From contig CAMKLG010000002.1 in NCBI GenBank assembly GCA_946413585.1, positions 1-64,000 on the forward strand: 64,000 nucleotides of DNA, in the 5' to 3' direction. Of this stretch, positions 1-64,000 are shown piece by piece (position 1 is the first letter of the stretch; each line of letters begins with the position of its first letter). The translations under genes were made by a program, and so were the position numbers. The DNA comes from an uncultured Bacteroidales bacterium (GTDB lineage Bacteria; Bacteroidota; Bacteroidia; Bacteroidales; WCHB1-69). The notes under the pieces were generated by a model that saw only the letters and a program-made list of their open reading frames with translations, ran no database searches and had not been told where the DNA came from.

Positions 1-2
1 CT

Positions 3-395
3 CCCGTTACTTTCAGTAACGATGTGACGGCCGATTGTTACAGTCCCGGGCTGAGCAGCGCGGTCATCGCTTTGTATCACAACCCCGAGTTCGCCCAGCC
101 CTTCGTCCCCGACGACTCCGTGGGCGTCGACGAGTACTACCAGAACCGCGAGCGCGAGATCTACCTCTATCCCAACCCCACGGACGGACAGACCACCGTG
201 TGCGGCTACATGTACGGCTACCGCAGCATCGAGCTGCTCGACCTCCAGGGCCGCAAACTGGCCACCCTCTTAGATTCGCCCCACGGCACGGACGTACCCG
301 AAATCGACCTCTCGCCCTATCCCTCCGGCACATACCTCGTGAAGATCAACTTCGAACGAGGGGTGAGCGTGGTGAGGAAGGCAATTAAGAATTAA
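3..395 (+). CDS. C-terminal part of a T9SS-secreted protein (cut by window edge)
   Basis: The reading frame is open to the left edge, so the listed GTG start at 24 is not a real start. The last ~75 residues are a Por-type (type A) T9SS sorting domain: a LYPNPTDG turn, then a strand ending in LLDLQGRKL, then PSGTYLVKI and a short basic tail. This signal takes proteins through the outer membrane via the type IX system for surface attachment or release. What lies upstream cannot be seen, so the catalytic or adhesive role is unknown. The stop codon (TAA) already lies in the ATTAAGA heptamer repeat that fills the following gap. Confidence 0.85.
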   Translation, partial: PVTFSNDVTADCYSPGLSSAVIALYHNPEFAQPFVPDDSVGVDEYYQNREREIYLYPNPTDGQTTVCGYMYGYRSIELLDLQGRKLATLLDSPHGTDVPEIDLSPYPSGTYLVKINFERGVSVVRKAIKN

Positions 396-424
396 GAATG
401 CAGAATTAAGAATGATGAATGATG
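386..424. repeat. Heptamer repeat (ATTAAGA / ATGCAGA / ATGATGA)
   Basis: Units ATTAAGA, ATTAAGA, ATGCAGA, ATTAAGA, ATGATGA, ATGATGA run in strict 7-bp phase. The stop codon of the preceding T9SS gene is inside the first units. It belongs to the window-wide heptamer family. Confidence 0.85.
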
Positions 425-448
425 AGGCGTGAAATACGAGGAATGGAA

Positions 449-479
449 TTGCAGCGAATCGGAAAAAATGTATCTTTGC
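449..479 (+). promoter_or_regulatory. Bacteroidota-type promoter of the PIN toxin-antitoxin pair
   Basis: A TTG at 449-451 and TATCTTTGC at 471-479, 19 bp apart, match the known Bacteroides -33/-7 arrangement (TTTG / TAnnTTTG). It lies ~75 bp upstream of the antitoxin start. Confidence 0.75.
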
Positions 480-487
480 CGAATCGA

Positions 488-522
488 AATGCGGCATCAC
501 GAATGTGATTCGTTGCCGCATT
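488..522 (+). promoter_or_regulatory. Two-tier hairpin in the leader of the toxin-antitoxin operon
   Basis: AATGCGGC at 488-495 pairs with GCCGCATT at 515-522, and an inner ATCAC/GTGAT stem closes a GAAT loop. It lies between the -7 element and the antitoxin start. It could be an operator for the antitoxin or a leader RNA hairpin; sequence alone cannot separate these. Confidence 0.55.
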
Positions 523-554
523 CATAGAAGGAACACGTATTAAAGACAAGAATT

Positions 555-746
555 ATGGAAGACATTGTATTATCCATTCCCTCAGCGGATTACAGTTTCT
601 TTGAGACGTTGGCCGCCCGGATGGGCTGGTCTGTCCGCACACGTCGCGCATCCGTGGAGCGTTTTCTCGAATCCTGCCCGAAAACCCCGCAAATGACTGA
701 CGAGGAAATAGCCGATGAAGTGAACGCTGTACGCTACGGGAAATGA
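555..746 (+). CDS. Probable antitoxin of a PIN-domain toxin pair
   Basis: A 63-residue protein with a beta-strand/helix N-terminus (IVLSIPSADYSFF) and an acidic C-terminal helix (MTDEEIADEVNAVRYGK), as in small Bacteroidales antitoxins encoded just before COG1569-type PIN toxins. Its TGA overlaps the toxin ATG (ATGA at 743-746), which normally means translational coupling. I assign the role from position, size and overlap rather than from a recognised fold. The antitoxin frame is intact while the toxin is frameshifted, which is the expected order of decay since an antitoxin without a toxin is harmless. Confidence 0.65.
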   Translation: MEDIVLSIPSADYSFFETLAARMGWSVRTRRASVERFLESCPKTPQMTDEEIADEVNAVRYGK

Positions 747-1155
747 AAATTCTGTTTGACACCAACCTTTGGATATTTTCATGATTGGCAAACGCCTCGC
801 ATCCATCAAGGAGGTGCTTTGCCGCCATGATGTGGAGGTGTATGTCTGTGAACAGCTGTTGGATGAAATCCACATGGTCATTTCACGCCCCAAATTCGAC
901 AACATCATTCCCCAGGAAACCCGCCGCCGTTTTTTCGAAATGGTGTATGATGTCTGCTATTTTACGGACATAACCGTGGATGCGACTTCGCCTATTCGTG
1001 ACATCAAAGACCTTTACCTGTTGGCAATGGCCGAAAGTGTGCCCGTGGATTACATCGTCAGCGGCGACAAAGACCTCACCGAACTTGGCGAGCACAAAGG
1101 CATCCCGATATTGACATACAATCAGTTGTTGGCTTTGTTGCAACCTGCAACATGA
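743..1155 (+). pseudogene. PIN-domain (VapC-like) toxin, broken by a one-base frameshift
   Basis: The start at 743 gives MKILFDTNLWIF, the canonical PIN first strand with the first metal-binding Asp. The frame then hits TGA at 782. Shifting frame at the TTTTC run (776-780) continues without a gap into FMIGKRLASIKEVL and on to the second acidic cluster (RDIKDLYLLAMAE) and the SGDKDL motif. Restoring one base would give ~137 residues, a normal length for COG1569 PIN ribonucleases. The ORF-track version starting at 769 lacks the first catalytic Asp and would be inactive. Loss of one T from TCTTTC- or TTTTTC-like sequence explains the break; real mutation and assembly error cannot be told apart here. 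Confidence 0.8.
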
Positions 1156-1353
1156 CACGCCCTTCTATCCTGTCGGCACATACAGCTGGTGGAGCTGAAA
1201 CATGCAGGGCGTTCAAAGAAGGGCATGTTGTGGAAGGATTATGGCGATTAAACGGTTTTGTGAGCCCACTTAATTTGAAATCAGGTGACAGATGGCGAGA
1301 TTTCCTATTCAACACAAAAGGAATGAATGCAGCCAAAAGATAATTCAATTATA

Positions 1354-1767
1354 ATGAAGAAATTCTTTTTATATTTTATTTTGGTTTTATTACTTATTTG
1401 GATTTTGTTACTAGGGGTACTATTTATATTCATAGCGTCCACCTTTAATTCAAGTGATAACGATATAGTTTATTCTAAATCCAGAAAAATTGGTGATAAC
1501 TTATTTGTTGAAGCATATCAGACGTATCATGGAGGTGTTTATGATGGAGATGCTTATGAAATATATCTTACGGACTCATTATTTTTTAGAAAAAAGCTGG
1601 GTGGCTATGATGACCATGATTGGCCAGATGTAACCGTAAGAGATGATTTAGTTATTGTTAAATGGAATGATTACAAAATCTTGAGAAACAGAACCCGAAA
1701 CTGTAAAATTTCCAAGCTTAAAGAAAAAGGGTATGATGACCTCTTAAAAAAGCCCTACGCACATTAA
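1354..1767 (+). CDS. Small membrane-anchored hypothetical protein, AT-rich
   Basis: A 137-residue protein with one long hydrophobic N-terminal segment (about residues 3-28, FLYFILVLLLIWILLLGVLF) followed by a soluble domain rich in Tyr and Asp. I use the ATG at 1354 because it directly precedes the Lys-Lys-hydrophobic segment; the upstream ATG at 1327 adds nine polar residues. I do not recognise the family. The gene is clearly more AT-rich than its neighbours and sits between a decayed toxin-antitoxin pair and an integrase remnant, which suggests acquired DNA. Confidence 0.55.
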   Translation: MKKFFLYFILVLLLIWILLLGVLFIFIASTFNSSDNDIVYSKSRKIGDNLFVEAYQTYHGGVYDGDAYEIYLTDSLFFRKKLGGYDDHDWPDVTVRDDLVIVKWNDYKILRNRTRNCKISKLKEKGYDDLLKKPYAH

Positions 1768-1952
1768 ATATTATTTCAAACCAAATATTCCCCTTGATAA
1801 GAAATAGTTTTATTTCAATCTTTTTCAAGGGCGACAGGGCGCGCTATCCATTCAAACTTCGCGGCAAACCGCTCGTAACCATTGCAATCGTTGTCGCAGT
1901 ATTAGGGAAGATGAAAACCGCAGTCAAACAGCACGACAGCGGTTTCCCTTTG

Positions 1953-1971
1953 CCGTCCCTATTCGGGACGG
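1953..1971. terminator. Strong small hairpin downstream of the integrase remnant
   Basis: CCGTCCC-TATTC-GGGACGG is a perfect 7-bp stem with a 5-nt loop. It lies just beyond the 3' end of the minus-strand integrase remnant, so it may be a terminator or a relic of the element. The rest of 1768-2015 shows no gene I can support. Confidence 0.4.
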
Positions 1972-2015
1972 ACATTTAAAGCACCTTTGCCTCAAACTTA
2001 ACGTTTATGGCAAAG

Positions 2016-2693
2016 TCAAGCACCCGCAGGGTAACCATCTACATTCTCTGTCACCTTCTTTGATTTAATCTTCTGAAAATGATTCTCTTTGCAGTAGCAC
2101 TTGTCAATCATCCATGTAAAGAAAGCGCTGCCGTTCTTGATATAGTTGTTGTATGTCCGGGCGGAAATGTCCCCGCTGCGCCCGTCACGTTCCCGCTGGA
2201 TATAGTCCATAAACTGGACTATCATGCTATGGGAAACCATAGAGCAATAGATATTGGGAGACACTTTCGCAATCCATTCCCCGAATATTTTGGCAAAAGA
2301 AACGTAAGAATTGGCGGTGGATTTTCGGTGTTCTTTTGTCACTTCCTCTTTGTATTCCTCCAGAACATCAAGGAGCGGAGTGTAATAGCGGGATTCCTCT
2401 CCTTGGAAATAGGGATTCCAGCCAGTAGAGAGCTTCATATTCAAGGCCACGATGATGTTGTTGATGTGCTTTTTCGCTTCCCCTTTTGTGGAATAACGAT
2501 TGAGGAGGGGTTGCAGTTTGATTCTTTTTCGGGCTAATTCTTGAGTTTGTGGATTTTCCACGTAGTACTCGATGAGCCATCCCGATTTGTTTGTTTTGAG
2601 TGTCGCTGGCAGATAATTGACAGCTGAATACGCCGAAGATACGGCTAATCTGTTCGATGAATTTGACATTTTTTTGGGGGTCTTGCTCAGCAA
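2016..2693 (-). pseudogene. Truncated tyrosine integrase (N-terminal half only)
   Basis: The 225 residues match the N-terminal arm-binding and core-binding SAM-like domains of Bacteroidales phage/ICE integrases: a YLPATLKTNKSGWLIEYYV strand region, then a helical core-binding part (TANSYVSFAKIFGEWIAKV, ARTYNNYIKNGSAFFTWMI). Full-length members are ~400 residues. The catalytic R...HxxR...Y domain is absent and the frame ends at VTENVDGYPAGA. It lies 105 bp from the 3' end of tRNA-His, the usual attachment position for such integrases, so it looks like the remains of a tRNA-targeted element. The start may be the ATG for MSNSSN, eight residues in. Confidence 0.75.
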
Positions 2694-2739
2694 AACACAA
2701 AATATTAGTTTGTCCCGATTCTGTCCCGATTCAAACGCA

Positions 2740-2777
2740 AAAAATCAGCGGAAATTTACCGTAATCCGCTGATTTTT
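2740..2777. terminator. Bidirectional terminator after tRNA-His
   Basis: AAAAATCAGCGGA (2740-2752) is a perfect inverted repeat of TCCGCTGATTTTT (2765-2777) with a 12-nt loop. It has A-tracts and T-tracts on both sides, so it could work in either direction. It lies directly downstream of tRNA-His on the minus strand. Confidence 0.75.
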
Positions 2778-2797
2778 ATTGTTTTGTGAGACTTTCG

Positions 2798-2872
2798 GGC
2801 GGCAGGTCGGATTCGAACCGACGACCCACGGAACCACAATCCGGTACTCTAACCAACTGAGCTACAACCGCC
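2798..2872 (-). tRNA. tRNA-His (GTG)
   Basis: On the minus strand the cloverleaf reads GGCGGTTGTAGCTCAG, then the anticodon arm CGGATTGTGGTTCCG with anticodon GTG, then the T arm GTCGGTTCGAATCCGAC. The extra G at -1 opposite C73 is the histidine-specific identity element. CCA is not encoded. The ORF drawn across it at 2779-2967 is spurious. Confidence 0.93.
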
Positions 2873-2988
2873 ATGTTTGGTGTCTCAAAAAGACGTGGCA
2901 AAAATACACTTTTTTTGAATATCTACAACATGCCGCGAATTTTTTTTTATTATCGGAGCACCGATAATCGGAAATGGTGCCCTGCACT

Positions 2989-5295
2989 TTAGGATTTGAT
3001 GAACTGCATGCGCGCCACCGATTGCCCCTTTTTGTATAAAACGATAATGTAATTTCCTGAAGATAAGTTATTTACATTTATTTCGTGCACGTCTCCGCTG
3101 ATCTTGACGGTTTTGATTTTATGTCCCAAGGAATCAAAAAGAATCGCTTTGTCAACCTTGTCGGACTGCGTTCTCAGCGTGATAGTGTGCGTTGCGGGGT
3201 TGGGAGAGACGCTTATTCTGACCCGATTTTGGGATGAAATCGACACCTCTTCGTCCGCCATGGCGAAACAATATTGACCGGATAACATCTCGTGGGTGGA
3301 TATGAGTGCGTTGTATGGACTGCCTGTTCGGGTGTACGGTATCGGTGTCCATTCTGAATCGGCATTGGGGCGGTACATCAGTTTCAGATTGTCGTATGTG
3401 TCGCCGTCAGCGAATAGTTCGTAATCTTGTTGATTATTATTGCGCGCCACTCGGAATGTCCAGTGCCCGTTCACGATTCCGACGGTGGAGTTGACTGTCC
3501 AATAGTGCGTTGAAGAAAATTTGTGATAACCCTCGGGTAGGGCAGACGGCGCACTTGGTGCCACGTAGTGATGCTCTACGCGAATCAGTGCCGTATCGCT
3601 CATCTGTTCGATAGTTGCGTAGCATTTCGTTTCGCCGCAAGTGATCTCTTTCGGTGCATCCACTATGGCTGTGAAGTCGATGGTGGCGTCCGAAAGCTTG
3701 TCGTTGTAGTTGGCGATGGCGAATTCCGGCTGGAACGGTAGCAGAAACATCAGGTTAGAACTGTCGCCCGAAACATACTGACTTTCAGCAGTGTAGAACT
3801 CTCTGTTGGCGGAGACGAACGTGACTTCCACGGGAACGTCAGTGTAGGGGTGTTCCGTGCCGTAGCCTTTCTGTCGTACCGTCACCTCATAGTTGCCGCA
3901 GGATAGGGGTATAATTCGGTCAATGTTGAAGTCCGCAAAACCGGGCTGATGAATCCAATCTTCATAGAAATGCATTAAATTCATTCCGGAAACCTGAGTT
4001 AAATAGGTGAAAAACTCGTGAGAATTGATATTTTGGTAAGCGTATTGGTCCAAAAGTTGCCGCAGGCAACTGAAAAACAGCGAATCACCCATGTAGGTGC
4101 GCAGGGAATGGATGACCAATCCGCCTTTCTGGTAGGAGTGCATGCCGTACGTAAATTCTTGGGGCACATTGTCTAACGCGTACAAACCTTCGTCTCGGTT
4201 GACAATGGTTTGCAGGGTGTTGTCATGCATTGTCCGTATGTTGCTCAGATATTCGTCTGAGCTTTCCGTGGAATAGAGCCATCCCAGGACTAGAGATTCC
4301 GCATAATCCGCAAAACCTTCGTTAATCCACATTTCTTCGGGGCGTTCACAGGTGATAAGGTCGCCGAACCAATGGTGGAACAGCTCGTGCATGATCGTCC
4401 CCTCGTAAGCGAGTGTGCCGTTGACCGCCGCGTTGGGCAGGGCTATATTGGTGGCGTGCTCCATTGCGCCGCCGGTCATGCCCACGCACACGTAACCCAC
4501 GCGAGGCCAGCGATAAGGACCGAAGAATTCCTCATATTTGCGCAAAACCGGCTTCAGATGTACGAAAGAGGCCGGAATGTTGGGGTAAATGTTCGGAGCG
4601 GCGTAGATTTCGATGGGTATTACCCCGTTCATGCCGTGAAACGTGTCGGCGTAGCAGAGGTAGTCGCCCACCGCCATCGAGACCAGATAAGTGGGCACGG
4701 GCAGGTCGAGCGCCCAATCCCAGACGCGGGTTCCATCGGCGAGGGTGGTGGAGTCCGTCAGCATTCCGTTGCAGACCGCCTTTTTGCCGTTTTGGGTGCG
4801 AATATGGAAACTGTAGGTCGATTTGTCGGTGAACTCATCCATGCAGGGGAACCAGCAACGACCGTATGCGTGCGGTTGGTCGTAAAGCGCAACGCCCACG
4901 TTATACGCGTATTCGCCGTTGAAGTAGAATCCCCCGAAGGAAATGTCGTGAGGCGGAACGCCGTGGTAATACACGCGAACTTGCGCGGTGTCGCCGTTCT
5001 GCATCGTCGGCACATCAATGAAGATATCCTCCCCGACATGCGAGAAGTTCGCCGTTTGTTCGTTCATCTTCACCGAATCAGTGGTCAATCCCATCAAATC
5101 CAGTCGGAGTTGGCTGAGGTTGTTCACCTTCGCGACCACAGTGAGATCCGTATGACCTTCTACCACATGGTTGGTGAAATCGACTACAGAAAGGGAGAGG
5201 TCGTAATGCGCGATGTGTATAGAATCGGTGCGCTGCTGCGCGAATCCGAGGGCACAGAGCAGTGTTAAGGTTAGTAAGGTGATTGTTCTTTTCAT
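2989..5295 (-). CDS. Secreted M1-family zinc aminopeptidase-like protein with T9SS sorting domain
   Basis: A 768-residue protein with a signal peptide (residues 1-20, cleaved near GFA-QQ). The M1 core carries the zinc site HELFHH (H303, E304, H307) with the third ligand in INEGFADY (E326), spaced HExxH-18-E as in aminopeptidase N. The exopeptidase motif usually written GxMEN reads GGAMEH here (275-280), so the N-terminal amine-binding site differs. The last ~75 residues form a T9SS type A sorting domain (SVSPNPATHT ... LSSGNYIIVLYKKG), so the enzyme is exported and probably surface-bound, trimming peptides for uptake. No partner gene is adjacent. Confidence 0.9.
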   Translation of the reverse strand: MKRTITLLTLTLLCALGFAQQRTDSIHIAHYDLSLSVVDFTNHVVEGHTDLTVVAKVNNLSQLRLDLMGLTTDSVKMNEQTANFSHVGEDIFIDVPTMQNGDTAQVRVYYHGVPPHDISFGGFYFNGEYAYNVGVALYDQPHAYGRCWFPCMDEFTDKSTYSFHIRTQNGKKAVCNGMLTDSTTLADGTRVWDWALDLPVPTYLVSMAVGDYLCYADTFHGMNGVIPIEIYAAPNIYPNIPASFVHLKPVLRKYEEFFGPYRWPRVGYVCVGMTGGAMEHATNIALPNAAVNGTLAYEGTIMHELFHHWFGDLITCERPEEMWINEGFADYAESLVLGWLYSTESSDEYLSNIRTMHDNTLQTIVNRDEGLYALDNVPQEFTYGMHSYQKGGLVIHSLRTYMGDSLFFSCLRQLLDQYAYQNINSHEFFTYLTQVSGMNLMHFYEDWIHQPGFADFNIDRIIPLSCGNYEVTVRQKGYGTEHPYTDVPVEVTFVSANREFYTAESQYVSGDSSNLMFLLPFQPEFAIANYNDKLSDATIDFTAIVDAPKEITCGETKCYATIEQMSDTALIRVEHHYVAPSAPSALPEGYHKFSSTHYWTVNSTVGIVNGHWTFRVARNNNQQDYELFADGDTYDNLKLMYRPNADSEWTPIPYTRTGSPYNALISTHEMLSGQYCFAMADEEVSISSQNRVRISVSPNPATHTITLRTQSDKVDKAILFDSLGHKIKTVKISGDVHEINVNNLSSGNYIIVLYKKGQSVARMQFIKS

Positions 5296-5395
5296 ATTAT
5301 TTAGATGTTTCGTTTTTTTTTGCGTGGGGTTTAGGGATTAGGGAGTAGGAAAGATGTTCTAAGTTCAAAGTCAGTGTGCGGCTAACTGCCAAGAG

Positions 5396-5761
5396 TTATT
5401 GGTCAACAGTTATGACGTTTTGTATTACCAGTCCGGCCAGCGTGAACCCGAAGATGGCGGTGATGTCCGCCTCTGGGTTGATGGTGAGCAGTCGTTCCTT
5501 GAGGGCATCTACTTTCAACTGTCCGAGAGTTTGTGTGGTGGCTTGGAGTTGTCGGTTGAGGTTGGTGGGGCACACCTGGTCGCTGTCCACAATGGTGAGA
5601 TGATTCACGCCGCTGCGGATCAGGCATTCGGCGCACCAGCTGCCCACTCCGCCGACTCCGAACAAGATGACGCGCGTGGCGGCGAGACGCTCCATGCCTG
5701 CGCTACCAAGCAACAGTTCCGTGCGGTTGAACAGGGCTTTGTTAGGTGACAGTTCTTCCAT
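5396..5761 (-). pseudogene. tcdA: tcdA (tRNA t6A dehydratase, ThiF/E1-like) with internal in-frame deletion
   Basis: TcdA cyclises N6-threonylcarbamoyladenosine at position 37 of tRNA; family members are ~240-270 residues. This ORF has 121. Residues 1-98 are the normal N-terminus, with the Rossmann nucleotide loop VILFGVGGVGSW and the following VDSDQVCPTNLNRQ. After NPEADIT it jumps straight to IFGFTLAGLVIQNVI, which resembles the very C-terminal helix of the family. About 120-130 central residues, including the catalytic-Cys/adenylation part, are missing without loss of frame. It is very unlikely to work as TcdA. The family assignment is confident; whether the deletion is biological or an assembly collapse is open. 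Confidence 0.8.
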
Positions 5762-5832
5762 CGCAATAGGTGATTATTTCCAAGGCCGCAAAAATATAAA
5801 ATATATGGTTCAAAACTATTGTCTTTTCCCTA

Positions 5833-5863
5833 TTGCCTGTTGCCTAAATTTTTGTATTTTTGC
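5833..5863 (+). promoter_or_regulatory. Promoter of the TPP-riboswitch transcript
   Basis: TTG at 5833-5835 and TATTTTTGC at 5855-5863, 19 bp apart, fit the Bacteroidota -33/-7 pattern. They end ~10 bp before the riboswitch. Confidence 0.7.
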
Positions 5864-5871
5864 CGCCGTTT

Positions 5872-5945
5872 TGAAAGGGGTGCCGAAAGGCTGAGATCAG
5901 ACCCGTTGAACCTGATGCGGATAATGCCGCCGTAGGGAGATAAAC
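5872..5945 (+). promoter_or_regulatory. TPP riboswitch (THI element)
   Basis: The conserved blocks appear in order: GGGGTGCC, GGCTGAGATCAGACCC, GAACCTGATGCGGATAATG and the closing CGTAGGGAGAT. This is the thiamine pyrophosphate aptamer. It lies 68 bp upstream of the TonB-dependent receptor, so that gene should be shut off when TPP is plentiful. Downstream, TTATCCCTC could pair with the aptamer's 3' strand GGGAGATAA, leaving a small bulge, and may form the expression platform; that pairing is inference. Confidence 0.95.
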
Positions 5946-6012
5946 GCTTCTTCATTTCATTATCCCTCTTTCAGTGATGTTTTAATTTATTAATAACCAA
6001 ACTGTTAGAGTT

Positions 6013-8298
6013 ATGCTTAAAAATTTAAAGTTTAAAGTTTATGGTTTAAGGTTTAAGACAGTTGGTGCTGTGTTGGCCTTGGCAAGTTTTGTTTTCACTC
6101 CGGTAGCACTGTTCGCGCAGCAGCCGGACACCGTGCAAAGTGGTAAAGTCCAGGAGGTGACCATCGAGTTTGTGAGGCCCACGGTGCAGACTTCCGCGAA
6201 CGTCACCACGATGTCGATGCCGCAAATCCGCGCCCAGCAGGGTAACGGCAGCGTCAACAACCTGTTGGATATGATGCCCTCGGTGGTCACTACTTCCGAG
6301 TCTGGTAACGGCCTCGGCGCCACCTACCTGTTCATCCGCGGCATCGACCAAACCCGTATCAACACTACCCTCAACGGCGTGACGATCAACAACGCCGAGT
6401 CGCAGGGTTCCTGGTTGGTGAACCTTCCCGACATGGCCACCTACATAGAGAGGGTGAGCTTGCAGAGCGGTGCCAACACCACTATCGGTAGCACTTCCTA
6501 CGGCGCCCGTGTGGATTTCGTGACGCGCGACATCCCTGAGAAACCCTTCGCGGAGGCGCGTACCGCGTATGGCTCGTTCAACACCTTCGACAATATGGTG
6601 AGCGCGGGAACCGGCCTTATCGGCAAACGTTTCTCCATGCTGGCCTCCTTCTCCGACATCCGCAGCGACGGCTATATCGACCACTCCGGGGTGCGCCTGA
6701 ACTCGGGATTCCTCACGGCAAAACTCGACCTTCGTAATTTTAAGACGAACAAAGACAATGGAGAGTTGCGCTTCAACATGCTTTTTGGCAGGGAGAACTC
6801 CGGTCTGGCATGGAACGGCGTGCCTTACGACAGTCTCGCCACCAATCGCACCTACAATTCCTGCGGCGAGTATTACGACAACAACGGCGTGCGCCATTAT
6901 TATGAGAATTCCATGGATCATTATACCCAGACTTTCTATCAGCTGGAGTATCGGAAAACCTGGATGCGCGAACTCGGCAGGAAGTGGCATAATTTGCGCG
7001 TGATGCCTTATTTGACCCGCGGTTACGGCTACTACGAGCAGTATAAAGATGACAAGAAAATCTACAAATATGGTTTGGAACCCTTGCATGAAGACCAGAA
7101 CCGCACCGACCTTGTTACCCAGAAATACCTGGACAACTACTACTATGGTGTTCTTGCGGAATATTGGGGGAGTCTGCGATTTAAAAGCGAGGCGTCACAA
7201 GGTTTGCGCTGGGTGGCAGGCTTGGATGTGAGCAACTATATGGGCAACCATTACGGCGACATCGTGTGGGTGCAGCCTGACCGGGTGAAAGAGTGTCCGC
7301 CCATGTATGAATGGTATCGTGGCACGGGCGAGAAACTGCAGTCCAAGGCTTTTGGTGCGTTAAGTTACTGGATTAAAGACTTCTCCGTGAATGCTGAACT
7401 TCAGTATCGCCGCGTGGATTACGACATAAAGGGTGTTAACGACGAGCTGACCCCCATCCCGCAACAGTATCACTGGAACTTCGTGAACCCTAAAATCAGA
7501 TTGCATTATTTCCTGCAGCGTCCCAAGGTGAAACACAGCTTTGACCTCTCCTTTGCCACGGCCAACCGCGAGCCCACCCGCAACGACCTTGTGGGAGCTC
7601 CTGACGACCGCAAGCCGGTGCCTGAAACGCTCTACGACTTGGAATTCAGCTACATGAACTACAACGACAAGTACTTCTTCAACACCACCCTGTATGCCAT
7701 GTACTATAAGAACCAGTTGGTGCGCACCGGCGAGCTCGACCAGACCGGCGACCCCTTGATGGTCAATGTGGACAAGAGTTACCGCGTGGGTATCGAGCTG
7801 TCTGCCGCCTACCGTCCCGTGAGGTTCTTCACCTGGCACATCAACGGCGGTTTCAGCGTGAACCGCATCCTCAACTACACGCATTACATTGAGGATTGGG
7901 AGAACGGCGGCTATGTGGAGCAGCAGCTCGGCAACACCCCCATTGCCTACTCCCCGAATGTGGTGATCGGCAACACCTTCACCTTCACCCCGTTGAAGGA
8001 CTTCAACATCGACCTTCTCACCAAATTCGTGAGCAAGCAGTATTTGGACAACTCCGGTGACGAGGCATACGTGTTGAAACCTTACAGCTACACTAACTTG
8101 CGTCTCTCATACACCTTCCATTTCAAGGTTTTGAAGGATTTGGAGCTCTTCCTGAACGTCAACAACCTCTTCAACGCGAAGTATGAGACCAATGCCGCGC
8201 TTTACACGGGCATGATCGGTGACGAGAAGTACTACGACGCCTACTATTTCCCGCAGGCGGGGATTAACTTGCTCGGCGGTGTGCGTGTGAAATTCTAA
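6013..8298 (+). CDS. TonB-dependent outer-membrane receptor, probable thiamine transporter (OMPthi-like)
   Basis: A 761-residue receptor with signal peptide (cleavage near FAQQ), plug domain (about residues 55-170; MPSVVTTSESGNG, FIRGIDQTRINTTLNGV) and a 22-strand-type barrel ending in VRVKF, the aromatic-terminal BAM signal. The TPP riboswitch directly upstream gives the substrate hint: Bacteroides thiamine receptors (OMPthi, described in B. thetaiotaomicron) are regulated this way. No carboxypeptidase-like N-terminal extension or SusD partner is present, so it is not a glycan system. The first ~16 codons (MLKNLKFKVYGLRFK) are written in the window's heptamer repeat, so the true start could lie slightly later. 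Its stop overlaps the convergent thioesterase stop. Confidence 0.88.
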   Translation: MLKNLKFKVYGLRFKTVGAVLALASFVFTPVALFAQQPDTVQSGKVQEVTIEFVRPTVQTSANVTTMSMPQIRAQQGNGSVNNLLDMMPSVVTTSESGNGLGATYLFIRGIDQTRINTTLNGVTINNAESQGSWLVNLPDMATYIERVSLQSGANTTIGSTSYGARVDFVTRDIPEKPFAEARTAYGSFNTFDNMVSAGTGLIGKRFSMLASFSDIRSDGYIDHSGVRLNSGFLTAKLDLRNFKTNKDNGELRFNMLFGRENSGLAWNGVPYDSLATNRTYNSCGEYYDNNGVRHYYENSMDHYTQTFYQLEYRKTWMRELGRKWHNLRVMPYLTRGYGYYEQYKDDKKIYKYGLEPLHEDQNRTDLVTQKYLDNYYYGVLAEYWGSLRFKSEASQGLRWVAGLDVSNYMGNHYGDIVWVQPDRVKECPPMYEWYRGTGEKLQSKAFGALSYWIKDFSVNAELQYRRVDYDIKGVNDELTPIPQQYHWNFVNPKIRLHYFLQRPKVKHSFDLSFATANREPTRNDLVGAPDDRKPVPETLYDLEFSYMNYNDKYFFNTTLYAMYYKNQLVRTGELDQTGDPLMVNVDKSYRVGIELSAAYRPVRFFTWHINGGFSVNRILNYTHYIEDWENGGYVEQQLGNTPIAYSPNVVIGNTFTFTPLKDFNIDLLTKFVSKQYLDNSGDEAYVLKPYSYTNLRLSYTFHFKVLKDLELFLNVNNLFNAKYETNAALYTGMIGDEKYYDAYYFPQAGINLLGGVRVKF

Positions 8299-8807
8299 CC
8301 TATAATGTGGTGAATAGCTTCCTCTAGAGAAACTTCATTCTCGGACAAGCGGGCGGGGATGTAGCCCATTTCGCGCGCTTTCTCGCCCGTATATACGAAA
8401 TAGGTACAGGTGCATTCGGCACAGCATTGACCATCGGGGTTTAAAATTTCCCCACGAACGATGGCGATGTTGTGCCGTTGCTCTATCAGCTTGGCATTCA
8501 GCCGGATGTAGGGCCAAAGCGTGCTGACGGGCTTGCGGTAGCGCATCTCCATCTTGGCGGTCACCCCGGAGGTCTGTAGTTGGTAGAAGACCACCCAGCC
8601 GCAGATTTCGTCTAGCAAAGTGGCCTGGATGCCGCCGTGCAGCGTGTCGATCCAGCTCACGAAATTCGGGTTCGCCTTCCAGATGGAGACCACCTGTTCG
8701 CCATCCCAGTAAAAGTGCATATGTACGCCCTGAGGGTTGTCAGGATTGCAACCGAAACAGTTGTAACCCATTGTATTTCCGATCCAAGGATTGATAATTG
8801 CTCGCAT
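8295..8807 (-). CDS. PaaI/hotdog-fold thioesterase family protein
   Basis: A 170-residue single hotdog domain. The family's catalytic helix motif HGGIQATLLDE lies at about residues 57-67, and a strand KMEMRYRKPVS follows, as in acyl-CoA thioesterases of the PaaI type. The N-terminus carries a CFGC pair (NCFGCNPDNPQG), common in this branch. The substrate is unknown. The gene converges on the TonB receptor with a 3-bp stop overlap, and its upstream side runs into a long heptamer array. Confidence 0.75.
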   Translation of the reverse strand: MRAIINPWIGNTMGYNCFGCNPDNPQGVHMHFYWDGEQVVSIWKANPNFVSWIDTLHGGIQATLLDEICGWVVFYQLQTSGVTAKMEMRYRKPVSTLWPYIRLNAKLIEQRHNIAIVRGEILNPDGQCCAECTCTYFVYTGEKAREMGYIPARLSENEVSLEEAIHHIIG

Positions 8808-8812
8808 ATTTG

Positions 8813-8955
8813 GTTTAGGGTTTAGGGTTTGTAGTTTAGGGTTTATAGTTTATAGTTTATAGTTTAGGGTTTATAGTTTAGGGTTTATAGTTTATAGTTT
8901 AGGGTTTAGGGAGTAGGGAGTAGTTCAAAGTTCAAAGTCCAAAGTTCAAAGTCCA
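8813..8955. repeat. Heptamer array (AGTTTAT/AGGGTTT, then GTTCAAA)
   Basis: About twenty units in 7-bp phase: GGGTTTA and TAGTTTA alternate, pass through GGGAGTA twice, then change to GTTCAAA/GTCCAAA units. It fills the whole gap between divergent genes up to the next promoter. Confidence 0.9.
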
Positions 8956-9002
8956 AAAACGGCGGCGAAAATACAAAAAATGTGAGGTGTCTTGAAAAAT
9001 AT

Positions 9003-9011
9003 TATCTTTGC
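9003..9011 (+). promoter_or_regulatory. -7 element TATCTTTGC of the following gene
   Basis: TATCTTTGC lies 24 bp before the ATG at 9035. It lies inside the first codons of the ORF-track version starting at 9008, which supports the later start. Confidence 0.6.
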
Positions 9012-9034
9012 CGCTCAATTTTTATCGAAAGAAT

Positions 9035-9709
9035 ATGGATGATAACCTATGTAAATTATTGATTACCAAGGGGTCGTTGAAGCAAGACATCTTCGAGAGA
9101 ACGATGGAGACTATGCAACTTTTCAAAGATGCGGCCAAGAGTTTCGAGGAGTTCTATCGCGAAAATTACGCTGACGACCACGACAACATCCCCGTGTTGT
9201 TCACCAACAAGAACCAGTATCAGTTCATGCTCAAGTTCGGCGGCGACGTGCTGATTTTCCTGATGCACACCAACGTTTTTGAGTTTTCGCGCGACCACGA
9301 GGTGATGCGCACACCTTACATTAAGGAGAATCGTGACCGTTCTTATTGTGGTATGATTCAGATTTTCAACTTCTTAGGTGATTCTTTGAAATATGACCGC
9401 GTGAATGACTTGGGTTATATGATTGGTCGTATTTTCATCAACAAAGAACGTCATTATTATATTGAAGGCAAACGAGAGCTGGCGCAGGTCATCAACAATT
9501 TCAGCAGCAACGAAATTTCACCGGAAGCGGTCAACGAAATCCTCAGCTCAGCCATTCAATATACGCTGAATTTTGACCTTTTGGTGCCAAATTATGAGGA
9601 TATGAAGATCATTACGGTGAACGATATCCTTCAATTGGAAGAACAAACGAACCTGATGAGAACTGGTAAACGCTTGGGATTCAGGTTTGAACAAGATAAA
9701 ACGGAATAG
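9035..9709 (+). CDS. Conserved Bacteroidales-type hypothetical protein
   Basis: A soluble 224-residue protein with no signal peptide or membrane segment, mixed alpha/beta, with several aromatic-rich strands (QYQFMLKFGGDVLIFLMHTNVFEF). I start at the ATG 9035 (MDDNLCKLL) because the -7 element overlaps the upstream codons. I do not recognise a domain or catalytic motif. The charge pattern and lack of export signals suggest a cytoplasmic role. It is alone on its transcript, followed by tRNA-Glu. Confidence 0.7.
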   Translation: MDDNLCKLLITKGSLKQDIFERTMETMQLFKDAAKSFEEFYRENYADDHDNIPVLFTNKNQYQFMLKFGGDVLIFLMHTNVFEFSRDHEVMRTPYIKENRDRSYCGMIQIFNFLGDSLKYDRVNDLGYMIGRIFINKERHYYIEGKRELAQVINNFSSNEISPEAVNEILSSAIQYTLNFDLLVPNYEDMKIITVNDILQLEEQTNLMRTGKRLGFRFEQDKTE

Positions 9710-9728
9710 AGAAAAATTTTTTTCAGAA

Positions 9729-9763
9729 TTTGGCGGTGCATATTAAAAAAAATGTATTTTTGC
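9729..9763 (+). promoter_or_regulatory. Promoter of tRNA-Glu
   Basis: TTTGG near 9729 and TATTTTTGC at 9755-9763, 22-23 bp before the tRNA, fit the Bacteroidota promoter form. Confidence 0.65.
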
Positions 9764-9785
9764 ACCGTCAAATTTGACACCTGAT

Positions 9786-9860
9786 GCCGGGTTCGTCTAG
9801 TCGGCCTAGGACGTAAGATTTTCATTCTTAAAATCAGGGGTTCGAATCCCCTACCCGGTA
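9786..9860 (+). tRNA. tRNA-Glu (TTC)
   Basis: The cloverleaf begins GCCGGGTTCGTCTAG. The anticodon loop TTTTCAT gives anticodon TTC, and the T arm is AGGGGTTCGAATCCCCT. The acceptor pairs except for a terminal G-U. CCA is not encoded. Confidence 0.93.
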
Positions 9861-9861
9861 C

Positions 9862-9892
9862 AAAAAACAACCTCAAAGGGTTGTTTTTTTTT
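9862..9892 (+). terminator. Intrinsic terminator of tRNA-Glu
   Basis: AAAAAACAACC pairs with GGTTGTTTTTT across a 6-nt loop, followed by T residues. The next ATG (9899) begins immediately after it. Confidence 0.85.
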
Positions 9893-9898
9893 GCCCTT

Positions 9899-10864
9899 AT
9901 GTCAACAAGCTATCGAGTCATACCCGTGTTTCTGCCGATGCTGGCTTGCCCGCACCGTTGCATCTATTGCAACCAGTTTGTGATTTCTGGACAGCAGAAA
10001 CTTCCTGATGTCCAGGATGTTGTTTCGCTGATTGAGCGCAATTTGGCCACGATGCCTGTCGGGGCTCATAAGCGCGTCGCTTTCTTCGGGGGGAGCTTTA
10101 CCTGTTTGCCCATGTCCATTCAGAACCGCTATCTTGACGTGGTTCAACCTTATCTCCAATCTTGTCGGATTGAGGGTGTCCAGCTTTCCACACGTCCCGA
10201 CTATATCGACGATGCAATCCTGCAAAATCTTAAGAACAAGGGGGTTACATTGATAGAGCTCGGTGCCCAATCGCTGGATGACGACATTCTGAAACGTTGC
10301 GGTCGTGGACACACCGTGGAGGATGTGCGCCGTGCGTCCGAGCGGATTCGCAACTACGATATGGATTTGGGCTTGCAGATGATGATTGGGTTGCCGGGCG
10401 ACACGCTCGAAACGGCCATGCGCACGGCGGAACAAATTGTGGCATTTGGGGCAAGCTGCACGCGCATCTACCCAACACTTGTGGTGGAAGGAACGGCACT
10501 GGCAGATGACTATCTATCAGGTGATTATGTGCCATTGACTTTGGAAGAGTCGGTGGAGTGGTGCAAAGAACTGTACTGTTATTATACCGCGCACAATGTG
10601 ACGATTTTACGGATGGGATTGCATCCGACACAGGACTTGCGCAGCGGCGAACATTTGTTGGCCGGACCGTTCCATATCTCCTTTAAGGAGTTGGTGCTCA
10701 CGGCATTGTGGCGCGATCGCATCGCCGCCCAAATCGCCGAAGAGGGTAGGGCAGATGTCACAGTGCTCGTGCCCCCCAGGGAGATGAACTATGCAGTGGG
10801 CTATGCCTCCGCCAACCGCAAAACGTTCCCCTCCATCAAATTCGAAATTTCTAATAGGCAATAG
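9899..10864 (+). CDS. Radical SAM protein, Elp3/COG1243-like
   Basis: A 321-residue protein with the [4Fe-4S]-binding CxxxCxxC motif at C17, C21, C24 (CPHRCIYC), the GGSFTCLP glycine motif, and later strands LSTRPDYI and IELGAQSLDD typical of Elp3-type and HemN-type radical SAM enzymes. It lacks the acetyltransferase domain of Elp3 proper, so the reaction is unknown. I start at ATG 9899; the TTG at 9881 lies in the terminator stem. The last residues (SNRQ) and TAG stop run into a GAATAGG heptamer array, so the natural C-terminus may have been altered by the repeat. Confidence 0.8.
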   Translation: MSTSYRVIPVFLPMLACPHRCIYCNQFVISGQQKLPDVQDVVSLIERNLATMPVGAHKRVAFFGGSFTCLPMSIQNRYLDVVQPYLQSCRIEGVQLSTRPDYIDDAILQNLKNKGVTLIELGAQSLDDDILKRCGRGHTVEDVRRASERIRNYDMDLGLQMMIGLPGDTLETAMRTAEQIVAFGASCTRIYPTLVVEGTALADDYLSGDYVPLTLEESVEWCKELYCYYTAHNVTILRMGLHPTQDLRSGEHLLAGPFHISFKELVLTALWRDRIAAQIAEEGRADVTVLVPPREMNYAVGYASANRKTFPSIKFEISNRQ

Positions 10865-11040
10865 GGAATAGGGAATAGGGAGTAGGGAGTAGTTTATAGT
10901 TCCAAGTTCCAAGTTCAAGGTTCAAGGTTCAAAGTTCAAGGTTCAAGGTTCAAAGTTCTATGTCTAAGTTCTATGTTTAAGTTGAAAAGCCAACCGCCAA
11001 CTGCTAACTGCTAACTACTAACTGCTAACTCTCAAGCCCT
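10857..11040. repeat. Long mixed heptamer array
   Basis: In 7-bp phase: CAATAGG, GAATAGG, GAATAGG, GAGTAGG, GAGTAGT, TTATAGT, then TCCAAGT/TCAAGGT/TCAAAGT units, then CTAACTG/CTAACTA units. The unit changes several times while the phase mostly holds. The remaining ~120 bp before pheT are AT-rich leader with no clear motif. Confidence 0.9.
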
Positions 11041-11162
11041 CAGCCGCTTACAAAAAAAATCACATTCCCTCCCCACATCTTATTTATATATATTATATTT
11101 GCAGCCGCAAAAAAAATATTGTTTTTTGGCGTTAATATGTTTATAATTAAATAGTTAGATAT

Positions 11163-13631
11163 ATGAAGATTTCTTACAAGTGGCTGAAAGATTTATTAAA
11201 CTTCAACTTGACGGCGGAAGAAACCGCTGCGTACCTGACCGATTGCGGTCTTGAAGTGGAAGGCATCGAAACGTTTGAAACCGTCAAGGGCGGACTGCGC
11301 GGACTCAAGATTGGCGAGGTGCTGACCTGCGAGGCGCATCCCAACTCCGACCACCTGCATGTGACCACCGTCAATGTGGGCGAGGAAGAGCCTTTGCACA
11401 TCGTTTGCGGTGCTCCCAACGTGGCTGCCGGACAGAAAGTGGTGGTTGCCACCATCGGCACCGTGCTTTACAGCGGTGACGAGTCTTTCACCATCAAGAA
11501 ATCCAAATTGCGTGGCGAGCCTTCTGAAGGCATGATTTGCGCCGAAGACGAGATCGGTCTCGGCACCTCCCACGACGGCATCATGGTGCTGCCCGAGGAG
11601 GCCGTGCCCGGAACGCCTGCCGCTGAGTACTTCAAGGTAGAGTCTGACACGATTTTCGAGATTGGTCTGACCCCGAACCGTTGCGACGCCATCTGCCATT
11701 TCGGTGTGGCTCGCGACCTCTATGCCGCGCTCATGCAACACGGGGTGTCTTGTTCCACGCTCGTGCGTCGCAATGCCCGCGCCGTGCAACCCGTCGCCAG
11801 TGTGCATCCGCGTATCGACATCGTCATTGAGAACCAGAAAGATTGCCCGCGTTACTCCGGCGTGCTCATCGATGGCATCAAGGTGCAGGATTCGCCCGAA
11901 TGGATTCAGACCAAACTGAAATCCGTTGGCGTGCGTCCCATCAACAACATCGTCGATATCACTCAATACATCATGTTGGAGCTGGGTCAGCCGATGCACG
12001 CCTTCGATGCCGACAAGATTGAAGGCAACAAGGTGATTGTGAAGAATTTACCCGAAGGAACACCGTTCGTGACCCTTGATGGCAACGAAATCAAGCTCAG
12101 TGCCGACGATCTTATGATTTGCAACGAAAAAGAGGGTATGTGTCTGGCAGGTGTCTATGGTGGTCTGCACTCCGGCATCACCGAAAACACGACGCGCCTT
12201 TTCCTTGAAAGTGCATACTTCAACCCTGTGTGCATCCGCAAAACCGCTAAACGCCATGGTTTGAAAACGGACGCATCCTTCCGTTACGAGCGCGGTTGCG
12301 ACCCGTCCATCACGGTTTATGCCCTCCAACGCGCCGTGGAACTCATCATGGAATATGCAGGTGGCTATCCCGTAATGGATATCGTTGATCGCTATCCGAG
12401 CGAAATCATGCCAGCCCAAATCACTCTCTATTATGCAGATGTGAATAAAGTGGCTGGTAAAGTGATTGATAAACAGACGGTTACCAATATCCTGATGCTT
12501 CTGGATATGGAAGTGAAAGCCGTGGGTGAAGACAAAATCAACGTCACCGTGCCGCTCAACAAGGCTGATGTGGTTCGCCCGATAGACCTCATTGAGGAAA
12601 TCCTCCGTATTTACGGCTATAATAATATAGAGATTCCGACAACGCTGAACTATGACATGTCTTGTTTGCGTTCAAATGATGATCTTTACCGTTTCCAGAA
12701 CACAATATCCAAATATTTGGCTGACAATGGCTTCTATGAAGTTATGAACAACTCTTTGTCTAAGGCCGAATATGCGCAGCAGTTCGATTTCTTGGACGAG
12801 CGTGAGACGGTGAAGCTGTTGAATCCGCTGAGCAGTGAACTCAGCTCCATGCGTCAAACGTTGCTCTTTTCCGGTTTGGAAAATGTGGTGCGCAATGTGA
12901 ACAACAAAATGGCCGATTTAAGACTGTTCGAGTTCGGCAAGATTTACCGTCTGAATCCGCAAACTGTTGCGGGAGATGATGTTACGGTTCGTTATCAGGA
13001 ACGTTTGATGATGTCAATGTTCACGACGGGCAAGATTGGTGAGGACAGTTGGCAAGGAAAGGCTCCTGCAGCTGATTTCTTCTATTTGCGCAACATGGTC
13101 GAGAATTTCCTGGTGAAGATCAATTTCCCGATGGAAAAGATAGAGCTTGTGACCAACAGCGAGCCGCGCATGTTCGCGCAGCACGTCTCTTATAAGGTCG
13201 GCGATGCGATGCCGATTCATATCGGCGTTTTGCGTCCCGACATTTTGCGCGCGTTCGACATCAAGAAGCCGGTCTTTTATGCCGAGATTGACATGGAAAT
13301 GTTGAACGAGCTGACATGCAAGAAATCCGTTTCATATCAGCAAATCAACACCTTCCCGGCGGTGCGTCGCGACTTGGCGTTGGTGGTTGATCAGAACGTC
13401 AGCTACGACACTTTGGAGAAAATCGCTCACAAATACGCCTCTAAATTGTTGAAACAGGTGAACTTGTTTGACGTTTTCGAAGGTGCCGCTTTGGGAGATG
13501 GCAAAAAATCCTACGCGCTGAATTTCGTGCTGCAAAGTGCTGACAGAACATTGACGGATGAGGAAATCAACAAGGTGATGAACAAGCTGATTTCCGCATA
13601 CGAGCGTGAGGTGGGTGCGAAACTGCGTTAA
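11163..13631 (+). CDS. pheT: Phenylalanine-tRNA ligase beta subunit
   Basis: An 822-residue beta subunit of the (alpha-beta)2 PheRS that charges tRNA-Phe. It contains the EMAP-like tRNA-binding domain (about 44-150; PNSDHLHVTTVNVG, CGAPNVAAGQKV), the B3/B4 editing region (about 215-390), the B5 domain (about 410-480), the synthetase-like core, and the C-terminal FDX-ACB anticodon-binding domain (about 725-822; FPAVRRDLALVVD). Length is normal. pheS is not adjacent, which is common in Bacteroidota. The FMN adenylyltransferase gene starts 14 bp downstream, probably cotranscribed. Confidence 0.97.
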   Translation: MKISYKWLKDLLNFNLTAEETAAYLTDCGLEVEGIETFETVKGGLRGLKIGEVLTCEAHPNSDHLHVTTVNVGEEEPLHIVCGAPNVAAGQKVVVATIGTVLYSGDESFTIKKSKLRGEPSEGMICAEDEIGLGTSHDGIMVLPEEAVPGTPAAEYFKVESDTIFEIGLTPNRCDAICHFGVARDLYAALMQHGVSCSTLVRRNARAVQPVASVHPRIDIVIENQKDCPRYSGVLIDGIKVQDSPEWIQTKLKSVGVRPINNIVDITQYIMLELGQPMHAFDADKIEGNKVIVKNLPEGTPFVTLDGNEIKLSADDLMICNEKEGMCLAGVYGGLHSGITENTTRLFLESAYFNPVCIRKTAKRHGLKTDASFRYERGCDPSITVYALQRAVELIMEYAGGYPVMDIVDRYPSEIMPAQITLYYADVNKVAGKVIDKQTVTNILMLLDMEVKAVGEDKINVTVPLNKADVVRPIDLIEEILRIYGYNNIEIPTTLNYDMSCLRSNDDLYRFQNTISKYLADNGFYEVMNNSLSKAEYAQQFDFLDERETVKLLNPLSSELSSMRQTLLFSGLENVVRNVNNKMADLRLFEFGKIYRLNPQTVAGDDVTVRYQERLMMSMFTTGKIGEDSWQGKAPAADFFYLRNMVENFLVKINFPMEKIELVTNSEPRMFAQHVSYKVGDAMPIHIGVLRPDILRAFDIKKPVFYAEIDMEMLNELTCKKSVSYQQINTFPAVRRDLALVVDQNVSYDTLEKIAHKYASKLLKQVNLFDVFEGAALGDGKKSYALNFVLQSADRTLTDEEINKVMNKLISAYEREVGAKLR

Positions 13632-13645
13632 GACATATTTATAAC

Positions 13646-14227
13646 ATGCAGGTTTTTAATGGCATAGATCAGTTGCCGGTTTTGAAAAACCCGGTGGTCG
13701 CGGTTGGTGCATTCGACGGCGTTCATTTGGGTCATGCCCGCATTCTGCAATTTTTGACGCAACAGGCAGCGCAGGTGGACGGCACGAGTGTGGTGATAAC
13801 CTTTGATCCCCACCCGCGCACTGTTTTGCAACCCGATAGCGACTTCTTTACTATCAATATACTGCCAGAAAATCTGCGCCGGATTGAGCAGCAGGGCGTT
13901 GATGCCGTCATCGTCCTTCCGTTTACCGAAGCGTTTTCCCAAATGACCTACCAGCAGTTCGTGGAGGAAGTGCTGATTGGCAAGTTGCATGCCCACACTT
14001 TGGTGATGGGGCCTAACCACGCTTTTGGTCACCATCGCGAAGGTCACCACGACAATATCAAGAGGTTTTGTCAGGACCACGACCTGCAGGTGGTCGATAT
14101 TCCGGAAAAGATGTGGCATTCCGCGGGCGTGCATTCCGCGCTTATCCGAGAGCATATCCGCCAAAAGGACTGGGAAACCGTCAATGCGATGCTGGGGTAT
14201 GAGTATATAATGATGAATGATAAATGA
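13646..14227 (+). CDS. ribF: FMN adenylyltransferase domain of RibF, lacking the riboflavin kinase domain
   Basis: A 193-residue protein matching the N-terminal nucleotidyltransferase half of bifunctional RibF, with GAFDGVHLGHARIL (HxGH-type site), ITFDPHPRTVL and the closing IRQKDWETVNAMLGYEY. Ordinary RibF continues for ~120 residues with the flavokinase domain, usually straight after this MLGYxY segment. Here the frame runs into IMMNDK and a stop, all encoded by an ATGATGA heptamer repeat. It may be an FAD synthetase with riboflavin kinase encoded elsewhere, or a decayed gene. The domain assignment is firm; functional status is open. Confidence 0.82.
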   Translation: MQVFNGIDQLPVLKNPVVAVGAFDGVHLGHARILQFLTQQAAQVDGTSVVITFDPHPRTVLQPDSDFFTINILPENLRRIEQQGVDAVIVLPFTEAFSQMTYQQFVEEVLIGKLHAHTLVMGPNHAFGHHREGHHDNIKRFCQDHDLQVVDIPEKMWHSAGVHSALIREHIRQKDWETVNAMLGYEYIMMNDK

Positions 14228-14236
14228 TGAATGATG
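14205..14236. repeat. ATGATGA heptamer repeat at the ribF truncation
   Basis: ATGATGA, ATGATAA, ATGATGA, ATGATGA in 7-bp phase. The last codons and the TGA stop of the truncated ribF lie inside it. Confidence 0.8.
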
Positions 14237-14256
14237 AATATATTTTAAAACATCTT

Positions 14257-14343
14257 CCTTGAGCAGTCCCGAAGGGACAAAACGCACGAAGTGCAATTAA
14301 CCCCACACAAGCGAAGCGCAGTGTGGGGATGGTAGAATAAACG
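14257..14343. repeat. Dispersed CCTTGA-type palindromic element, copy 1
   Basis: TTCCTTGAGCAGTCCCGAAGGGACAAAA is followed by ACGCACGAAGTGC and CCCCACAC...GTGTGGGG inverted repeats. The first 28 bp closely match elements at ~35,961 and ~62,350. It sits between ribF and topA. Confidence 0.7.
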
Positions 14344-14365
14344 AAGAAATAAATGTAAATACTAT

Positions 14366-16861
14366 ATGAGCAAAAACTTAATCATCGTCGAGTCTCCGGC
14401 GAAGGCAAAAACCATTCAAAAGTTCATCGGGAAGGACTACACCGTGATTTCCAGTAAGGGTCACGTGCGCGACCTCCCCACCAAAGGCATGGGTATTGAT
14501 ATCGCCCACGACTTTGAGCCTCAGTATGAGGTGTTGGACGACAAGAAAGCACTGATTAATGACATCAAAAAGAAGGCGGCAGAGGCCGACACCATCTGGC
14601 TCGCAACCGATGATGACCGCGAGGGTGAGGCCATTTCGTGGCATTTGATGGAAGTGACCAATATGGATCCTGCAAAAGTGAAACGTATTGTGTTTCATGA
14701 AATTACAAAATCCGCTATTGAAGAGGCGTTGGCAAATCCCCGCACCTTGAATGTAGATTTGGTAAACGCTCAGCAGGCTCGTCGCGTGTTGGACCGCTTG
14801 GTCGGTTTCGAGTTGTCGCCGGTGCTTTGGCGCAAGGTCCGTCCGTCATTGTCGGCCGGCCGTGTGCAGTCTGTTGCTGTGAAACTCATTGTGGAGCGCG
14901 AGCACGAAATTGAGAAGTTCAACAGCTCGTCAGCATATCGTGTGGATGGCGTTTTTAATCCGTTACGTGACACCCAGGTCGAGCTATCGGCGGAGTTGAA
15001 CAAGCGTTTCCCCACCCGCGAGGAAGCAGAAGCCCTGCTGAATCATTGTCAAGGCGCGTCGTTCCATGTGGCGGCGGTTGAGAAAACCCCAGGCAAGAAA
15101 AGTCCGGCACCACCGTTTACCACCTCCACGTTGCAACAAGAGGCCGCCCGCAAGCTCGGTTTCACCGTGTCGAAAACCATGGTTGTGGCACAGCAGCTTT
15201 ACGAAGCCGGTTACATCACCTATATGCGTACCGACTCCGTGAACCTTTCCAATGTGGCGCTTGCTTCTGCCCATCAGGTGGTAGCCGCCAAGTACGGTGA
15301 GGAGTATGCTAAGACCCGCAAATACACGACGAAGTCCAAGGGTGCGCAGGAGGCCCACGAGGCTATCCGCCCGACCGATGTCTCCCGCGAGACCATCCCT
15401 GGTGATACTTTCTCCAAGAATTTGTACGAACTGATCTGGAAGCGCACCATCGCTTCTCAGATGAGCGATGCCAAGACGGAAAAGACGACCATTTCCATCC
15501 CGGTGGAAGGCCGCACGGAGAAGTTCGTGGCATCTGGCGAGGTGATTCTGTTCCCCGGCTTCTTGAAGGTCTATACCGAATCCCGCGACGATGAAAGCGA
15601 AGAAATCAAGGGCATGTTGCCGGCTATGGAGGTCGGTGAAGCATTGAATGCCAAGCAAATCACTGCTACGCAGCGTTATGCGCAGCCGCCTGTGCGCTAC
15701 ACGGAGGCGAGCCTCGTCAAGAAGTTGGAAGAGCTCGGCATCGGTCGTCCTTCTACGTATGCCCCCACCATCTCCACTATCCAGAAGCGCGAGTACGTGC
15801 GCAAGGCCACCCGCCAAGGCAAGGAACGCCAGTATGTGTGCCTCACGCTCACCGAAAATGGCATCAAGGAGGAGATCAAGAAGGAAAAATACGGCTATGA
15901 GAAGGATAAACTGATTCCCACCGACGTGGGCATTGTAGTCAATGATTATTTGCAGGAGAATTTCAAGGATATTATGGACTATGGCTTCACGGCAGACGTG
16001 GAGAAGGAGTTCGACGATATTGCGGAAGGAAAAGCAAACTGGCAGGAGATGATGCATCAGTTCTATGGCGACTTCCATCAACAAGTGGATACGGCCATCA
16101 ACTATTCGACCAAAGCCAGCGGGGAGCGTTTGCTCGGCTATGACCCCAAAACCAACGAAAAAGTGTTTGCTAAGCTCGGCAAATACGGTCCGATGGTACA
16201 AATTGGCGAATCTTACGCCGATGCAAAACCGCGTTATGCCCGTTTGCAGTCCGACCAGTTCATCGACAGCATCACTTTGGAGGAGGCTCTTGACCTCTTC
16301 CGTCTGCCTCGTACTTTGGGCGAGTGGAATGGCAAGGATGTGACTGTGGGCGTTGGCCGTTTTGGTCCTTACGTGCGTTGCGAGGACACTTTTGAGTCTG
16401 TGCCGAAGAACGAGGATCCTTATACGATTACTTTGGAACGTGGTATCGAGCTGTTAGAGAGTAAGATGAAGAAAACCGCCGAACGCACCCCACATTTGGT
16501 GGGTCATTACGAGGACAAGGAAATTCTCGCTGCCGCCGGTCGTTACGGCCCTTATATTAAATATGATGGCAAGAATTACACCTTGGACAAGAACGTTTCC
16601 CTCGACACGTTGACGGAAGAGGCGGCGATAGACATCATCAAAAACAAAGAGACTCGCAACGTGCTCGTCTCTTATGCTGAAGATGCCGATTTGAAGGTGA
16701 TGAACGGTCGTTATGGTCCGTATATCACCAACGGAACCGATAATTTCAAAATTCCTAAAGATATGGTTGCCAATAAGTTGACCTATCAAGAATGCTTGAA
16801 GATTATGCAGGAGAATGCACCTACCGCTAAAAAACGTATCGTTAGAAGGAAAAAAGCATAA
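14366..16861 (+). CDS. topA: DNA topoisomerase I (type IA)
   Basis: An 831-residue enzyme that relaxes negative supercoils. It has an N-terminal Toprim domain (IIVESPAKAKTIQKF, then TDDDREGEAISWHL with the metal-binding DxDxE-type acids). The active-site Tyr is Y286 in YMRTDS, which forms the 5' phosphotyrosine. The C-terminus has four glycine-rich Toprim_C repeats, each with a GxYGPY/RFGPY core, instead of Cys4 zinc fingers. Length is typical for Bacteroidota. The arginase-fold gene starts 2 bp after its stop, so they are cotranscribed. Confidence 0.97.
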   Translation: MSKNLIIVESPAKAKTIQKFIGKDYTVISSKGHVRDLPTKGMGIDIAHDFEPQYEVLDDKKALINDIKKKAAEADTIWLATDDDREGEAISWHLMEVTNMDPAKVKRIVFHEITKSAIEEALANPRTLNVDLVNAQQARRVLDRLVGFELSPVLWRKVRPSLSAGRVQSVAVKLIVEREHEIEKFNSSSAYRVDGVFNPLRDTQVELSAELNKRFPTREEAEALLNHCQGASFHVAAVEKTPGKKSPAPPFTTSTLQQEAARKLGFTVSKTMVVAQQLYEAGYITYMRTDSVNLSNVALASAHQVVAAKYGEEYAKTRKYTTKSKGAQEAHEAIRPTDVSRETIPGDTFSKNLYELIWKRTIASQMSDAKTEKTTISIPVEGRTEKFVASGEVILFPGFLKVYTESRDDESEEIKGMLPAMEVGEALNAKQITATQRYAQPPVRYTEASLVKKLEELGIGRPSTYAPTISTIQKREYVRKATRQGKERQYVCLTLTENGIKEEIKKEKYGYEKDKLIPTDVGIVVNDYLQENFKDIMDYGFTADVEKEFDDIAEGKANWQEMMHQFYGDFHQQVDTAINYSTKASGERLLGYDPKTNEKVFAKLGKYGPMVQIGESYADAKPRYARLQSDQFIDSITLEEALDLFRLPRTLGEWNGKDVTVGVGRFGPYVRCEDTFESVPKNEDPYTITLERGIELLESKMKKTAERTPHLVGHYEDKEILAAAGRYGPYIKYDGKNYTLDKNVSLDTLTEEAAIDIIKNKETRNVLVSYAEDADLKVMNGRYGPYITNGTDNFKIPKDMVANKLTYQECLKIMQENAPTAKKRIVRRKKA

Positions 16862-16863
16862 AC

Positions 16864-18039
16864 ATGGACTTGTCATTATATTTTGATCCCGTATCTGTGG
16901 ATGCGTTGCACATTCCGGATGCCGAAACGTTGACAGGCCGGTTGCTACATTACATATTAATGTATGACCCCGAGGCACCGTTGGACATTCAGGAGGCGGA
17001 CATGGCCATCATCGGTGTGCCAGAGTCGCGGAATGCCTACCTGAATCCCTCTTGTTCGTTGGCTCCTGATGAGATTCGCCGTCAATTCTATCAGCTTTAT
17101 AATTGGCGTAAGGATGTGAAAATCATTGATTTAGGGAATATACGAATTGGGAAAACCATTGAGGATACTTATCAGGTGATTTCCGAAGTGGTTGCCTATC
17201 TGGTTGAGAATAAGGTGATTCCGATTATCTTGGGGGGCAGTAACGATTTGGCTTTTGCCAATTATCGGGCTTATGAGCGTTTGGAGCGAGTGGCCAATGT
17301 GGTCGCCATCGACCCCTGTTTTGACCTGGGCGAAGAGAATGCTCCGATTCGTTCAGACGGTTATGTGACCAAAATGGTACTTCAACAGCCCAATTTCCTG
17401 CTGAATTACGCCAACATCGGCTATCAAAGCTACATGAATAGCCCGGAATCTGTGAATATGATGGAAAGTCTCTTCTTTGAGACCTACCGCGTGGGTATTA
17501 TGCGCATGAACATCGAAGAGGTGGAGCCGATTGTCCGTAATGCGGATATGGTGTCGTTGGACATTTCTGCGGTGCGCCGTCCTGACGCTCCCGGATGCCC
17601 GCATAGTTCCTCCAATGGCTTTTATGGCGAAGAAATTTGCCAAATTGCTAAATATGTGGGACTTAGCGACAAACTTTCCTCGTTTGGCATCTACGAATAT
17701 GACCCGACCCTCGACTTCAACAATCAGACCTCTCAGATGATTGCCCATATTTTGTGGTATTTCGTGGAAGGTTACCTTTTCCGTCAGAATGACGGGCAGT
17801 TCAAGAACAAAAACGACTACCGACAGTTCAACATCTCGGTGTCGGGCGCTTTGGATGAACTGGTCTTTTTCCATAGTAAGAAGTCTGGCCGTTGGTGGGT
17901 GGTAGTGCCTATCTATCAGAAAGATAAAGAGCAAGTACAGCAATATTATCTCCCCTGTTCACAACGTGATTACCAGCTGGCCTGCGAGGATAAAATCTCG
18001 GATCGTTGGTGGAGAACCTATCATAAGTTGAACCAGTAG
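16864..18039 (+). CDS. Arginase/formimidoylglutamase-fold protein with altered metal site
   Basis: A 391-residue member of the ureohydrolase fold, annotated in Bacteroidales as formimidoylglutamase or arginase family. The three metal motifs are visibly changed: GGGH(D/E) is GGSNDLAF, DAHxD is DPCFD, and the late SxDxD is SLDIS followed by the conserved APG. The first His is lost and several Asp ligands are replaced, so a normal dimanganese centre is unlikely. It sits 2 bp after topA and ahead of a DUF3078 gene and rpoD, in a core-genome setting rather than a histidine-degradation operon. Function is unknown. Confidence 0.75.
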   Translation: MDLSLYFDPVSVDALHIPDAETLTGRLLHYILMYDPEAPLDIQEADMAIIGVPESRNAYLNPSCSLAPDEIRRQFYQLYNWRKDVKIIDLGNIRIGKTIEDTYQVISEVVAYLVENKVIPIILGGSNDLAFANYRAYERLERVANVVAIDPCFDLGEENAPIRSDGYVTKMVLQQPNFLLNYANIGYQSYMNSPESVNMMESLFFETYRVGIMRMNIEEVEPIVRNADMVSLDISAVRRPDAPGCPHSSSNGFYGEEICQIAKYVGLSDKLSSFGIYEYDPTLDFNNQTSQMIAHILWYFVEGYLFRQNDGQFKNKNDYRQFNISVSGALDELVFFHSKKSGRWWVVVPIYQKDKEQVQQYYLPCSQRDYQLACEDKISDRWWRTYHKLNQ

Positions 18040-18091
18040 TCGATTTAAGTACTTGTGTTTTAGAAGTTTAATATAAATCAAATAATAAATT

Positions 18092-19114
18092 ATGAAGAAA
18101 AGATTTTTACTTTTTTGCACATGTGCAATGGCGTTTACGTTCGCATACGCACAGGTAGATGAAAAAACAGCGGCTGATCAGGCGCTGAAAACAAAGGTGA
18201 AATCCGCTGAAATTGACAGTGCCAAACATTGGAAGTTCACTGGCGTTACGGGTCTGAATGCAGCTCAAACAGGCCTGTTTAACTGGGCAGCGGGCGGTAA
18301 CAACAATGTGACCGGTTACGTTTTTGCCAATTTGACCCTCTCTTTCAAGAAAAACAAATGGACGTGGGACAGCAACCTGGACACCGAAATTGGTGAAATG
18401 TACTCTGGTGATTATCAGAGATACAAGTGGAGAAAAGCTACTGACAAAATCAATTTCACCACGAAGGTCGGTTATCAGATGCATCCACAGTTCTATGCGG
18501 TCTTGTTGGGAAGTTTCAGGTCGCAATATGCGCCTGGTTGGGACTACAAAGAAGTGGATGCCGGAACATTGGATGATGCCGGCAATCCTGTTGATCCTAA
18601 GTTGATTTCACAATGGTTGTCTCCTTCTTACACGGATTTGGCACTCGGTATCGAGTATCGTCCGAACGATATATTCACTATCGGTGTTTATCCGGTGGCA
18701 GGCCGTATGACCACGTGTCTTGAAGAGAGCCTTCGTGCCAGCTATGGTCTTTCCAAGCGTGATGACGGTACATACAAGCCTGTGATGCTGAACATGGGTC
18801 TCCGCATCAACGGCGGTATCAATTACACGCTGGTGAAGAATCTCAAGATAATCTCTACACTCACATTGTTCACACCTTATACCGCACGTATGCATGACGA
18901 AGACGGACAGAAATTCGGCAATTTCGATGTCGATTGGGATGTGGCTATTACTTACAACTTCCTTAAGGTCTTCAGTGTCAGCTTGATGACTTCTTTGAAG
19001 TATTATGATCAGGTGAAGATTGATGGTCCGGCGTGGGGTAAGTATGGAGAAGGTCCCCGCGCTCGCGTGCAGTTCAAGGAAGTGGTTGGTCTAGGTATTG
19101 GCTATAATTTCTAA
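18092..19114 (+). CDS. DUF3078 outer-membrane protein
   Basis: A 340-residue protein with signal peptide (cleaved near AYAQ). The mature part starts WKFTGVTGLNAAQTGLFNWAAGGNN, the hallmark of DUF3078, and continues in amphipathic strands ending IGYNF, a barrel C-terminus recognised by BAM. It should be an outer-membrane barrel of unknown role. It is probably transcribed with the upstream genes, and rpoD begins 41 bp downstream. Confidence 0.85.
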   Translation: MKKRFLLFCTCAMAFTFAYAQVDEKTAADQALKTKVKSAEIDSAKHWKFTGVTGLNAAQTGLFNWAAGGNNNVTGYVFANLTLSFKKNKWTWDSNLDTEIGEMYSGDYQRYKWRKATDKINFTTKVGYQMHPQFYAVLLGSFRSQYAPGWDYKEVDAGTLDDAGNPVDPKLISQWLSPSYTDLALGIEYRPNDIFTIGVYPVAGRMTTCLEESLRASYGLSKRDDGTYKPVMLNMGLRINGGINYTLVKNLKIISTLTLFTPYTARMHDEDGQKFGNFDVDWDVAITYNFLKVFSVSLMTSLKYYDQVKIDGPAWGKYGEGPRARVQFKEVVGLGIGYNF

Positions 19115-19155
19115 AAGATTGATGGTTAACATAATACGTTTATAAATTTCGGATA

Positions 19156-20019
19156 ATGCGACAATTAAGAATAACAAAACAAGTCACGAACCGCAGCGAA
19201 ACGCCCTCTTTGGACAAGTACCTGCATGATATTGGTAAAGTTCCCCTGTTGACGGCGGATGAGGAGGCTGAATTGGCCCGTAGAATCCGCAACGGGGATC
19301 AAGATGCGTTGGAACGCCTTACCAATTCCAACTTGCGTTTTGTGGTATCAGTGGCAAAACAATATCAGAATCAGGGAATTACATTGTCAGACCTGATTAA
19401 CGAGGGAAATCTTGGATTGATTAAGGCTGCCCACCGTTTTGATGAGACCAAGGGCTTCAAGTTCATCTCTTTCGCCGTGTGGTGGATTCGTCAGGCTATT
19501 CTGCAAGCCATCGCGGAACAGTCGCGCATCGTGCGTCTGCCCATGAACAAAGTGGGTGTCATCAACAAGATTTACAAGACGATGGGCATTCTGGAGCAGG
19601 AACTTCAGCGTGAGCCGAAAGTCTCTGAAATTGCGGAGCGTTTGGGCATGACCGAAGAGGAAATCAAGGATTCGATGAAGAACTCCCCGAAACACCTTTC
19701 CATGGATGCCAGTCTTACTTCCGACGACGATACCAATATGTACGATGTGCTTCGCAACGAAGATACGGTTTCCCCTGACAAGGAACTGATTTACCAATCG
19801 TTGCAGCAGGAGCTTGGCACCATCATCGACACCCTTCCTTCTCGCGAGGCGGAAATCTTGAAGCTTTTTTACGGTCTGGGCAGCAAGCACCCGATGACTC
19901 TGGATGAGATCGGTGAGAAGTTCGACCTCTCCCGCGAGCGCGTCCGCCAAATCAAGGAGAAAGCCATTCGCCGCCTGCGCCATAATGCCAAATGCAAGTC
20001 GTTGCAAGCGTATCTTTAG
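19156..20019 (+). CDS. rpoD: Primary RNA polymerase sigma factor (RpoD/SigA)
   Basis: A 287-residue sigma-70 with region 1.2 (DKYLHDIGKVPLLTADEE), region 2 (SNLRFVVSVAKQYQNQG, DLINEGNLGLIKAAHRFD, FKFISFAVWWIRQAI), region 3, and region 4 with the helix-turn-helix MTLDEIGEKFDLSRERVRQI. Region 1.1 and the nonconserved spacer are absent, as is normal for Bacteroidota primary sigma factors, which read the TTTG/TAnnTTTG promoters found throughout this window. Confidence 0.97.
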   Translation: MRQLRITKQVTNRSETPSLDKYLHDIGKVPLLTADEEAELARRIRNGDQDALERLTNSNLRFVVSVAKQYQNQGITLSDLINEGNLGLIKAAHRFDETKGFKFISFAVWWIRQAILQAIAEQSRIVRLPMNKVGVINKIYKTMGILEQELQREPKVSEIAERLGMTEEEIKDSMKNSPKHLSMDASLTSDDDTNMYDVLRNEDTVSPDKELIYQSLQQELGTIIDTLPSREAEILKLFYGLGSKHPMTLDEIGEKFDLSRERVRQIKEKAIRRLRHNAKCKSLQAYL

Positions 20020-20079
20020 CTTTTAGCCAACAGCCAATAGCCAACAGCTAACAGCCAACAGCCAATAACAATACAAATA
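20020..20079. repeat. AGCCAAC/AGCCAAT heptamer array
   Basis: AGCCAAC, AGCCAAT, AGCCAAC, AGCTAAC, AGCCAAC, AGCCAAT in 7-bp phase, starting directly after the rpoD stop. Confidence 0.85.
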
Positions 20080-20101
20080 ATTTAACGTAAATCAATTGAA
20101 T

Positions 20102-21499
20102 ATGAACAAACTTAGACTTAAAGATATCATTAAAACTCCCGAGGTTGTCGGTATTGGCAACCCCGTGGACGTGAAGGGTTGGGTGCGTACCAAACGCGGC
20201 AACAACTTCGTGCAGTTCATCGCCCTCAACGACGGTTCCATCGTCACCAACCTGCAGGTGGTGGCCGATACCGACAAGTTTGACGAGGCGTTGCTGAAAC
20301 AGATCACCACCGGTTCCTGTATCCATGTGACCGGCAAACTGGTAGAGTCACAAGGCAAGGGGCAAAATGTGGAGGTTCAGGCCGAGACGATTGAGGTTTA
20401 CGGTTCTGCTGATCCGGAATCTTATCCGTTGCAGAAAAAGGGACATTCCATGGAGTTCCTGCGCGAGATTGCTCACCTGCGTCCGCGTACCAACTACTTC
20501 GGCTGTGTGTTGCGTCTGCGCCACGCCATGGCTTTCGCCATCCATAAATACTTCAACGACAGAGGTTTCTTCTACCTCCATACCCCGTTGATTACCGCTT
20601 CCGATGCGGAGGGCGCTGGCGAGATGTTCAATGTCACCACCTTCGACCTGAACAACATCCCGCGCACCGAAGACGGACAAATTGATTACAAACAAGACTT
20701 CTTCGGCAAACATACCAACCTCACCGTTTCTGGTCAGCTGGAAGGCGAACTGGGCGCGATGGCTCTTGGCAATATCTACACTTTCGGACCGACATTCCGC
20801 GCTGAGAACAGCAATACACCGCGTCACTTGGCCGAATTCTGGATGATTGAACCAGAGATGGCTTTCTACGACATCAAGGACAATATGGACCTCGCAGAGG
20901 ATTTCATCAAGTATCTCGTTCAATATGCGTTGGACAACAACATGGACGACCTCAAGTTCCTCAACGACATGTTCGACAAGGAACTCATCGCTCGTTTGGA
21001 GTCCGTTACCAAGGTTGATTTCGTGCGTTTGGGCTACACGGAGGCCATCGACATCCTCTTGCAGGCTAAGAAAAAATTCGAATATCCTGTGAAATGGGGT
21101 ATTGATTTACAGTCTGAACACGAACGCTATCTTGTTGAGAATCACTTCAAAAAACCGGTAATCCTGACCGACTACCCGAAGGAAATCAAGGCGTTCTACA
21201 TGAAGCAGAACGACGACGGCAAGACTGTTCGCGCTATGGATGTGCTCTTCCCGACCATCGGCGAAATCATCGGTGGTTCCGAGCGTGAGGCGGACTATCA
21301 GAAACTGCTCAACCGTGTCCATGAGTTAGGCATGACGGAAGAGCAATATTGGTGGTATTTCGATACGCGCAAGTTCGGTTCAGCGCCGCACTCTGGCTTC
21401 GGCCTCGGTTTCGAACGTCTGCTGCTTTTCGTCACCGGCATGACTAATATCCGCGACGTGATTCCGTTCCCGCGTACACCACAAAATGCTGAATTTTAA
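20102..21499 (+). CDS. asnS: Asparagine-tRNA ligase
   Basis: A 465-residue class IIb synthetase with an N-terminal OB-fold anticodon-binding domain ([21 protein letters not shown]), motif 2 around [24 protein letters not shown], and motif 3 [12 protein letters not shown]. The small insert typical of AsnRS ([19 protein letters not shown]) separates it from AspRS. I use ATG 20102 rather than the TTG at 20096. rpoN starts 8 bp after the stop. Confidence 0.97.
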
Positions 21500-21507
21500 T
21501 TGTTTAT

Positions 21508-23025
21508 ATGTCTTCCCAGAATAAAATCACATTAGAGCAGAAGAACGTCCAACGGCAAGTCGGCTTGCCGTTGACGTTGCAATTGATGCGACTTGTGGAG
21601 ATGCCCTACGCCTCTTTGGAGCAGGAAATCCGCAATGCCGTTGATGAAAACCCCGCGTTGGAAATCTATGATGAAAATGCTGGGGAGACCGAAAGCCATG
21701 AGGAATTCGCATCTGAGGAGTATGATGCCAACGGAGACCCTTTGGAACTTTCGAATGAGCAACTTCCTGAAGATGAAATATTTAAGGAAGACTACTATCG
21801 TGATAATGACGACTACGATGATGGGTTCTCCGACTTGCAGTTGGAGAACTACATCTCGAAGTTGAACGCCCCTGACGAGCTCCCGCGCAATCCTAAATCG
21901 GATGTCTATTACGCTTCGTTGCATGAACAGTGGCAGTTGCAGTTGGATGCCATGGAAATGACAGATAAACAGTCACAAATCGCCACTTACCTCACGGGTA
22001 CGTTAGATGATTCAGGCTATTTACAGGCTGATTTACAGGCGATTGTGAACGAACTGCTCTACACCGAATATATTCAGACAAATGTGGAAGAGGTGGAGTA
22101 TGTACTGACCCATTTTGTGCAGGAGTTGGATCCGCCGGGTGTCGGTGCTCGTAACTTGCAAGAGTGTCTTTTGCTGCAGTTAGACCGTCTGCCGGAGACA
22201 ACGCCCGCGCACACGTATGCCCGCGTGATCATCACCCAATATTTTGATCTGCTGACGAAAAGACACTACGATAAGATATTGTCTGCGATGGAACTCGCAG
22301 ATGAGGAGTTGAAGGCTGCTTTGGAGGTCATCCAAAAACTGGATCCGCGTCCAGTCTCTCAGGATGCCCCATTATTGAAAAATGCCGAAATCATCATTCC
22401 TGATTTTACCATTACCAATCAGGATGGAAAATTGACGCTGACCTTGAACAACCAATATGTTCCTAAGGTGCGGATTAACAAGGAGTTCAGTAATGAATAT
22501 CGTTTCCTCTCTAAAGAAGAGTACGATCGTCGGAAGTCAGAGGCTGAGCGTTTCATGAAGAAATATGTCGATGATGGAATGCAGTTTATCAAAACTTTGT
22601 CGTTGCGCGAGATGTTGCTCTACAACACGATGTATGCCATCATGCAGCATCAACGTGACTATTTCATGTCGGGTGATGATAAGGATCTTAAACCAATGAT
22701 ACTCAAAACGATAGCGCAGGAGGTTGGCGCGGATATCTCGACCATCTCGCGCGTGTCGAACAGCAAGTATGTGCAGACAGACTTCGGCATTGTCCCGCTT
22801 AAGCATCTCTTCTCCGAGGCTGTAAACGACGACGATGTCTCTTCCAAAGAGATTAAGAAGATGTTGGGCGACCTCATTTCCGCCGAAGACAAGAGAAAAC
22901 CGCTGTCTGACGATAAGATTTGTTCCATGTTACAGGAGAAAGGTTATAACATCGCCCGCCGCACCGTTGCGAAGTACCGCGAACAGATGAGTATCCCTGT
23001 GGCAAGGTTGAGGAAGGAGTTGTAG
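21508..23025 (+). CDS. rpoN: RNA polymerase sigma-54 factor
   Basis: A 505-residue sigma-54 with the glutamine/leucine-rich region I (QVGLPLTLQLMRLVEM), an acidic linker (about 55-115), the core-binding domain, and the C-terminal DNA-binding domain ending in the RpoN box ARRTVAKYRE. It recognises -24/-12 promoters and needs AAA+ activators, none of which are in this window. It follows asnS by 8 bp. Its TAG stop is also the first TAG of a TAGGGTT heptamer array. Confidence 0.97.
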   Translation: MSSQNKITLEQKNVQRQVGLPLTLQLMRLVEMPYASLEQEIRNAVDENPALEIYDENAGETESHEEFASEEYDANGDPLELSNEQLPEDEIFKEDYYRDNDDYDDGFSDLQLENYISKLNAPDELPRNPKSDVYYASLHEQWQLQLDAMEMTDKQSQIATYLTGTLDDSGYLQADLQAIVNELLYTEYIQTNVEEVEYVLTHFVQELDPPGVGARNLQECLLLQLDRLPETTPAHTYARVIITQYFDLLTKRHYDKILSAMELADEELKAALEVIQKLDPRPVSQDAPLLKNAEIIIPDFTITNQDGKLTLTLNNQYVPKVRINKEFSNEYRFLSKEEYDRRKSEAERFMKKYVDDGMQFIKTLSLREMLLYNTMYAIMQHQRDYFMSGDDKDLKPMILKTIAQEVGADISTISRVSNSKYVQTDFGIVPLKHLFSEAVNDDDVSSKEIKKMLGDLISAEDKRKPLSDDKICSMLQEKGYNIARRTVAKYREQMSIPVARLRKEL

Positions 23026-23068
23026 GGTTTAGGGTTGAGAGTTTAGGGTTTAGAGTTTAGGGTTGAGT
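23023..23068. repeat. TAGGGTT heptamer array at the rpoN stop
   Basis: TAGGGTT, TAGGGTT, GAGAGTT, TAGGGTT, TAGAGTT, TAGGGTT, GAGTGG. The first unit's TAG is the rpoN stop codon. Confidence 0.85.
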
Positions 23069-23203
23069 GGTTATTATATTATACTTCTTTTGGAGCTTAG
23101 AGAGGATGGCATATTATAGATGGTGGCGGGAAGGCTAGAAAAAAACAACTTTTGTTTGTTGATCGGTTTTTATTCATTTGGAAATACATAAATCAATAAT
23201 AAT

Positions 23204-24772
23204 ATGAAAAAAATATTCGTTGCGTTGTTAATCAACATTTTATGGGTGGCAGTGCCGGTTGTCGTAATGGCGCAGAATGCCGCCGAATTGACCAATTTGG
23301 TCGTTTTTGTCCGTTTTGCGGATGATGCGGAAATCAATCGCCCTTTAGCACCCATAGACTCGATGTTTAATGGGAGAACGCCCGGTTACCTCAGTGTTTA
23401 TAATTTCTATGATGTGATGTCATACGGTAAAATACACTACAACACCGTTTACACGAATAATGTCCAAAACGGGGTGATAATATCTTACCAAGATCCCTAT
23501 CCACGAGGCTATTTCGAACCGTATAGTCCTTCAAACCCAATGGGTTACACGGAGCCGAATCCTTTCATGGGTGTTTCCATGCGAGAGGCAGAGCTGTTAG
23601 GCAGAATTGTGAGCTACGTGGATTCCGTGGGCTTGGTGGACGCCACGGTCGATTTGGACGGCAACGATGATGGTATGGTTGACAATGTCAGTTTCGTTGT
23701 GAAAGGCGGCACAGGCGCATGGGCCTCCATCCTTTGGCCTCACATGGAGTTTTTCCCGTACGATTCGCTTGATTATGAACCTCGTATCAATGGTTTGAAA
23801 CTTAATACGTTCAATTTTGAGTTCGAAGGCTCTGTTTCTTATTTCACACCTCATGTGTTCCGCCATGAAATGGGACATTCTTTGAGCCTTCCTGATTTGT
23901 ATCATTATATTAATTACCAAGATGTTACGCCTGCTGGAGATTGGGATATGATGTGCTCGAATACAGGAAACAACCATACAGCGGCCATCTTTAAAAACAA
24001 GATTTTGCATGTTTCTGACGACCCGATTGAGATCACGGAGAGCGGTGACTACACGTTGTTGAGTGTTGGCTCCAGCCCGTCGCGCAATTGCTACTACATC
24101 AAGTCCCATATTGACCCAACCCAGTGGTATGTGCTCGAATATCGGAGCCGGAACGACCTTTTTGATGAGTCTATTCCGGGGTCGGGGTTGATTGTTGCCC
24201 GTTGGAACGACACGGTTCCTCTCAATTACGAGGGCTTATACACTAATGGCTTCTTTGATTTCTACAATAGAGCCCATCAGTACTGGATTTTCCGTCCGGG
24301 AAGCAGCAGTGATATTGAAAATGGTTTGATAGACAGAGCTCATTTCAGTCAGCTCGTGGGTCGTACTTCTTTCGGTCCGACCACAGACCCGCATCCGTAT
24401 TTGACAGACGGAACACCCGAGACCTGTTTTAAGATCACGGGTATCTACGACCACGGCGACAGCCTCACTTTCCACGTCCACTTCTTTGATGCCGGAATTG
24501 AGGATAATCAACTGGCAGAGAGTATCATCGTCTATCCCAATCCCGCCACCGAGGTCGTTAATGTGGAATGTAGAATGCAGAATGAAGAATGGGCGGTGAC
24601 CAATATGGAGGTGTACGATGTTTATGGTAAGGTTATCCGCACTGCGGAGACGTTGCGCGCCACGTCTCCGCAAACCGCGCAAATCAACGTTTCCGGTCTC
24701 GCCGCAGGCATGTATTTCGTGCGTGTGACGACGGATAAAGGTGTGCTGACGAAGAGGTTTGTGAAGAGATAG
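23204..24772 (+). CDS. M6-family metalloprotease with T9SS sorting domain, copy 1
   Basis: A 522-residue secreted protease with signal peptide (cleaved near VMAQ), an M6 (immune inhibitor A-like) catalytic domain with HEMGH at H221, E222, H225 followed by LPDLYHY supplying the third ligand, and GDWDMM as the Met-turn-like segment. A C-terminal T9SS domain follows (VYPNPATEVV ... AAGMYFVRVT). Inside this domain lie an in-frame heptamer block (ECRMQNEEW) and a palindrome encoding TLRATSP, both extra to the usual sorting domain. It is the first of a tandem pair; a 269-bp stretch is identical to copy 2. Confidence 0.88.
   Translation: MKKIFVALLINILWVAVPVVVMAQNAAELTNLVVFVRFADDAEINRPLAPIDSMFNGRTPGYLSVYNFYDVMSYGKIHYNTVYTNNVQNGVIISYQDPYPRGYFEPYSPSNPMGYTEPNPFMGVSMREAELLGRIVSYVDSVGLVDATVDLDGNDDGMVDNVSFVVKGGTGAWASILWPHMEFFPYDSLDYEPRINGLKLNTFNFEFEGSVSYFTPHVFRHEMGHSLSLPDLYHYINYQDVTPAGDWDMMCSNTGNNHTAAIFKNKILHVSDDPIEITESGDYTLLSVGSSPSRNCYYIKSHIDPTQWYVLEYRSRNDLFDESIPGSGLIVARWNDTVPLNYEGLYTNGFFDFYNRAHQYWIFRPGSSSDIENGLIDRAHFSQLVGRTSFGPTTDPHPYLTDGTPETCFKITGIYDHGDSLTFHVHFFDAGIEDNQLAESIIVYPNPATEVVNVECRMQNEEWAVTNMEVYDVYGKVIRTAETLRATSPQTAQINVSGLAAGMYFVRVTTDKGVLTKRFVKR
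24644..24671. repeat. Palindromic element inside the protease gene
   Basis: GCGGAGACGT and ACGTCTCCGC are perfect 10-bp arms around TGCGCGCC. The GAGACGT/ACGTCTC core recurs at 26,541-26,568 in the paralogue and in the 26-bp palindrome at 47,675. Confidence 0.75.
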
Positions 24773-25000
24773 GGTTTAGAGTTTAGGGTTTAGGGTTTAG
24801 AGTTTAGAGTTTAGGGTTTAGGGTTTAGAGTTTAAGGTTTAGGGTTTAGAGTTTAAGGTTTTGGGTTTAGAGTTTAAGGTTTTGGGTTTAAGGTTTTGGG
24901 TTTAAGGTTTTGGGTTTAAGGTTTTGGGTTTAAGGTTTTGGGTTTAGGGTTTAAGGTTTAGGGTTTATGGTTTAGGGTTTATGGTTTTTGGGGAGGAGGA
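24772..25000. repeat. Long AGGGTTT-type heptamer array between protease copies
   Basis: About 30 units of AGGGTTT, AGAGTTT, AAGGTTT and TTGGGTT in 7-bp phase fill the 325-bp gap between the two M6 genes. No gene is present. The array starts at the TAG stop of copy 1. Its dominant unit equals the plant-type telomere heptamer by sequence, but the context is fully bacterial. Confidence 0.95.
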
Positions 25001-25097
25001 ACTATTGGTATGTAAAAGTGGGCGAAGGGAACCTCTGCGGAAATAATAGCACCCGTTAATCAATTTTGTCATTTTGATGATAAATAATCAATAAAAT

Positions 25098-26669
25098 ATG
25101 AAAAAAGCACTTGTTATATTGTTAGTCAATGTGTTGTGTGTGTTCGCGCCCATTGTGGTGATGGCGCAGTCCGCCACTGAACTGACCAATTTGGTCCTTT
25201 TCGTCCGTTTCGCGGATGATGCGGAAATCGACCATTCGTTTGCGTCAATTGATACGATGTTTAATGGTAAAACGCCTGGTTACCTCAGTGTCTATAATTT
25301 TTACGATGTAATGACATACGGGAGAATACATTACAACACCGTTTACACGAATAATGTCCAAAACGGGGTGATAATATCTTACCAAGATCCCTATCCACGA
25401 GGCTATTTCGAACCGTATAGTCCTTCAAACCCAATGGGTTACACGGAGCCGAATCCTTTCATGGGTGTTTCCATGCGAGAGGCAGAGCTGTTAGGCAGAA
25501 TTGTGAGCTACGTGGATTCCGTGGGCTTGGTGGACGCCACGGTCGATTTGGACGGCAACGATGATGGTATGGTTGACAATGTCAGTTTCGTTGTGAAAGG
25601 AGGCACAGGCGCATGGGCCTCCATCCTTTGGCCTCACATGGAGTATTTTCCGTATGACTCTCTTGATTATGAACCGCGTATCAATGGACAAAAAATATAT
25701 ACGTTCAATTTCGAGTTTGAGGGTGCGGATTCTACCTTGTTCAACGCCCTTGTTTTCCGTCATGAAATGGGACATTCGTTGGATCTTCCGGACCTTTACC
25801 ATTATATGTATTACGACGAGGTCACTCCTGCTGGCGCTTGGGACATGATGTGTTACGGCAGTTCCCTCAACCAAACAGCGGCCATTTACAGGAATAAGAT
25901 CCTGCACGTGTCGGACGACCCTGTTGAAATTACCGAGGACGGCGATTACACGTTGCTGAGCGTCGGCTCTAGTCCGTCGCAAAACTGCTACTACATCAAG
26001 TCGCACATAGACCCTACGCAGTGGTATGTGCTGGAATACCGCAACCAGAACGACCTTTTCGAAGAGGGTATTCCTGGTTCTGGTTTGTTGGTGGCGCGTT
26101 GGAACGACACGGTCACGTTGGACTACAAGGGTTTGTTTGCCAACTCCTTCTTCGATTTCTACAATCAGGCGCACCAGTATTGGATTTTCCGTCCGGGCAG
26201 CACTATCGATACCGTTAATGGAGACATTGATAATGCGCATTTCAGTCAGCTCGTGGGGCGTACTTCATTCGGTCCGTCCACCAACCCGCATCCCTATCTC
26301 ACCGATGGCACCCCTGAATCCAGCTTCGAAATTACGGACATATACGACCACGGAGATCACCTCACCTTCCACGTCCACTTCTTTGATGCCGGAATTGAGG
26401 ATAATCAACTGGCAGAAAGTTTCAGCGTCTATCCCAACCCCGCTACAGAGGTCATTAATGTTGAATGTAGAATGAAGAATGAAGAATGGGCGGTGACCAA
26501 TATGGAGTTGTACGATGTTTATGGTAAGGTTATCCGCACTGCAGAGACGTTGCGCGCCACGTCTCCGCAAACCGCACAAATCAACGTTTCCGGGCTTGCC
26601 GCAGGCATGTATTTCGTGCGTGTAACGACGGATCAAGGTGTGGTGACGAAGAGGTTTGTGAAGAGATAG
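25098..26669 (+). CDS. M6-family metalloprotease with T9SS sorting domain, copy 2
   Basis: A 523-residue paralogue of the upstream gene with the same order: signal peptide, M6 domain with HEMGH at H222, LPDLYHY and GAWDMMCYG, then a T9SS sorting domain. Most of the two genes differ at many synonymous and some non-synonymous sites, but 25,332-25,600 is identical to 23,438-23,706. The same heptamer and palindrome insertions are present in the sorting domain, so they predate the duplication. It probably degrades host or dietary protein at the cell surface, together with copy 1. Confidence 0.88.
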   Translation: MKKALVILLVNVLCVFAPIVVMAQSATELTNLVLFVRFADDAEIDHSFASIDTMFNGKTPGYLSVYNFYDVMTYGRIHYNTVYTNNVQNGVIISYQDPYPRGYFEPYSPSNPMGYTEPNPFMGVSMREAELLGRIVSYVDSVGLVDATVDLDGNDDGMVDNVSFVVKGGTGAWASILWPHMEYFPYDSLDYEPRINGQKIYTFNFEFEGADSTLFNALVFRHEMGHSLDLPDLYHYMYYDEVTPAGAWDMMCYGSSLNQTAAIYRNKILHVSDDPVEITEDGDYTLLSVGSSPSQNCYYIKSHIDPTQWYVLEYRNQNDLFEEGIPGSGLLVARWNDTVTLDYKGLFANSFFDFYNQAHQYWIFRPGSTIDTVNGDIDNAHFSQLVGRTSFGPSTNPHPYLTDGTPESSFEITDIYDHGDHLTFHVHFFDAGIEDNQLAESFSVYPNPATEVINVECRMKNEEWAVTNMELYDVYGKVIRTAETLRATSPQTAQINVSGLAAGMYFVRVTTDQGVVTKRFVKR

Positions 26670-26826
26670 GGAATAGGGAGTAGGGTTTACAGTTTACGGT
26701 TTACAGTTTATGTCTAAGTCTAAGTTTAAGTTTAAGTTTTAAGTTTAAGTTAAGTCTAGGTCAACTGCTAACTGCTAACTACTAACTGCTAACTGCCAAT
26801 AGCTAATAGCCAATAGTCAAAGTTAA
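26667..26826. repeat. Mixed heptamer array
   Basis: It starts at the TAG stop of copy 2 with AGGGAAT/AGGGAGT, passes through GTTTACA, CTAAGTT-like and CTAACTG units, and ends with CAATAGC units just before the yitT ATG. Confidence 0.85.
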
Positions 26827-26832
26827 AACAAT

Positions 26833-27771
26833 ATGGAAAAAATTCTTGATGTATTAAAGTCCAAGAAGTTCTGGGTAGAACTGATTATCATGACCGTCGG
26901 TATGCTGATTACCGCCATCGCGGTCTATTATTTCCTGGTGCCGAGCAAGCTGATCATCGGTACCATTTCGGGTCTCTCCATCGTGATCAGCGGCGTTTCC
27001 GAGCAGTTGTTCGGGGTCGCGCTGCCGGTCTCCACGGTGATCCTGGTGGTGAACGCCATCCTTTTGGTGTTGGCGTATTTCTTGATTGGTAAGGAGTTCG
27101 GCATCAAGACCGTCTATACGGCTCTGATTTTAGGTCCGTTGATGGCTCTGTTGGAGAAGTATGTTCCCTACACAATGTTCCTGTCGGAGGGAACCACTTC
27201 CGTCATGGGTGACATTTGGTTCGATCTCTGCTGTTTCGTGTTGTTGCTTAGTGCGTCGCAGGCGGTGCTGTTCTCCATCAACGCCTCCACCGGTGGGTTG
27301 GACATTCTGGCCAAGATCGTTAACAAGTACCTGCACTTTGACATCGGCAAATCGGTGAGCATTGCAGGCGCGTGCATCTGCTGTACCGCCTTCGCCATCA
27401 ACCCGTTCCGCATGGTGGTCATTGGTTTGTTGGGCACCTGGATCAACGGTCTGGTGGTCGATTATTTTACTGCCAACCTCAACAATCGCAAGCGTGTCTG
27501 CATCGTTTCCAAGGATTGGGACCGCATCCGTCGCTACATCATCGACGACCTCGTGCGTGGTTGCACGCTGTATGAGGTTATCGGTGGCTATACCAACGAG
27601 AAGTCCATCGAGCTGGAGACCCTGCTCACGAAAGATGAATTTTCCAAACTGATGGAATACATTGGTAAAGAAGAGATTAAAGCCTTCATTACCGCTGGTA
27701 ACGTCAGTGAAGTCTATGGCCTTTGGTTCAAGGACAAAAAACGCGTGAAACAGCACGCGGAGATGCGGTAA
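26833..27771 (+). CDS. YitT family integral membrane protein
   Basis: A 312-residue protein with five or six hydrophobic segments in the first ~200 residues, including the family's repeated GxxxG-type helices (LIIGTISGLSIVISG, STGGLDILAKIVNKY), then a soluble DUF2179 domain (about 215-300; CIVSKDWDRIRRYIIDDL, FITAGNVSEVYG). This DUF161+DUF2179 layout defines the YitT family; the transported or sensed ligand is not established. It stands alone between a heptamer array and a palindromic terminator-like repeat. Confidence 0.88.
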   Translation: MEKILDVLKSKKFWVELIIMTVGMLITAIAVYYFLVPSKLIIGTISGLSIVISGVSEQLFGVALPVSTVILVVNAILLVLAYFLIGKEFGIKTVYTALILGPLMALLEKYVPYTMFLSEGTTSVMGDIWFDLCCFVLLLSASQAVLFSINASTGGLDILAKIVNKYLHFDIGKSVSIAGACICCTAFAINPFRMVVIGLLGTWINGLVVDYFTANLNNRKRVCIVSKDWDRIRRYIIDDLVRGCTLYEVIGGYTNEKSIELETLLTKDEFSKLMEYIGKEEIKAFITAGNVSEVYGLWFKDKKRVKQHAEMR

Positions 27772-27780
27772 GGCAATAGG

Positions 27781-27807
27781 GTAGGGGCGTGTCGCATACG
27801 CCCCTAC
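27781..27807. repeat. Palindromic repeat between convergent genes, possible terminator
   Basis: GTAGGGGCGT and ACGCCCCTAC form a perfect 10-bp stem with a 7-nt loop, followed by CTTTATTT. It can act as a bidirectional terminator for yitT and the minus-strand gene ending at 27,810. Confidence 0.65.
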
Positions 27808-27809
27808 CT

Positions 27810-28997
27810 TTATTTGGTGTCTAGGGAAGAAAGAATCTTCTTGAGCTCTTTGCGTTGAAGACCTGACAGCTTTTCGTTTTTCAAGGCCCATTGGCAATAT
27901 TGCAAAACCAATGGATGTTGTTCGCAATTGCTGCGCATGGACCATGTCAGTGCGTTGTAAATCATTTCATTTATGGCATTTTGAACCTTCTTTTCGGGTA
28001 TATTCTCCAAACCGTCTGCCCACTTTACCTTCTTGAAAGAGCCTTTGTATTTGGCATAATCGAGCGTTTGAATTAATATTTTCACAGGTTCATATCCGCC
28101 TGAAGCCATGAATTTAGCCCAAAGGATGTCCAATTGTACAGGATCTGTGATGGAACCTCCAAGTTCGGGGAAAAGAGTCGCCTTAAGTGCGTCCATAACA
28201 AATGTCACCTCCTCTTCCATGGATTGGTCAAATGTAGGATTCTCGATTCCCAAACAATACATCAGCAGGTTAATAGCGAAAGTGTCTTCTTGATTCTCAT
28301 ACAATTGCGGATAGAGGAAACGGTTGTGCTGAAAGACTTCCACCATGAAGCCCAATAATGGGATAAACGCGGTTTCATTATCGCTATACTTCTGATATGC
28401 ATACAAATAATCGGCGGTTGCCCTTTCAGGATGCGGATTCAGGTAATAATGGTATGTCCGTTGTTCGAAATTATTGTTGTCGGTGACGAGATAGTGGTCG
28501 TATGGAGGAAGTCCCTTTAGCACGACCTGTGATTCCAACCGTTTGGTTTTGTTGGCTATTTTGTCAATAATGAGCACTTCGATTTGATAAGTTCCAAGCG
28601 GATCGCTCTTTTCAAACGAAAGATTGACAAAACCCCTGCTCATTTGGAACAAATGCGGATCTTTCACCTTCCCATTAATCAAAGGCAAACTGTCCACTAC
28701 GGTGTATATAGAATTGTCGGGACTCAGAATCCGCACAGAATAGACTATATCGGTGTATCCCTTTTTGTCCATTTGGTAATCACAAGCGATGGCCGCAATG
28801 TACAGCGTCTGCTCCGGGAATACTGTGTCGGTAGTAGGGATGATGGCGACGGCGGAACTGTTGGTGCACACCCACTTCTGTCTGACCGTATAGTCGATGG
28901 TTTGAATCAGAATCCCGTCGATGGCGTAGCCGGGGAGCGACATGGCCATGAAAAGAAAAGGTAATGTCCACTTAAATACGCGTTGTTTTATTTGCAT
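27810..28997 (-). CDS. Secreted hypothetical protein, 395 residues
   Basis: It has a signal peptide (hydrophobic residues 10-24, cleavage near GYA-ID). A strand-rich middle (about 40-160; YSVRILSPDNSIYTVVDSLPL, LGTYQIEVLIID) looks like one or two Ig-like domains, and the rest is helical (about 200-395). No lipobox, barrel end or T9SS domain is seen, so it should be periplasmic. I do not recognise the family. It shares no operon with either neighbour. Confidence 0.7.
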   Translation of the reverse strand: MQIKQRVFKWTLPFLFMAMSLPGYAIDGILIQTIDYTVRQKWVCTNSSAVAIIPTTDTVFPEQTLYIAAIACDYQMDKKGYTDIVYSVRILSPDNSIYTVVDSLPLINGKVKDPHLFQMSRGFVNLSFEKSDPLGTYQIEVLIIDKIANKTKRLESQVVLKGLPPYDHYLVTDNNNFEQRTYHYYLNPHPERATADYLYAYQKYSDNETAFIPLLGFMVEVFQHNRFLYPQLYENQEDTFAINLLMYCLGIENPTFDQSMEEEVTFVMDALKATLFPELGGSITDPVQLDILWAKFMASGGYEPVKILIQTLDYAKYKGSFKKVKWADGLENIPEKKVQNAINEMIYNALTWSMRSNCEQHPLVLQYCQWALKNEKLSGLQRKELKKILSSLDTK

Positions 28998-29033
28998 AGT
29001 TTTATAAACTATAATACGATTATACAGGTTTCA

Positions 29034-29150
29034 TTAATCTTTTCCTAAATAAATGATTTCCAACATTTCAGTAGGCGATACCACTTTGCTGACATGTGGA
29101 AAATGTTTGAGATTACCTGTCACAAGATAAGCATCTTCTTTAGATAAGGC
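29034..29150 (-). pseudogene. C-terminal remnant of a PIN-domain toxin
   Basis: Directly after the antitoxin, in a different frame overlapping its stop, the minus strand reads SEVALSKEDAYLVTGNLKHF, then HVSKVVSPTEMLEIIYLGKD and a stop. This matches the last third of COG1569-type PIN toxins (the acid-containing EDAYLVTGN strand and the SPxEML end). There is no start codon and the first ~100 residues with the first catalytic acids are gone. It is too short for the ORF track. Confidence 0.7.
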
Positions 29151-29437
29151 TACTTCGCTTCTCTTGAAAGTCTGATTTCTTCGTTGATTTCTTCTAAACT
29201 CATTTCTGAAAGGCCATTTCGTGCGCTATTGGCACGCATTTCTTCGATTGCTCTCTTTGCGTTTTCCATCACCATGCTGGAAGAATTGAGGTCAATTCGG
29301 AATGGAATGGCCTGTTCGCGTAAAGATTTTTTAATGAATAAGTTAAATGCTGTGGAAACGCTCAATCCAAGCCGTTTGCATAGCAAATCAAATTGACTTT
29401 TGGTCTCGTTATCAATACGAATAGTATAAGCTGTCAT
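29150..29437 (-). CDS. RelB/DinJ-type antitoxin
   Basis: A 95-residue ribbon-helix-helix protein: MTAYTIRIDNETKSQF is the DNA-binding strand, LCKRLGLSVSTAFNLFIKK the two helices, and the acidic tail (LSEMSLEEINEEIRLSREA) the toxin-binding part. I use the ATG at 29437; the longer ORF adds 32 residues that lie upstream of and across the promoter. The partner toxin gene has been reduced to a fragment, so the antitoxin is an orphan. It may still autoregulate, or may neutralise a related toxin elsewhere. Confidence 0.85.
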   Translation of the reverse strand: MTAYTIRIDNETKSQFDLLCKRLGLSVSTAFNLFIKKSLREQAIPFRIDLNSSSMVMENAKRAIEEMRANSARNGLSEMSLEEINEEIRLSREAK

Positions 29438-29453
29438 AATAATAATTTTGACT

Positions 29454-29462
29454 GCAAAAATA
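29454..29462 (-). promoter_or_regulatory. -7 element of the orphan antitoxin
   Basis: On the minus strand TATTTTTGC lies 16 bp before the antitoxin ATG. Upstream, TTGCAT/ATGCAA half-sites (29,470-29,500) repeat and could be antitoxin operators. Confidence 0.55.
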
Positions 29463-29514
29463 CAGTTTTTTGCAATACTATTGCATGTAAAATGCAAATA
29501 TTTTTTTACATAGT

Positions 29515-31140
29515 TTACTTCTCCATCAGCCACTCCAGCGTGAAATTATAAAACCCCATTTCGTAGGTGTCGCCGCCGTTGGGATCCTCCTCCACGTACA
29601 TGCCGATGGTGCCGTCGGGGAGGATGCAAAGGGAGGAGTAGGCCGCGCTATAGGGCACAATCACGCGCCCGATGGACCAGCTTTTGCCCTCGTCATAGCT
29701 GAGCATCACCGCCACGTTTTCCCGTTTGTCGCCCAAAGGCAGGGAGTGGAGCAGCACGCTGGTGCCGTCTTGGCGGTCGTAGCGGAGGATGTCGCCGTTG
29801 CAGGCTGGGGCGGCAGGGAAGTTCGTCGCGAAGACCGTGTCGTGCCAGGTGACGCCGCCGTCTTCGGAGATGTTGAACCACCGCTCGCCGTTGTGGCGGA
29901 TGCTCATCAGGATGCGGCCGTCGCGGAGTTCCACCACCTTGGCCTCGTCTCCACCCTTGCAGGCACGTTGCGAGCATTGCCAGGTCTCGCCGTTGTCGTC
30001 GGAGTAGAGCACGTAGTCGTTCGCCGACCAAGCCTCGCCCTCACGCACAGCGGCCACGAATAGAATGCGACCAGTGGAAGTGAGCAGCCCGTTGCCGGAA
30101 GCGCAGAAAGCCCCCCACCATTGTCGGCGAACGGAATCTACGCAGTCGGGACCGTAGAGATAGTGGGTGATATCGACGGCGGGCGACCAGGAAAGACCGT
30201 TGTCGGTGCTGCGCCGGCAGTAGATGCGGAGCGGCTCGTCGGGTCGCGACTGCCAGAAGCCGACACCGCCCGGATATACTGCTATCAGCCCGCCCTCGTC
30301 GCGGGTGTGCGCCAAGGCACAGTCGCCGAACCCCTGCCCCTTGCCTCTTCCGACGGCGAGGAACTGCGGCCCCGACCAGAATCGGCCACCGTCAGTGCTG
30401 CGGTTGAGGATGATGTCGATGTCCTCGGGGAGGTCGGCATTGCTGTATTTGCGGCGGTCGCAGGCGGCCACCAAACTGCCGTCCTTGGCGGTGATGAGAG
30501 CGGGGATGCGGAAAAACTGCGAGTCGAAGTCGCCGGGTTGGTAGAGCACCTTCCGGCGCAGCAGAATCTCTCTTTCGGACGTTATGTCAATCGGGTAGAA
30601 CTCTTTGTTGGTTCGTAAATCTTTTAATGTCAAGACTATACGGTTGCCTTCTTGGGCGGTGTCGGTGATGTCGGCGGTGATCCAGAGATAGGTGGTGTCC
30701 GTTGAGAGACGAAAATGCAAGGGAATGTTGACATCTTCGGAGAAAGATGGTTTCAAGTCTTTGACCAGCACAGTTTGTAAGGGCCGGGGCTGTTCCCGTG
30801 GCGGATCATAAGTGGTGTTCTCCTGCAACACACTTTGCGGTCCGAGGCGAGTGGGCGCCGGGGAGTCTCCGGTAGAGAGTACTTCCAAGATGCGGACATC
30901 TCCCGCCTCTGTGCCTTGAAGGTTTATGGTCAAGGAGTTAAGTTCCGCTTCCGGTGTCTCCGCGCCGCGCACCACCTGTATGCGCATCAGCACCTCTCGG
31001 TGGTTCGACCGGCCGGTCATGCGCGTGTCGGGCGTAACGGAGATCTGCAGTCCGCCGCCGGGTTGCGCTATACCGGTCCAGCAGGACAAGATGAGCAGCA
31101 ATGCGAGCATAAAAGGGTATTTCCGATTAGACATTGACAT
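29515..31140 (-). CDS. Exo-alpha-sialidase (GH33-type)
   Basis: About 541 residues with signal peptide (cleavage near GIAQ). An N-terminal beta-sandwich domain (about 25-190) precedes a six-bladed propeller. The FFRIPAL motif carries the first catalytic arginine, and five Asp-boxes (STDGGRFW, STDNGLSW, SDDNGETW, SEDGGVTW, SYDEGKSW) mark the blades. It should release terminal sialic acids from glycoproteins in the periplasm or at the surface. No T9SS domain or lipobox is seen, and no nan genes are adjacent. The start at MSMSNRK (31140) is preferred over 31209, which adds residues lacking signal-peptide character. Confidence 0.9.
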   Translation of the reverse strand: MSMSNRKYPFMLALLLILSCWTGIAQPGGGLQISVTPDTRMTGRSNHREVLMRIQVVRGAETPEAELNSLTINLQGTEAGDVRILEVLSTGDSPAPTRLGPQSVLQENTTYDPPREQPRPLQTVLVKDLKPSFSEDVNIPLHFRLSTDTTYLWITADITDTAQEGNRIVLTLKDLRTNKEFYPIDITSEREILLRRKVLYQPGDFDSQFFRIPALITAKDGSLVAACDRRKYSNADLPEDIDIILNRSTDGGRFWSGPQFLAVGRGKGQGFGDCALAHTRDEGGLIAVYPGGVGFWQSRPDEPLRIYCRRSTDNGLSWSPAVDITHYLYGPDCVDSVRRQWWGAFCASGNGLLTSTGRILFVAAVREGEAWSANDYVLYSDDNGETWQCSQRACKGGDEAKVVELRDGRILMSIRHNGERWFNISEDGGVTWHDTVFATNFPAAPACNGDILRYDRQDGTSVLLHSLPLGDKRENVAVMLSYDEGKSWSIGRVIVPYSAAYSSLCILPDGTIGMYVEEDPNGGDTYEMGFYNFTLEWLMEK

Positions 31141-31171
31141 GATATTATGGGATTTGTGATGACGAGGGAAT

Positions 31172-31768
31172 TCATTCGCAGAGTAAATGTTTGCGCAGTT
31201 CCAGTGCACTCTCCTTGGCGAGTTCCAAATCGTGTCCGGCTTTGATGAACACTTTCGGATGCTCGTCGTCGGTGGTGTTCAGCATGATTTCGTACTTCTC
31301 GGGAAATGTGAAATCTTGAATATGGTATAGAGGTCGTTCGTCGCGGTGGAAGGTGATGTCTGTGATATCCACTTTGTTGATTTGAAGATTGTCATAGCTA
31401 ATGAATCCTTTGTCATCGATTCCGCCGTGGTCATAGACCAGAACGGTGCAGTTGGGGGCCATCCCGCGCGTGCCGTCGGTGACGATGATGGCATCCGGTT
31501 CGCCGTACTTCCGCACCATCTCATCAATGCTGTTGGGGACTCCCTGAGGGTCGAAAAAATCCATGTCTATATCCTTTTCTTCGGATTCGCGTTTTTTGCG
31601 GCTCCTCTCCACGACCACGCCCCACAGAATGGTGAAACAAAAGCTGGACATGGTGGCTTCCCTGTAAATTGCGTATGTCATCCTAATTCCGGATGCAAGG
31701 TTGTACATGACGAAAAGCCCAAATGAGACAGCGAAAATGAGCGTGTACCGGAGGATTTTATTCTTCAT
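31172..31768 (-). CDS. Hypothetical membrane-anchored protein
   Basis: 198 residues from the ATG at 31768; the ORF-track extension to 32077 is only the antisense of the neighbouring cysteine-cluster gene. There is one clear N-terminal membrane helix (LRYTLIFAVSFGLFVMYNLA) and possibly a second (SSFCFTILWGVVV), then a basic stretch and a soluble alpha/beta domain with EPDAIIVTDGTRG. A -7 element TATATTTGC lies on the minus strand at 31,789-31,797. Family not recognised. Its divergent neighbour is the first cysteine-cluster protein. Confidence 0.65.
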   Translation of the reverse strand: MKNKILRYTLIFAVSFGLFVMYNLASGIRMTYAIYREATMSSFCFTILWGVVVERSRKKRESEEKDIDMDFFDPQGVPNSIDEMVRKYGEPDAIIVTDGTRGMAPNCTVLVYDHGGIDDKGFISYDNLQINKVDITDITFHRDERPLYHIQDFTFPEKYEIMLNTTDDEHPKVFIKAGHDLELAKESALELRKHLLCE

Positions 31769-31869
31769 AGGTGATGATTTTATAGGATGCAAATATACAT
31801 TTTTTTCAAAGTGCGGTATTGTCGGGAAAGTTCCTTTGAGGAAAAACCACATGCAAAGAGCTGAAGGAG

Positions 31870-32613
31870 GTGCGGCGGAAGATTGCCGACGCCAACGACA
31901 TCCCGCTGCAGGAGCGCGAGTGCACCCACACGGGCGACTGTGCGGGCACGTGCCCCTACTGCGAGTCGGAGGTGCGCTACCTCGAACGCGAGCTGTCGAA
32001 GCGCCGCGCCCTCGGCAAGGCCGTCGCGGTGGCGGGAATCGCGGTGGTGGCGGTGATGCCCGCGATGGCGCAGACACCGGAGAATACTACAGTGCCAGAT
32101 ACTATCGCGTTGTCAGATGTGAATTTGATCATGTCAAATGACAATCCTCCTATGATGGGTGAGACGATCAGAGTACGTCCTTGGAAGGCTCCTCATCGGC
32201 AAGAGTGGCGTTTTCCGCGAGAATATGGCTCTGTGAAATCATACGTAAAAAAGGAAATTAATAAGAACCCTGCTTTGCGACAGTGGATTGATGACAAACT
32301 TCAAACAGAAAGTCCTAAACAGAGTAAATCCGATAGAGATTCTAAGAAAGCGATTCCTAAAAGCGAACGTTGGTATTATGATAGGATCATCCCAAAGAAA
32401 GAACAAATAACCTTGTTTTTGGATGATGATGGACGAGTGACGGCTGCTCATGTTTTTGAGTTTTTGAAGAATCCAACAGATGACGACCTTATTATGATGG
32501 ACGAGTTGTCTCATATTTTCATAGGAATGCCTAGATGGGAGCATAATGACAAGGATTACCCTTCACCATATCAAATAGAGATAATTTCGTTGCCACATTC
32601 TATATTACGTTGA
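31870..32613 (+). CDS. Cysteine-cluster membrane protein, copy 1 (start codon eroded)
   Basis: A 247-residue paralogue of the gene at 33,354. The N-terminal cytoplasmic domain has a C-x5-C-x3-C-x2-C cluster (CTHTGDCAGTCPYC) plus a helix ESEVRYLERELSKR, followed by a signal-anchor (AVAVAGIAVVAVMPAMAQ). The extracytoplasmic part shares WRFPREYGSVKSYVKKE with copy 2. The homologous reading frame continues upstream (KTTCKELKEV) but meets TGA, and the aligned ATG of copy 2 is absent, so translation would have to start at GTG 31870. The N-terminal half is GC-rich and the C-terminal half AT-rich. The cluster could bind zinc or an Fe-S centre; function unknown. Confidence 0.6.
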   Translation: MRRKIADANDIPLQERECTHTGDCAGTCPYCESEVRYLERELSKRRALGKAVAVAGIAVVAVMPAMAQTPENTTVPDTIALSDVNLIMSNDNPPMMGETIRVRPWKAPHRQEWRFPREYGSVKSYVKKEINKNPALRQWIDDKLQTESPKQSKSDRDSKKAIPKSERWYYDRIIPKKEQITLFLDDDGRVTAAHVFEFLKNPTDDDLIMMDELSHIFIGMPRWEHNDKDYPSPYQIEIISLPHSILR

Positions 32614-32684
32614 ATCACCTGTTTTGTTGATAACCCTGTTGATAAAAATATACAAAAGGATATTTTTATCAATATTCGTTTGTG

Positions 32685-32693
32685 TATTTTTGC
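32685..32693 (+). promoter_or_regulatory. -7 element of hicAB
   Basis: TATTTTTGC lies 26 bp before the hicA ATG at 32720, so the ORF-track start at 32624 is upstream of the promoter and not used. Confidence 0.6.
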
Positions 32694-32719
32694 AGCATCT
32701 GTTTAAACAAAGTAAAACG

Positions 32720-32911
32720 ATGAAAATAACCGAATTGAAAAGGAAATTGCGTGCAGCAGGATGTTACTTCGAATCTGACGGTAAGAACCATGAATGGTGG
32801 TGGAGTCCGATCACGGAACAGCGTTTTCAAGTGCCGCGCCACATGACGGCTGATGTAGGGAAGGAATTGTTGCGATATTTGAAAGACCAGTCGGGAGTTA
32901 AATTTAGATAG
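32720..32911 (+). CDS. hicA: HicA mRNA interferase toxin
   Basis: A 63-residue double-stranded-RNA-binding-like toxin. It shows the N-terminal LKRKLRAAGCYFESDGKNHEW with the conserved His, then FQVPRH and a C-terminal helix KELLRYLKDQSG. HicA cleaves mRNA during stress until neutralised by HicB. The start at 32720 gives the standard length. hicB begins 16 bp downstream, in the usual toxin-first order. Confidence 0.9.
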   Translation: MKITELKRKLRAAGCYFESDGKNHEWWWSPITEQRFQVPRHMTADVGKELLRYLKDQSGVKFR

Positions 32912-32927
32912 CCAAAATAATTGATAT

Positions 32928-33317
32928 ATGGAAAAGATAATGGTAATCATAGAGAGAAACGACGACGGCACGTTTACTGCTGTGCCGCAGCATAACCAAA
33001 AGGTGGGGTTCATTGGAATGGGAAAGACGGTGGAAGAAACCATGTCGGATTTGCGGAACTCTTACAGCGAGGCCAAGGAGATGCTCCCCACATTGCCGGA
33101 GATGTCGTTCGAGTACAAGTTCGACACGGCCAGCTTTCTGCAATATATCAACGGTCGGCTGAACCTTGCGGATTTGCAGACCATCACGGGCATCAACCGT
33201 CACCAGCTCAGCCATTACGCCACGGGAAAAAGTCGCCCAACGGCCAAAACCGTTCAGCGCATCCAAGATGGCATCAGCAGATTTGCGGATACGTTGAAGC
33301 AGGTGCGGTTAGTGTGA
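32928..33317 (+). CDS. hicB: HicB antitoxin with C-terminal HTH
   Basis: A 129-residue protein. The N-terminal half is the HicB partial RNase-H fold (MVIIERNDDGTFTAVP, TVEETMSDLRNSYSEAKEM) that blocks HicA. The C-terminal half is an XRE-type helix-turn-helix (LNLADLQTITGINRHQLSHYATGKSRPTAKTVQRIQ) for autoregulation. The pair looks intact, unlike the other toxin-antitoxin loci here, and is flanked by two copies of the cysteine-cluster gene. Confidence 0.9.
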   Translation: MEKIMVIIERNDDGTFTAVPQHNQKVGFIGMGKTVEETMSDLRNSYSEAKEMLPTLPEMSFEYKFDTASFLQYINGRLNLADLQTITGINRHQLSHYATGKSRPTAKTVQRIQDGISRFADTLKQVRLV

Positions 33318-33353
33318 TTTTTGTATTTTCGCCCACTCAAATAATCCCGAACA

Positions 33354-34196
33354 ATGTCCCGAGGCAAAACCACATGCAAAGTCCTGAAAGAGGTGCGGCG
33401 GAAGATCGCCGACGCCAATGGTATCCCGTTGCAGGAGCGCGAGTGCACGCACACGGGCGACTGCGCGGGCACGTGTCCCTATTGCGAGTCGGAGGTGCGC
33501 TATCTCGAACGCGAACTTTCCAAACGCAAGAGCCTCGGCAAGGCAGTGGCGGTGGCGGGAATTGCGGTGGCGGCGGTGTCGATGGCGGGACAGGCTACCG
33601 CACAGCCAGTAAGCGCGCCTGCGGATAGTCAAATCCGGCAATGCGATACGATTCCGCCAATGATGGGGATTATACCTGTGGTGGTGGATACGACGAAAAC
33701 CGACAGCGATCTTGAGGCTCAGATAGATACAGTGAGTATCGAATTCACTCCACCAGAATTTTTATGGCAAGGGACTTCGTCGGCGATGATTAAAATCACC
33801 CGAAACCTTTGGCGTTTCCCTTCCGAGTATGGCACGCTGAGATCCTATTTACATAAAGAGCTGAAAAAGAACCCGGAATTGCGGGCTTGGTTCAAAGAAA
33901 AGGCAAAGCAGGAGCGATTGAAAAAGAATGACATCGAGGCAAGGATCATTGCCAAAGAAAATAAGAAGAATAGTCGTTTTAAATCCAAAGAAAACTCCTT
34001 TTTGTTGCAAATCAACCAAGAAGGGGAAGTCGTGGGTGTATGGTTGCGATATGACCGGGATAATGATGAAGATTGGCGGATGAGCGAAGCCTTTTACCGC
34101 ATCATCGACAATATGCCCCGCTGGACACTCAACCCCAGAAAATCCAAACCTACAGAAATAGTGGGACAAGAGTATTCCCGACGGATGTTGCGATAG
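33354..34196 (+). CDS. Cysteine-cluster membrane protein, copy 2
   Basis: A 280-residue intact paralogue of the 31,870 gene. Residues 1-60 form a cytoplasmic domain: KTTCKVLKEVRRKIADANGI, then the C-x5-C-x3-C-x2-C cluster with a GTCPYC core, then a coiled helix. A single hydrophobic signal-anchor follows (about 62-85, ending ATAQP), and the remainder is predicted outside the inner membrane, with WRFPSEYGTLRSYLHKELKKN and a highly charged helix. The CPYC tetrad resembles a glutaredoxin site, but the extra cysteines favour metal binding. Similar N-termini occur on unrelated Bacteroidales proteins in my recollection; no function is known to me. Confidence 0.7.
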   Translation: MSRGKTTCKVLKEVRRKIADANGIPLQERECTHTGDCAGTCPYCESEVRYLERELSKRKSLGKAVAVAGIAVAAVSMAGQATAQPVSAPADSQIRQCDTIPPMMGIIPVVVDTTKTDSDLEAQIDTVSIEFTPPEFLWQGTSSAMIKITRNLWRFPSEYGTLRSYLHKELKKNPELRAWFKEKAKQERLKKNDIEARIIAKENKKNSRFKSKENSFLLQINQEGEVVGVWLRYDRDNDEDWRMSEAFYRIIDNMPRWTLNPRKSKPTEIVGQEYSRRMLR

Positions 34197-34219
34197 GGGG
34201 CATTTCCCCTGGTGTCGTC

Positions 34220-34300
34220 CTTCATCGCTTTTCATCGCTTTTCATCGCTTTTCATCGCTTTTCATCGCCCCTTCATCGTCCTTTCATCGCTTTTCATCGC
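34220..34300. repeat. TTCATCGCTT decamer tandem repeat
   Basis: Four near-identical TTCATCGCTT units from 34,220, then degenerate TTCATCGCCC, TTCATCGTCC and TTCATCGC units. On the minus strand it encodes the tail and stop region of the HsdR_N gene (MKSDERTMKGR). Its period is 10, unlike the heptamers. Confidence 0.85.
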
Positions 34301-34714
34301 TTTCTTATCCTCCAATTCTCTTATCCTCTTATCCTCAAAGTCGATCTCAAACACCCTCTGTTCCACCCCGTTCGTGACGCACAGCAGCGGTGCCTTCAGG
34401 ATGCTGTTGTAGCGGCCGGCCTGCTCCACGACCTTTTGCGTGAGCTTTATGTGCGGGGCCTTGCACTCGACCACCATATACGGGTTCAGATCGTCGTCGA
34501 AGACCACAAGGTCGTAACGCTGGGTCATCCCGTTGACGGTCACAGCGTGCTCCACCGAGAGGTGCGAGAGTGGCAATCCCTTGACGTTTAGCAGGTAGAG
34601 GATGAAGACCTGCCGCACGCGCTCTTCGGGGGTCATCACGACCCACTTCTGCCGCACGGGGTCGAAAACCTCCTGCTGCGAACCGTTTTCCCGTATTTTC
34701 AATGTAAATGCCAT
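34262..34714 (-). CDS. HsdR N-terminal-like (PD-(D/E)xK) protein
   Basis: A 150-residue stand-alone domain similar to the N-terminus of type I restriction R subunits. The nuclease-like core reads YDLVVFDDDLNPYMVVECKAP, giving D...ExK, preceded by VSVEHAVTVN-type strand and helix. There is no helicase part and no hsdM/hsdS nearby, so it is a solo family member common in Bacteroidales rather than a restriction system. Its last ~12 residues are encoded by a TTCATCGCTT decamer repeat, so the C-terminus varies with repeat number. Confidence 0.75.
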   Translation of the reverse strand: MAFTLKIRENGSQQEVFDPVRQKWVVMTPEERVRQVFILYLLNVKGLPLSHLSVEHAVTVNGMTQRYDLVVFDDDLNPYMVVECKAPHIKLTQKVVEQAGRYNSILKAPLLCVTNGVEQRVFEIDFEDKRIRELEDKKAMKSDERTMKGR

Positions 34715-34769
34715 TTCTTGTTATAATTTACCTTCTACTTCTTCCTCCCTCTATCCTCTTTATTCATCA

Positions 34770-34796
34770 TTCTTAATTCATAATTCTGAATTATCC
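34770..34796. repeat. ATTCATC/ATTCTTA/ATTCATA heptamers at the nspC stop
   Basis: ATTCATC, ATTCTTA, ATTCATA, ATTCTGA, ATT in 7-bp phase (reverse complements of the GATGAAT/TAAGAAT family). The nspC TAA stop is read from the edge of this block. Confidence 0.75.
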
Positions 34797-35945
34797 CAAC
34801 TTCGCCTTGTACGAAGCATAGTCCCCGGGTTGCGCCAACATTTCGAAATTGCCGTCTGTGTGGATGACCCCGATGGCGGGGTGCGCCACCCCGTTGAAAA
34901 AGGTGGTCTTCACCATCGTGTAGTGGATCATGTCGTCGAAGACAATGCGGTCGCCGATTTCCAACGGTTCGGGGAAGGCGAAGTCGCCCATGCCGATGAA
35001 GTCGCCGGCTAGACAGGAGCAGCCGCCCAGACGATAGACGTGCTTGCTGTTCTCGTCGGGTTCGGTGGCACCTAGCACCGTCGGCTTGTAGGGCATTTCC
35101 AGACAGTCGGGCATGTGGCAGGCGAAAGAGACGTTGAGCATCGCGATTTTGATGCCCTTGTTCTCCACGATATCCTCCACGGTGGAGGTGAGCACGCCGG
35201 TCTGCCAACCCACGGCCTCGCCTGGCTCGAGGATGACCTCCTCCAAGTTCGGGTAGCGGCTGCGGAAGTCCTGCAGCAGCCCGATGAGGTGCGGGATGTC
35301 GTAGTCGGCGCGGGTGATGTGGTGCCCGCCACCCATATTGAACCATTTACACTGCTTGATGAGGTCGGAGAACTTCTCCTCCGTGGCCTTCAGACAGCGT
35401 TCGAGGGCGTAGCTGTCGTTCTCGCAGAGCACGTGAAAGTGCAGTCCCTCGATGCCTTCGGGCAGCGTGTCGGGCATATCGTCGCGCAGGATGCCCAGGC
35501 GCGAGCCCGGTACAGCGGGGTTGTAGAGGTCGGTCTCGATTTCCGAATATTCGGGGTTGATGCGCAGACCGAGCGAGACCTTTTTGGGAAAGGCAGCGGC
35601 CTGCTCGCGGAACCGCTCGTACTGTCCCAACGAGTTGAACGTCAGGTGACTGCTGTACATCAGCAGCTGCTCGAAATCGTTGTCGGTATAGACGGGCGCG
35701 TAGGTATGCGCCTCGCAGCCCATCTCCTCGGCGATGAGCCGCGCCTCGTTCACGGAGCTGGCGGTGGCGCCGCTCAGCCACTCGTTGATGAGCGGGAACG
35801 ACGGCCAGAAGGCGTAGCCCTTGAGCGCGCAGATGATCTTCACGCCGGCCTCTTTCTGCACGAGGTCCAGCAGCTGCAGGTTTGCCAACAGAGCCTCTTC
35901 GGAGAGGATGTAGCAGGGGGAGGGGAGAGAGAGATACTGGTTCAT
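34791..35945 (-). CDS. nspC: Carboxynorspermidine/carboxyspermidine decarboxylase
   Basis: A 384-residue PLP enzyme of the alanine-racemase-like fold (type III). It decarboxylates carboxy(nor)spermidine in the alternative polyamine pathway used by gut Bacteroidota. Diagnostic segments are CALKGYAFW with the Schiff-base Lys, LRINPEYSEIETDLYNPAVPGSRLGI, NMGGGHH for phosphate binding, EPGEAVGW, and the late GGCSCLAGD. I start at ATG 35945 (MNQYLSLPSPCY); the upstream 25 codons are repeat sequence. The partner carboxyspermidine dehydrogenase is not in the window. Confidence 0.93.
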   Translation of the reverse strand: MNQYLSLPSPCYILSEEALLANLQLLDLVQKEAGVKIICALKGYAFWPSFPLINEWLSGATASSVNEARLIAEEMGCEAHTYAPVYTDNDFEQLLMYSSHLTFNSLGQYERFREQAAAFPKKVSLGLRINPEYSEIETDLYNPAVPGSRLGILRDDMPDTLPEGIEGLHFHVLCENDSYALERCLKATEEKFSDLIKQCKWFNMGGGHHITRADYDIPHLIGLLQDFRSRYPNLEEVILEPGEAVGWQTGVLTSTVEDIVENKGIKIAMLNVSFACHMPDCLEMPYKPTVLGATEPDENSKHVYRLGGCSCLAGDFIGMGDFAFPEPLEIGDRIVFDDMIHYTMVKTTFFNGVAHPAIGVIHTDGNFEMLAQPGDYASYKAKLG

Positions 35946-35960
35946 AGTTTCAAGTTTCAG

Positions 35961-36053
35961 GTTTCTTCCTTGAACGGCCCCGTTAGGGGCAAGAGCTCGG
36001 TAGCCAAGGGTAAGGTGCAAGGAACGGGCGCCACAACCCTGGGGTCGAACGAA
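35961..36053. repeat. Dispersed CCTTGA-type palindromic element, copy 2
   Basis: TTCCTTGAACGGCCCCGTTAGGGGCAAGAGCTCGGTAGCC, with a CCCC/GGGG hairpin, matches the element at 62,350 almost throughout its first 40 bp and the 14,257 copy over ~28 bp. Confidence 0.75.
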
Positions 36054-36060
36054 TTATCCA

Positions 36061-36273
36061 TTACGAATTATTGTTCACGATTTTTCCGATGATGAAAAGC
36101 AGCATCCAACAGACGAGGGTGCTGCCGCCGATCATGGTCATCACGTTGCCGCCGGGCAATTTGCATAGCAAAAAGACAATGCCTAATCCGAAGACAATCA
36201 ATGCATAAACCAGCAGTTTTTTCATAAACGCCTTGTAACCGGCGGAGTTGATTATATCTTTAATACTGGCCAT
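36061..36273 (-). CDS. Small two-helix membrane protein
   Basis: 70 residues from ATG 36273: a short polar N-terminus (MASIKDIINSAGYKAFMKK) then two membrane helices (LLVYALIVFGLGIVFLLCK and MTMIGGSTLVCWMLLFIIG). The helical pair with an LPGGN turn faintly recalls the N-terminus of GldL-like proteins (HWPGAN turn), but it is too short to assign. Its stop lies in ATTATCC/ATTACGA/ATTATTG heptamers. It is divergent from the secreted pair at 36,349. Confidence 0.6.
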   Translation of the reverse strand: MASIKDIINSAGYKAFMKKLLVYALIVFGLGIVFLLCKLPGGNVMTMIGGSTLVCWMLLFIIGKIVNNNS

Positions 36274-36348
36274 AATGATGTTTATTTTGAAAGCGCAAAA
36301 GTACAAAAAATAATTTTGTATCTTCGCGGCATCATTAAACCGCGGATT

Positions 36349-37947
36349 ATGAAAAAGTTTTTTCTGCTCCTTTTTGCGCTCGCAACGCTTGCCCTGCAGG
36401 GACAAACCCTCACGGAAAGGCTTTTGTGGGCTGACTCCTCGGGGACAGCTGACGAAATAGAACTGTACAATCATATGTTTTCATTTGACCGTGACGGGAA
36501 CTACTGCTTCTGCGTGAGCAAAGACGGCAATCGAACGGTGGTCGCGAGCAAAGCACCGATCGAGGGCCTCTGCTATGACGGAAGTGGTTACAGCAAAGGC
36601 TGCAATAGTCGGTACCTGCGTTTGTGCAATCAGAAAGATGCTGATTTTCTTTATGTTATGAATGAAGGTGCACCATATTTCTACGGCCCGATTGCTGGAA
36701 AGGTGCGAGGGTATCTCTCTGGAAACACCCGTCAGCATTTCGCGAACACGTCGGTCCGCAACGACACCGCCTTTTTCTATCTTGACGGCCGCTTGGTCTA
36801 TTCTTCACCCCTCGAAAGCATCAAAAAGTTTGATCTGGAGAATGAAGATTGGGTGGATTTCAGTGAAAATGGCAACGTGATCTATTATCTGGAGCAGAAT
36901 GGCCGTTTTGTGCTTTACGTCAATGACCAACCTGTCGACACTTCCGACCGTCATTTTAACGCCTTGGCTATCAACGACAAAGGGGATTATGTTTATGCTA
37001 CGTGTTATAAACCCGAGAATCCTGTCGGGAAGTACGACTATATGTTCTTTATCCATACCCAAGACACTGTATTTGATTATGTCAGATCTACTTGGAACTC
37101 AGCCCTGACGGAAAGTGGCGCGTACTATTTCAATGGCGACGATTGCGGACCCGACTATCTTTTGCTGAACGGACGATTGCGCAAGGGCATAGAGAGCTTC
37201 AAAAACATCACACTTGTTGACAGCAGGAATGCATTCTATACCTATGAAATAGACAAACAGCTCTATTTGAATGTGAACGGCAAGGATTATCCTGTTGATT
37301 TTGATGGGATATATAATCCTACGATGGACACCAATGGACATTTTGCCTATTTCGGAATCAAGGATTACTACCTATACAAGGTGGTGGACAATGTTAAAGT
37401 CGAAGAGCCGCTTTCGAAATACGGTGTCCGGGCGATGCCGATCTATATTTCACCCCAAGGCAGTTCATTGCATTATTTCAAGACGGACGATACTGTCTAT
37501 TTGTATAGGGATAACGAGTTGCTATTCAAACCGATACATGTATCGGGGACGATCACAGTACAGCCTTGGGATCATGTGTTGCCGCGTAATTATGCTTCCA
37601 AGCCACTGGAAAACGGTCATTCACTCGTTTGTCTCAACTATGGAGACTATGGCTATTTTGTGCTGGATGGTCAGCTCTCCGAGCCATTGCCGCCCCTTGC
37701 GGATTATCCATCATGGGGCGATTCGGGAAACGGAAATGTCGTGGAGGGCGTGTACAATGAGCACGGCTATTTTGCGGTTCTGAAAGTGGGCAAAGAGGAC
37801 TACCAACTGGTTGTGAACGGTCGGATTTGTAGAGAAATACATGATGTGGACAAGGTCTTTCCCAGAAAAGGATACCTTGACGCTCAGCAAGTGTCATTTT
37901 ATGGAATGAGAAACAATGCTATCTATCAATTTATTGTGACATTATGA
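36349..37947 (+). CDS. Secreted beta-rich hypothetical protein
   Basis: A 532-residue protein with signal peptide (cleaved near LQGQ). The mature part is a long run of short beta hairpins of the form strand-DGR/NGR-strand (FFYLDGRLVYSS, LLNGRLRKGIES, FVLDGQLSEPL), suggesting a propeller-like fold, but no family signature is recognised. No T9SS domain or lipobox. I use ATG 36349, ~20 bp after a TATCTTCG element. Its TGA overlaps the next ATG (ATGA), so the two proteins are translationally coupled and probably act together. Confidence 0.7.
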   Translation: MKKFFLLLFALATLALQGQTLTERLLWADSSGTADEIELYNHMFSFDRDGNYCFCVSKDGNRTVVASKAPIEGLCYDGSGYSKGCNSRYLRLCNQKDADFLYVMNEGAPYFYGPIAGKVRGYLSGNTRQHFANTSVRNDTAFFYLDGRLVYSSPLESIKKFDLENEDWVDFSENGNVIYYLEQNGRFVLYVNDQPVDTSDRHFNALAINDKGDYVYATCYKPENPVGKYDYMFFIHTQDTVFDYVRSTWNSALTESGAYYFNGDDCGPDYLLLNGRLRKGIESFKNITLVDSRNAFYTYEIDKQLYLNVNGKDYPVDFDGIYNPTMDTNGHFAYFGIKDYYLYKVVDNVKVEEPLSKYGVRAMPIYISPQGSSLHYFKTDDTVYLYRDNELLFKPIHVSGTITVQPWDHVLPRNYASKPLENGHSLVCLNYGDYGYFVLDGQLSEPLPPLADYPSWGDSGNGNVVEGVYNEHGYFAVLKVGKEDYQLVVNGRICREIHDVDKVFPRKGYLDAQQVSFYGMRNNAIYQFIVTL

Positions 37948-38771
37948 AAATCAAGCTGATATTATCTCTGTTGTTGTTCGGTGTTGTTGCTTTCGGACAG
38001 AAAATGCCTTCCGACTATTTCCAAGAGGCTACCCGATATTTTAACGAAGGCGATATGGACAAGGCGTTGGAAGGATATCTCTACATCGTGGAGAATCATC
38101 CTCGCAACGAACTCTATCCGAGAGCGTTGCATAATGTAGGTTATGTCTATTTCTTGCAGAGAAAGTATCAGGAGTCGGTGGATGCCTACACCAAGCTGCT
38201 GAACGGGGGACATAACGAGCTTGAGCCGTTGGGCGGTGACATCATGGCCGATCCTTACACCAATTTTCGGCACAGAGCGGCGACCCAGATCAGCGATTGC
38301 TATTACGAGTTGGGACAATACGACTCCGCGCTGCATTACCTTGCGCTCTCCGACACTGTTTATAAGTACATAAGCACTTGCGGCAATGCCTACGCTGAGT
38401 ACTATATCCGGACCGCTCTGCGCTATGCCGACATCTACCAGAAGCTCGGACAACCCGACAAGGCCATCGGAAAGCTCCTTCCGCAGGTTTTCGACTCTGG
38501 ATTGGCGGATAATTCGAAAATCATCGCCGAATTGGAGAAACTGCTGAAAGGGAAGCCAAAGTTGCTCAAAAAGTTGGAGAAATCCATCGATGGCGTCTAT
38601 CTGAAGACGTTCACCTCGGATTACGGCGACTACGAACGCTATTGCATCCGATGGTTGGGCGTGGAGATCCGGTATCCGAATAAGTCTTGGGAACAAAACA
38701 CCAAAGAAGATGTCATGAGAAAAATGCGCGAAAGCGAATTCTACCAGATGATATTGCAAATGAAGCGATAA
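37944..38771 (+). CDS. Secreted TPR-repeat protein
   Basis: A 275-residue protein with signal peptide (cleaved near AFGQ). Tetratricopeptide-like helices follow: FQEATRYFNEGDMDKALEGY, ALHNVGYVYFLQRKYQESVDAY, ISDCYYELGQYDSALHYL and YADIYQKLGQPDKAIGKL, so 4-5 TPR units in residues 25-190. Such repeats bind protein partners; the coupled upstream product is the obvious candidate. It should be periplasmic, since there is no outer-membrane signal. Confidence 0.78.
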   Translation: MKIKLILSLLLFGVVAFGQKMPSDYFQEATRYFNEGDMDKALEGYLYIVENHPRNELYPRALHNVGYVYFLQRKYQESVDAYTKLLNGGHNELEPLGGDIMADPYTNFRHRAATQISDCYYELGQYDSALHYLALSDTVYKYISTCGNAYAEYYIRTALRYADIYQKLGQPDKAIGKLLPQVFDSGLADNSKIIAELEKLLKGKPKLLKKLEKSIDGVYLKTFTSDYGDYERYCIRWLGVEIRYPNKSWEQNTKEDVMRKMRESEFYQMILQMKR

Positions 38772-38865
38772 TTATAGCTTTCACCATTAGAAATTAACAG
38801 TTAATTGTAAAGAAATGAAAATAAAAAATATTTTTCAAAAATAATTTTCGTATTGGGGAAAATAT

Positions 38866-38874
38866 TATTTTTGC
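38866..38874 (+). promoter_or_regulatory. -7 element of the DUF5618-like gene
   Basis: TATTTTTGC lies 24 bp before the ATG at 38899. The 80 bp upstream are AT-rich. Confidence 0.6.
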
Positions 38875-38898
38875 CGCTGTATTAAAAATTCAAAAATT

Positions 38899-39300
38899 AT
38901 GGAACAAAGTAACCCCATCGAAGAGGCACGGCGTTATGTGGCCAACGCGCAAGAGATCATACAAAAGTCCAAGTATGATCCCGTAACTAAGTTATATTTA
39001 GACAAGAAGTATGTCCGAATTGCGGGTGACACATTATGGAAAGGCTGTTTGATAGCATTGGATGCCGTGCTGAATGTGCGCCAAGGTAAAGGCCGTCCAT
39101 CAATCGAAAAGTATAGAAAGGCCGCCGCCCAGCGCGATGGAAGACTGTTGCAGCTTGTCAACACGGGCTATGAAACCATGCACTTGCACATGGGCTACGA
39201 CGGAACGAAAAACAAGAAGACCTGTGAAGGCGGTTTCGACATGGCAAACGACATCATTAACTATTGTGCTAAACTCTATCGCAACGTCGCCTGCGCGTAA
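38899..39300 (+). CDS. DUF5618-like small helical protein
   Basis: A soluble 133-residue all-helical protein: IEEARRYVANAQEIIQK, KKYVRIAGDTLWKGCLIALDAVLN, KYRKAAAQRDGRLLQLVNTGYETMHLHMGYDG. The pattern fits DUF5618 of Bacteroidales, which has a HEPN-like helical look; whether it binds nucleotides is not known. It has its own promoter and stands alone. I assign the family from memory of the conserved KKYV-AG and LGYDG/MGYDG segments. Confidence 0.6.
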   Translation: MEQSNPIEEARRYVANAQEIIQKSKYDPVTKLYLDKKYVRIAGDTLWKGCLIALDAVLNVRQGKGRPSIEKYRKAAAQRDGRLLQLVNTGYETMHLHMGYDGTKNKKTCEGGFDMANDIINYCAKLYRNVACA

Positions 39301-39312
39301 CTACTAACTTAA

Positions 39313-39366
39313 ACGGGGAACCCTTCCGAGTTCCCCGTAATTATGCATTATGCATTATGAATTAAG
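39313..39366. repeat. Composite palindrome plus heptamer element, copy A
   Basis: ACGGGGAAC-CCTTCCGA-GTTCCCCGT forms a 9-bp stem and is followed by ATTATGC, ATTATGC, ATTATGA, ATTAAGA heptamers. It can terminate both convergent neighbours. The last four codons and the stop of the LytTR gene are encoded by the heptamers. Related copies lie at 42,763 and 45,250. Confidence 0.8.
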
Positions 39367-40416
39367 AATAAAGTACCCTCCTCTCTTTTTGCTGCCGGTG
39401 TATTCGATAAGCCCTTTCTTCTTGAGTTCAAAGAGGCAGCGATCCATGGTGGTCTGCGAATAGGAGGTGTGGGAAATGAGTTCCGTGGAGCGGCAACCGG
39501 GATGCTCTTTGATGTAGTTGAGTACAGCATCGAGCTTCTCTTTCGGCGGAACAGACGGGCCTTTTTTGCCTTTTTCTTCTTCGCTTTCCGGCTGTAACAC
39601 GTTCTTTTCTTCTATGTCAGCGTGCAGATATTCATCGATGGCAGCTGCAATCTGAGGGGCTCTTTTGGTGTCCAATGGGAATGAGAGGGGAACTTCTGTT
39701 CGAGACAGGTTCTTCAGGGTCACAGCCTTTCCGTCACATGAGGCAATGTACTGGTAAGGGACGATAACGGAGGCGGATATGCGGATAAACTCTTTGTCTC
39801 CAAGATGTTGCTCCAAGTATTTGATAGTACAATAGCGGGTGTATTTGATGCCATCAATCGTGTGGATTTCTGTTTCATTCCCATTTTTCTTACAGTAAAG
39901 GACCTTGTCTATGGGGATGTGCTGGCAGTTGTTTTTGTCATCGCAAACGTCAAGCATTCTGGCAAATTGATAGACAACCTTGCTCTCCGTTTCCAAAGAT
40001 TGTTGCAGTTGTTTTCTTTCTCTCAACACGTAAGCAAAGAGGTTGAAAGCGAGGTTGCGGAAAACAATGAGGGACAAAACCTCTGAAAAGAAATAAAAGG
40101 GACCAACTTTTTGGATGACTTGGGCACAACAATATGCGATAATTGTATGGCCAAGAGCCAGTTCAATGCTTCCTGCAACCAAACAAGCAATGACAACAGA
40201 AGACCAATACAGTGAAGTGTGGCTCCGATACAATTTTGGATAGAAAAGATAATAGTTGGCGTACAATGTGGCCAATAGCAATAATCCTGAGATATATTCC
40301 TTGGCCTGACTATCTAAAGGTGGACGAAGGAATGCGTTTCGGGGGAAGAACCACAGCAGTGCGGCGCAAAACAGGATATTCAGTAAAATGGTGACAATTG
40401 TTTTTTGCTGTTTCAT
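39355..40416 (-). CDS. Membrane-bound LytTR-type regulator with winged-helix C-terminus
   Basis: 353 residues from ATG 40416. Four membrane helices (about 8-140) are followed by a LytTR-like DNA-binding domain (about 180-265; IPIDKVLYCKKNGNETEIHTI, FIRISASVIVPYQYIAS), an acidic linker, and a C-terminal winged helix (LNYIKEHPGCRSTELISHTSYS, LKKKGLIEYTG). Two DNA-binding modules on one membrane anchor is unusual. A minus-strand TATCTTTGC lies at 40,436-40,444 and a 19-bp inverted repeat just upstream, suggesting autoregulation. The ORF-track start at 40530 would cover those sites. No histidine kinase or receiver is adjacent. Confidence 0.75.
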   Translation of the reverse strand: MKQQKTIVTILLNILFCAALLWFFPRNAFLRPPLDSQAKEYISGLLLLATLYANYYLFYPKLYRSHTSLYWSSVVIACLVAGSIELALGHTIIAYCCAQVIQKVGPFYFFSEVLSLIVFRNLAFNLFAYVLRERKQLQQSLETESKVVYQFARMLDVCDDKNNCQHIPIDKVLYCKKNGNETEIHTIDGIKYTRYCTIKYLEQHLGDKEFIRISASVIVPYQYIASCDGKAVTLKNLSRTEVPLSFPLDTKRAPQIAAAIDEYLHADIEEKNVLQPESEEEKGKKGPSVPPKEKLDAVLNYIKEHPGCRSTELISHTSYSQTTMDRCLFELKKKGLIEYTGSKKRGGYFILNS

Positions 40417-40435
40417 AATGTTGAACTTTGCAGTG

Positions 40436-40444
40436 GCAAAGATA
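40436..40444 (-). promoter_or_regulatory. -7 element of the LytTR gene
   Basis: GCAAAGATA on the plus strand reads TATCTTTGC on the minus strand, 19 bp before the ATG. Confidence 0.65.
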
Positions 40445-40462
40445 GTCATTTTATTCCGTCTG

Positions 40463-40520
40463 TTAATACCCCAATATTCGTTTAATACCCCAAAATACCT
40501 CTTTGGTGTATTAAACGAAT
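40463..40520. promoter_or_regulatory. Three copies of TTAATACCCCAA, two forming a 19-bp inverted repeat (probable operator)
   Basis: TTAATACCCCAA occurs at 40,463 and 40,482 as direct repeats 19 bp apart. A reverse copy (TTTGGTGTATTAA) at 40,502 makes ATTCGTTTAATACCCCAAA / TTTGGTGTATTAAACGAAT, 19-bp arms with one mismatch and a 7-nt loop. It sits 20-75 bp upstream of the LytTR promoter and could also serve the divergent gene at 40,695. Confidence 0.7.
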
Positions 40521-40655
40521 GTTTGTGCATAAGATGCTGATTGTCAAGTGCTAATCACCCCTATAAGGTTGTTGCATTTTGTTGAAACGTCATATTTTTG
40601 GTTGTGAGGGAACATATTTCTGCTGTGAAGGATAAAAATGTTCGGAGATATATGG

Positions 40656-40664
40656 TAATTTTGC
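40656..40664 (+). promoter_or_regulatory. -7 element TAATTTTGC of the divergent gene
   Basis: TAATTTTGC lies 30 bp before the ATG at 40695. Confidence 0.5.
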
Positions 40665-40694
40665 GGCCGAAAAATCGAAAATTTTTTGTTGATT

Positions 40695-42167
40695 ATGAAA
40701 AAAAATAGAATCTTATTAGCTTTTCTGTTCCTGTTTTTCATGCTCCCGGGCCGCGCACAAACCCTTGTCCCGAATGGACCGGAAACCGAAATTGGCGACA
40801 ACACAATCGTCACGTTGATGTCTGAGGATGACAAATACCTCTATTTTTGTTCCAACGATAGGAATTATGATGACGATCTATGCATTACGGTATATGACAA
40901 AGAAAAAAATGCTGTCGTAAGAGAACATGAGATGGATGAAGATCTGCTGTTCAGAACCGCATATATGCAAGACAACAATGTAGTGCTAATGGGATCTAAA
41001 TATAACAATAAGACTAAAAGCATAGAGTATTTCCAGTGTTCATTCCCTGTTATGGGGAAAACGCCCCGTAAATTTATCAAAACAGTTACCTATAGCGTTC
41101 CTGCGGAGAACTCCAACCTCGTTTTTGCTGAAATCGTTTGGTCTCCCGACCACACAAAGATGGCATTTGTAACTTATACCCGTCCCAAAAGCAGCAAGAC
41201 GAAATCCTATTCGATAGATGTGAAAGTCTGTTCAACAGACGGAACCGAACTTATGAAAACCCAACGGCAACAGGATGGCGTTTGGCCCATGGGGAAAACA
41301 ATTTTTTTGACAAACAACGCCACAGCATACGTGATAGAAGAACGAACAATCAGCAAATTTGATGAAAACCCAAAAGAAGAATTGGGACTTGAAATCAAGA
41401 CAAAGGACCTTATTTACAGATATTTGACTATCACTTCCGATGGCGAATTCGCTCCGCCCGTATATTCAGACATCCAGATGATCAAACCGATTTCCGCTTT
41501 AACACCTAATGGTAATTTATACCTGTTCAGTGAGACCCCGTCGGGTGTGACAACTCTTGAGATAGACCAACAAGGGGAACTACTATGGCAGTATAGCTTC
41601 GACACAGAATTTCCCAAAGAGCCGGAAGGTATCACGTATGAAGATCGAGAAGAGGGGCTCTGTTTCGTTCCGATTCAAGTCCTGCCATTAAGTGATGGAC
41701 GGACAATCGTTTCCGGCACACAATACAAACGCCATGTTGAAAGTGGCGACCGTATTTACGTGTATTATGCAAACCAAAGCCTTATTTTATTCTTGTTCGA
41801 TAATAATGGAGAGATGAGTACGCAAGTGCTACCTTTTTCCTATTTGAGTTGGGATTTACAATTAAGCACTGACGTTCCATTGATAGAATGGGAAGGAAAC
41901 GCGTGGATAATGTATAATGGCCATAAAAACAATTATGGTCCTCAGAAAAGCAGTAAATGGGAAACACCGGACAAACACCAAAAATACTGTATCGCAATAA
42001 TAAAAATAGATGATGATTTGAATTGCGAATCATCAGCTCTCTACCTGCCCCCTAAAAACAACGTTGGCAATGAATATTATATGGGAATCATGCACGTCTC
42101 TGATGATGCCGTGTATTTTCTGAAGCATTGCTATGGGAACAATCGAATCGAAAAAATCATAAAATAG
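40695..42167 (+). CDS. Secreted hypothetical protein, propeller-like
   Basis: A 490-residue protein with signal peptide (cleaved near GRAQ). The rest is beta-rich with repeated blade-like segments (IVWSPDHTKMAFVTYT, ALTPNGNLYLFSETPSG, LPLSDGRTIVSGTQY), suggesting a WD40/NHL-type propeller, but no signature is complete. No T9SS domain, lipobox or membrane segment at the end. It is divergent from the LytTR regulator and may be its target through the shared inverted repeat; that is inference. Moderately AT-rich, as are other secreted unknowns here. Confidence 0.68.
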   Translation: MKKNRILLAFLFLFFMLPGRAQTLVPNGPETEIGDNTIVTLMSEDDKYLYFCSNDRNYDDDLCITVYDKEKNAVVREHEMDEDLLFRTAYMQDNNVVLMGSKYNNKTKSIEYFQCSFPVMGKTPRKFIKTVTYSVPAENSNLVFAEIVWSPDHTKMAFVTYTRPKSSKTKSYSIDVKVCSTDGTELMKTQRQQDGVWPMGKTIFLTNNATAYVIEERTISKFDENPKEELGLEIKTKDLIYRYLTITSDGEFAPPVYSDIQMIKPISALTPNGNLYLFSETPSGVTTLEIDQQGELLWQYSFDTEFPKEPEGITYEDREEGLCFVPIQVLPLSDGRTIVSGTQYKRHVESGDRIYVYYANQSLILFLFDNNGEMSTQVLPFSYLSWDLQLSTDVPLIEWEGNAWIMYNGHKNNYGPQKSSKWETPDKHQKYCIAIIKIDDDLNCESSALYLPPKNNVGNEYYMGIMHVSDDAVYFLKHCYGNNRIEKIIK

Positions 42168-42185
42168 TGCGAGATTATAGTTTCC

Positions 42186-42262
42186 CCGCGTATCTTGCTT
42201 GATTATATCTCCGCGTATCTTGCTTGATTATATCTCCGCGTATCTCGCGTATCTACACGTAT
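42186..42262. repeat. 25-bp tandem repeat CCGCGTATCTTGCTTGATTATATCT
   Basis: Two exact 25-bp units (42,186-42,210 and 42,211-42,235), then degenerate CCGCGTATCTCGCGTATCTACACGTATCT. Similar CCGCGTATCTCGCG units recur at 42,656-42,715 on the other side of the small lipoprotein gene. Confidence 0.8.
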
Positions 42263-42385
42263 CTATTAATAAAAAGCACTGAACCCATTAACGAAGGTGG
42301 TTGCCGATGTCTTCGTGACACGGACTTCCGCGAAGAGGATCACAATCATCTATATTATATCATCCAGAAGTCCTTTGAGAATAAA

Positions 42386-42604
42386 ATGAAAAAAGTATTG
42401 GTTTTAGTGTCCGCAGTTTTCATGCTGGCAGTTGTGTCCACCTCATGCAACAAAACGGGTTGCCATTGCTACGTCAAGACGGATGTCGCGCACATCACAC
42501 CACCCGCTTACGAAGATGAGACTTCAACCAAAGCTGAGTGCAAGGCCATGCAAGACAAGCTCAATGAAGAGGCAGGCATGGACTTCTACAGATGCAATCA
42601 GTAA
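42386..42604 (+). CDS. Small lipoprotein with clustered cysteines
   Basis: 72 residues from ATG 42386: a lipoprotein signal ending VVSTSC (lipobox, Cys at about 21), then CNKTGCHCYV, a polar middle and a C-terminal helix with two more Cys (KAECKAMQDKL, FYRCNQ). Upstream codons of the ORF-track version contain repeat sequence and are not used. Likely outer-membrane anchored and disulfide-bonded; function unknown. A terminator follows at 42,618. Confidence 0.65.
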   Translation: MKKVLVLVSAVFMLAVVSTSCNKTGCHCYVKTDVAHITPPAYEDETSTKAECKAMQDKLNEEAGMDFYRCNQ

Positions 42605-42617
42605 CACAACGTATGAC

Positions 42618-42652
42618 AGCGGCGGACGAAACTGACACGTCCGCCGCTTTTC
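42618..42652 (+). terminator. Intrinsic terminator after the small lipoprotein
   Basis: AGCGGCGGAC pairs with GTCCGCCGCT across an 11-nt loop and is followed by TTTTCTTT. It starts 14 bp after the stop. Confidence 0.85.
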
Positions 42653-42655
42653 TTT

Positions 42656-42833
42656 CCGCGTATCTCGCGTGGTTTTATCCCCGCGTATCTCGCGTATCTG
42701 CACGTATTGATGCTGCACCTTTCCAATCCCCGTAAACTACTAACTGCTAACTGCTAACTAAAACGGGAGCCCTTCCGAGCCCCCGTAATTATGCATTATG
42801 CATTATGCATTATGAATTATGAATTACTCCCTC
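42656..42833. repeat. CCGCGTATCT units, CTAACTG heptamers and composite palindrome copy B
   Basis: In order: CCGCGTATCTCGCG units; CTAACTG/CTAACTA heptamers (42,737-42,760); ACGGGAGC...GCCCCCGT palindrome (42,763-42,785); ATTATGC x3, ATTATGA x2 heptamers. The stop of the next minus-strand gene (TAA) is the first codon of the final heptamers. Confidence 0.8.
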
Positions 42834-43933
42834 ACTGCCACCTTCCTGAGGTAGCCGTCGCCGAGCTTCACTACGTAGGTGCCGCTGCTGACGGGGATGG
42901 CACAGGTGGTCGAGCCGTCGTCGGGACGGTGGGCGACCAAACGGCCTTGCATGTCATAGACCCAGATCGGTTTCGGGATCTCGACACTCACCATGATGGT
43001 CCCGGGACGGGTATAGACAAGGATGTTCTCCATCGAATAGTCCTCCACACCGTCGTTATAGGCGAAATAGGCCGTGAACGTGGTGTCGGAGGTAAGGACG
43101 ATGTTGCGCGGGTTCTCCGTGCTATTGTCGTTCCAATTCGTGAAGTGGTAGTTGGGGTGCGGTACCGCTTCGATGCTCACGGGATCGTCGTCTGGCCATA
43201 CGCCGCTGCCCGTCGCATAACCCATCGTCTCATCGGCGGATAGCACCGTCAGGGTGAAATATTGGGTGATATGCGTGCGCACGAACGTGTCGGTCTGCAT
43301 CACCGTCATCGGGGTGTTGGCACAGTTGGTGACGTAGTGGTCGATGGTGTGTGTGCCATCCGCTAATTCAAGCATGTCGAAGCTCATGGATACAGCGCCT
43401 CCTTGCGAGTTGAAGTCAACGGTCTGGAAATCACCGCCGTCGATACGGTAGTGGAAGGTGAAGGAGGTACACTGCGCAGGGACTGGCATCTTATAGAACA
43501 GGTGTTGCTCCACGCGGATGTCCGTGCCGACCATGCATTGGAGCGTGAGCGTATGCATGCCGACGGGCAGCGAGGAAGCGTTCAGCATCAGGGTGCCGTT
43601 GGTGAGTGTGACGTTTTGGGCATCCGCAGTGTTGTCGTCGAACCAGTATTTGTAGATGGCAGGGGCTGATGCAATGGAAGGAACGTGCAGGAAGAGGAAC
43701 GAACGGGGTGACGACCATACGCCGGCCGCGTCTTGGATGTGCAGGTTCAAGCAGTGCACTCCCTTGCTGAGCGTGGTGGCGTCAATTTGGAACTGCAGGG
43801 TGCTATTGCCGAGCGTTACCTCCTGAGCGGCGCTGTAGTTCTGGTCAAACCAGTACTTGCACCGCGTCAGGTTCTGCGCCGACAGCGTCCCCACGGCCAA
43901 CCATGCAACGATAAGGATAAATAATCGTTTCAT
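42824..43933 (-). CDS. T9SS-sorted surface protein with InlB-type repeat
   Basis: A 369-residue protein with signal peptide (cleaved near LSAQ). Two homologous segments of ~75 residues each start with CKYWFDQNYSAAQ / YKYWFDDNTADAQ followed by VTLGNSTLQ / VTLTNGTLM. A divergent InlB B-repeat follows (about 230-285; SIEAVPHPNYHFTNWNDNST, DTTFTAYF). The C-terminal ~70 residues resemble a T9SS sorting domain (VYDMQGRLVAHRP, SSGTYVVKLGDGYLRKV). It is probably a surface adhesin or scaffold. No enzyme motif is seen. Confidence 0.8.
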   Translation of the reverse strand: MKRLFILIVAWLAVGTLSAQNLTRCKYWFDQNYSAAQEVTLGNSTLQFQIDATTLSKGVHCLNLHIQDAAGVWSSPRSFLFLHVPSIASAPAIYKYWFDDNTADAQNVTLTNGTLMLNASSLPVGMHTLTLQCMVGTDIRVEQHLFYKMPVPAQCTSFTFHYRIDGGDFQTVDFNSQGGAVSMSFDMLELADGTHTIDHYVTNCANTPMTVMQTDTFVRTHITQYFTLTVLSADETMGYATGSGVWPDDDPVSIEAVPHPNYHFTNWNDNSTENPRNIVLTSDTTFTAYFAYNDGVEDYSMENILVYTRPGTIMVSVEIPKPIWVYDMQGRLVAHRPDDGSTTCAIPVSSGTYVVKLGDGYLRKVAVRE

Positions 43934-43945
43934 AACGGCAGGAGA

Positions 43946-44978
43946 TTATTCGTTTACAACTTCGATGGTGACGGGGAGTTGACCCTGATCGTTGGTCTGA
44001 CCGCCGACGGTGATATGGCCGATGCTCGGGTTCAGGATTTTCGGATCAAACGGCATGGAACCACCATAGATGCCGATTTGCGTGCCGTCGCTGCCGAGAT
44101 AGGTGGTGGCCACGCCAGGAAGCAAGTGATAGTCGGCGTAAATAGTGACATCGAAATCGAAGCCGACAAACACTTGGTTGAAATTGCTGAAGTTGTACAG
44201 ATGATTTGCCTCCGCCGATCCTGCGGGATGGAAGAAATTGTTAGCATGGTGTGTGATGCCAATGCCATATTCGTGATGTGTGCAGGTGTTTTCTGGATCC
44301 GTGGCGATTGAAGACGAGGTGTCCCTAGGCACTAAAATACTATTAGTGGAATAGATCTGGTTGATGGCAGATGATCCCCAATAATTGTTGCAGTTGAATT
44401 TAATGATACAGTGGTCGAATACACATTCCCCTCCTGTAAAAGTAGTATAATAACTCGGATCGCAGACCACACTGTTGTAAAAATGGGCGTTTTGGAATTT
44501 AGATGCATTAAATGCCGGTATAATGCAGTGTACAATGTTGCAGTTGTTAATGCTTGCATTATAGTAGGGGACGTTGTCGAGACTAGCGATGAAGCACTTG
44601 GTGAATTGAAGATTCCATACGGTGTCGGGATGTACACCGTTGAGGTAGAGTCCTTCAAAAGCAACAGATTTTGTGGAATCAAAAATCTCAATTACGAAAT
44701 CGCCATTGATGAGCGTGCGGGTGACCCCAGTGGCGGTGTCGGTCATCATGCCAGCGCCGCGCACTGTGATGGCTTTGTGGGATGTCACAGGCGTTGAAGA
44801 CACCGGGTGAAAGGGTGATGATATCCTCGTCCTGGGCGGCATTGTAGGCGTTGATCAGCGCGTCATTGCCATAGAAAGGGGTCAAGTTCGTCCCATGTTG
44901 GAGCATGGCGATGGGCGCTTGCGCGTAAGTCAGTGCCATGCAGCAGATGGCCGCGAAAAGAAATAATGATTTTTTCAT
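43946..44978 (-). pseudogene. Secreted parallel-beta-helix-like protein, frameshifted
   Basis: Two ORFs together make one protein. From ATG 44978 the frame gives a signal peptide (LTYAQ) and DEDIITLSPGVFNACDI. The other frame then continues as HKAITVRGAGMMTD through to the end at 43946. One extra base between 44,777 and 44,789 (GTGGGATG region) explains the break. The joined ~343 residues show the pectate-lyase-like start and repeated short strands of a right-handed beta-helix (NASINNCNIVHC, FDHCIIKFNCNN). There is no T9SS domain at the end. Its neighbour at 42,824 is a T9SS protein 12 bp downstream, probably the same transcript. Confidence 0.75.
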
Positions 44979-45209
44979 ACTATTGATTTTTTAATGAATG
45001 GACTTCCTGTTTCGTCTGTTTCCCGCCCCATTATTTACAAAATTTGCAAAGTCCGTTAACAAAACATGAAAATGGAGCGTGTAAAAATACAAAAATTTGT
45101 GAATGCCAACAAATTTATTTTGTTTTATTGTAAATATCTGAAAATCAATGTTTTATATTGATTATTTCGGCACATGCAAGCTCAAGGGCGGCGAATTATC
45201 GGAAGATTT

Positions 45210-45309
45210 CTATATTCATCATTCATCATTCTGCATTCATAATTAAAAAACGGGGAACCCTTCCGAGTCCCCCGTAATTATGCATTATGAATTATGAATT
45301 ATGAATTAA
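45210..45309. repeat. ATTCATC heptamers and composite palindrome copy C
   Basis: ATTCATC, ATTCATC, ATTCTGC, ATTCATA heptamers, then ACGGGGAAC...GTCCCCCGT palindrome (45,250-45,275), then ATTATGC and ATTATGA x3. The remaining gap 44,979-45,209 is AT-rich and shows no gene; it should contain the promoter of the minus-strand beta-helix gene. Confidence 0.8.
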
Positions 45310-45310
45310 A

Positions 45311-46621
45311 TCAGTGGTTTTCCTTAAACAGTTTCAGTCTTTCCTCCAAGATCGGGAACTGTCTGCGCGGGGTCAGGGAGACGCAGGCGCGGAGGCCTTC
45401 GCTGCGGTCGCTGCCGCAGGTGCTCAATGAGATGGCGCTGACACCGTAGTACAGGAATTCGTGCAGGAGTTCTTCGCTGCTCATGCCGGGATAGGCCACG
45501 GTGAAGTAGAAACCGTCGGCCAGCGGTTTGTCGCCGTCCTTGTCATAGACGATTTCGAAGCCGTTGTCTAAGAACATCTTCTTCATGATGGCGGCTTTTT
45601 CGCCGTATTCCTTCACGTCTTCGATGTAGTTGTAGGTGCCGTCGTTGCAGCCCTTGAGGATGGCGGCGAGGGCGTATTGTGCCGAATGGGCGACGCCGGA
45701 GCTGATGGCATAGACCGTGCCGTAGATGATGGCGCGACCCAGCTTCTTCATGCGGAAGTAGGGTTCCAGATCGTCGAATTCTCTGTTGTAGAGCTTTTTG
45801 GACATGATCATCAGGGCGATACGCTCACCGGCGTAGCTGAAGGCTTTCGAACCGGAGATCAGCAGGGCGTAGTTGTCGGTGTATTTGCCGACGCTCGGCT
45901 GGTAGGGCGGGATGCCCGGCGCGGAGATGTTCTGGCGGAAGTCCATGCCGAAATAGGCGAGGTCTTCGAACACGAACACGTCGTACTTGTTGGCCACGTC
46001 GCCGATGATTTGCAGTTCCTCTTCGGTGAAGCAGATCCACGACGGGTTGTTGGGGTTGGAGTACATAATGGTGTGGATGTTGCCCTTTTCGAGGTAACTC
46101 TCCAGCTTGGCTCTCAACTTCGGGCCGCGGTGTTCATACACGTCGAAAGTCTCGTATTTGAGACCCATGACGCGGTGCTGTTGTTTCTGCACGGGAAAAC
46201 CGGGGTCAATGAAGAGGGTGGTGTCGCGTTCTTTGCGGCAGCGCACGAAGGTCATGAAACCGGCCATGCCGCCCATCATGGAACCGACGGTCGGGATGCA
46301 GTTCTCGGGATCGACTTCAAGGTCGATGAAATTCTTGACAAAGCGTGCGGCTTCCTGCTTCAGGGCGGGGATGCCCTCGATGTCAGGGTAGATGGCGGCG
46401 ACGCCCTTCTTCAGGGCCTCGATCTGCGCCTCCACGCCCACGGAGCACGGCGGCAGTCCGGGAATGCCCATCTCCATGCGCACAAACTCCTTGCCTGAAG
46501 CTTGCTCGATTTCGTTGATCAGACGTTTCACCTCGCGGATGGAGGCTTTGCCAACGCTGCTGATGCCGCTTTCAGCGACTTTCTTGTCCACAATTTCTGC
46601 GGGAATCGGTGTGTTCTTCAT
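45311..46621 (-). CDS. PLP-dependent class I/II aminotransferase
   Basis: A 436-residue fold-type I aminotransferase with the cofactor and substrate motifs SNPNNPSW, FEDLAYFGMDFR, and ISGSKAFSYAGERIAL containing the Schiff-base lysine. The C-terminal small domain ends LRACVSLTPRRQFPILEERL with the carboxylate-binding Arg. The amino-acid substrate cannot be read from sequence. A minus-strand -7 element TATCTTTGC lies at 46,660-46,668. Single-gene transcript. Confidence 0.88.
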   Translation of the reverse strand: MKNTPIPAEIVDKKVAESGISSVGKASIREVKRLINEIEQASGKEFVRMEMGIPGLPPCSVGVEAQIEALKKGVAAIYPDIEGIPALKQEAARFVKNFIDLEVDPENCIPTVGSMMGGMAGFMTFVRCRKERDTTLFIDPGFPVQKQQHRVMGLKYETFDVYEHRGPKLRAKLESYLEKGNIHTIMYSNPNNPSWICFTEEELQIIGDVANKYDVFVFEDLAYFGMDFRQNISAPGIPPYQPSVGKYTDNYALLISGSKAFSYAGERIALMIMSKKLYNREFDDLEPYFRMKKLGRAIIYGTVYAISSGVAHSAQYALAAILKGCNDGTYNYIEDVKEYGEKAAIMKKMFLDNGFEIVYDKDGDKPLADGFYFTVAYPGMSSEELLHEFLYYGVSAISLSTCGSDRSEGLRACVSLTPRRQFPILEERLKLFKENH

Positions 46622-46659
46622 ATTGATATTTAAGTGTTTATAACTTCAGAAAATTTTCG

Positions 46660-46688
46660 GCAAAGATACAAATTTTTCGGTAATACAA
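46660..46688 (-). promoter_or_regulatory. Promoter of the aminotransferase gene
   Basis: On the minus strand TTG (46,686-46,688) and TATCTTTGC (46,660-46,668) are separated by 17 bp. Confidence 0.65.
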
Positions 46689-46730
46689 CTGAACGCACTC
46701 TGGAGAGTATAAAATAAAACAACGTATAGG

Positions 46731-46760
46731 TTGATTATTCAGAAAAAAGTGTATCTTTGC
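46731..46760 (+). promoter_or_regulatory. Promoter of the broken gene pair at 46.8 kb
   Basis: TTG at 46,731-46,733 and TATCTTTGC at 46,752-46,760, 18 bp apart, 23 bp before the ATG. Confidence 0.7.
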
Positions 46761-46783
46761 AGCGATTATAAAAATTAAATATT

Positions 46784-47337
46784 ATGATGACTTTTGAAGA
46801 CATTAAACAAGACGGTCGTTTGTGGGCCGTACATTATGCTGACGAAGAGTTGAACGAATTGGACCGAGTTTTCACCCAATGGAATGATGCGTCATGGTTA
46901 TTAAACTTCTTCCGTGAAAACTTTAGTGACCTCGTGTCTTATTCAAAATAACAAAGCTGGATGAGGCGGTCTATGACACGATGGAAGATAGTGATGAGCT
47001 GGAATGCCTCATTTTGGATATCAACCCAGAGGCAAATTTGGACGAGCTCTTTCGCCCGCTTGAAAGTAGCCGTGCCACTGAAATGAAATTGGGAAGGGAA
47101 AAGGCTCGATTAAAAGACCGTTCAAACCATACCAGTTGGTTGCGCATCTATGCCATAAAACTAAACCCGGGCATATATGTTGTTACTGGTGGTGCAATAA
47201 AATTGACCCGCACGATGCAGGAACGTGAGCATACGCTCAAAGAACTGGTGAAGATGGAGAAGGTGCGGCAATATCTTGTCGCAAACAATGTGATTGATGA
47301 CGATAGTTTTACAGATTTCATCAAAGAAAAAGGATAA
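46784..47337 (+). pseudogene. Probable toxin-like partner of an XRE regulator, frameshifted
   Basis: From ATG 46784 the frame reads MMTFEDIKQDGRLWAVHY to FSDLVSYSK and stops at 46,949. In the next frame ITKLDEAVYDTMEDSDELE continues directly and runs to 47337. One base missing from the AAAA run at 46,945-46,948 explains it. The joined ~184 residues end in a GGAIKLTRTMQEREHT segment reminiscent of RelE/HigB-like toxins (the I-LT-x2-M-x2-R pattern), and an HTH gene follows in operon, the HigB-HigA arrangement. The toxin reading is a hypothesis; the frameshift is seen directly. Confidence 0.65.
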
Positions 47338-47341
47338 AATA

Positions 47342-47653
47342 ATGAAGACCGCAGCAGAACAAATAGAGTTTTTGGAAGAACATTCTTCGTCTGAACCTTC
47401 GAAGTGGCGCGAGAAGGCGGAATGGCGGAAGGCGAACCGCGACTGGCTCCGCTATTCGCAGAAAATCGCCATCGTTGTGGCCTTGTCTTTGGAAGAACTG
47501 AATATGTCCCAAAAGCAGTTGGCGGAACTTGTCGGCTGCTCCCCGCAATATGTTTCCCGACTGCTGAAGGGCGAGGAAAACCTTACTTTGGAGACGTTGT
47601 GCAAGTTGGAACGTGCATTGAACCGCCCCATTATGCAAAAGGTTTTTGCATAG
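47342..47653 (+). CDS. XRE-family HTH regulator, probable antitoxin
   Basis: A 103-residue protein with a long N-terminal helical part (MKTAAEQIEFLEEHSSSEPSKWREK) and a C-terminal helix-turn-helix (MSQKQLAELVGCSPQYVSRLLKGEENLTLETLCKLE). I use ATG 47342, 4 bp after the upstream stop; the ORF-track start lies inside the partner gene. By order and spacing it would be the antitoxin and autorepressor of the upstream broken gene. Confidence 0.75.
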   Translation: MKTAAEQIEFLEEHSSSEPSKWREKAEWRKANRDWLRYSQKIAIVVALSLEELNMSQKQLAELVGCSPQYVSRLLKGEENLTLETLCKLERALNRPIMQKVFA

Positions 47654-47674
47654 CTTTATGGTGTTTTAAACAAA

Positions 47675-47700
47675 TAGAGACGTGCCATGGCACGTCTCTA
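47675..47700. repeat. Perfect 26-bp palindrome
   Basis: TAGAGACGTGCCA and TGGCACGTCTCTA form an uninterrupted palindrome. It lies between convergent genes. Its GAGACGT/ACGTCTC core is shared with palindromes inside both M6 protease genes. Confidence 0.85.
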
Positions 47701-47734
47701 CATTGTTGAAAATCATTAAATTAAATCTCTTCTG

Positions 47735-49093
47735 TTATTCGCAGAAATGTTCGTAGAAGTGTGTGATCACCTCGATGCCTTTGCGGAAGTGGTCGAGTTT
47801 GTAGTTTTCGTTGGGAGAGTGGATGTTGTCCTCGGCGAGACCGAAGCCGCAGAGGATGGACTTCACGCCCAGCACCTTCTCGAAGTGCGCCACAATCGGG
47901 ATGCTGCCGCCGCTGTAGGTCGGGATGGGACGTTTGCCATAGACATCCATGTAAGCCTTCTCGGCCGCTTGGTAAGCGGGCACATCCACGCCGCAACGGT
48001 ATGCTTCGCCGCCGTGCGCGGGAATCACCTCCACCTTCACGTAGTCGGGCGCGATGTTCTCGAAATGTTTCTGGAACAGTTCCGCGATCTTGTGGGAATC
48101 CTGGTTGGCGACCAAGCGCATGGAGATGTTGGCGGAAGCCGTCGCGGGAAGCACGGTCTTGAATCCTTCGCCCGTATAGCCGCCCTCGATGCCGCACACG
48201 CCCAAGTTCGGACGGATGCCCGTGCGCTCGATGGTGCTGTATCCCTCTTCGCCAAATAATGCTTTGACATCCAGTGATTTCTTGTATTCCTCTTCGTTGA
48301 ACGGGGCTTGCGCGATGAGTTCGCGTTCCTCTTTGGAGAGCACCACCACGTCGTCGTAGAAACCGGGGATGGTCACCTCGCCCTTGTCGTTGATGAGTCC
48401 GCTGATGAGGTCGCAGAGCACGTTGATGGGGTTGGCGACCGCACCGCCGAAGATGCCGGAATGGAGGTCGCGGTTCGGACCGGTGACCTTCAAGATCATG
48501 TTGCACAAGCCGCGCAGACCGGCGGTGATGGAGGGCGTGTCGCTGGCAATCATGCCGGTGTCGGAGACGAGGATGACATCGCACTTGAGCAGGTCTTTGT
48601 GTTGCTCGCAGAAACTGTAGAGCTGCGTGCTGCCGATCTCCTCCTCACCTTCGAGCATGAACTTGACGTTGCACTTCAGGTTGCCGGATTTCACCATGTA
48701 CTCGAAGGCTTTCGCGTGCATGAACGACTGTCCCTTGTCGTCGTCGGCACCGCGTCCCCAAATCTTGCCCTCCTTGATGACGGGCTCGAAAGGCTCTGTG
48801 TTCCAGAGGTCAATGGGATCCACGGGCATCACGTCGTAGTGGCCATAGACCAGCACGGTCTTGGCGTTGGGATCGACCATCTTCTGTCCCACGACAATGG
48901 GGTTGCCCTCGGTGGGATAGACTTCGCATTGGTCAGCGCCGGCGGCCATGATCAGCTCTTTCCAACGCTCGGCGCAGCGCACCATGTCGCCTTTGTGCTC
49001 ACTCTCTGAACTGATCGACGGGATGCGCAACAGACTGAACAGTTCGTCTAAAAATCGGGTTTCGTTCTCTTGAATGTAATTTCTGATGTCCAT
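47735..49093 (-). CDS. M20-family metallo-dipeptidase
   Basis: A 452-residue dizinc peptidase from ATG 49093 (MDIRNYIQENETRFLDELF). The metal site shows YGHYDVMPVDP (His, Asp), GRGADDDKGQ, and EGEEEIGS with the general-base Glu pair. The dimerisation (lid) domain is inserted around 190-330 (ITAGLRGLCNMILKVTGPNRDLHSG), and the C-terminus carries another His ligand. It belongs to the CNDP/PepV-like dipeptidases and should be cytoplasmic. The longer ORF-track start is in non-coding sequence. Confidence 0.92.
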   Translation of the reverse strand: MDIRNYIQENETRFLDELFSLLRIPSISSESEHKGDMVRCAERWKELIMAAGADQCEVYPTEGNPIVVGQKMVDPNAKTVLVYGHYDVMPVDPIDLWNTEPFEPVIKEGKIWGRGADDDKGQSFMHAKAFEYMVKSGNLKCNVKFMLEGEEEIGSTQLYSFCEQHKDLLKCDVILVSDTGMIASDTPSITAGLRGLCNMILKVTGPNRDLHSGIFGGAVANPINVLCDLISGLINDKGEVTIPGFYDDVVVLSKEERELIAQAPFNEEEYKKSLDVKALFGEEGYSTIERTGIRPNLGVCGIEGGYTGEGFKTVLPATASANISMRLVANQDSHKIAELFQKHFENIAPDYVKVEVIPAHGGEAYRCGVDVPAYQAAEKAYMDVYGKRPIPTYSGGSIPIVAHFEKVLGVKSILCGFGLAEDNIHSPNENYKLDHFRKGIEVITHFYEHFCE

Positions 49094-49242
49094 AATTTTT
49101 GTTCGTTTTGTTTGAAAGGGCAAAAATACAAAATTTCTTTTGGATTGGCAGATCGAATTGTAATTTGAAAATTTTGCTATTTTTGCACCTTTGACCGATC
49201 GATTTCCGGTCGGTGTTATCATGATTTTTAAAGCAAAAGAAT

Positions 49243-52200
49243 ATGAAAAAGATTATTACAACTGTGTTGATGCTTCTGACGCTCATGGCACCTCGGATCG
49301 GATACACACAGCAGTATTTGACAGTCCACGACGGGACAGACACCAGCGAGTATATTCCTGTTTATGGCTTTTTCGTGGATGATTATCTGAAAATGGAGAT
49401 GGTGTATCCGGCGCAGGAACTTTCCGTCATGAACGGAGCCAACCTCACCGGTATGAGTTTCTATGCTGAAGAATCCAGTTCAGATTGGGGCAATCCCACT
49501 TTCAGGGTTTTCCTCGCCGAGGTTTCCTCGCCGACAGTAAGTGCTTTTGTCGGTTCCGGAACTGTCGTTTTCGAGGGCACTTTGGAAATCAGCGGTGGGG
49601 TCATGACCGTTCTTTTTGACCAGCCCTTCACCTATCATGGGGGCAATCTGCTTGTCGGCATCTATGATATTCTCCCCGGAGACGATTTTTCCGACTCCCA
49701 TTGGTATGGGGAGGCGGTGAACGGTGCTGCTATATTGGGCTTGGCCAATAATGAAGAAGCGGACTTCCCAATGGATTTCCTGCCGAAGACCACCTTCCAG
49801 TACATACCTGCCGGTGTGTCGTCTTGTCTTCGTCCCACGAACCTCATGGCGAGCAATGTTTCCGCTCATTCCGTCACATTGGGCTGGACGGAAAATGGCT
49901 CAGCCTCGTCCTGGCAGATTTGTCTTAACGAGGATGAGGACAACCTCATTACGGTTACCAGCAACCCCTATACGTTGACGGGTCTCACTGCTGGCACGGA
50001 CTACAGTGTCAAAGTGCGTTCCAGATGTAATAACGGCGCCACTACCAGCACATGGTCGAACGCGATTAGCTTTTTGGCAACCGACGACGTGGTCATCGGT
50101 TACGGCGCCTCCTCAAGCAACAATCTTCCCAGCACTTCGTTCTACAAATATTCGTTGACCCAGCAGATTTACACAGCTGGAGAAATCGGGATGGCCGGTA
50201 CCATCAACAGTGTCGCCTTCTACAATCAAGGCTCGGAAAAGACCCGCAATTACGATATGTATATTGTCCATACTCCTAAGACCTCGTTTGCGTCCAACAA
50301 TGATTGGATACCGGTTACGGCCAGCGACAGGGTCTTTAGCGGGGAAGTGACGATGGCCGCCAATGCATGGACGGTCATCCAGATTGACGGTTTCGATTAT
50401 AATGGGACGAGCAACCTTGCCCTCGTCATGGATGACAATACCAATTCTTGGTCCGAAGGTATGTCTTGTCGCGTTTTCAGTGCCGCCAGCCAGGCTATAT
50501 TAGTTTACGCCGATGACACGAATTATGATCCTTGTGGTTCGTTGGGCTATTCCGGCACCGTTGCGAATATGAAAAACCAGATCGTGCTGGGCATTACGCC
50601 TGCCGGCATGGTCGCTTGCGCGAGACCGGCCACCTTTTCGGTGAACAATATCACCGCCCATTCGGCTGTGTTGTCATGGAGCGGCGGCAGCGGCACGTAC
50701 AATGTGGAATATAAAAAGGATGCCGACGAGGTTTGGTCCGTGTATGCGAATGGCGTTACCAGCACCAGCCTCAACATGAACAACCTTTCCCAGGCGACCC
50801 AATATGCGGTCCGGATTCAGTCGGTCTGCCCAGACAGCGTGAGTGGCTGGAAAAGCACCTTCTTCACCACACAGGTCGCCTGCACTGATCATATCTACGT
50901 GACCGAGAATGGTACGGGCGACGGGTCCAGTTGGGCGTTGGCGACGAGCGATCTGCAATCGGCGTTGAGTACCGCGCTGGACATCCGTAACGCCTACGGA
51001 TTAACCTTGGATGTTTGGGTGGCCAACGGTACCTACTACGGCGACATGATCGGTATCAATGCTTTCACCATGGTGGAGGGCGTGAACTTGTATGGCGGTT
51101 TTGCCGGCAACGAACCGGCCAGCTACAACCTGTTGTTGCGGAACTTCAATACCCACGCGACGATTCTGGACGGTGCTTCTTCGAGACGGGTGCTCTACCA
51201 GCCAACCGATTTCAACACCCTGACGACTTGGGACGGCTTCACGATCCAGCATGGTCAGATGGCCACTGACGGTGCCGGGGCTTTCTTGCGTGAAGGAAGC
51301 CGTTTGTCAAACTGCAAGATTTTAGACAATGTTTCATTGAGCGGCGATGGCGGCGGTGTGTATTGTGACGACCATGCCGTTTTGGAAAACTGTGATTTTG
51401 AGAGGAATACGGCATACTATTCCGGCGGCGGTGTCTATGCTTACCGCTCCACAGTCCGCAATTGTCGCATGGCGAACAACACGGCCAACAGAGGAGGTGG
51501 GGTGTATCTCTCCTACCAGTCCAATCTCGTCTCTTCTCGGATTAGTCATAACCAAGCTTATGAAGGTGGTGGAATTTACATGCTTTCACTTTCGCAGGTC
51601 CGCAACTGTTTGGTCGATAACAACACGGCGGATGCGTCGTCCTATAGTCTTGGTGGCGGCGGAATTTGTTGTGCCAGTACGGGCGCAGTCGTCAATACGA
51701 CCGTCGTGCGCAATGCCTCCACCGATGGCGGCGCCGGTGTTTCCGGGCAAGGCGGTGCTTCGCTGACCAACTGTATAGTGTGGGGTAACGAGCAGGACGG
51801 GAACCCCTCCAATGTCGTCGGCAACCTTGCCGTCTCGTTCTCTGCCGTGGAAGGCGGTTGCCCGGGCGATAGCATCATTGTACTCAACGATGTCAACCCG
51901 CCTCTGTTCGTGAACAGCTCTGCAACGGCAGGCGCGTCCGACAATTCTTCCGGTGCAGACTGGCATTTCCAGAACGGATCCCCTTGTGCCAATGCCGGCA
52001 ATAATGCTGCCGTGACGGACAGCCTCGACCTCGACGGCACGGCGCGTGTCAAACGCGACACGGTGGATTTGGGATGTTATGAGTCGAATTTCTACAGCGT
52101 GCCGGTCAGTTATTGCGTCACCGTTTATCATGAATTCTCTGACACGGCGTGTGTCAACTATACTTGGAATGACCGAACTTACTACTGGAGTGGTGACTAT

Positions 52201-55200
52201 ACCCAAACAATGGAACTTCCCAACGGCTGTGACTCCGTGGTGACATTGCATCTCACCATCAACCGCTCCGTTTCCACTTACGAATCTCTTTCTATTTGTG
52301 AAAGCGAACTGCCCTACACTTATTTGGATACGGTCTTCGATGTCGGCACCCCGCAGAATTCGTATTTCACTTTTCGGTTGATGGCGGATAACGGTTGCGA
52401 TTCTGTCATTCACCTCCACCTCACGGTACAGCCTTCCATCTTGGGGGCGTTTGGGGCCATGACTCCGACGAACAACTATACGGTCACCAACCAGGCGGTG
52501 CACTTCACCTGGGATGCGGTGGAGAATGCCACCGGTTACGCGCTCTACGTGTGGCCTGTGGGCGACCCCCAGCCGCAGCAGCCTGCCGTTTCCCAAGACT
52601 ACTGGACACAATGTGTGGTGACCAATCTGCAGAACCGCCGGGACTACCAATGGTTCCTGAAAGCCTATAGCGCTTGCGACACCACCGTGAGTGCGGTTCG
52701 CCAGTTCACGCTGAATGTGGCACCGGTGTTGACGATCAACAGTGGCGCTATCATGGATTTCGGCGAGATTCCGTTGGACAGTACCCGCAGCCGCTATTTC
52801 CAGGTGACGGGTACGGCCTTGACCAGTGCCATTTCCTACCAACTCTCAGGAACGGATGCCTCCTCCTTCTCCCTTAGTCCGTCCAGTTCGTGGAACAGCA
52901 TGACGGGCGGCGGAATGCAGATTTCCTTCCATCCCACGGTGCCTCAAAACGAATATGTCGCGCAGATTACCATACAGAGTGACACATTAGTGAGAACCTT
53001 TACGGTGAAAGGCTGTCTTTCCGGTTTCCTGACCTTTACCACCACCGTGGATGCCGATGTGTATGCCACCGACAGCGAGATACCCATCCATGGTCAGGTG
53101 ACGAACCTGCTCAACGATCCAGTTGCCGGACTGGATGTGGAAGTGTATGTGAAGGTGTTCGACCTTGTCCGCACGATTCCGGCCACCACAGATGCTAACG
53201 GGCTGTTCGAGGTCTCGTTCGTCCCGCAGCAGTCCGAGTCGGGCTACTACACGGTGGGTGCACGTCGGTTAGGTGCCGACGGCATGGCGGTGCACGACGC
53301 TTTCAACATCCCGGGCATGATGCTGCTCTCTTCCGACTGGATTCTCTGGAAGCCGAACACCGCGCAAGCGGATACGGGTACGATTGCCGTGCGCAACCGC
53401 AGCCAGGTCCCCCTCACGAACATCCAGGTCACCCCGGCATCGCTGCCCAATGGATGCACGGTGCAGTTCGAACCTCTGAATCTTGCCGGCTTGGCTACAG
53501 GCGAATTGCAGTATGTCGTCAGCGGCTCGGTGGCTTCCACGGGCGTGAACTACGAGGAGGTGCGCCTCAATGCTTTCAGTGACGAAGGAGCAGCCATGAA
53601 CTTCAGCGCATGGTACTACTGTATGCAACAACGTGCCGACTTGGATGTGATGCCCCTGTCGCTCACCAACACGATGAACCGTGGAAAGAGCAAAGTGGTG
53701 GATTTCAAGATTTTCAACAATGGCAATGGTCCGACAGGCAACATTTACGTCACGCTGCCTGACGTGCCGTGGATGTCGGTGGTCGGGAGTGACACGCTGC
53801 CCTCCCTGGGCGTGCATGATTCCGCATACGTCTCCATCCGTCTTTCCGCAGACAGCACCACCGCCCTCATCCGTTACACGGGCAACATCGCCATCAACTG
53901 TGAGCGCGGCGAGGGGGTGAGCATCCCCTACAGTATCACCGCCATTTCCGACTCCACGGGTGCGCTAATGGTGGACGTCACGGACGATTATACGTACAAC
54001 ACCAACAGCGGTAACGGCCCGCACCTCGCTGGTGCCGACGTGATCGTGAAAGGATACTATTCGTTGGAAACCGTTGCCACAGGGGTGACCGATTCCAACG
54101 GAGTTTTTGTGGCGGACAATCTGCCGGAAGGCTGGTACAAGCTCATCATCCGCGCCGACCGTCACGATGAGTACCAGAACAACCTCTATATCACGGCCGG
54201 AGAAACCAACCATCAGGACATTTTCATCCAGTTCCAGGCCATCACCTACTCTTGGGAGGTGGTGCCCACTGAAATCGGGGACGAATACACCTACGAGTTG
54301 GTGGTGAATTACGAAACGCATGTGCCGACCCCGGTGATTGTTTTGGAAATGCCCAGTGAACTTCCCGCTCTGCAGGAGGGCGAGAGTTACACCTTTGACT
54401 ATGTCTTGACCAACCACGGTCTGATTGCCGCTTTTGACGTGCAACTCTTCGCTCCGCAAAGCTCCCTCTATACGTTTACGCCGCTGTATGACCAGATGGA
54501 CAGCCTTCCCGCACAAACCTCGGTGTCAATTCCTTGTGTGATGAGTCGCCCCGTGCAAACCCGTTCAGCCAATAACGCTGCAGGTCTGAGATACGGCTCC
54601 GATGGGGATTGCCCGCATCTTATCAGGACCTCGGTAGTCGGTTATAAATTATGCGGCGGAGATAGATACCCGATTTGGGCGTACAAGATGGTGACCGACG
54701 GAACCTATGAGCCGTGTCCTACGTGGACGTCGATGCCGATGTACTACGGCGGAATTGCAGGAGGCACTTCCGTGTTGGCAGGAAATTACAGCTCCGAGCC
54801 ACTCACAACCCCGGTGGCAATATGTGAGTGCGAGGACGAAGTGGTGAGTTACGATACCACCCTCACCAATAAGTTGGACACCCTCTTCTTCGTCTTTATT
54901 AAGAATTTAAGAAACTGTGTCACTGGCGAACTCTATCAGATTCGTGATACGGTGCCGATTCTTGATGAAGATTGTGAGGTTACGGTTACCGTCAATCCTT
55001 TTAATAGACCCCTGTCTGGAGTGGGACGAATCGGCGTGGCCGCCGACGGCGCGTCTAAGATGTATATTTATGTCAAAAGCAATTGCCAATTGCTGTCATC
55101 ACAGCTTTTGTGGTCGTTGACTTATAATCATACGACGGATTCGACTATTGTGGGCTCCATCTCTCCCGAGATCGTTCAAGTGAATGACACCATGTTGATG

Positions 55201-58200
55201 ATGACCTATATTGCGCCATCGGAGTTCCCCGCCAATGTGGACAAAGCGTATGAGGTCACACTCACGGTGATGATGATTGTGGGGGACGGCGGCGAAGGTA
55301 CGGACGTTTTTAATGTGGTTTTCCCGATATCCATTGTTCGTCCGCCGGTGTTGTTGATTCATGGTTTGGGCAGTGACGCTGGCTGTTTTGCAGATTTGTA
55401 TGATATATTGAAATCGCAATATTATGATGAATGGCAGTTGAAGAAAGTGGATTACCATAGCACAAACAGCGATTATTTTTCGGAAAATGAAGGCGTAGTA
55501 CAGAGAAATTTGAACGACATCTTCTCCTTGTATAGAGAGCATGGATATGCTGTGTCGAAAGCGGATCTGGTGGGACACAGTATGGGCGGTATTTTGTCAA
55601 GATTGCACGTGGAATATGTGGACAGCAGCAACATCCATAAAGTGATAACGGTCAACACACCGCACTCGGGCGCTCACATTGCCGATATTGTGATAGGAAA
55701 TAAGTATTTAAGCAGTGCTGCACGTGTGAAATTTAAGATGGGAAAGTTCACGGAAAATATTTGGGACTGGACGATAGGTGCTGTGGAGGATTTGCGAGTG
55801 ACATCATCGGCTATCAGGACATATTTGAATAACAGGGCTAGATTGGATAGAATGAATAACATTCCTGTACACGCAATCGTGTCAACAGTAAATACAGGAG
55901 CTCCCAATCTTATTGATGCAGAACTGAAATCAGATATCATTTTTGAGCTTAAGCTTTGCTCGATGCTATGCCCAAATGATACTATTCGTCATCTTGCAGA
56001 TGATTTGTTACGTGGTGCTGCATTGTCAGAAGCGGCAGTGGATGCCTTGTTTTGTGGGTTGCAAAAGGTTCTGCATAATTATGTGTTCCATGAAGAAAGC
56101 GACTATGTGGTGCCGTTGAGAAGCCAGCAAGGAGGTTTGCCAGCGAATAATGTGACCCTGTTCGACAATAATGTTGCCGAAACTTCACATGTCGGTATCA
56201 CATCGTATGGACCTGCGATGAATAGAATCATTGAATTGTTGAAAGCCCCTACAACTAGTGATTTGTTTTGTATGACAGGATTCCGCCCTGACACGTTGCC
56301 TTATCCGTCAGTGGGACCTGAAGAATCCTACTCTGAATGTGTTCTGAATTTGATGCTTTCGCTTAATCAAACGGCAAGCCTCCATGAAGCGACGCACCCT
56401 TCGGGATTATCTGGCCGTGGGGCAGCTGTTAACTCTCGGAGCGGACAGTCTAGCGCTTCTTTGGCAGCAGAATATAATGATGCAAACCGCACGATTACAG
56501 CTACTTGCAACTATTCGGAAGATGTGGGCAATAGACTTGTGATGGCCTGTCTGTCCGATGGAAGAACCCTTCTCGCCTTCATGGATACTGCCCAAATTGA
56601 GATTCCTGCCACATACAAAGGACCTGTCAAGGTATTCGCCGTAGGGGAGATTGATGGTGGTAATGTCGTTACGGACTCTGTAACTGTGCAGATCGGCCAG
56701 TATGGGACGACCCCGCAGAGTATCCATTTTGTCAATGACACCCTTTATATACTTGAAAATGACACGATTTTGCCGATGGTGGAATGTGTCTGGACAACGG
56801 GGGACATTACCTACGTTACCCCTGTCTTCCAAGCCAATGACAGTGTCCTGTATGCTGCCAATGATTTGGTTGTAGGACGAAATGAGGGCACCTCGGGCCT
56901 GGTCGCTCACTTTGAAGGCCTGACAACGACGGCTCCTGTTTCCGTTTATGGTTTACGTCTCGATAATGATGATTTTTATAATGGCCAGGGGGGCGGCGGT
57001 ACCGGTGGCAACGAGAATGACACGTTGTCCCATTCCGGGGTCTGCGCCTCCATCACCGTGCAGTTCTCACAAAAGATGACCATGACCCGCGAGGCATTCG
57101 AGGGTACGCTCACCATCAATAACGGGCACGACAGCGACCCGATGCAGGACATCGATGTGGAGTTCGTCATCCGCGACGAGGCTGGTGTGGATTGCACGAA
57201 CCTCTTCCAAATCAACTTCTTGTCTTACAACAACATGACGGGCTCCAACGGCAGTGCGTCGTTGGCCGCTCAGAATGAGGGCAGCATCGTGGTGCAGTTC
57301 ATCCCCACCAAGCAGGCCGCTCCCGAAATCGCCAAGGTCTATTCCTTCGGCGGATCGTTCAGCTTCCTCGATCCCTTCTCAGGCGAAAGTGTGACCTACA
57401 ACCTCTTCCCGGTGGATATCACGGTGCATCCGAGCCCCGACCTCTATGTCAACTACTTCATGCAGCGCGACATCCTTGGCGATGACCCGCTCACCGAAGA
57501 TCGCGTGGAACCCATGGTTCCGGCTGAGTTGGGTGTGATCATCCATAACCGTGGCGCGGGTGTCGCCAAAAACGTTGTCTTGGAGACGGCTGAACCCCAG
57601 ATCGTCGATAACGACAAGGGACTGGCCGTCGATTTCGCCATGTGCGGAGCCTCCTTCAACGGCAGCGAGCGCCAGTTGGGCCTCATGGAAATTCCGTTCG
57701 GCAATATCGAACCGCACCATGCGGGGGTAGGAGAGTGGTGGTTCACCAGCACGCTCCTCGGACACTTCATCTCTTACGAGGCGCACGTGATTCACAACAA
57801 CAGCTTCGGCAACCCCAATCTCAGCTTGGTGAGCAGCCTCGACATCCACCCGCTCATCCATACCATCTATGCGTATGGCAATTTGGACGACGGCATCAAC
57901 GACTTCCTCGTGGATGATGTGGAGGACAACCTCAACTACCCCGACAGCCTCTACTTCTCTGATGGCAGTCGCACGGGCGTGGCCACCGCTGACAGTATCA
58001 GTTTCGACCACTACGTGACTCCGGAAGATACGGTGGTGATCCTTACGCTGGATCCGTCCCGTATCGGCTGGAACTACGAGCAGACTTGGGACCCCGGCCA
58101 AGGCCAGTACGAGCTTCTCAGCTGCACCCGCAACAGCGACCAACAGCTGATCCCGCTTAGCAATGTGTGGCAGACGTTCGTCACCCTTCCCGTTGGTGCG

Positions 58201-60333
58201 GACCCCGTCTATGAGAACAAACTGCATATCGTGGATACCCTCGACAATGACTTGCCCACCACCTATACGCTGGTGTTTGGCATAAAGGTGCAAGTGCTGG
58301 AGGTGGACACCATTCTCGACGTGCCGAACAACATTGTCACCGCTCCGTTGAGCGAAGTGACGGTGAAATTCAACAAACCCATCGTCGATTCCACGTTCGA
58401 TTATCAAGATATGAGCTTGAAATGCAATAATGGACAGAATCTGTTCGACGGAAACTTGATAGTGGAAAGAATCGATTCGATGACCTATAAACTGCATTTG
58501 GAGCCTTATACCCAGCTGTCTGGCTATTATGTGCTGAATATCCATACGCAGAACATCACGGATGTGAGCGGCTTTAACGGTTTCTATGGAAAACAGGCGG
58601 TTTGGACTCAGAACATCGCTTGTGATGCGGATTCTACGTCCATAACGGCAACAGCTTGCGACAGTTACACGTGGAATGGGTCGATTTATGACCATTCGGG
58701 CGTTTTTGAGCAGCATTTCACCAATGTTGACGGCTGCGACTCTGTGGTGACGTTGACGCTTACCATTTTGCATGGTGACTACACGGAAACCGCCGTTAGC
58801 AGTTGCGATGCCGGATACTATTGGGCTCTGGAGGGCATCACACTGACACAGCCGGGCACCTACTATCATTACAGCACGAATGCGAACGGTTGCACTGACA
58901 CTGCCGCCTTGGTGCTTTCGCTGTATTTGCCGGCCACGACGGAGATCATGGCGCAGATTTGCGAGGGTGAAGTGTATAACCAAAACGGCTTCAACGTCAG
59001 CACGGCGGGTGACCACCAGTTGAATCTGCAAACGGTTCACGGTTGCGACAGCACGGTCATTCTGCACCTGGCGATAGGCAATGAGCATGTCATGTATTAT
59101 GCCGCTTCTATTTGCGAAGGGGAGACCTTTAGTGACTACGGCTTTGACATCACGGCTCCCACGGCAGGCACCCACGTCTATTCCGACACAGTCGTGCGTC
59201 CGGGCACCTGTGACAGTGTCGTGGTTCTGACGCTGACGGTGAATGCAATCACGTATGGGGATACCACCGTGGTGGCGAACGGCAGCTTCGACTGGTACGA
59301 GTACACTAACCTCACGCAGAGCGGCGACTATACGCACACATTCACGAATGCCGCGGGTTGCGACTCGGTGGTGACCTTGCATCTGACGGTGAACGTCACC
59401 ATTTACACAGAGTTTACGGATGCCGCTTGCGACAGCTATGTGTGGAACAACGTGACTTATACGGCAAGCGGTGATTATATCCAGTCGTTCACGGTTGCGA
59501 ATGGCTGCGACTCCATTGTCACCTTGCATCTGACCATCTTCGAAAGCCCGGCCGTTCAAGCCATTTCGGGTGAAACAGAGCTGTGTCAGAACCAGTATGC
59601 TACCTACTATTACGATGTTTCGGATCCTAATTACCAGTATAAATGGTTTAAGGACAATGTGTTGTGGGCAACAGATGTTCCGGCGATGACCCTCCACGAG
59701 TTGACTTCGGGAACGGTGCTGCTGACGATGCAGGTGACGGATACACAATACGGATGTGCGGCAGATACTTCGTTGTCTGTACAGGTGGTCAACCGCATCG
59801 CGCCCGACACCACTGAGGTTCGCCTTATGGCGAATTCGAATATCCTGGTCTGTCAGCCAGTCAATTCCCAATATGGAGAAGTGCATTATCGTTGGGGTTA
59901 CACCGACCGCATGACCTCCGCTGAGGTGATAATGCCGGGTGACCATAATTACTGTCTCTATGACTTCGGTATTGACACCCTGTCGTTCCATTACTGGGTG
60001 GAGACCTATCTGAACACCGCAGTTGGGGAAGGCTGCGACAACCGCTCCTACTATGGGCACGGCAACGTCATGACCTTCACGCCCGATTATGGCGACAATG
60101 TCGTGGAGGCTTACCTCTCGAATGACCGTATTGTCTTGTATGTGAATGCGTTGTCGTCTGATCATGTGACGGCTGCCGTATATGATGTGAATGGCAAACT
60201 GTTGGTCACGAAGGGGTATGGAATCACGAATCAGGTCTCAGACATGATTCCGGTATCTATGGCACCGGGTGTCTATTTCCTGAGGGTAAGCATCGGCAGA
60301 CAACATTATTCCGTTAAATTATTGAAAATTTGA
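49243..60333 (+). CDS. Giant multidomain T9SS surface protein with internal lipase-like domain
   Basis: 3,696 residues in one uninterrupted frame. Order: signal peptide (1-22); two jelly-roll-like domains, each followed by a fibronectin III domain (to ~545); a right-handed beta-helix of the polymorphic/choice-of-anchor Q type (~546-948, many GGGVY turns); two GCDSVVTLHLT repeats; further Ig/FnIII-like and carboxypeptidase-regulatory-like domains (~1065-2030); an alpha/beta-hydrolase (~2030-2330) with oxyanion LLIHGLGSD, nucleophile elbow GHSMGG (S2113), likely D2287 (HEESDYVVP) and H2316 (TSHVGI); more Ig-like and Big_5-like domains; six more GCDSVV-type repeats (~3130-3430); a PKD-like domain; and a C-terminal sorting domain (YDVNGKLLV, APGVYFLRVS). 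The hydrolase part is more AT-rich than its flanks. Confidence 0.88.
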   Translation: MKKIITTVLMLLTLMAPRIGYTQQYLTVHDGTDTSEYIPVYGFFVDDYLKMEMVYPAQELSVMNGANLTGMSFYAEESSSDWGNPTFRVFLAEVSSPTVSAFVGSGTVVFEGTLEISGGVMTVLFDQPFTYHGGNLLVGIYDILPGDDFSDSHWYGEAVNGAAILGLANNEEADFPMDFLPKTTFQYIPAGVSSCLRPTNLMASNVSAHSVTLGWTENGSASSWQICLNEDEDNLITVTSNPYTLTGLTAGTDYSVKVRSRCNNGATTSTWSNAISFLATDDVVIGYGASSSNNLPSTSFYKYSLTQQIYTAGEIGMAGTINSVAFYNQGSEKTRNYDMYIVHTPKTSFASNNDWIPVTASDRVFSGEVTMAANAWTVIQIDGFDYNGTSNLALVMDDNTNSWSEGMSCRVFSAASQAILVYADDTNYDPCGSLGYSGTVANMKNQIVLGITPAGMVACARPATFSVNNITAHSAVLSWSGGSGTYNVEYKKDADEVWSVYANGVTSTSLNMNNLSQATQYAVRIQSVCPDSVSGWKSTFFTTQVACTDHIYVTENGTGDGSSWALATSDLQSALSTALDIRNAYGLTLDVWVANGTYYGDMIGINAFTMVEGVNLYGGFAGNEPASYNLLLRNFNTHATILDGASSRRVLYQPTDFNTLTTWDGFTIQHGQMATDGAGAFLREGSRLSNCKILDNVSLSGDGGGVYCDDHAVLENCDFERNTAYYSGGGVYAYRSTVRNCRMANNTANRGGGVYLSYQSNLVSSRISHNQAYEGGGIYMLSLSQVRNCLVDNNTADASSYSLGGGGICCASTGAVVNTTVVRNASTDGGAGVSGQGGASLTNCIVWGNEQDGNPSNVVGNLAVSFSAVEGGCPGDSIIVLNDVNPPLFVNSSATAGASDNSSGADWHFQNGSPCANAGNNAAVTDSLDLDGTARVKRDTVDLGCYESNFYSVPVSYCVTVYHEFSDTACVNYTWNDRTYYWSGDYTQTMELPNGCDSVVTLHLTINRSVSTYESLSICESELPYTYLDTVFDVGTPQNSYFTFRLMADNGCDSVIHLHLTVQPSILGAFGAMTPTNNYTVTNQAVHFTWDAVENATGYALYVWPVGDPQPQQPAVSQDYWTQCVVTNLQNRRDYQWFLKAYSACDTTVSAVRQFTLNVAPVLTINSGAIMDFGEIPLDSTRSRYFQVTGTALTSAISYQLSGTDASSFSLSPSSSWNSMTGGGMQISFHPTVPQNEYVAQITIQSDTLVRTFTVKGCLSGFLTFTTTVDADVYATDSEIPIHGQVTNLLNDPVAGLDVEVYVKVFDLVRTIPATTDANGLFEVSFVPQQSESGYYTVGARRLGADGMAVHDAFNIPGMMLLSSDWILWKPNTAQADTGTIAVRNRSQVPLTNIQVTPASLPNGCTVQFEPLNLAGLATGELQYVVSGSVASTGVNYEEVRLNAFSDEGAAMNFSAWYYCMQQRADLDVMPLSLTNTMNRGKSKVVDFKIFNNGNGPTGNIYVTLPDVPWMSVVGSDTLPSLGVHDSAYVSIRLSADSTTALIRYTGNIAINCERGEGVSIPYSITAISDSTGALMVDVTDDYTYNTNSGNGPHLAGADVIVKGYYSLETVATGVTDSNGVFVADNLPEGWYKLIIRADRHDEYQNNLYITAGETNHQDIFIQFQAITYSWEVVPTEIGDEYTYELVVNYETHVPTPVIVLEMPSELPALQEGESYTFDYVLTNHGLIAAFDVQLFAPQSSLYTFTPLYDQMDSLPAQTSVSIPCVMSRPVQTRSANNAAGLRYGSDGDCPHLIRTSVVGYKLCGGDRYPIWAYKMVTDGTYEPCPTWTSMPMYYGGIAGGTSVLAGNYSSEPLTTPVAICECEDEVVSYDTTLTNKLDTLFFVFIKNLRNCVTGELYQIRDTVPILDEDCEVTVTVNPFNRPLSGVGRIGVAADGASKMYIYVKSNCQLLSSQLLWSLTYNHTTDSTIVGSISPEIVQVNDTMLMMTYIAPSEFPANVDKAYEVTLTVMMIVGDGGEGTDVFNVVFPISIVRPPVLLIHGLGSDAGCFADLYDILKSQYYDEWQLKKVDYHSTNSDYFSENEGVVQRNLNDIFSLYREHGYAVSKADLVGHSMGGILSRLHVEYVDSSNIHKVITVNTPHSGAHIADIVIGNKYLSSAARVKFKMGKFTENIWDWTIGAVEDLRVTSSAIRTYLNNRARLDRMNNIPVHAIVSTVNTGAPNLIDAELKSDIIFELKLCSMLCPNDTIRHLADDLLRGAALSEAAVDALFCGLQKVLHNYVFHEESDYVVPLRSQQGGLPANNVTLFDNNVAETSHVGITSYGPAMNRIIELLKAPTTSDLFCMTGFRPDTLPYPSVGPEESYSECVLNLMLSLNQTASLHEATHPSGLSGRGAAVNSRSGQSSASLAAEYNDANRTITATCNYSEDVGNRLVMACLSDGRTLLAFMDTAQIEIPATYKGPVKVFAVGEIDGGNVVTDSVTVQIGQYGTTPQSIHFVNDTLYILENDTILPMVECVWTTGDITYVTPVFQANDSVLYAANDLVVGRNEGTSGLVAHFEGLTTTAPVSVYGLRLDNDDFYNGQGGGGTGGNENDTLSHSGVCASITVQFSQKMTMTREAFEGTLTINNGHDSDPMQDIDVEFVIRDEAGVDCTNLFQINFLSYNNMTGSNGSASLAAQNEGSIVVQFIPTKQAAPEIAKVYSFGGSFSFLDPFSGESVTYNLFPVDITVHPSPDLYVNYFMQRDILGDDPLTEDRVEPMVPAELGVIIHNRGAGVAKNVVLETAEPQIVDNDKGLAVDFAMCGASFNGSERQLGLMEIPFGNIEPHHAGVGEWWFTSTLLGHFISYEAHVIHNNSFGNPNLSLVSSLDIHPLIHTIYAYGNLDDGINDFLVDDVEDNLNYPDSLYFSDGSRTGVATADSISFDHYVTPEDTVVILTLDPSRIGWNYEQTWDPGQGQYELLSCTRNSDQQLIPLSNVWQTFVTLPVGADPVYENKLHIVDTLDNDLPTTYTLVFGIKVQVLEVDTILDVPNNIVTAPLSEVTVKFNKPIVDSTFDYQDMSLKCNNGQNLFDGNLIVERIDSMTYKLHLEPYTQLSGYYVLNIHTQNITDVSGFNGFYGKQAVWTQNIACDADSTSITATACDSYTWNGSIYDHSGVFEQHFTNVDGCDSVVTLTLTILHGDYTETAVSSCDAGYYWALEGITLTQPGTYYHYSTNANGCTDTAALVLSLYLPATTEIMAQICEGEVYNQNGFNVSTAGDHQLNLQTVHGCDSTVILHLAIGNEHVMYYAASICEGETFSDYGFDITAPTAGTHVYSDTVVRPGTCDSVVVLTLTVNAITYGDTTVVANGSFDWYEYTNLTQSGDYTHTFTNAAGCDSVVTLHLTVNVTIYTEFTDAACDSYVWNNVTYTASGDYIQSFTVANGCDSIVTLHLTIFESPAVQAISGETELCQNQYATYYYDVSDPNYQYKWFKDNVLWATDVPAMTLHELTSGTVLLTMQVTDTQYGCAADTSLSVQVVNRIAPDTTEVRLMANSNILVCQPVNSQYGEVHYRWGYTDRMTSAEVIMPGDHNYCLYDFGIDTLSFHYWVETYLNTAVGEGCDNRSYYGHGNVMTFTPDYGDNVVEAYLSNDRIVLYVNALSSDHVTAAVYDVNGKLLVTKGYGITNQVSDMIPVSMAPGVYFLRVSIGRQHYSVKLLKI

Positions 60334-60338
60334 GAATC

Positions 60339-61475
60339 ATGAATAGAAAAAGACTTTTAATAGCAGTTTTGTTCGTATGTTTTGGCCTTGCGGTGAGCGG
60401 TCAGGAGGATGCCTCTTCTGCTCCGCGGGCCTTGGCTCCGAATGAGGTGTATCTGCGCTTTGACGCGCTCTCTGGCGGGGGACCTAAGTGGCTGAGGGCG
60501 AAGGCGGTGTCTGAAGCCACGATGTCTGGCGCTTCTGTCAAAGTGGGGAGGGAATATGTGCGGGTTGACAAGCAGATTTTTGCCGACATGGAGCGGAAAA
60601 GCTCTGCTGCGTATTGGTATAATGTGCTTCAGGAAGAAGATTCCTTGCACTTCTTGGTGCATGCCCGGACAAGCAAGAACGCCATCGGAATCGGGAGCTC
60701 GTTTCTCTTCTATCCTGGAATCGTGCCCCATCGCAACTGGCTGCAAGATGAATATCAGAACAACTTCGAGGGTGCCGTTTTCAAGTTGCGGGACATCAGC
60801 GTGGGCTTGCTGTATGCTCGTCAGCTGTTTGGGGTGAACAGACACCGCATCGTTTTTGAAACGGAGCCTGGGTATCGGCAAATCCACCAGACTTTTTCTG
60901 CTGACCGTTATACGACATCTTATCCGGCGGTTGATCCAGCCGGCAACCCTTACGACCGTTTCATCACTGTCTCGAATTACAACGAAACGAGAGAACGGCA
61001 TTGTGTGGATATTCCTTTGGATGTGCGCTATGATATTTTTGTCATCAAGCAACTCTCGCTTTTTCTGGCGGGCGGCATAGACAATGTGTTCGTTGTCAGC
61101 GATAGGGGACAGGCCACCTTTGACGCTTCATACGCAGGACGTTATGGCGAGGACATGTTCAATGTGTTGATTGATGACAACGGGTATTATGATTTCGGAC
61201 ATTATCCGAGCATTAGTCTCACCCAGCAGGGCAAATTCGGTTATGGTCTGTACGGCATGGGCAAGTTCGGGGCGCAATATTTCGTGGGAACGGTCTTCTC
61301 TGTGGAACTGGCGTGCGTGTACATGAGATACTTGTGCGGGAACCTCCCGGATGGGAAAGGCGGGGACTTTTGCCTGTCTGAATCCGCTGACACCTATCAG
61401 AGCATGGCCGTCACCATGAAACCGACCACCCAACACCGCATCGGGATTAATTTGAATCTGAAGGTCAACTTCTGA
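60339..61475 (+). CDS. Outer-membrane beta-barrel protein paired with the giant protein
   Basis: A 378-residue protein with signal peptide (cleaved near VSGQ), a short periplasmic part, then amphipathic strands (NAIGIGSSFLFYPGIV, ISVGLLYARQLFG, HRIVFETEPGYRQIH) ending LNLKVNF, the terminal-Phe BAM signal. I use ATG 60339, only 5 bp after the stop of the giant gene; the ORF-track start overlaps that stop. Family not recognised. Tight linkage suggests it helps anchor or assemble the giant product at the outer membrane. Confidence 0.72.
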   Translation: MNRKRLLIAVLFVCFGLAVSGQEDASSAPRALAPNEVYLRFDALSGGGPKWLRAKAVSEATMSGASVKVGREYVRVDKQIFADMERKSSAAYWYNVLQEEDSLHFLVHARTSKNAIGIGSSFLFYPGIVPHRNWLQDEYQNNFEGAVFKLRDISVGLLYARQLFGVNRHRIVFETEPGYRQIHQTFSADRYTTSYPAVDPAGNPYDRFITVSNYNETRERHCVDIPLDVRYDIFVIKQLSLFLAGGIDNVFVVSDRGQATFDASYAGRYGEDMFNVLIDDNGYYDFGHYPSISLTQQGKFGYGLYGMGKFGAQYFVGTVFSVELACVYMRYLCGNLPDGKGGDFCLSESADTYQSMAVTMKPTTQHRIGINLNLKVNF

Positions 61476-61652
61476 TGCCTGTTGTTGATGTTTTCAGGTC
61501 ACCTGTCGTCCGATTTTTTGTCTCTTTCTGCGATACAGATTGCAAATCAAGTTTGCGGAACTTAAATTACATTTTTTCACCAAAAATAATGTGTAAGTGC
61601 CAACACATTGTTAAAAGTTGTATTTTTGCGCGGTTTTTAGAATCATCGTGTA

Positions 61653-62324
61653 ATGGGAAACCAGTCGAACCAAGCCACTAAAAAAGGAATGCTCCTCCTG
61701 CTCGGTATTGTTATCGGGCTTCTGGTGGGCGTGCTTGTCGCTTTCACCATCGTGAAGATGCTCAATCTCAGGACACCACAGGAAAAAGAGGAGACGATTG
61801 TCCCCCCAACGTCAGCAGAAAAGGATACAATATATAAGTATATTGTGCATCGGTATGAACCTGCGGTTGCGGAGCGCGGAGAGGCTATGATGCCGGATTC
61901 CTTGGCCGCCGATACGATGTTTGCGGACGAAAGCAGTATGGACTATATGCTGGAAGATGATGTTTATCCCGGATATGCGGAAAACGATTACGCCAATACG
62001 AGCGCCAACATCTCTTCTGCGAAGCTGCTCAACAAGTACGAGGCCCCTATTCTCTACTTCGACGCCAACAAAAACGCGGTGGAAGCACCCGCCAACGCCC
62101 CGAAATTTGTCGAGGTCCAGTTCTGGAGCACCCCTATCCAAAATAAAATTTCCTATCAGTATAAGGACAATATTCTCAAAATAAAAGGACTGAAATATAA
62201 CGAAGTGTATGTCGTTCATTACAACAATCGTTATTATCTGAAGAGCGACAGACACGTCTATCAGATCCAGCAATCTAATGATTATCAGCGACTTGTGGAA
62301 ATTCACGATGTGCAGTTCTTCTGA
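61653..62324 (+). CDS. Single-pass membrane hypothetical protein
   Basis: A 223-residue protein: a basic N-terminus, one membrane helix (about 13-36, MLLLLGIVIGLLVGVLVAFTIV), an acidic low-complexity linker (about 75-125) and a C-terminal small beta domain (VEVQFWSTPIQNKISYQYKDNILKIKGL ... YYLKSDRHVYQI). The C-terminal domain is presumably periplasmic. Family not recognised. A TATTTTTGC -7 element lies at 61,621-61,629. Confidence 0.7.
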   Translation: MGNQSNQATKKGMLLLLGIVIGLLVGVLVAFTIVKMLNLRTPQEKEETIVPPTSAEKDTIYKYIVHRYEPAVAERGEAMMPDSLAADTMFADESSMDYMLEDDVYPGYAENDYANTSANISSAKLLNKYEAPILYFDANKNAVEAPANAPKFVEVQFWSTPIQNKISYQYKDNILKIKGLKYNEVYVVHYNNRYYLKSDRHVYQIQQSNDYQRLVEIHDVQFF

Positions 62325-62349
62325 TTTTCAGGCCTTATAAAAAAATATT

Positions 62350-62400
62350 CCTTGAACAGCCCCGGCAGGGGCAAAAGCTCGGTAGCAAACAGCCCCGGCG
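62350..62400. repeat. Dispersed CCTTGA-type palindromic element, copy 3
   Basis: TTCCTTGAACAGCCCCGGCAGGGGCAAAAGCTCGGTAGC, then a partial second AACAGCCCCGGCG. It matches the copy at 35,961. Confidence 0.75.
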
Positions 62401-62419
62401 AAAAAAAATTTCAAAAGTG

Positions 62420-62450
62420 TTGCACCGATTAAAAAAAAGTGTATTTTTGC
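62420..62450 (+). promoter_or_regulatory. Promoter of tRNA-Val
   Basis: TTG at 62,420-62,422 and TATTTTTGC at 62,442-62,450, 19 bp apart, 12 bp before the tRNA. Confidence 0.75.
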
Positions 62451-62462
62451 AGCCGCATTTGA

Positions 62463-62537
62463 GGGACGTTAGCCCAGTCGGTTCAGAGCGCTGCCTTCAC
62501 ACGGCAGAGGTCACTGGTTCGAGTCCAGTACGTCCCA
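62463..62537 (+). tRNA. tRNA-Val (CAC)
   Basis: The acceptor GGGACGT pairs with ACGTCCC. The anticodon arm CTGCCTTCACACGGCAG gives anticodon CAC, and the T arm is ACTGGTTCGAGTCCAGT. CCA is not encoded. Confidence 0.93.
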
Positions 62538-62538
62538 C

Positions 62539-62572
62539 AAGACAGACGGTTTTCGCAACCGTCTGTCTTTTT
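62539..62572 (+). terminator. Intrinsic terminator of tRNA-Val
   Basis: AAGACAGACGGTT pairs with AACCGTCTGTCTT over 13 bp with a 5-nt loop, followed by a T-run. Confidence 0.92.
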
Positions 62573-62702
62573 TTTACTTTTTACTTTTTACTTTTTACTT
62601 TTCACTTTTCACTGCTCACAACTAATCACTAATCACTAATCACTGATCACTAATCACTAATCACTAATCACAAGCTTCAATAACCCATAACCCATAACCA
62701 TT
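62571..62702. repeat. ACTTTTT and CACTAAT heptamer arrays
   Basis: ACTTTTT x3, ACTTTTC x2, then AATCACT units (seven or more), then CATAACC units, all in 7-bp phase. No gene in this gap apart from the tRNA and the glgB leader. Confidence 0.88.
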
Positions 62703-62709
62703 AAAATTG

Positions 62710-62718
62710 TATCTTTGC
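62710..62718 (+). promoter_or_regulatory. -7 element of glgB
   Basis: TATCTTTGC lies 23 bp before the glgB ATG and directly after the heptamer array. Confidence 0.65.
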
Positions 62719-62741
62719 CGCATTGATGTAAAATCCTGAAT

Positions 62742-64000
62742 ATGGCAATGGTACAACCCCATAAATCCCAATTGGTCAACAAAGACCCCTATTTGGAACC
62801 TTACAGCGAGGCGTTGCAGTGGCGGATGGATCATGCGCGGCTGCGGGAAATGCAGCTCACCGACGCTCGCTGTTCTCTTTCCGACATTGCTAACGGGCAT
62901 CTACACTATGGCTTACATAAAACGGCTGAGGGGTGGGTGCTCCGTGAGAAAGCCCCTAACGCTGTGGCGCTATACCTCTATGGTGATTTTTCGGAATGGC
63001 AGATTCGTCCCGAGTTCGCGCTGACGGCCGTCGGCAACGGCGACTGGGAAATCCGACTGCCTGAGGAGACTCTGAAGCATGGGATGCTCTACAAACTCTG
63101 GATGGTTTGGCATACGGGTGCGGATGAGCGTCTGCCCGCATACGTGCAACGCGTGGTGCAGGATGATGTCACCAAGGTCTTCTCCGCACAAGTTTGGGAA
63201 CCAGATGCTTACGAGTGGAAGAATCCGCTTCCGCCGAAACCGAGACACCCGCTCATCTACGAAGCGCACGTGGGCATGTCTTCGCAAGAGGCAAAAATCT
63301 CTTCTTACCACGAGTTTCAAGAAACGATTCTGCCTCGCATTAAAGAACTGGGTTACAATACGATACAGTTGATGGCCATCCAGGAACATCCCTATTATGG
63401 CTCCTTCGGCTATCAGGTTTCCAACTTTTTCGCCCCCTCGTTCCGTTTCGGTACGCCTGAGGAACTCATGGAACTGATTGATACAGCGCACGGTATGGGC
63501 ATCTCCGTTATCTTGGATGTGATTCATTCCCATGCTGTGAAGAACGAAAAGGAGGGCATCGGCGCTTTCGACGGCAGCGATTATCTATATACTCATCATG
63601 GCGAAAAAGGACACCATAGGGTCTGGGATTCCCGTTGTTTTGACTACGGAAAATCCGAAACTATCCATTTTCTGCTCTCCAACCTCAAATATTGGATGCA
63701 AAAATTCCATTTTGACGGTTTCCGTTTCGACGGGGTGACCAGTATGTGCTATTTCGACCATGGTCTTGGGGTGGATTTCCTCAGTTATGACCAATATTTC
63801 AACGAGAATGTAGATGAAAATGCCGTAACCTATCTGACGTTGGCCAACCGATTGGTGCGCGAGCTTCGTCCCGACGTGCTGACCATTGCGGAGGATGTGA
63901 GCGGAATGCCGGGCATGGCCTTCCCCACCGAGGAGGGCGGCATCGGCTTCGACTTCCGCATGTCGATGGGCATTGCCGATTTCTGGATTAAGACCCTCAA
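62742..64000 (+). CDS. glgB: 1,4-alpha-glucan branching enzyme (5' part; cut by window edge)
   Basis: The frame is open from ATG 62742 to the window edge (~419 residues) and is missing from the ORF track because it has no stop here. The N-terminal CBM48-like domain (about 65-150; LYLYGDFSEWQI) is followed by the GH13 barrel with YEAHVGMSSQE, ILDVIHSHA, FDGFRFDGVTSM (nucleophile D330) and IAEDVSG (acid/base E384). The layout resembles the eukaryotic GBE1-like branching enzymes found in Bacteroidota. It makes alpha-1,6 branches in glycogen. Other glycogen genes would lie outside the window. Confidence 0.93.
   Translation, partial: MAMVQPHKSQLVNKDPYLEPYSEALQWRMDHARLREMQLTDARCSLSDIANGHLHYGLHKTAEGWVLREKAPNAVALYLYGDFSEWQIRPEFALTAVGNGDWEIRLPEETLKHGMLYKLWMVWHTGADERLPAYVQRVVQDDVTKVFSAQVWEPDAYEWKNPLPPKPRHPLIYEAHVGMSSQEAKISSYHEFQETILPRIKELGYNTIQLMAIQEHPYYGSFGYQVSNFFAPSFRFGTPEELMELIDTAHGMGISVILDVIHSHAVKNEKEGIGAFDGSDYLYTHHGEKGHHRVWDSRCFDYGKSETIHFLLSNLKYWMQKFHFDGFRFDGVTSMCYFDHGLGVDFLSYDQYFNENVDENAVTYLTLANRLVRELRPDVLTIAEDVSGMPGMAFPTEEGGIGFDFRMSMGIADFWIKTL

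Follow-up and report, generated by a model that had tools for sequence, protein, structure and literature searches.

Ordered and polar arrays of clade-specific heptamer words in the intergenic DNA of a rumen Bacteroidales genome

The intergenic gaps of an uncultured rumen Bacteroidales bacterium carry numerous tandem arrays with a period of seven bases. These arrays probably (roughly 60% in our judgement) represent one family of dispersed polar composite repeats, spread by copying between loci and remodelled in steps of 7 nt. At dozens of loci the same words appear in one order and one direction, and they were therefore probably copied around the genome rather than made anew in each gap.

Sequence source and the seven-base period

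The genome is a draft metagenome-assembled genome (MAG) of 2.98 Mb in 125 contigs with 5.6% contamination, and its named near relatives are nearly all uncultured Bacteroidales from ruminants. As a draft that is 88% complete, it may give wrong copy numbers for long arrays. The window, the whole stretch of DNA described here, is the first 64 kb of a 110-kb contig. Period statistics were obtained from 849 kb of the 2.98 Mb and pattern counts from the whole genome, and genes were called with a simple codon-usage script, by which 85% of the 849 kb is coding. Arrays in the 849 kb are segments scoring at least 13 at lag 7, with a third-order Markov model as the null, while in the window sequence self-matches were counted at every lag (runs of at least 12 matches) and a TRF list was compiled.

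The window contains 19 such runs at lag 7, 18 at lag 14 and 12 at lag 21, versus 0-2 at lags other than multiples of 7, which bears out the dominant period reported in a preliminary description of this DNA. The peak at 7 is also present in the genome as sampled, with 104 lag-7 arrays in 849 kb versus 0-8 at lags 1-6 and 8-13 under the same scoring (7 segments at lag 6 and 2 at lag 8) and approximately none under the null. In 462 kb of the genome there were 50 at lag 7 versus at most 8 at other lags and 0.2 in order-3 Markov shuffles. That every array in the window is heptameric proved incorrect, given stretches of period 6 (26685-26755), 10 (34221-34303) and 25 (42186-42245); the second of these, an intergenic decamer array of eight copies of TTCATCGCTT, is a clear exception to period 7. 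The arrays had also been assigned to intergenic gaps, and this is true of most (92/104, in gaps that make up 15% of the 849 kb), but those at 24560 and 26457 in the window lie within coding sequence. Among gaps of at least 60 bp, 67 of 379 in the 849 kb hold a heptamer array. The phase, said mostly to hold as the unit changes, is kept at 8812-8957 and over 220 bp at 24770-24991, but at the junction from GGTTTAG to TAGGGAA only three of nine cases are in phase.

Period 7 is nothing special to this genome; the special feature is the density of arrays in its genus, at about 4-21 per 100 kb in the sampled sets versus 0.6 in 16 other Bacteroidales families. Loci from 47 other Bacteroidota show a weaker peak at 7 (24 segments in 817 kb), three plasmids of heterocystous cyanobacteria (about 215 kb) have 20 lag-7 segments versus 0-3 at other lags up to 13, and 100 kb of Escherichia coli K-12 scanned in the same way contained none. 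Heptamer arrays are found in complete (circular) records, which answers in part the check on long-read assemblies set by the preliminary description, and since the peak recurs in congeners, other Bacteroidota and the cyanobacterial plasmids, it is no assembly artefact of one MAG. When the arrays were masked, an excess of two-copy tandem repeats was seen at most lags between 7 and 15, and at lag 7 it was only modestly larger; arrays of at least three copies are nearly all of period 7, so the specificity for 7 acts mainly at expansion or survival.

The arrays of the window are collected in Table 1. A near-identical hairpin, AACGGGGAACCCTTCCGAGTYCCCCG then TAATTATGCATTATG, stands in three of its gaps (39312-39338, 42766-42788 and 45249-45275), and together with word G this terminator-like hairpin looks like a second composite. 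An Rfam search of the window returned nothing beyond tRNAs and one TPP riboswitch, which is located at 5866-5955 upstream of a TonB-dependent receptor gene. The interval 49243-60333 encodes a protein of 3696 amino acids with fibronectin type III and PGAP1-like domains.

Table 1. Heptamer arrays and duplication copies in the 64-kb window; words are lettered as in the following section.
Feature	Position	Strand	Remark
Word G array (AATTAAG/GAATGAT)	383..425	+	runs out of gene end
Short composite B-C-D	5327..5375	+	
Composite B-C-D (GTTTAGGG > AGTAGGG > AGTTCAA)	8812..8957	+	in phase across word changes
Composite I-C-D-(GTTCTATGTTTAAG block)-F, E on other strand	10853..11030	+	gap between radical SAM gene and pheT
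Word G array (AATGATG)	14209..14239	+	end of gene preceding topA
Word F array (AGCCAAC)	20025..20065	+	gap between rpoD and asnS-like gene
Word B array	23023..23064	+	on rpoN stop codon
Duplication copy 1: array B, gene 23204-24772, start of next array	23025..24858	+	
Word B array (GGTTTAG/AA/AT), ~31 heptads	24770..24991	+	starts on TAG stop codon of upstream gene
Duplication copy 2: tail of 24770 array, gene 25098-26669, start of 26666 composite	24926..26750	+	
Composite C-B, period-6 stretch, E (minus strand), F	26666..26820	+	upstream of YitT-family gene
Word G array	39340..39373	+	after hairpin AACGGGGAACCCTTCCGAGTTCCCCG (39312-39338)
Word E array, hairpin, word G array	42735..42826		convergent gap
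Word G arrays flanking near-identical hairpin	45212..45308		on both sides
TTTTTAC heptamers	62571..62613		after tRNA-Val; unit outside nine-word set
Word H (GTGATTA) array	62621..62671	-	
Module A, AATGGTTATGGGTTATGGGTTATTGAAG	62675..62702	-	beside TATCTTTGC, a promoter-like site

Shared words in a fixed order

The arrays had been described as unified by their period and not by their sequence, which is wrong, as nine heptamer words account for 98 of the 104 arrays. The words were picked by eye from roughly half the data (the first 462 kb), where they cover 59/60 arrays, and in a further 387 kb that was unused in their choice they cover 39/44 (89%); random heptamers are covered at 2-4%. Coverage falls to 64-73% of arrays in congeners and 21% in other Bacteroidota, so the vocabulary belongs to the clade, and it is strongest in this genome. 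Moreover, 73% of the arrays in the first 462 kb have an exact unit, up to rotation and strand, that is common to another locus, versus 0-13% for random intergenic heptamers.

Seven of the words follow one order and orientation, namely A (GGTTATT) > B (GGTTTAG) > I (GGCAATA) > C (TAGGGAA) > D (AGTTCAA) > E (AGTTAGC) > F (AGCCAAY), and the other two are G (AATTAAG/GAATGAT/AATGATG) and H (GTGATTA). When two different words at most 45 bp apart on the same strand were taken as an adjacent pair, 62 of the 68 pairs in this genome obeyed the order, versus a mean of 44 and a maximum of 51 in 200 runs with pair directions randomised and the order re-optimised. The order derived from this genome also fits 18 of 21 pairs in relatives, some of which may share ancestry with one another. 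A further 30 adjacent pairs lie on opposite strands, and in most of these F or G is paired with itself.

The leading block, module A, has fixed ends and the form AATGG(TTATNGG)nTTATTGAAG. It occurs in 35 copies genome-wide at up to two mismatches, with none for the reversed control. At up to one mismatch, 16 of the 24 genomes examined in the genus, this one included, have 1-25 copies each, and 16 other families have zero; an order-wide scan matched 2 of 295 genomes, this one and one other. Each of 30 copies inspected lies directly beside a start codon, stop codon or promoter-like site, and word B, C or another often comes next. As module A adjoins starts, stops and promoters alike, the block order is no by-product of gene orientation. 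The composite at 10870-11030 in the window is collinear over 160 bp, with one gap, with another at contig position C2:72546-72705, the two loci being unrelated. An identical 24-mer within both composites is found at those two sites only and in no congener.

Arrays beside start codons mostly have the G-rich strand outward and the C-rich strand coding (14/18 in 462 kb), and those at stops are mixed. A C-rich coding strand at the start side could perhaps keep 5' UTRs poor in G, with Shine-Dalgarno pairing little used. No general strand rule emerged: the orientation of arrays does not follow transcription (17/41), nor does it clearly follow GC skew (35/56, p 0.08).

A tandem gene duplication and the same gaps in other species

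The gene at 23204-24772, which carries a T9SS sorting domain, and the following gene belong to a tandem duplication whose copies are 85% identical over 1787 aligned bases. Homology in copy 1 begins within the array at 23023 and ends within the one at 24770; in copy 2 it begins within the latter and ends within the composite at 26666. The interval between rpoN and yitT holds a single such gene in six relatives and none in others. Most simply, the duplication would have fused a downstream and an upstream array into the one at 24770, and this would account for the length of that array. An inner 14-bp dimer, TTTAAGGTTTTGGG, is amplified in place within it. Each duplicated gene also has a heptad array (AATGTAGAATG...) in its coding sequence just before the sorting domain (24560-24591 and 26457-26488).

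The gene order topA-speB-DUF3078-rpoD-asnS-rpoN is largely kept across the genus, so that its gaps can be compared between species. In the gap between rpoD and asnS this genome has AGCCAAC, its nearest relative (96% RpoN identity) and others have AGTTAGC, further relatives have GGTTATT or GGTTATG (eight) or AGTGAAT (one), and in outgroups the gap is 9-39 bases long and free of arrays. Depending on the species, the gap before topA contains word G, word B, module A or REP-like repeats, or lacks all four. REP-like dispersed repeats (CCCCACACAAGCGAAGCGCAGTGTGGGG; CCTTGAGCAGTCCCGAAGGGAC) are located at 14240-14365 in the window and before topA in relatives, where they alternate with heptad arrays between species. 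Orthologous arrays were compared pairwise across six gaps, and 75 of the 142 pairs differed at two or more of the seven positions. The change between species is one of replacement, or of differential loss from longer composites, rather than slow drift. In the rpoD-asnS and topA gaps, where whole gaps differ between species, neither a target duplication nor an insertion with a clean empty site was seen.

Origin of the arrays and relation to known repeats

In the reading that we favor, each copy would be a string of heptamer blocks drawn from the clade-specific words, nearly always in the order A-B-I-C-D-E-F, with any block liable to be absent at a given locus. Copying from locus to locus would have carried such strings into many gaps, most likely through recombination or template switching between word-bearing gaps with the words as landing sites. 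In place, the higher-order repeats of 14 and 21 bp inside arrays suggest that blocks grow and shrink by 7, 14 or 21 bases through slipped replication or unequal exchange, the general process for bacterial heptanucleotides. Copies would persist where gaps tolerate them, with growth halted by start codons, stop codons and promoters, and the arrays may also act as substrates for rearrangement, as in the tandem duplication that ends in arrays. A broader proposal, in which a single process with heptamer words as landing sites would both spread these ordered composites and remodel a large part of the genus's intergenic DNA, making them a new kind of dispersed repeat in bacteria, is offered tentatively.

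The preliminary description took the shared period to suggest a common copying mechanism and considered independent slippage inadequate. The period is no evidence for common copying because heptamers dominate the long simple sequence repeats (SSRs) of most bacteria; common copying is indicated instead by the shared words, their order and polarity, and the 160-bp copy. Ordinary independent SSRs, each arising in its own gap by slippage linked to a 7-nt polymerase contact and sharing words through base composition and TAG or TAA stop-codon seeds, would fit the many arrays that begin on a stop codon and a period that, in the accounts seen of long bacterial SSRs, is general, as it also occurs in unrelated Bacteroidota and cyanobacterial plasmids (PMC4679880, PMC4692102). 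Such an origin is nevertheless rather unlikely for the arrays as a whole, as slippage from local seeds does not account for word sharing that is clade-specific and far over chance, a fixed order and polarity, a module with fixed ends or a long collinear copy. Independent slippage may still hold for the step of growth in place.

It is distinctly unlikely that the composite or module A is a mobile element proper, moved in trans by a transposase in the manner of a MITE or REP sequence. Clade-restricted, dispersed copies with a fixed 5' end and the presence of genes for an IS200-type transposase would agree with this, but the module lacks terminal inverted repeats (its ends AATGG and TTGAAG are not inverted copies) and no target duplication was seen in the gaps compared. 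A hairpin or structured RNA was rejected, as the two composites tested fold worse than shuffles (z +2.1 and +1.5). A phage or other mobile carrier was likewise dismissed, as viral contigs contain no exact copies of module A and there was no phage match. Y1_Tnp domains occur nearly everywhere, in similar counts in array-rich genomes and array-poor families, and thus fail as a tracker. Regulatory or structural sites under selection, whose heptads would be recognised by a DNA- or RNA-binding protein as has been suggested for the TAACTGA repeats of Beggiatoaceae, would account for the recurrence of gap positions, for arrays abutting starts, stops and promoters, and for the outward G-rich strand at starts. 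This is very improbable given that one gap carries different words or none across sister species and that orientation tracks neither transcription nor, clearly, skew. The initial proposal, that the arrays are written by a polymerase or reverse transcriptase moving in 7-nt steps, is scarcely credible. A sharp period at expansion is what such an enzyme would produce, but RVT_1 has no match in this genome (88% complete) or in most array-rich congeners, Y-family polymerase (IMS) is nearly universal and equally common in array-poor families, so that neither tracks the arrays, and copying in steps would not yield one word order at separate loci.

Dispersed polar composites, the reading preferred here, overlap with several described systems. 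Heptanucleotides are the most abundant long SSRs in most genomes, and a 7-nt DNA polymerase contact and slippage have already been proposed for them (Mrazek 2007, as relayed in PMC4679880 and PMC4692102). The arrays resemble these LSSR in that period 7 dominates, they are intergenic and slippage is proposed for their growth, and they share with the LSSR/STRR class 7-bp tandem units that are over-represented relative to other lengths and mainly intergenic. They differ from LSSR, which these accounts report as a period statistic (PMC4679880, PMC4692102), in their clade-wide vocabulary, fixed block order and polarity, of which the accounts make no mention. The preliminary description knew of no counterpart in Bacteroidota; heptamer arrays have in fact been described in five Bacteroidetes, Gramella and Aequorivita among them (PMC4679880). 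The TAACTGA repeats of Beggiatoaceae, Cyanobacteria and these five Bacteroidetes are, like the present arrays, intergenic heptamers beside start or stop codons; close relatives without them have shorter gaps, and Gramella and Aequorivita have other heptamers in the same gaps (PMC4679880). The unit of that family is exactly TAACTGA, with related heptamers rarely repeated (PMC4679880), whereas word E here is of the TAACTGC/TAACTAC type, TAACTGC differing from it by one base, and is one composite block among eight other words, which places the arrays outside this single-heptamer family. About seven CTAACTG heptamers, the same heptamer as word E, are located upstream of a replication initiation gene on Pseudomonas koreensis plasmid p3 (14985-15051), where they are possibly iterons.

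Like REP/BIME and MITE, the composites occur as many short, clade-limited intergenic copies per genome, but they are built of heptads and lack the hairpin palindrome and the association with Y1 (RAYT-type) transposase of the former as well as the inverted ends of the latter, which are missing from module A. STRR sequences of heterocystous cyanobacteria comprise several intergenic heptamer families per genome, and in this they are similar, although they come from a different phylum; we know of no fixed multi-word composite described for them. The cyanobacterial plasmids use AGGGAAC, AGGGAAT and AGGGAGT, which is word C here, in records that were found via word C, and either convergence or transfer could be responsible. 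Searches of open-access papers for Prevotella heptamers and Nostoc STRR turned up no description of ordered heptamer composites, and descriptions elsewhere may have been missed. Heptamers have been recognised as dominant among bacterial SSRs since 2007, and no cause has been put to the test so far as the accounts in PMC4679880 and PMC4692102 go. Dense arrays that share words in a set order and differ between sister species separate the birth and spread of words from growth in sevens in place, each of which can be tested through strain comparison, and heptamer arrays are now seen where the copies of a tandem gene duplication begin and end.
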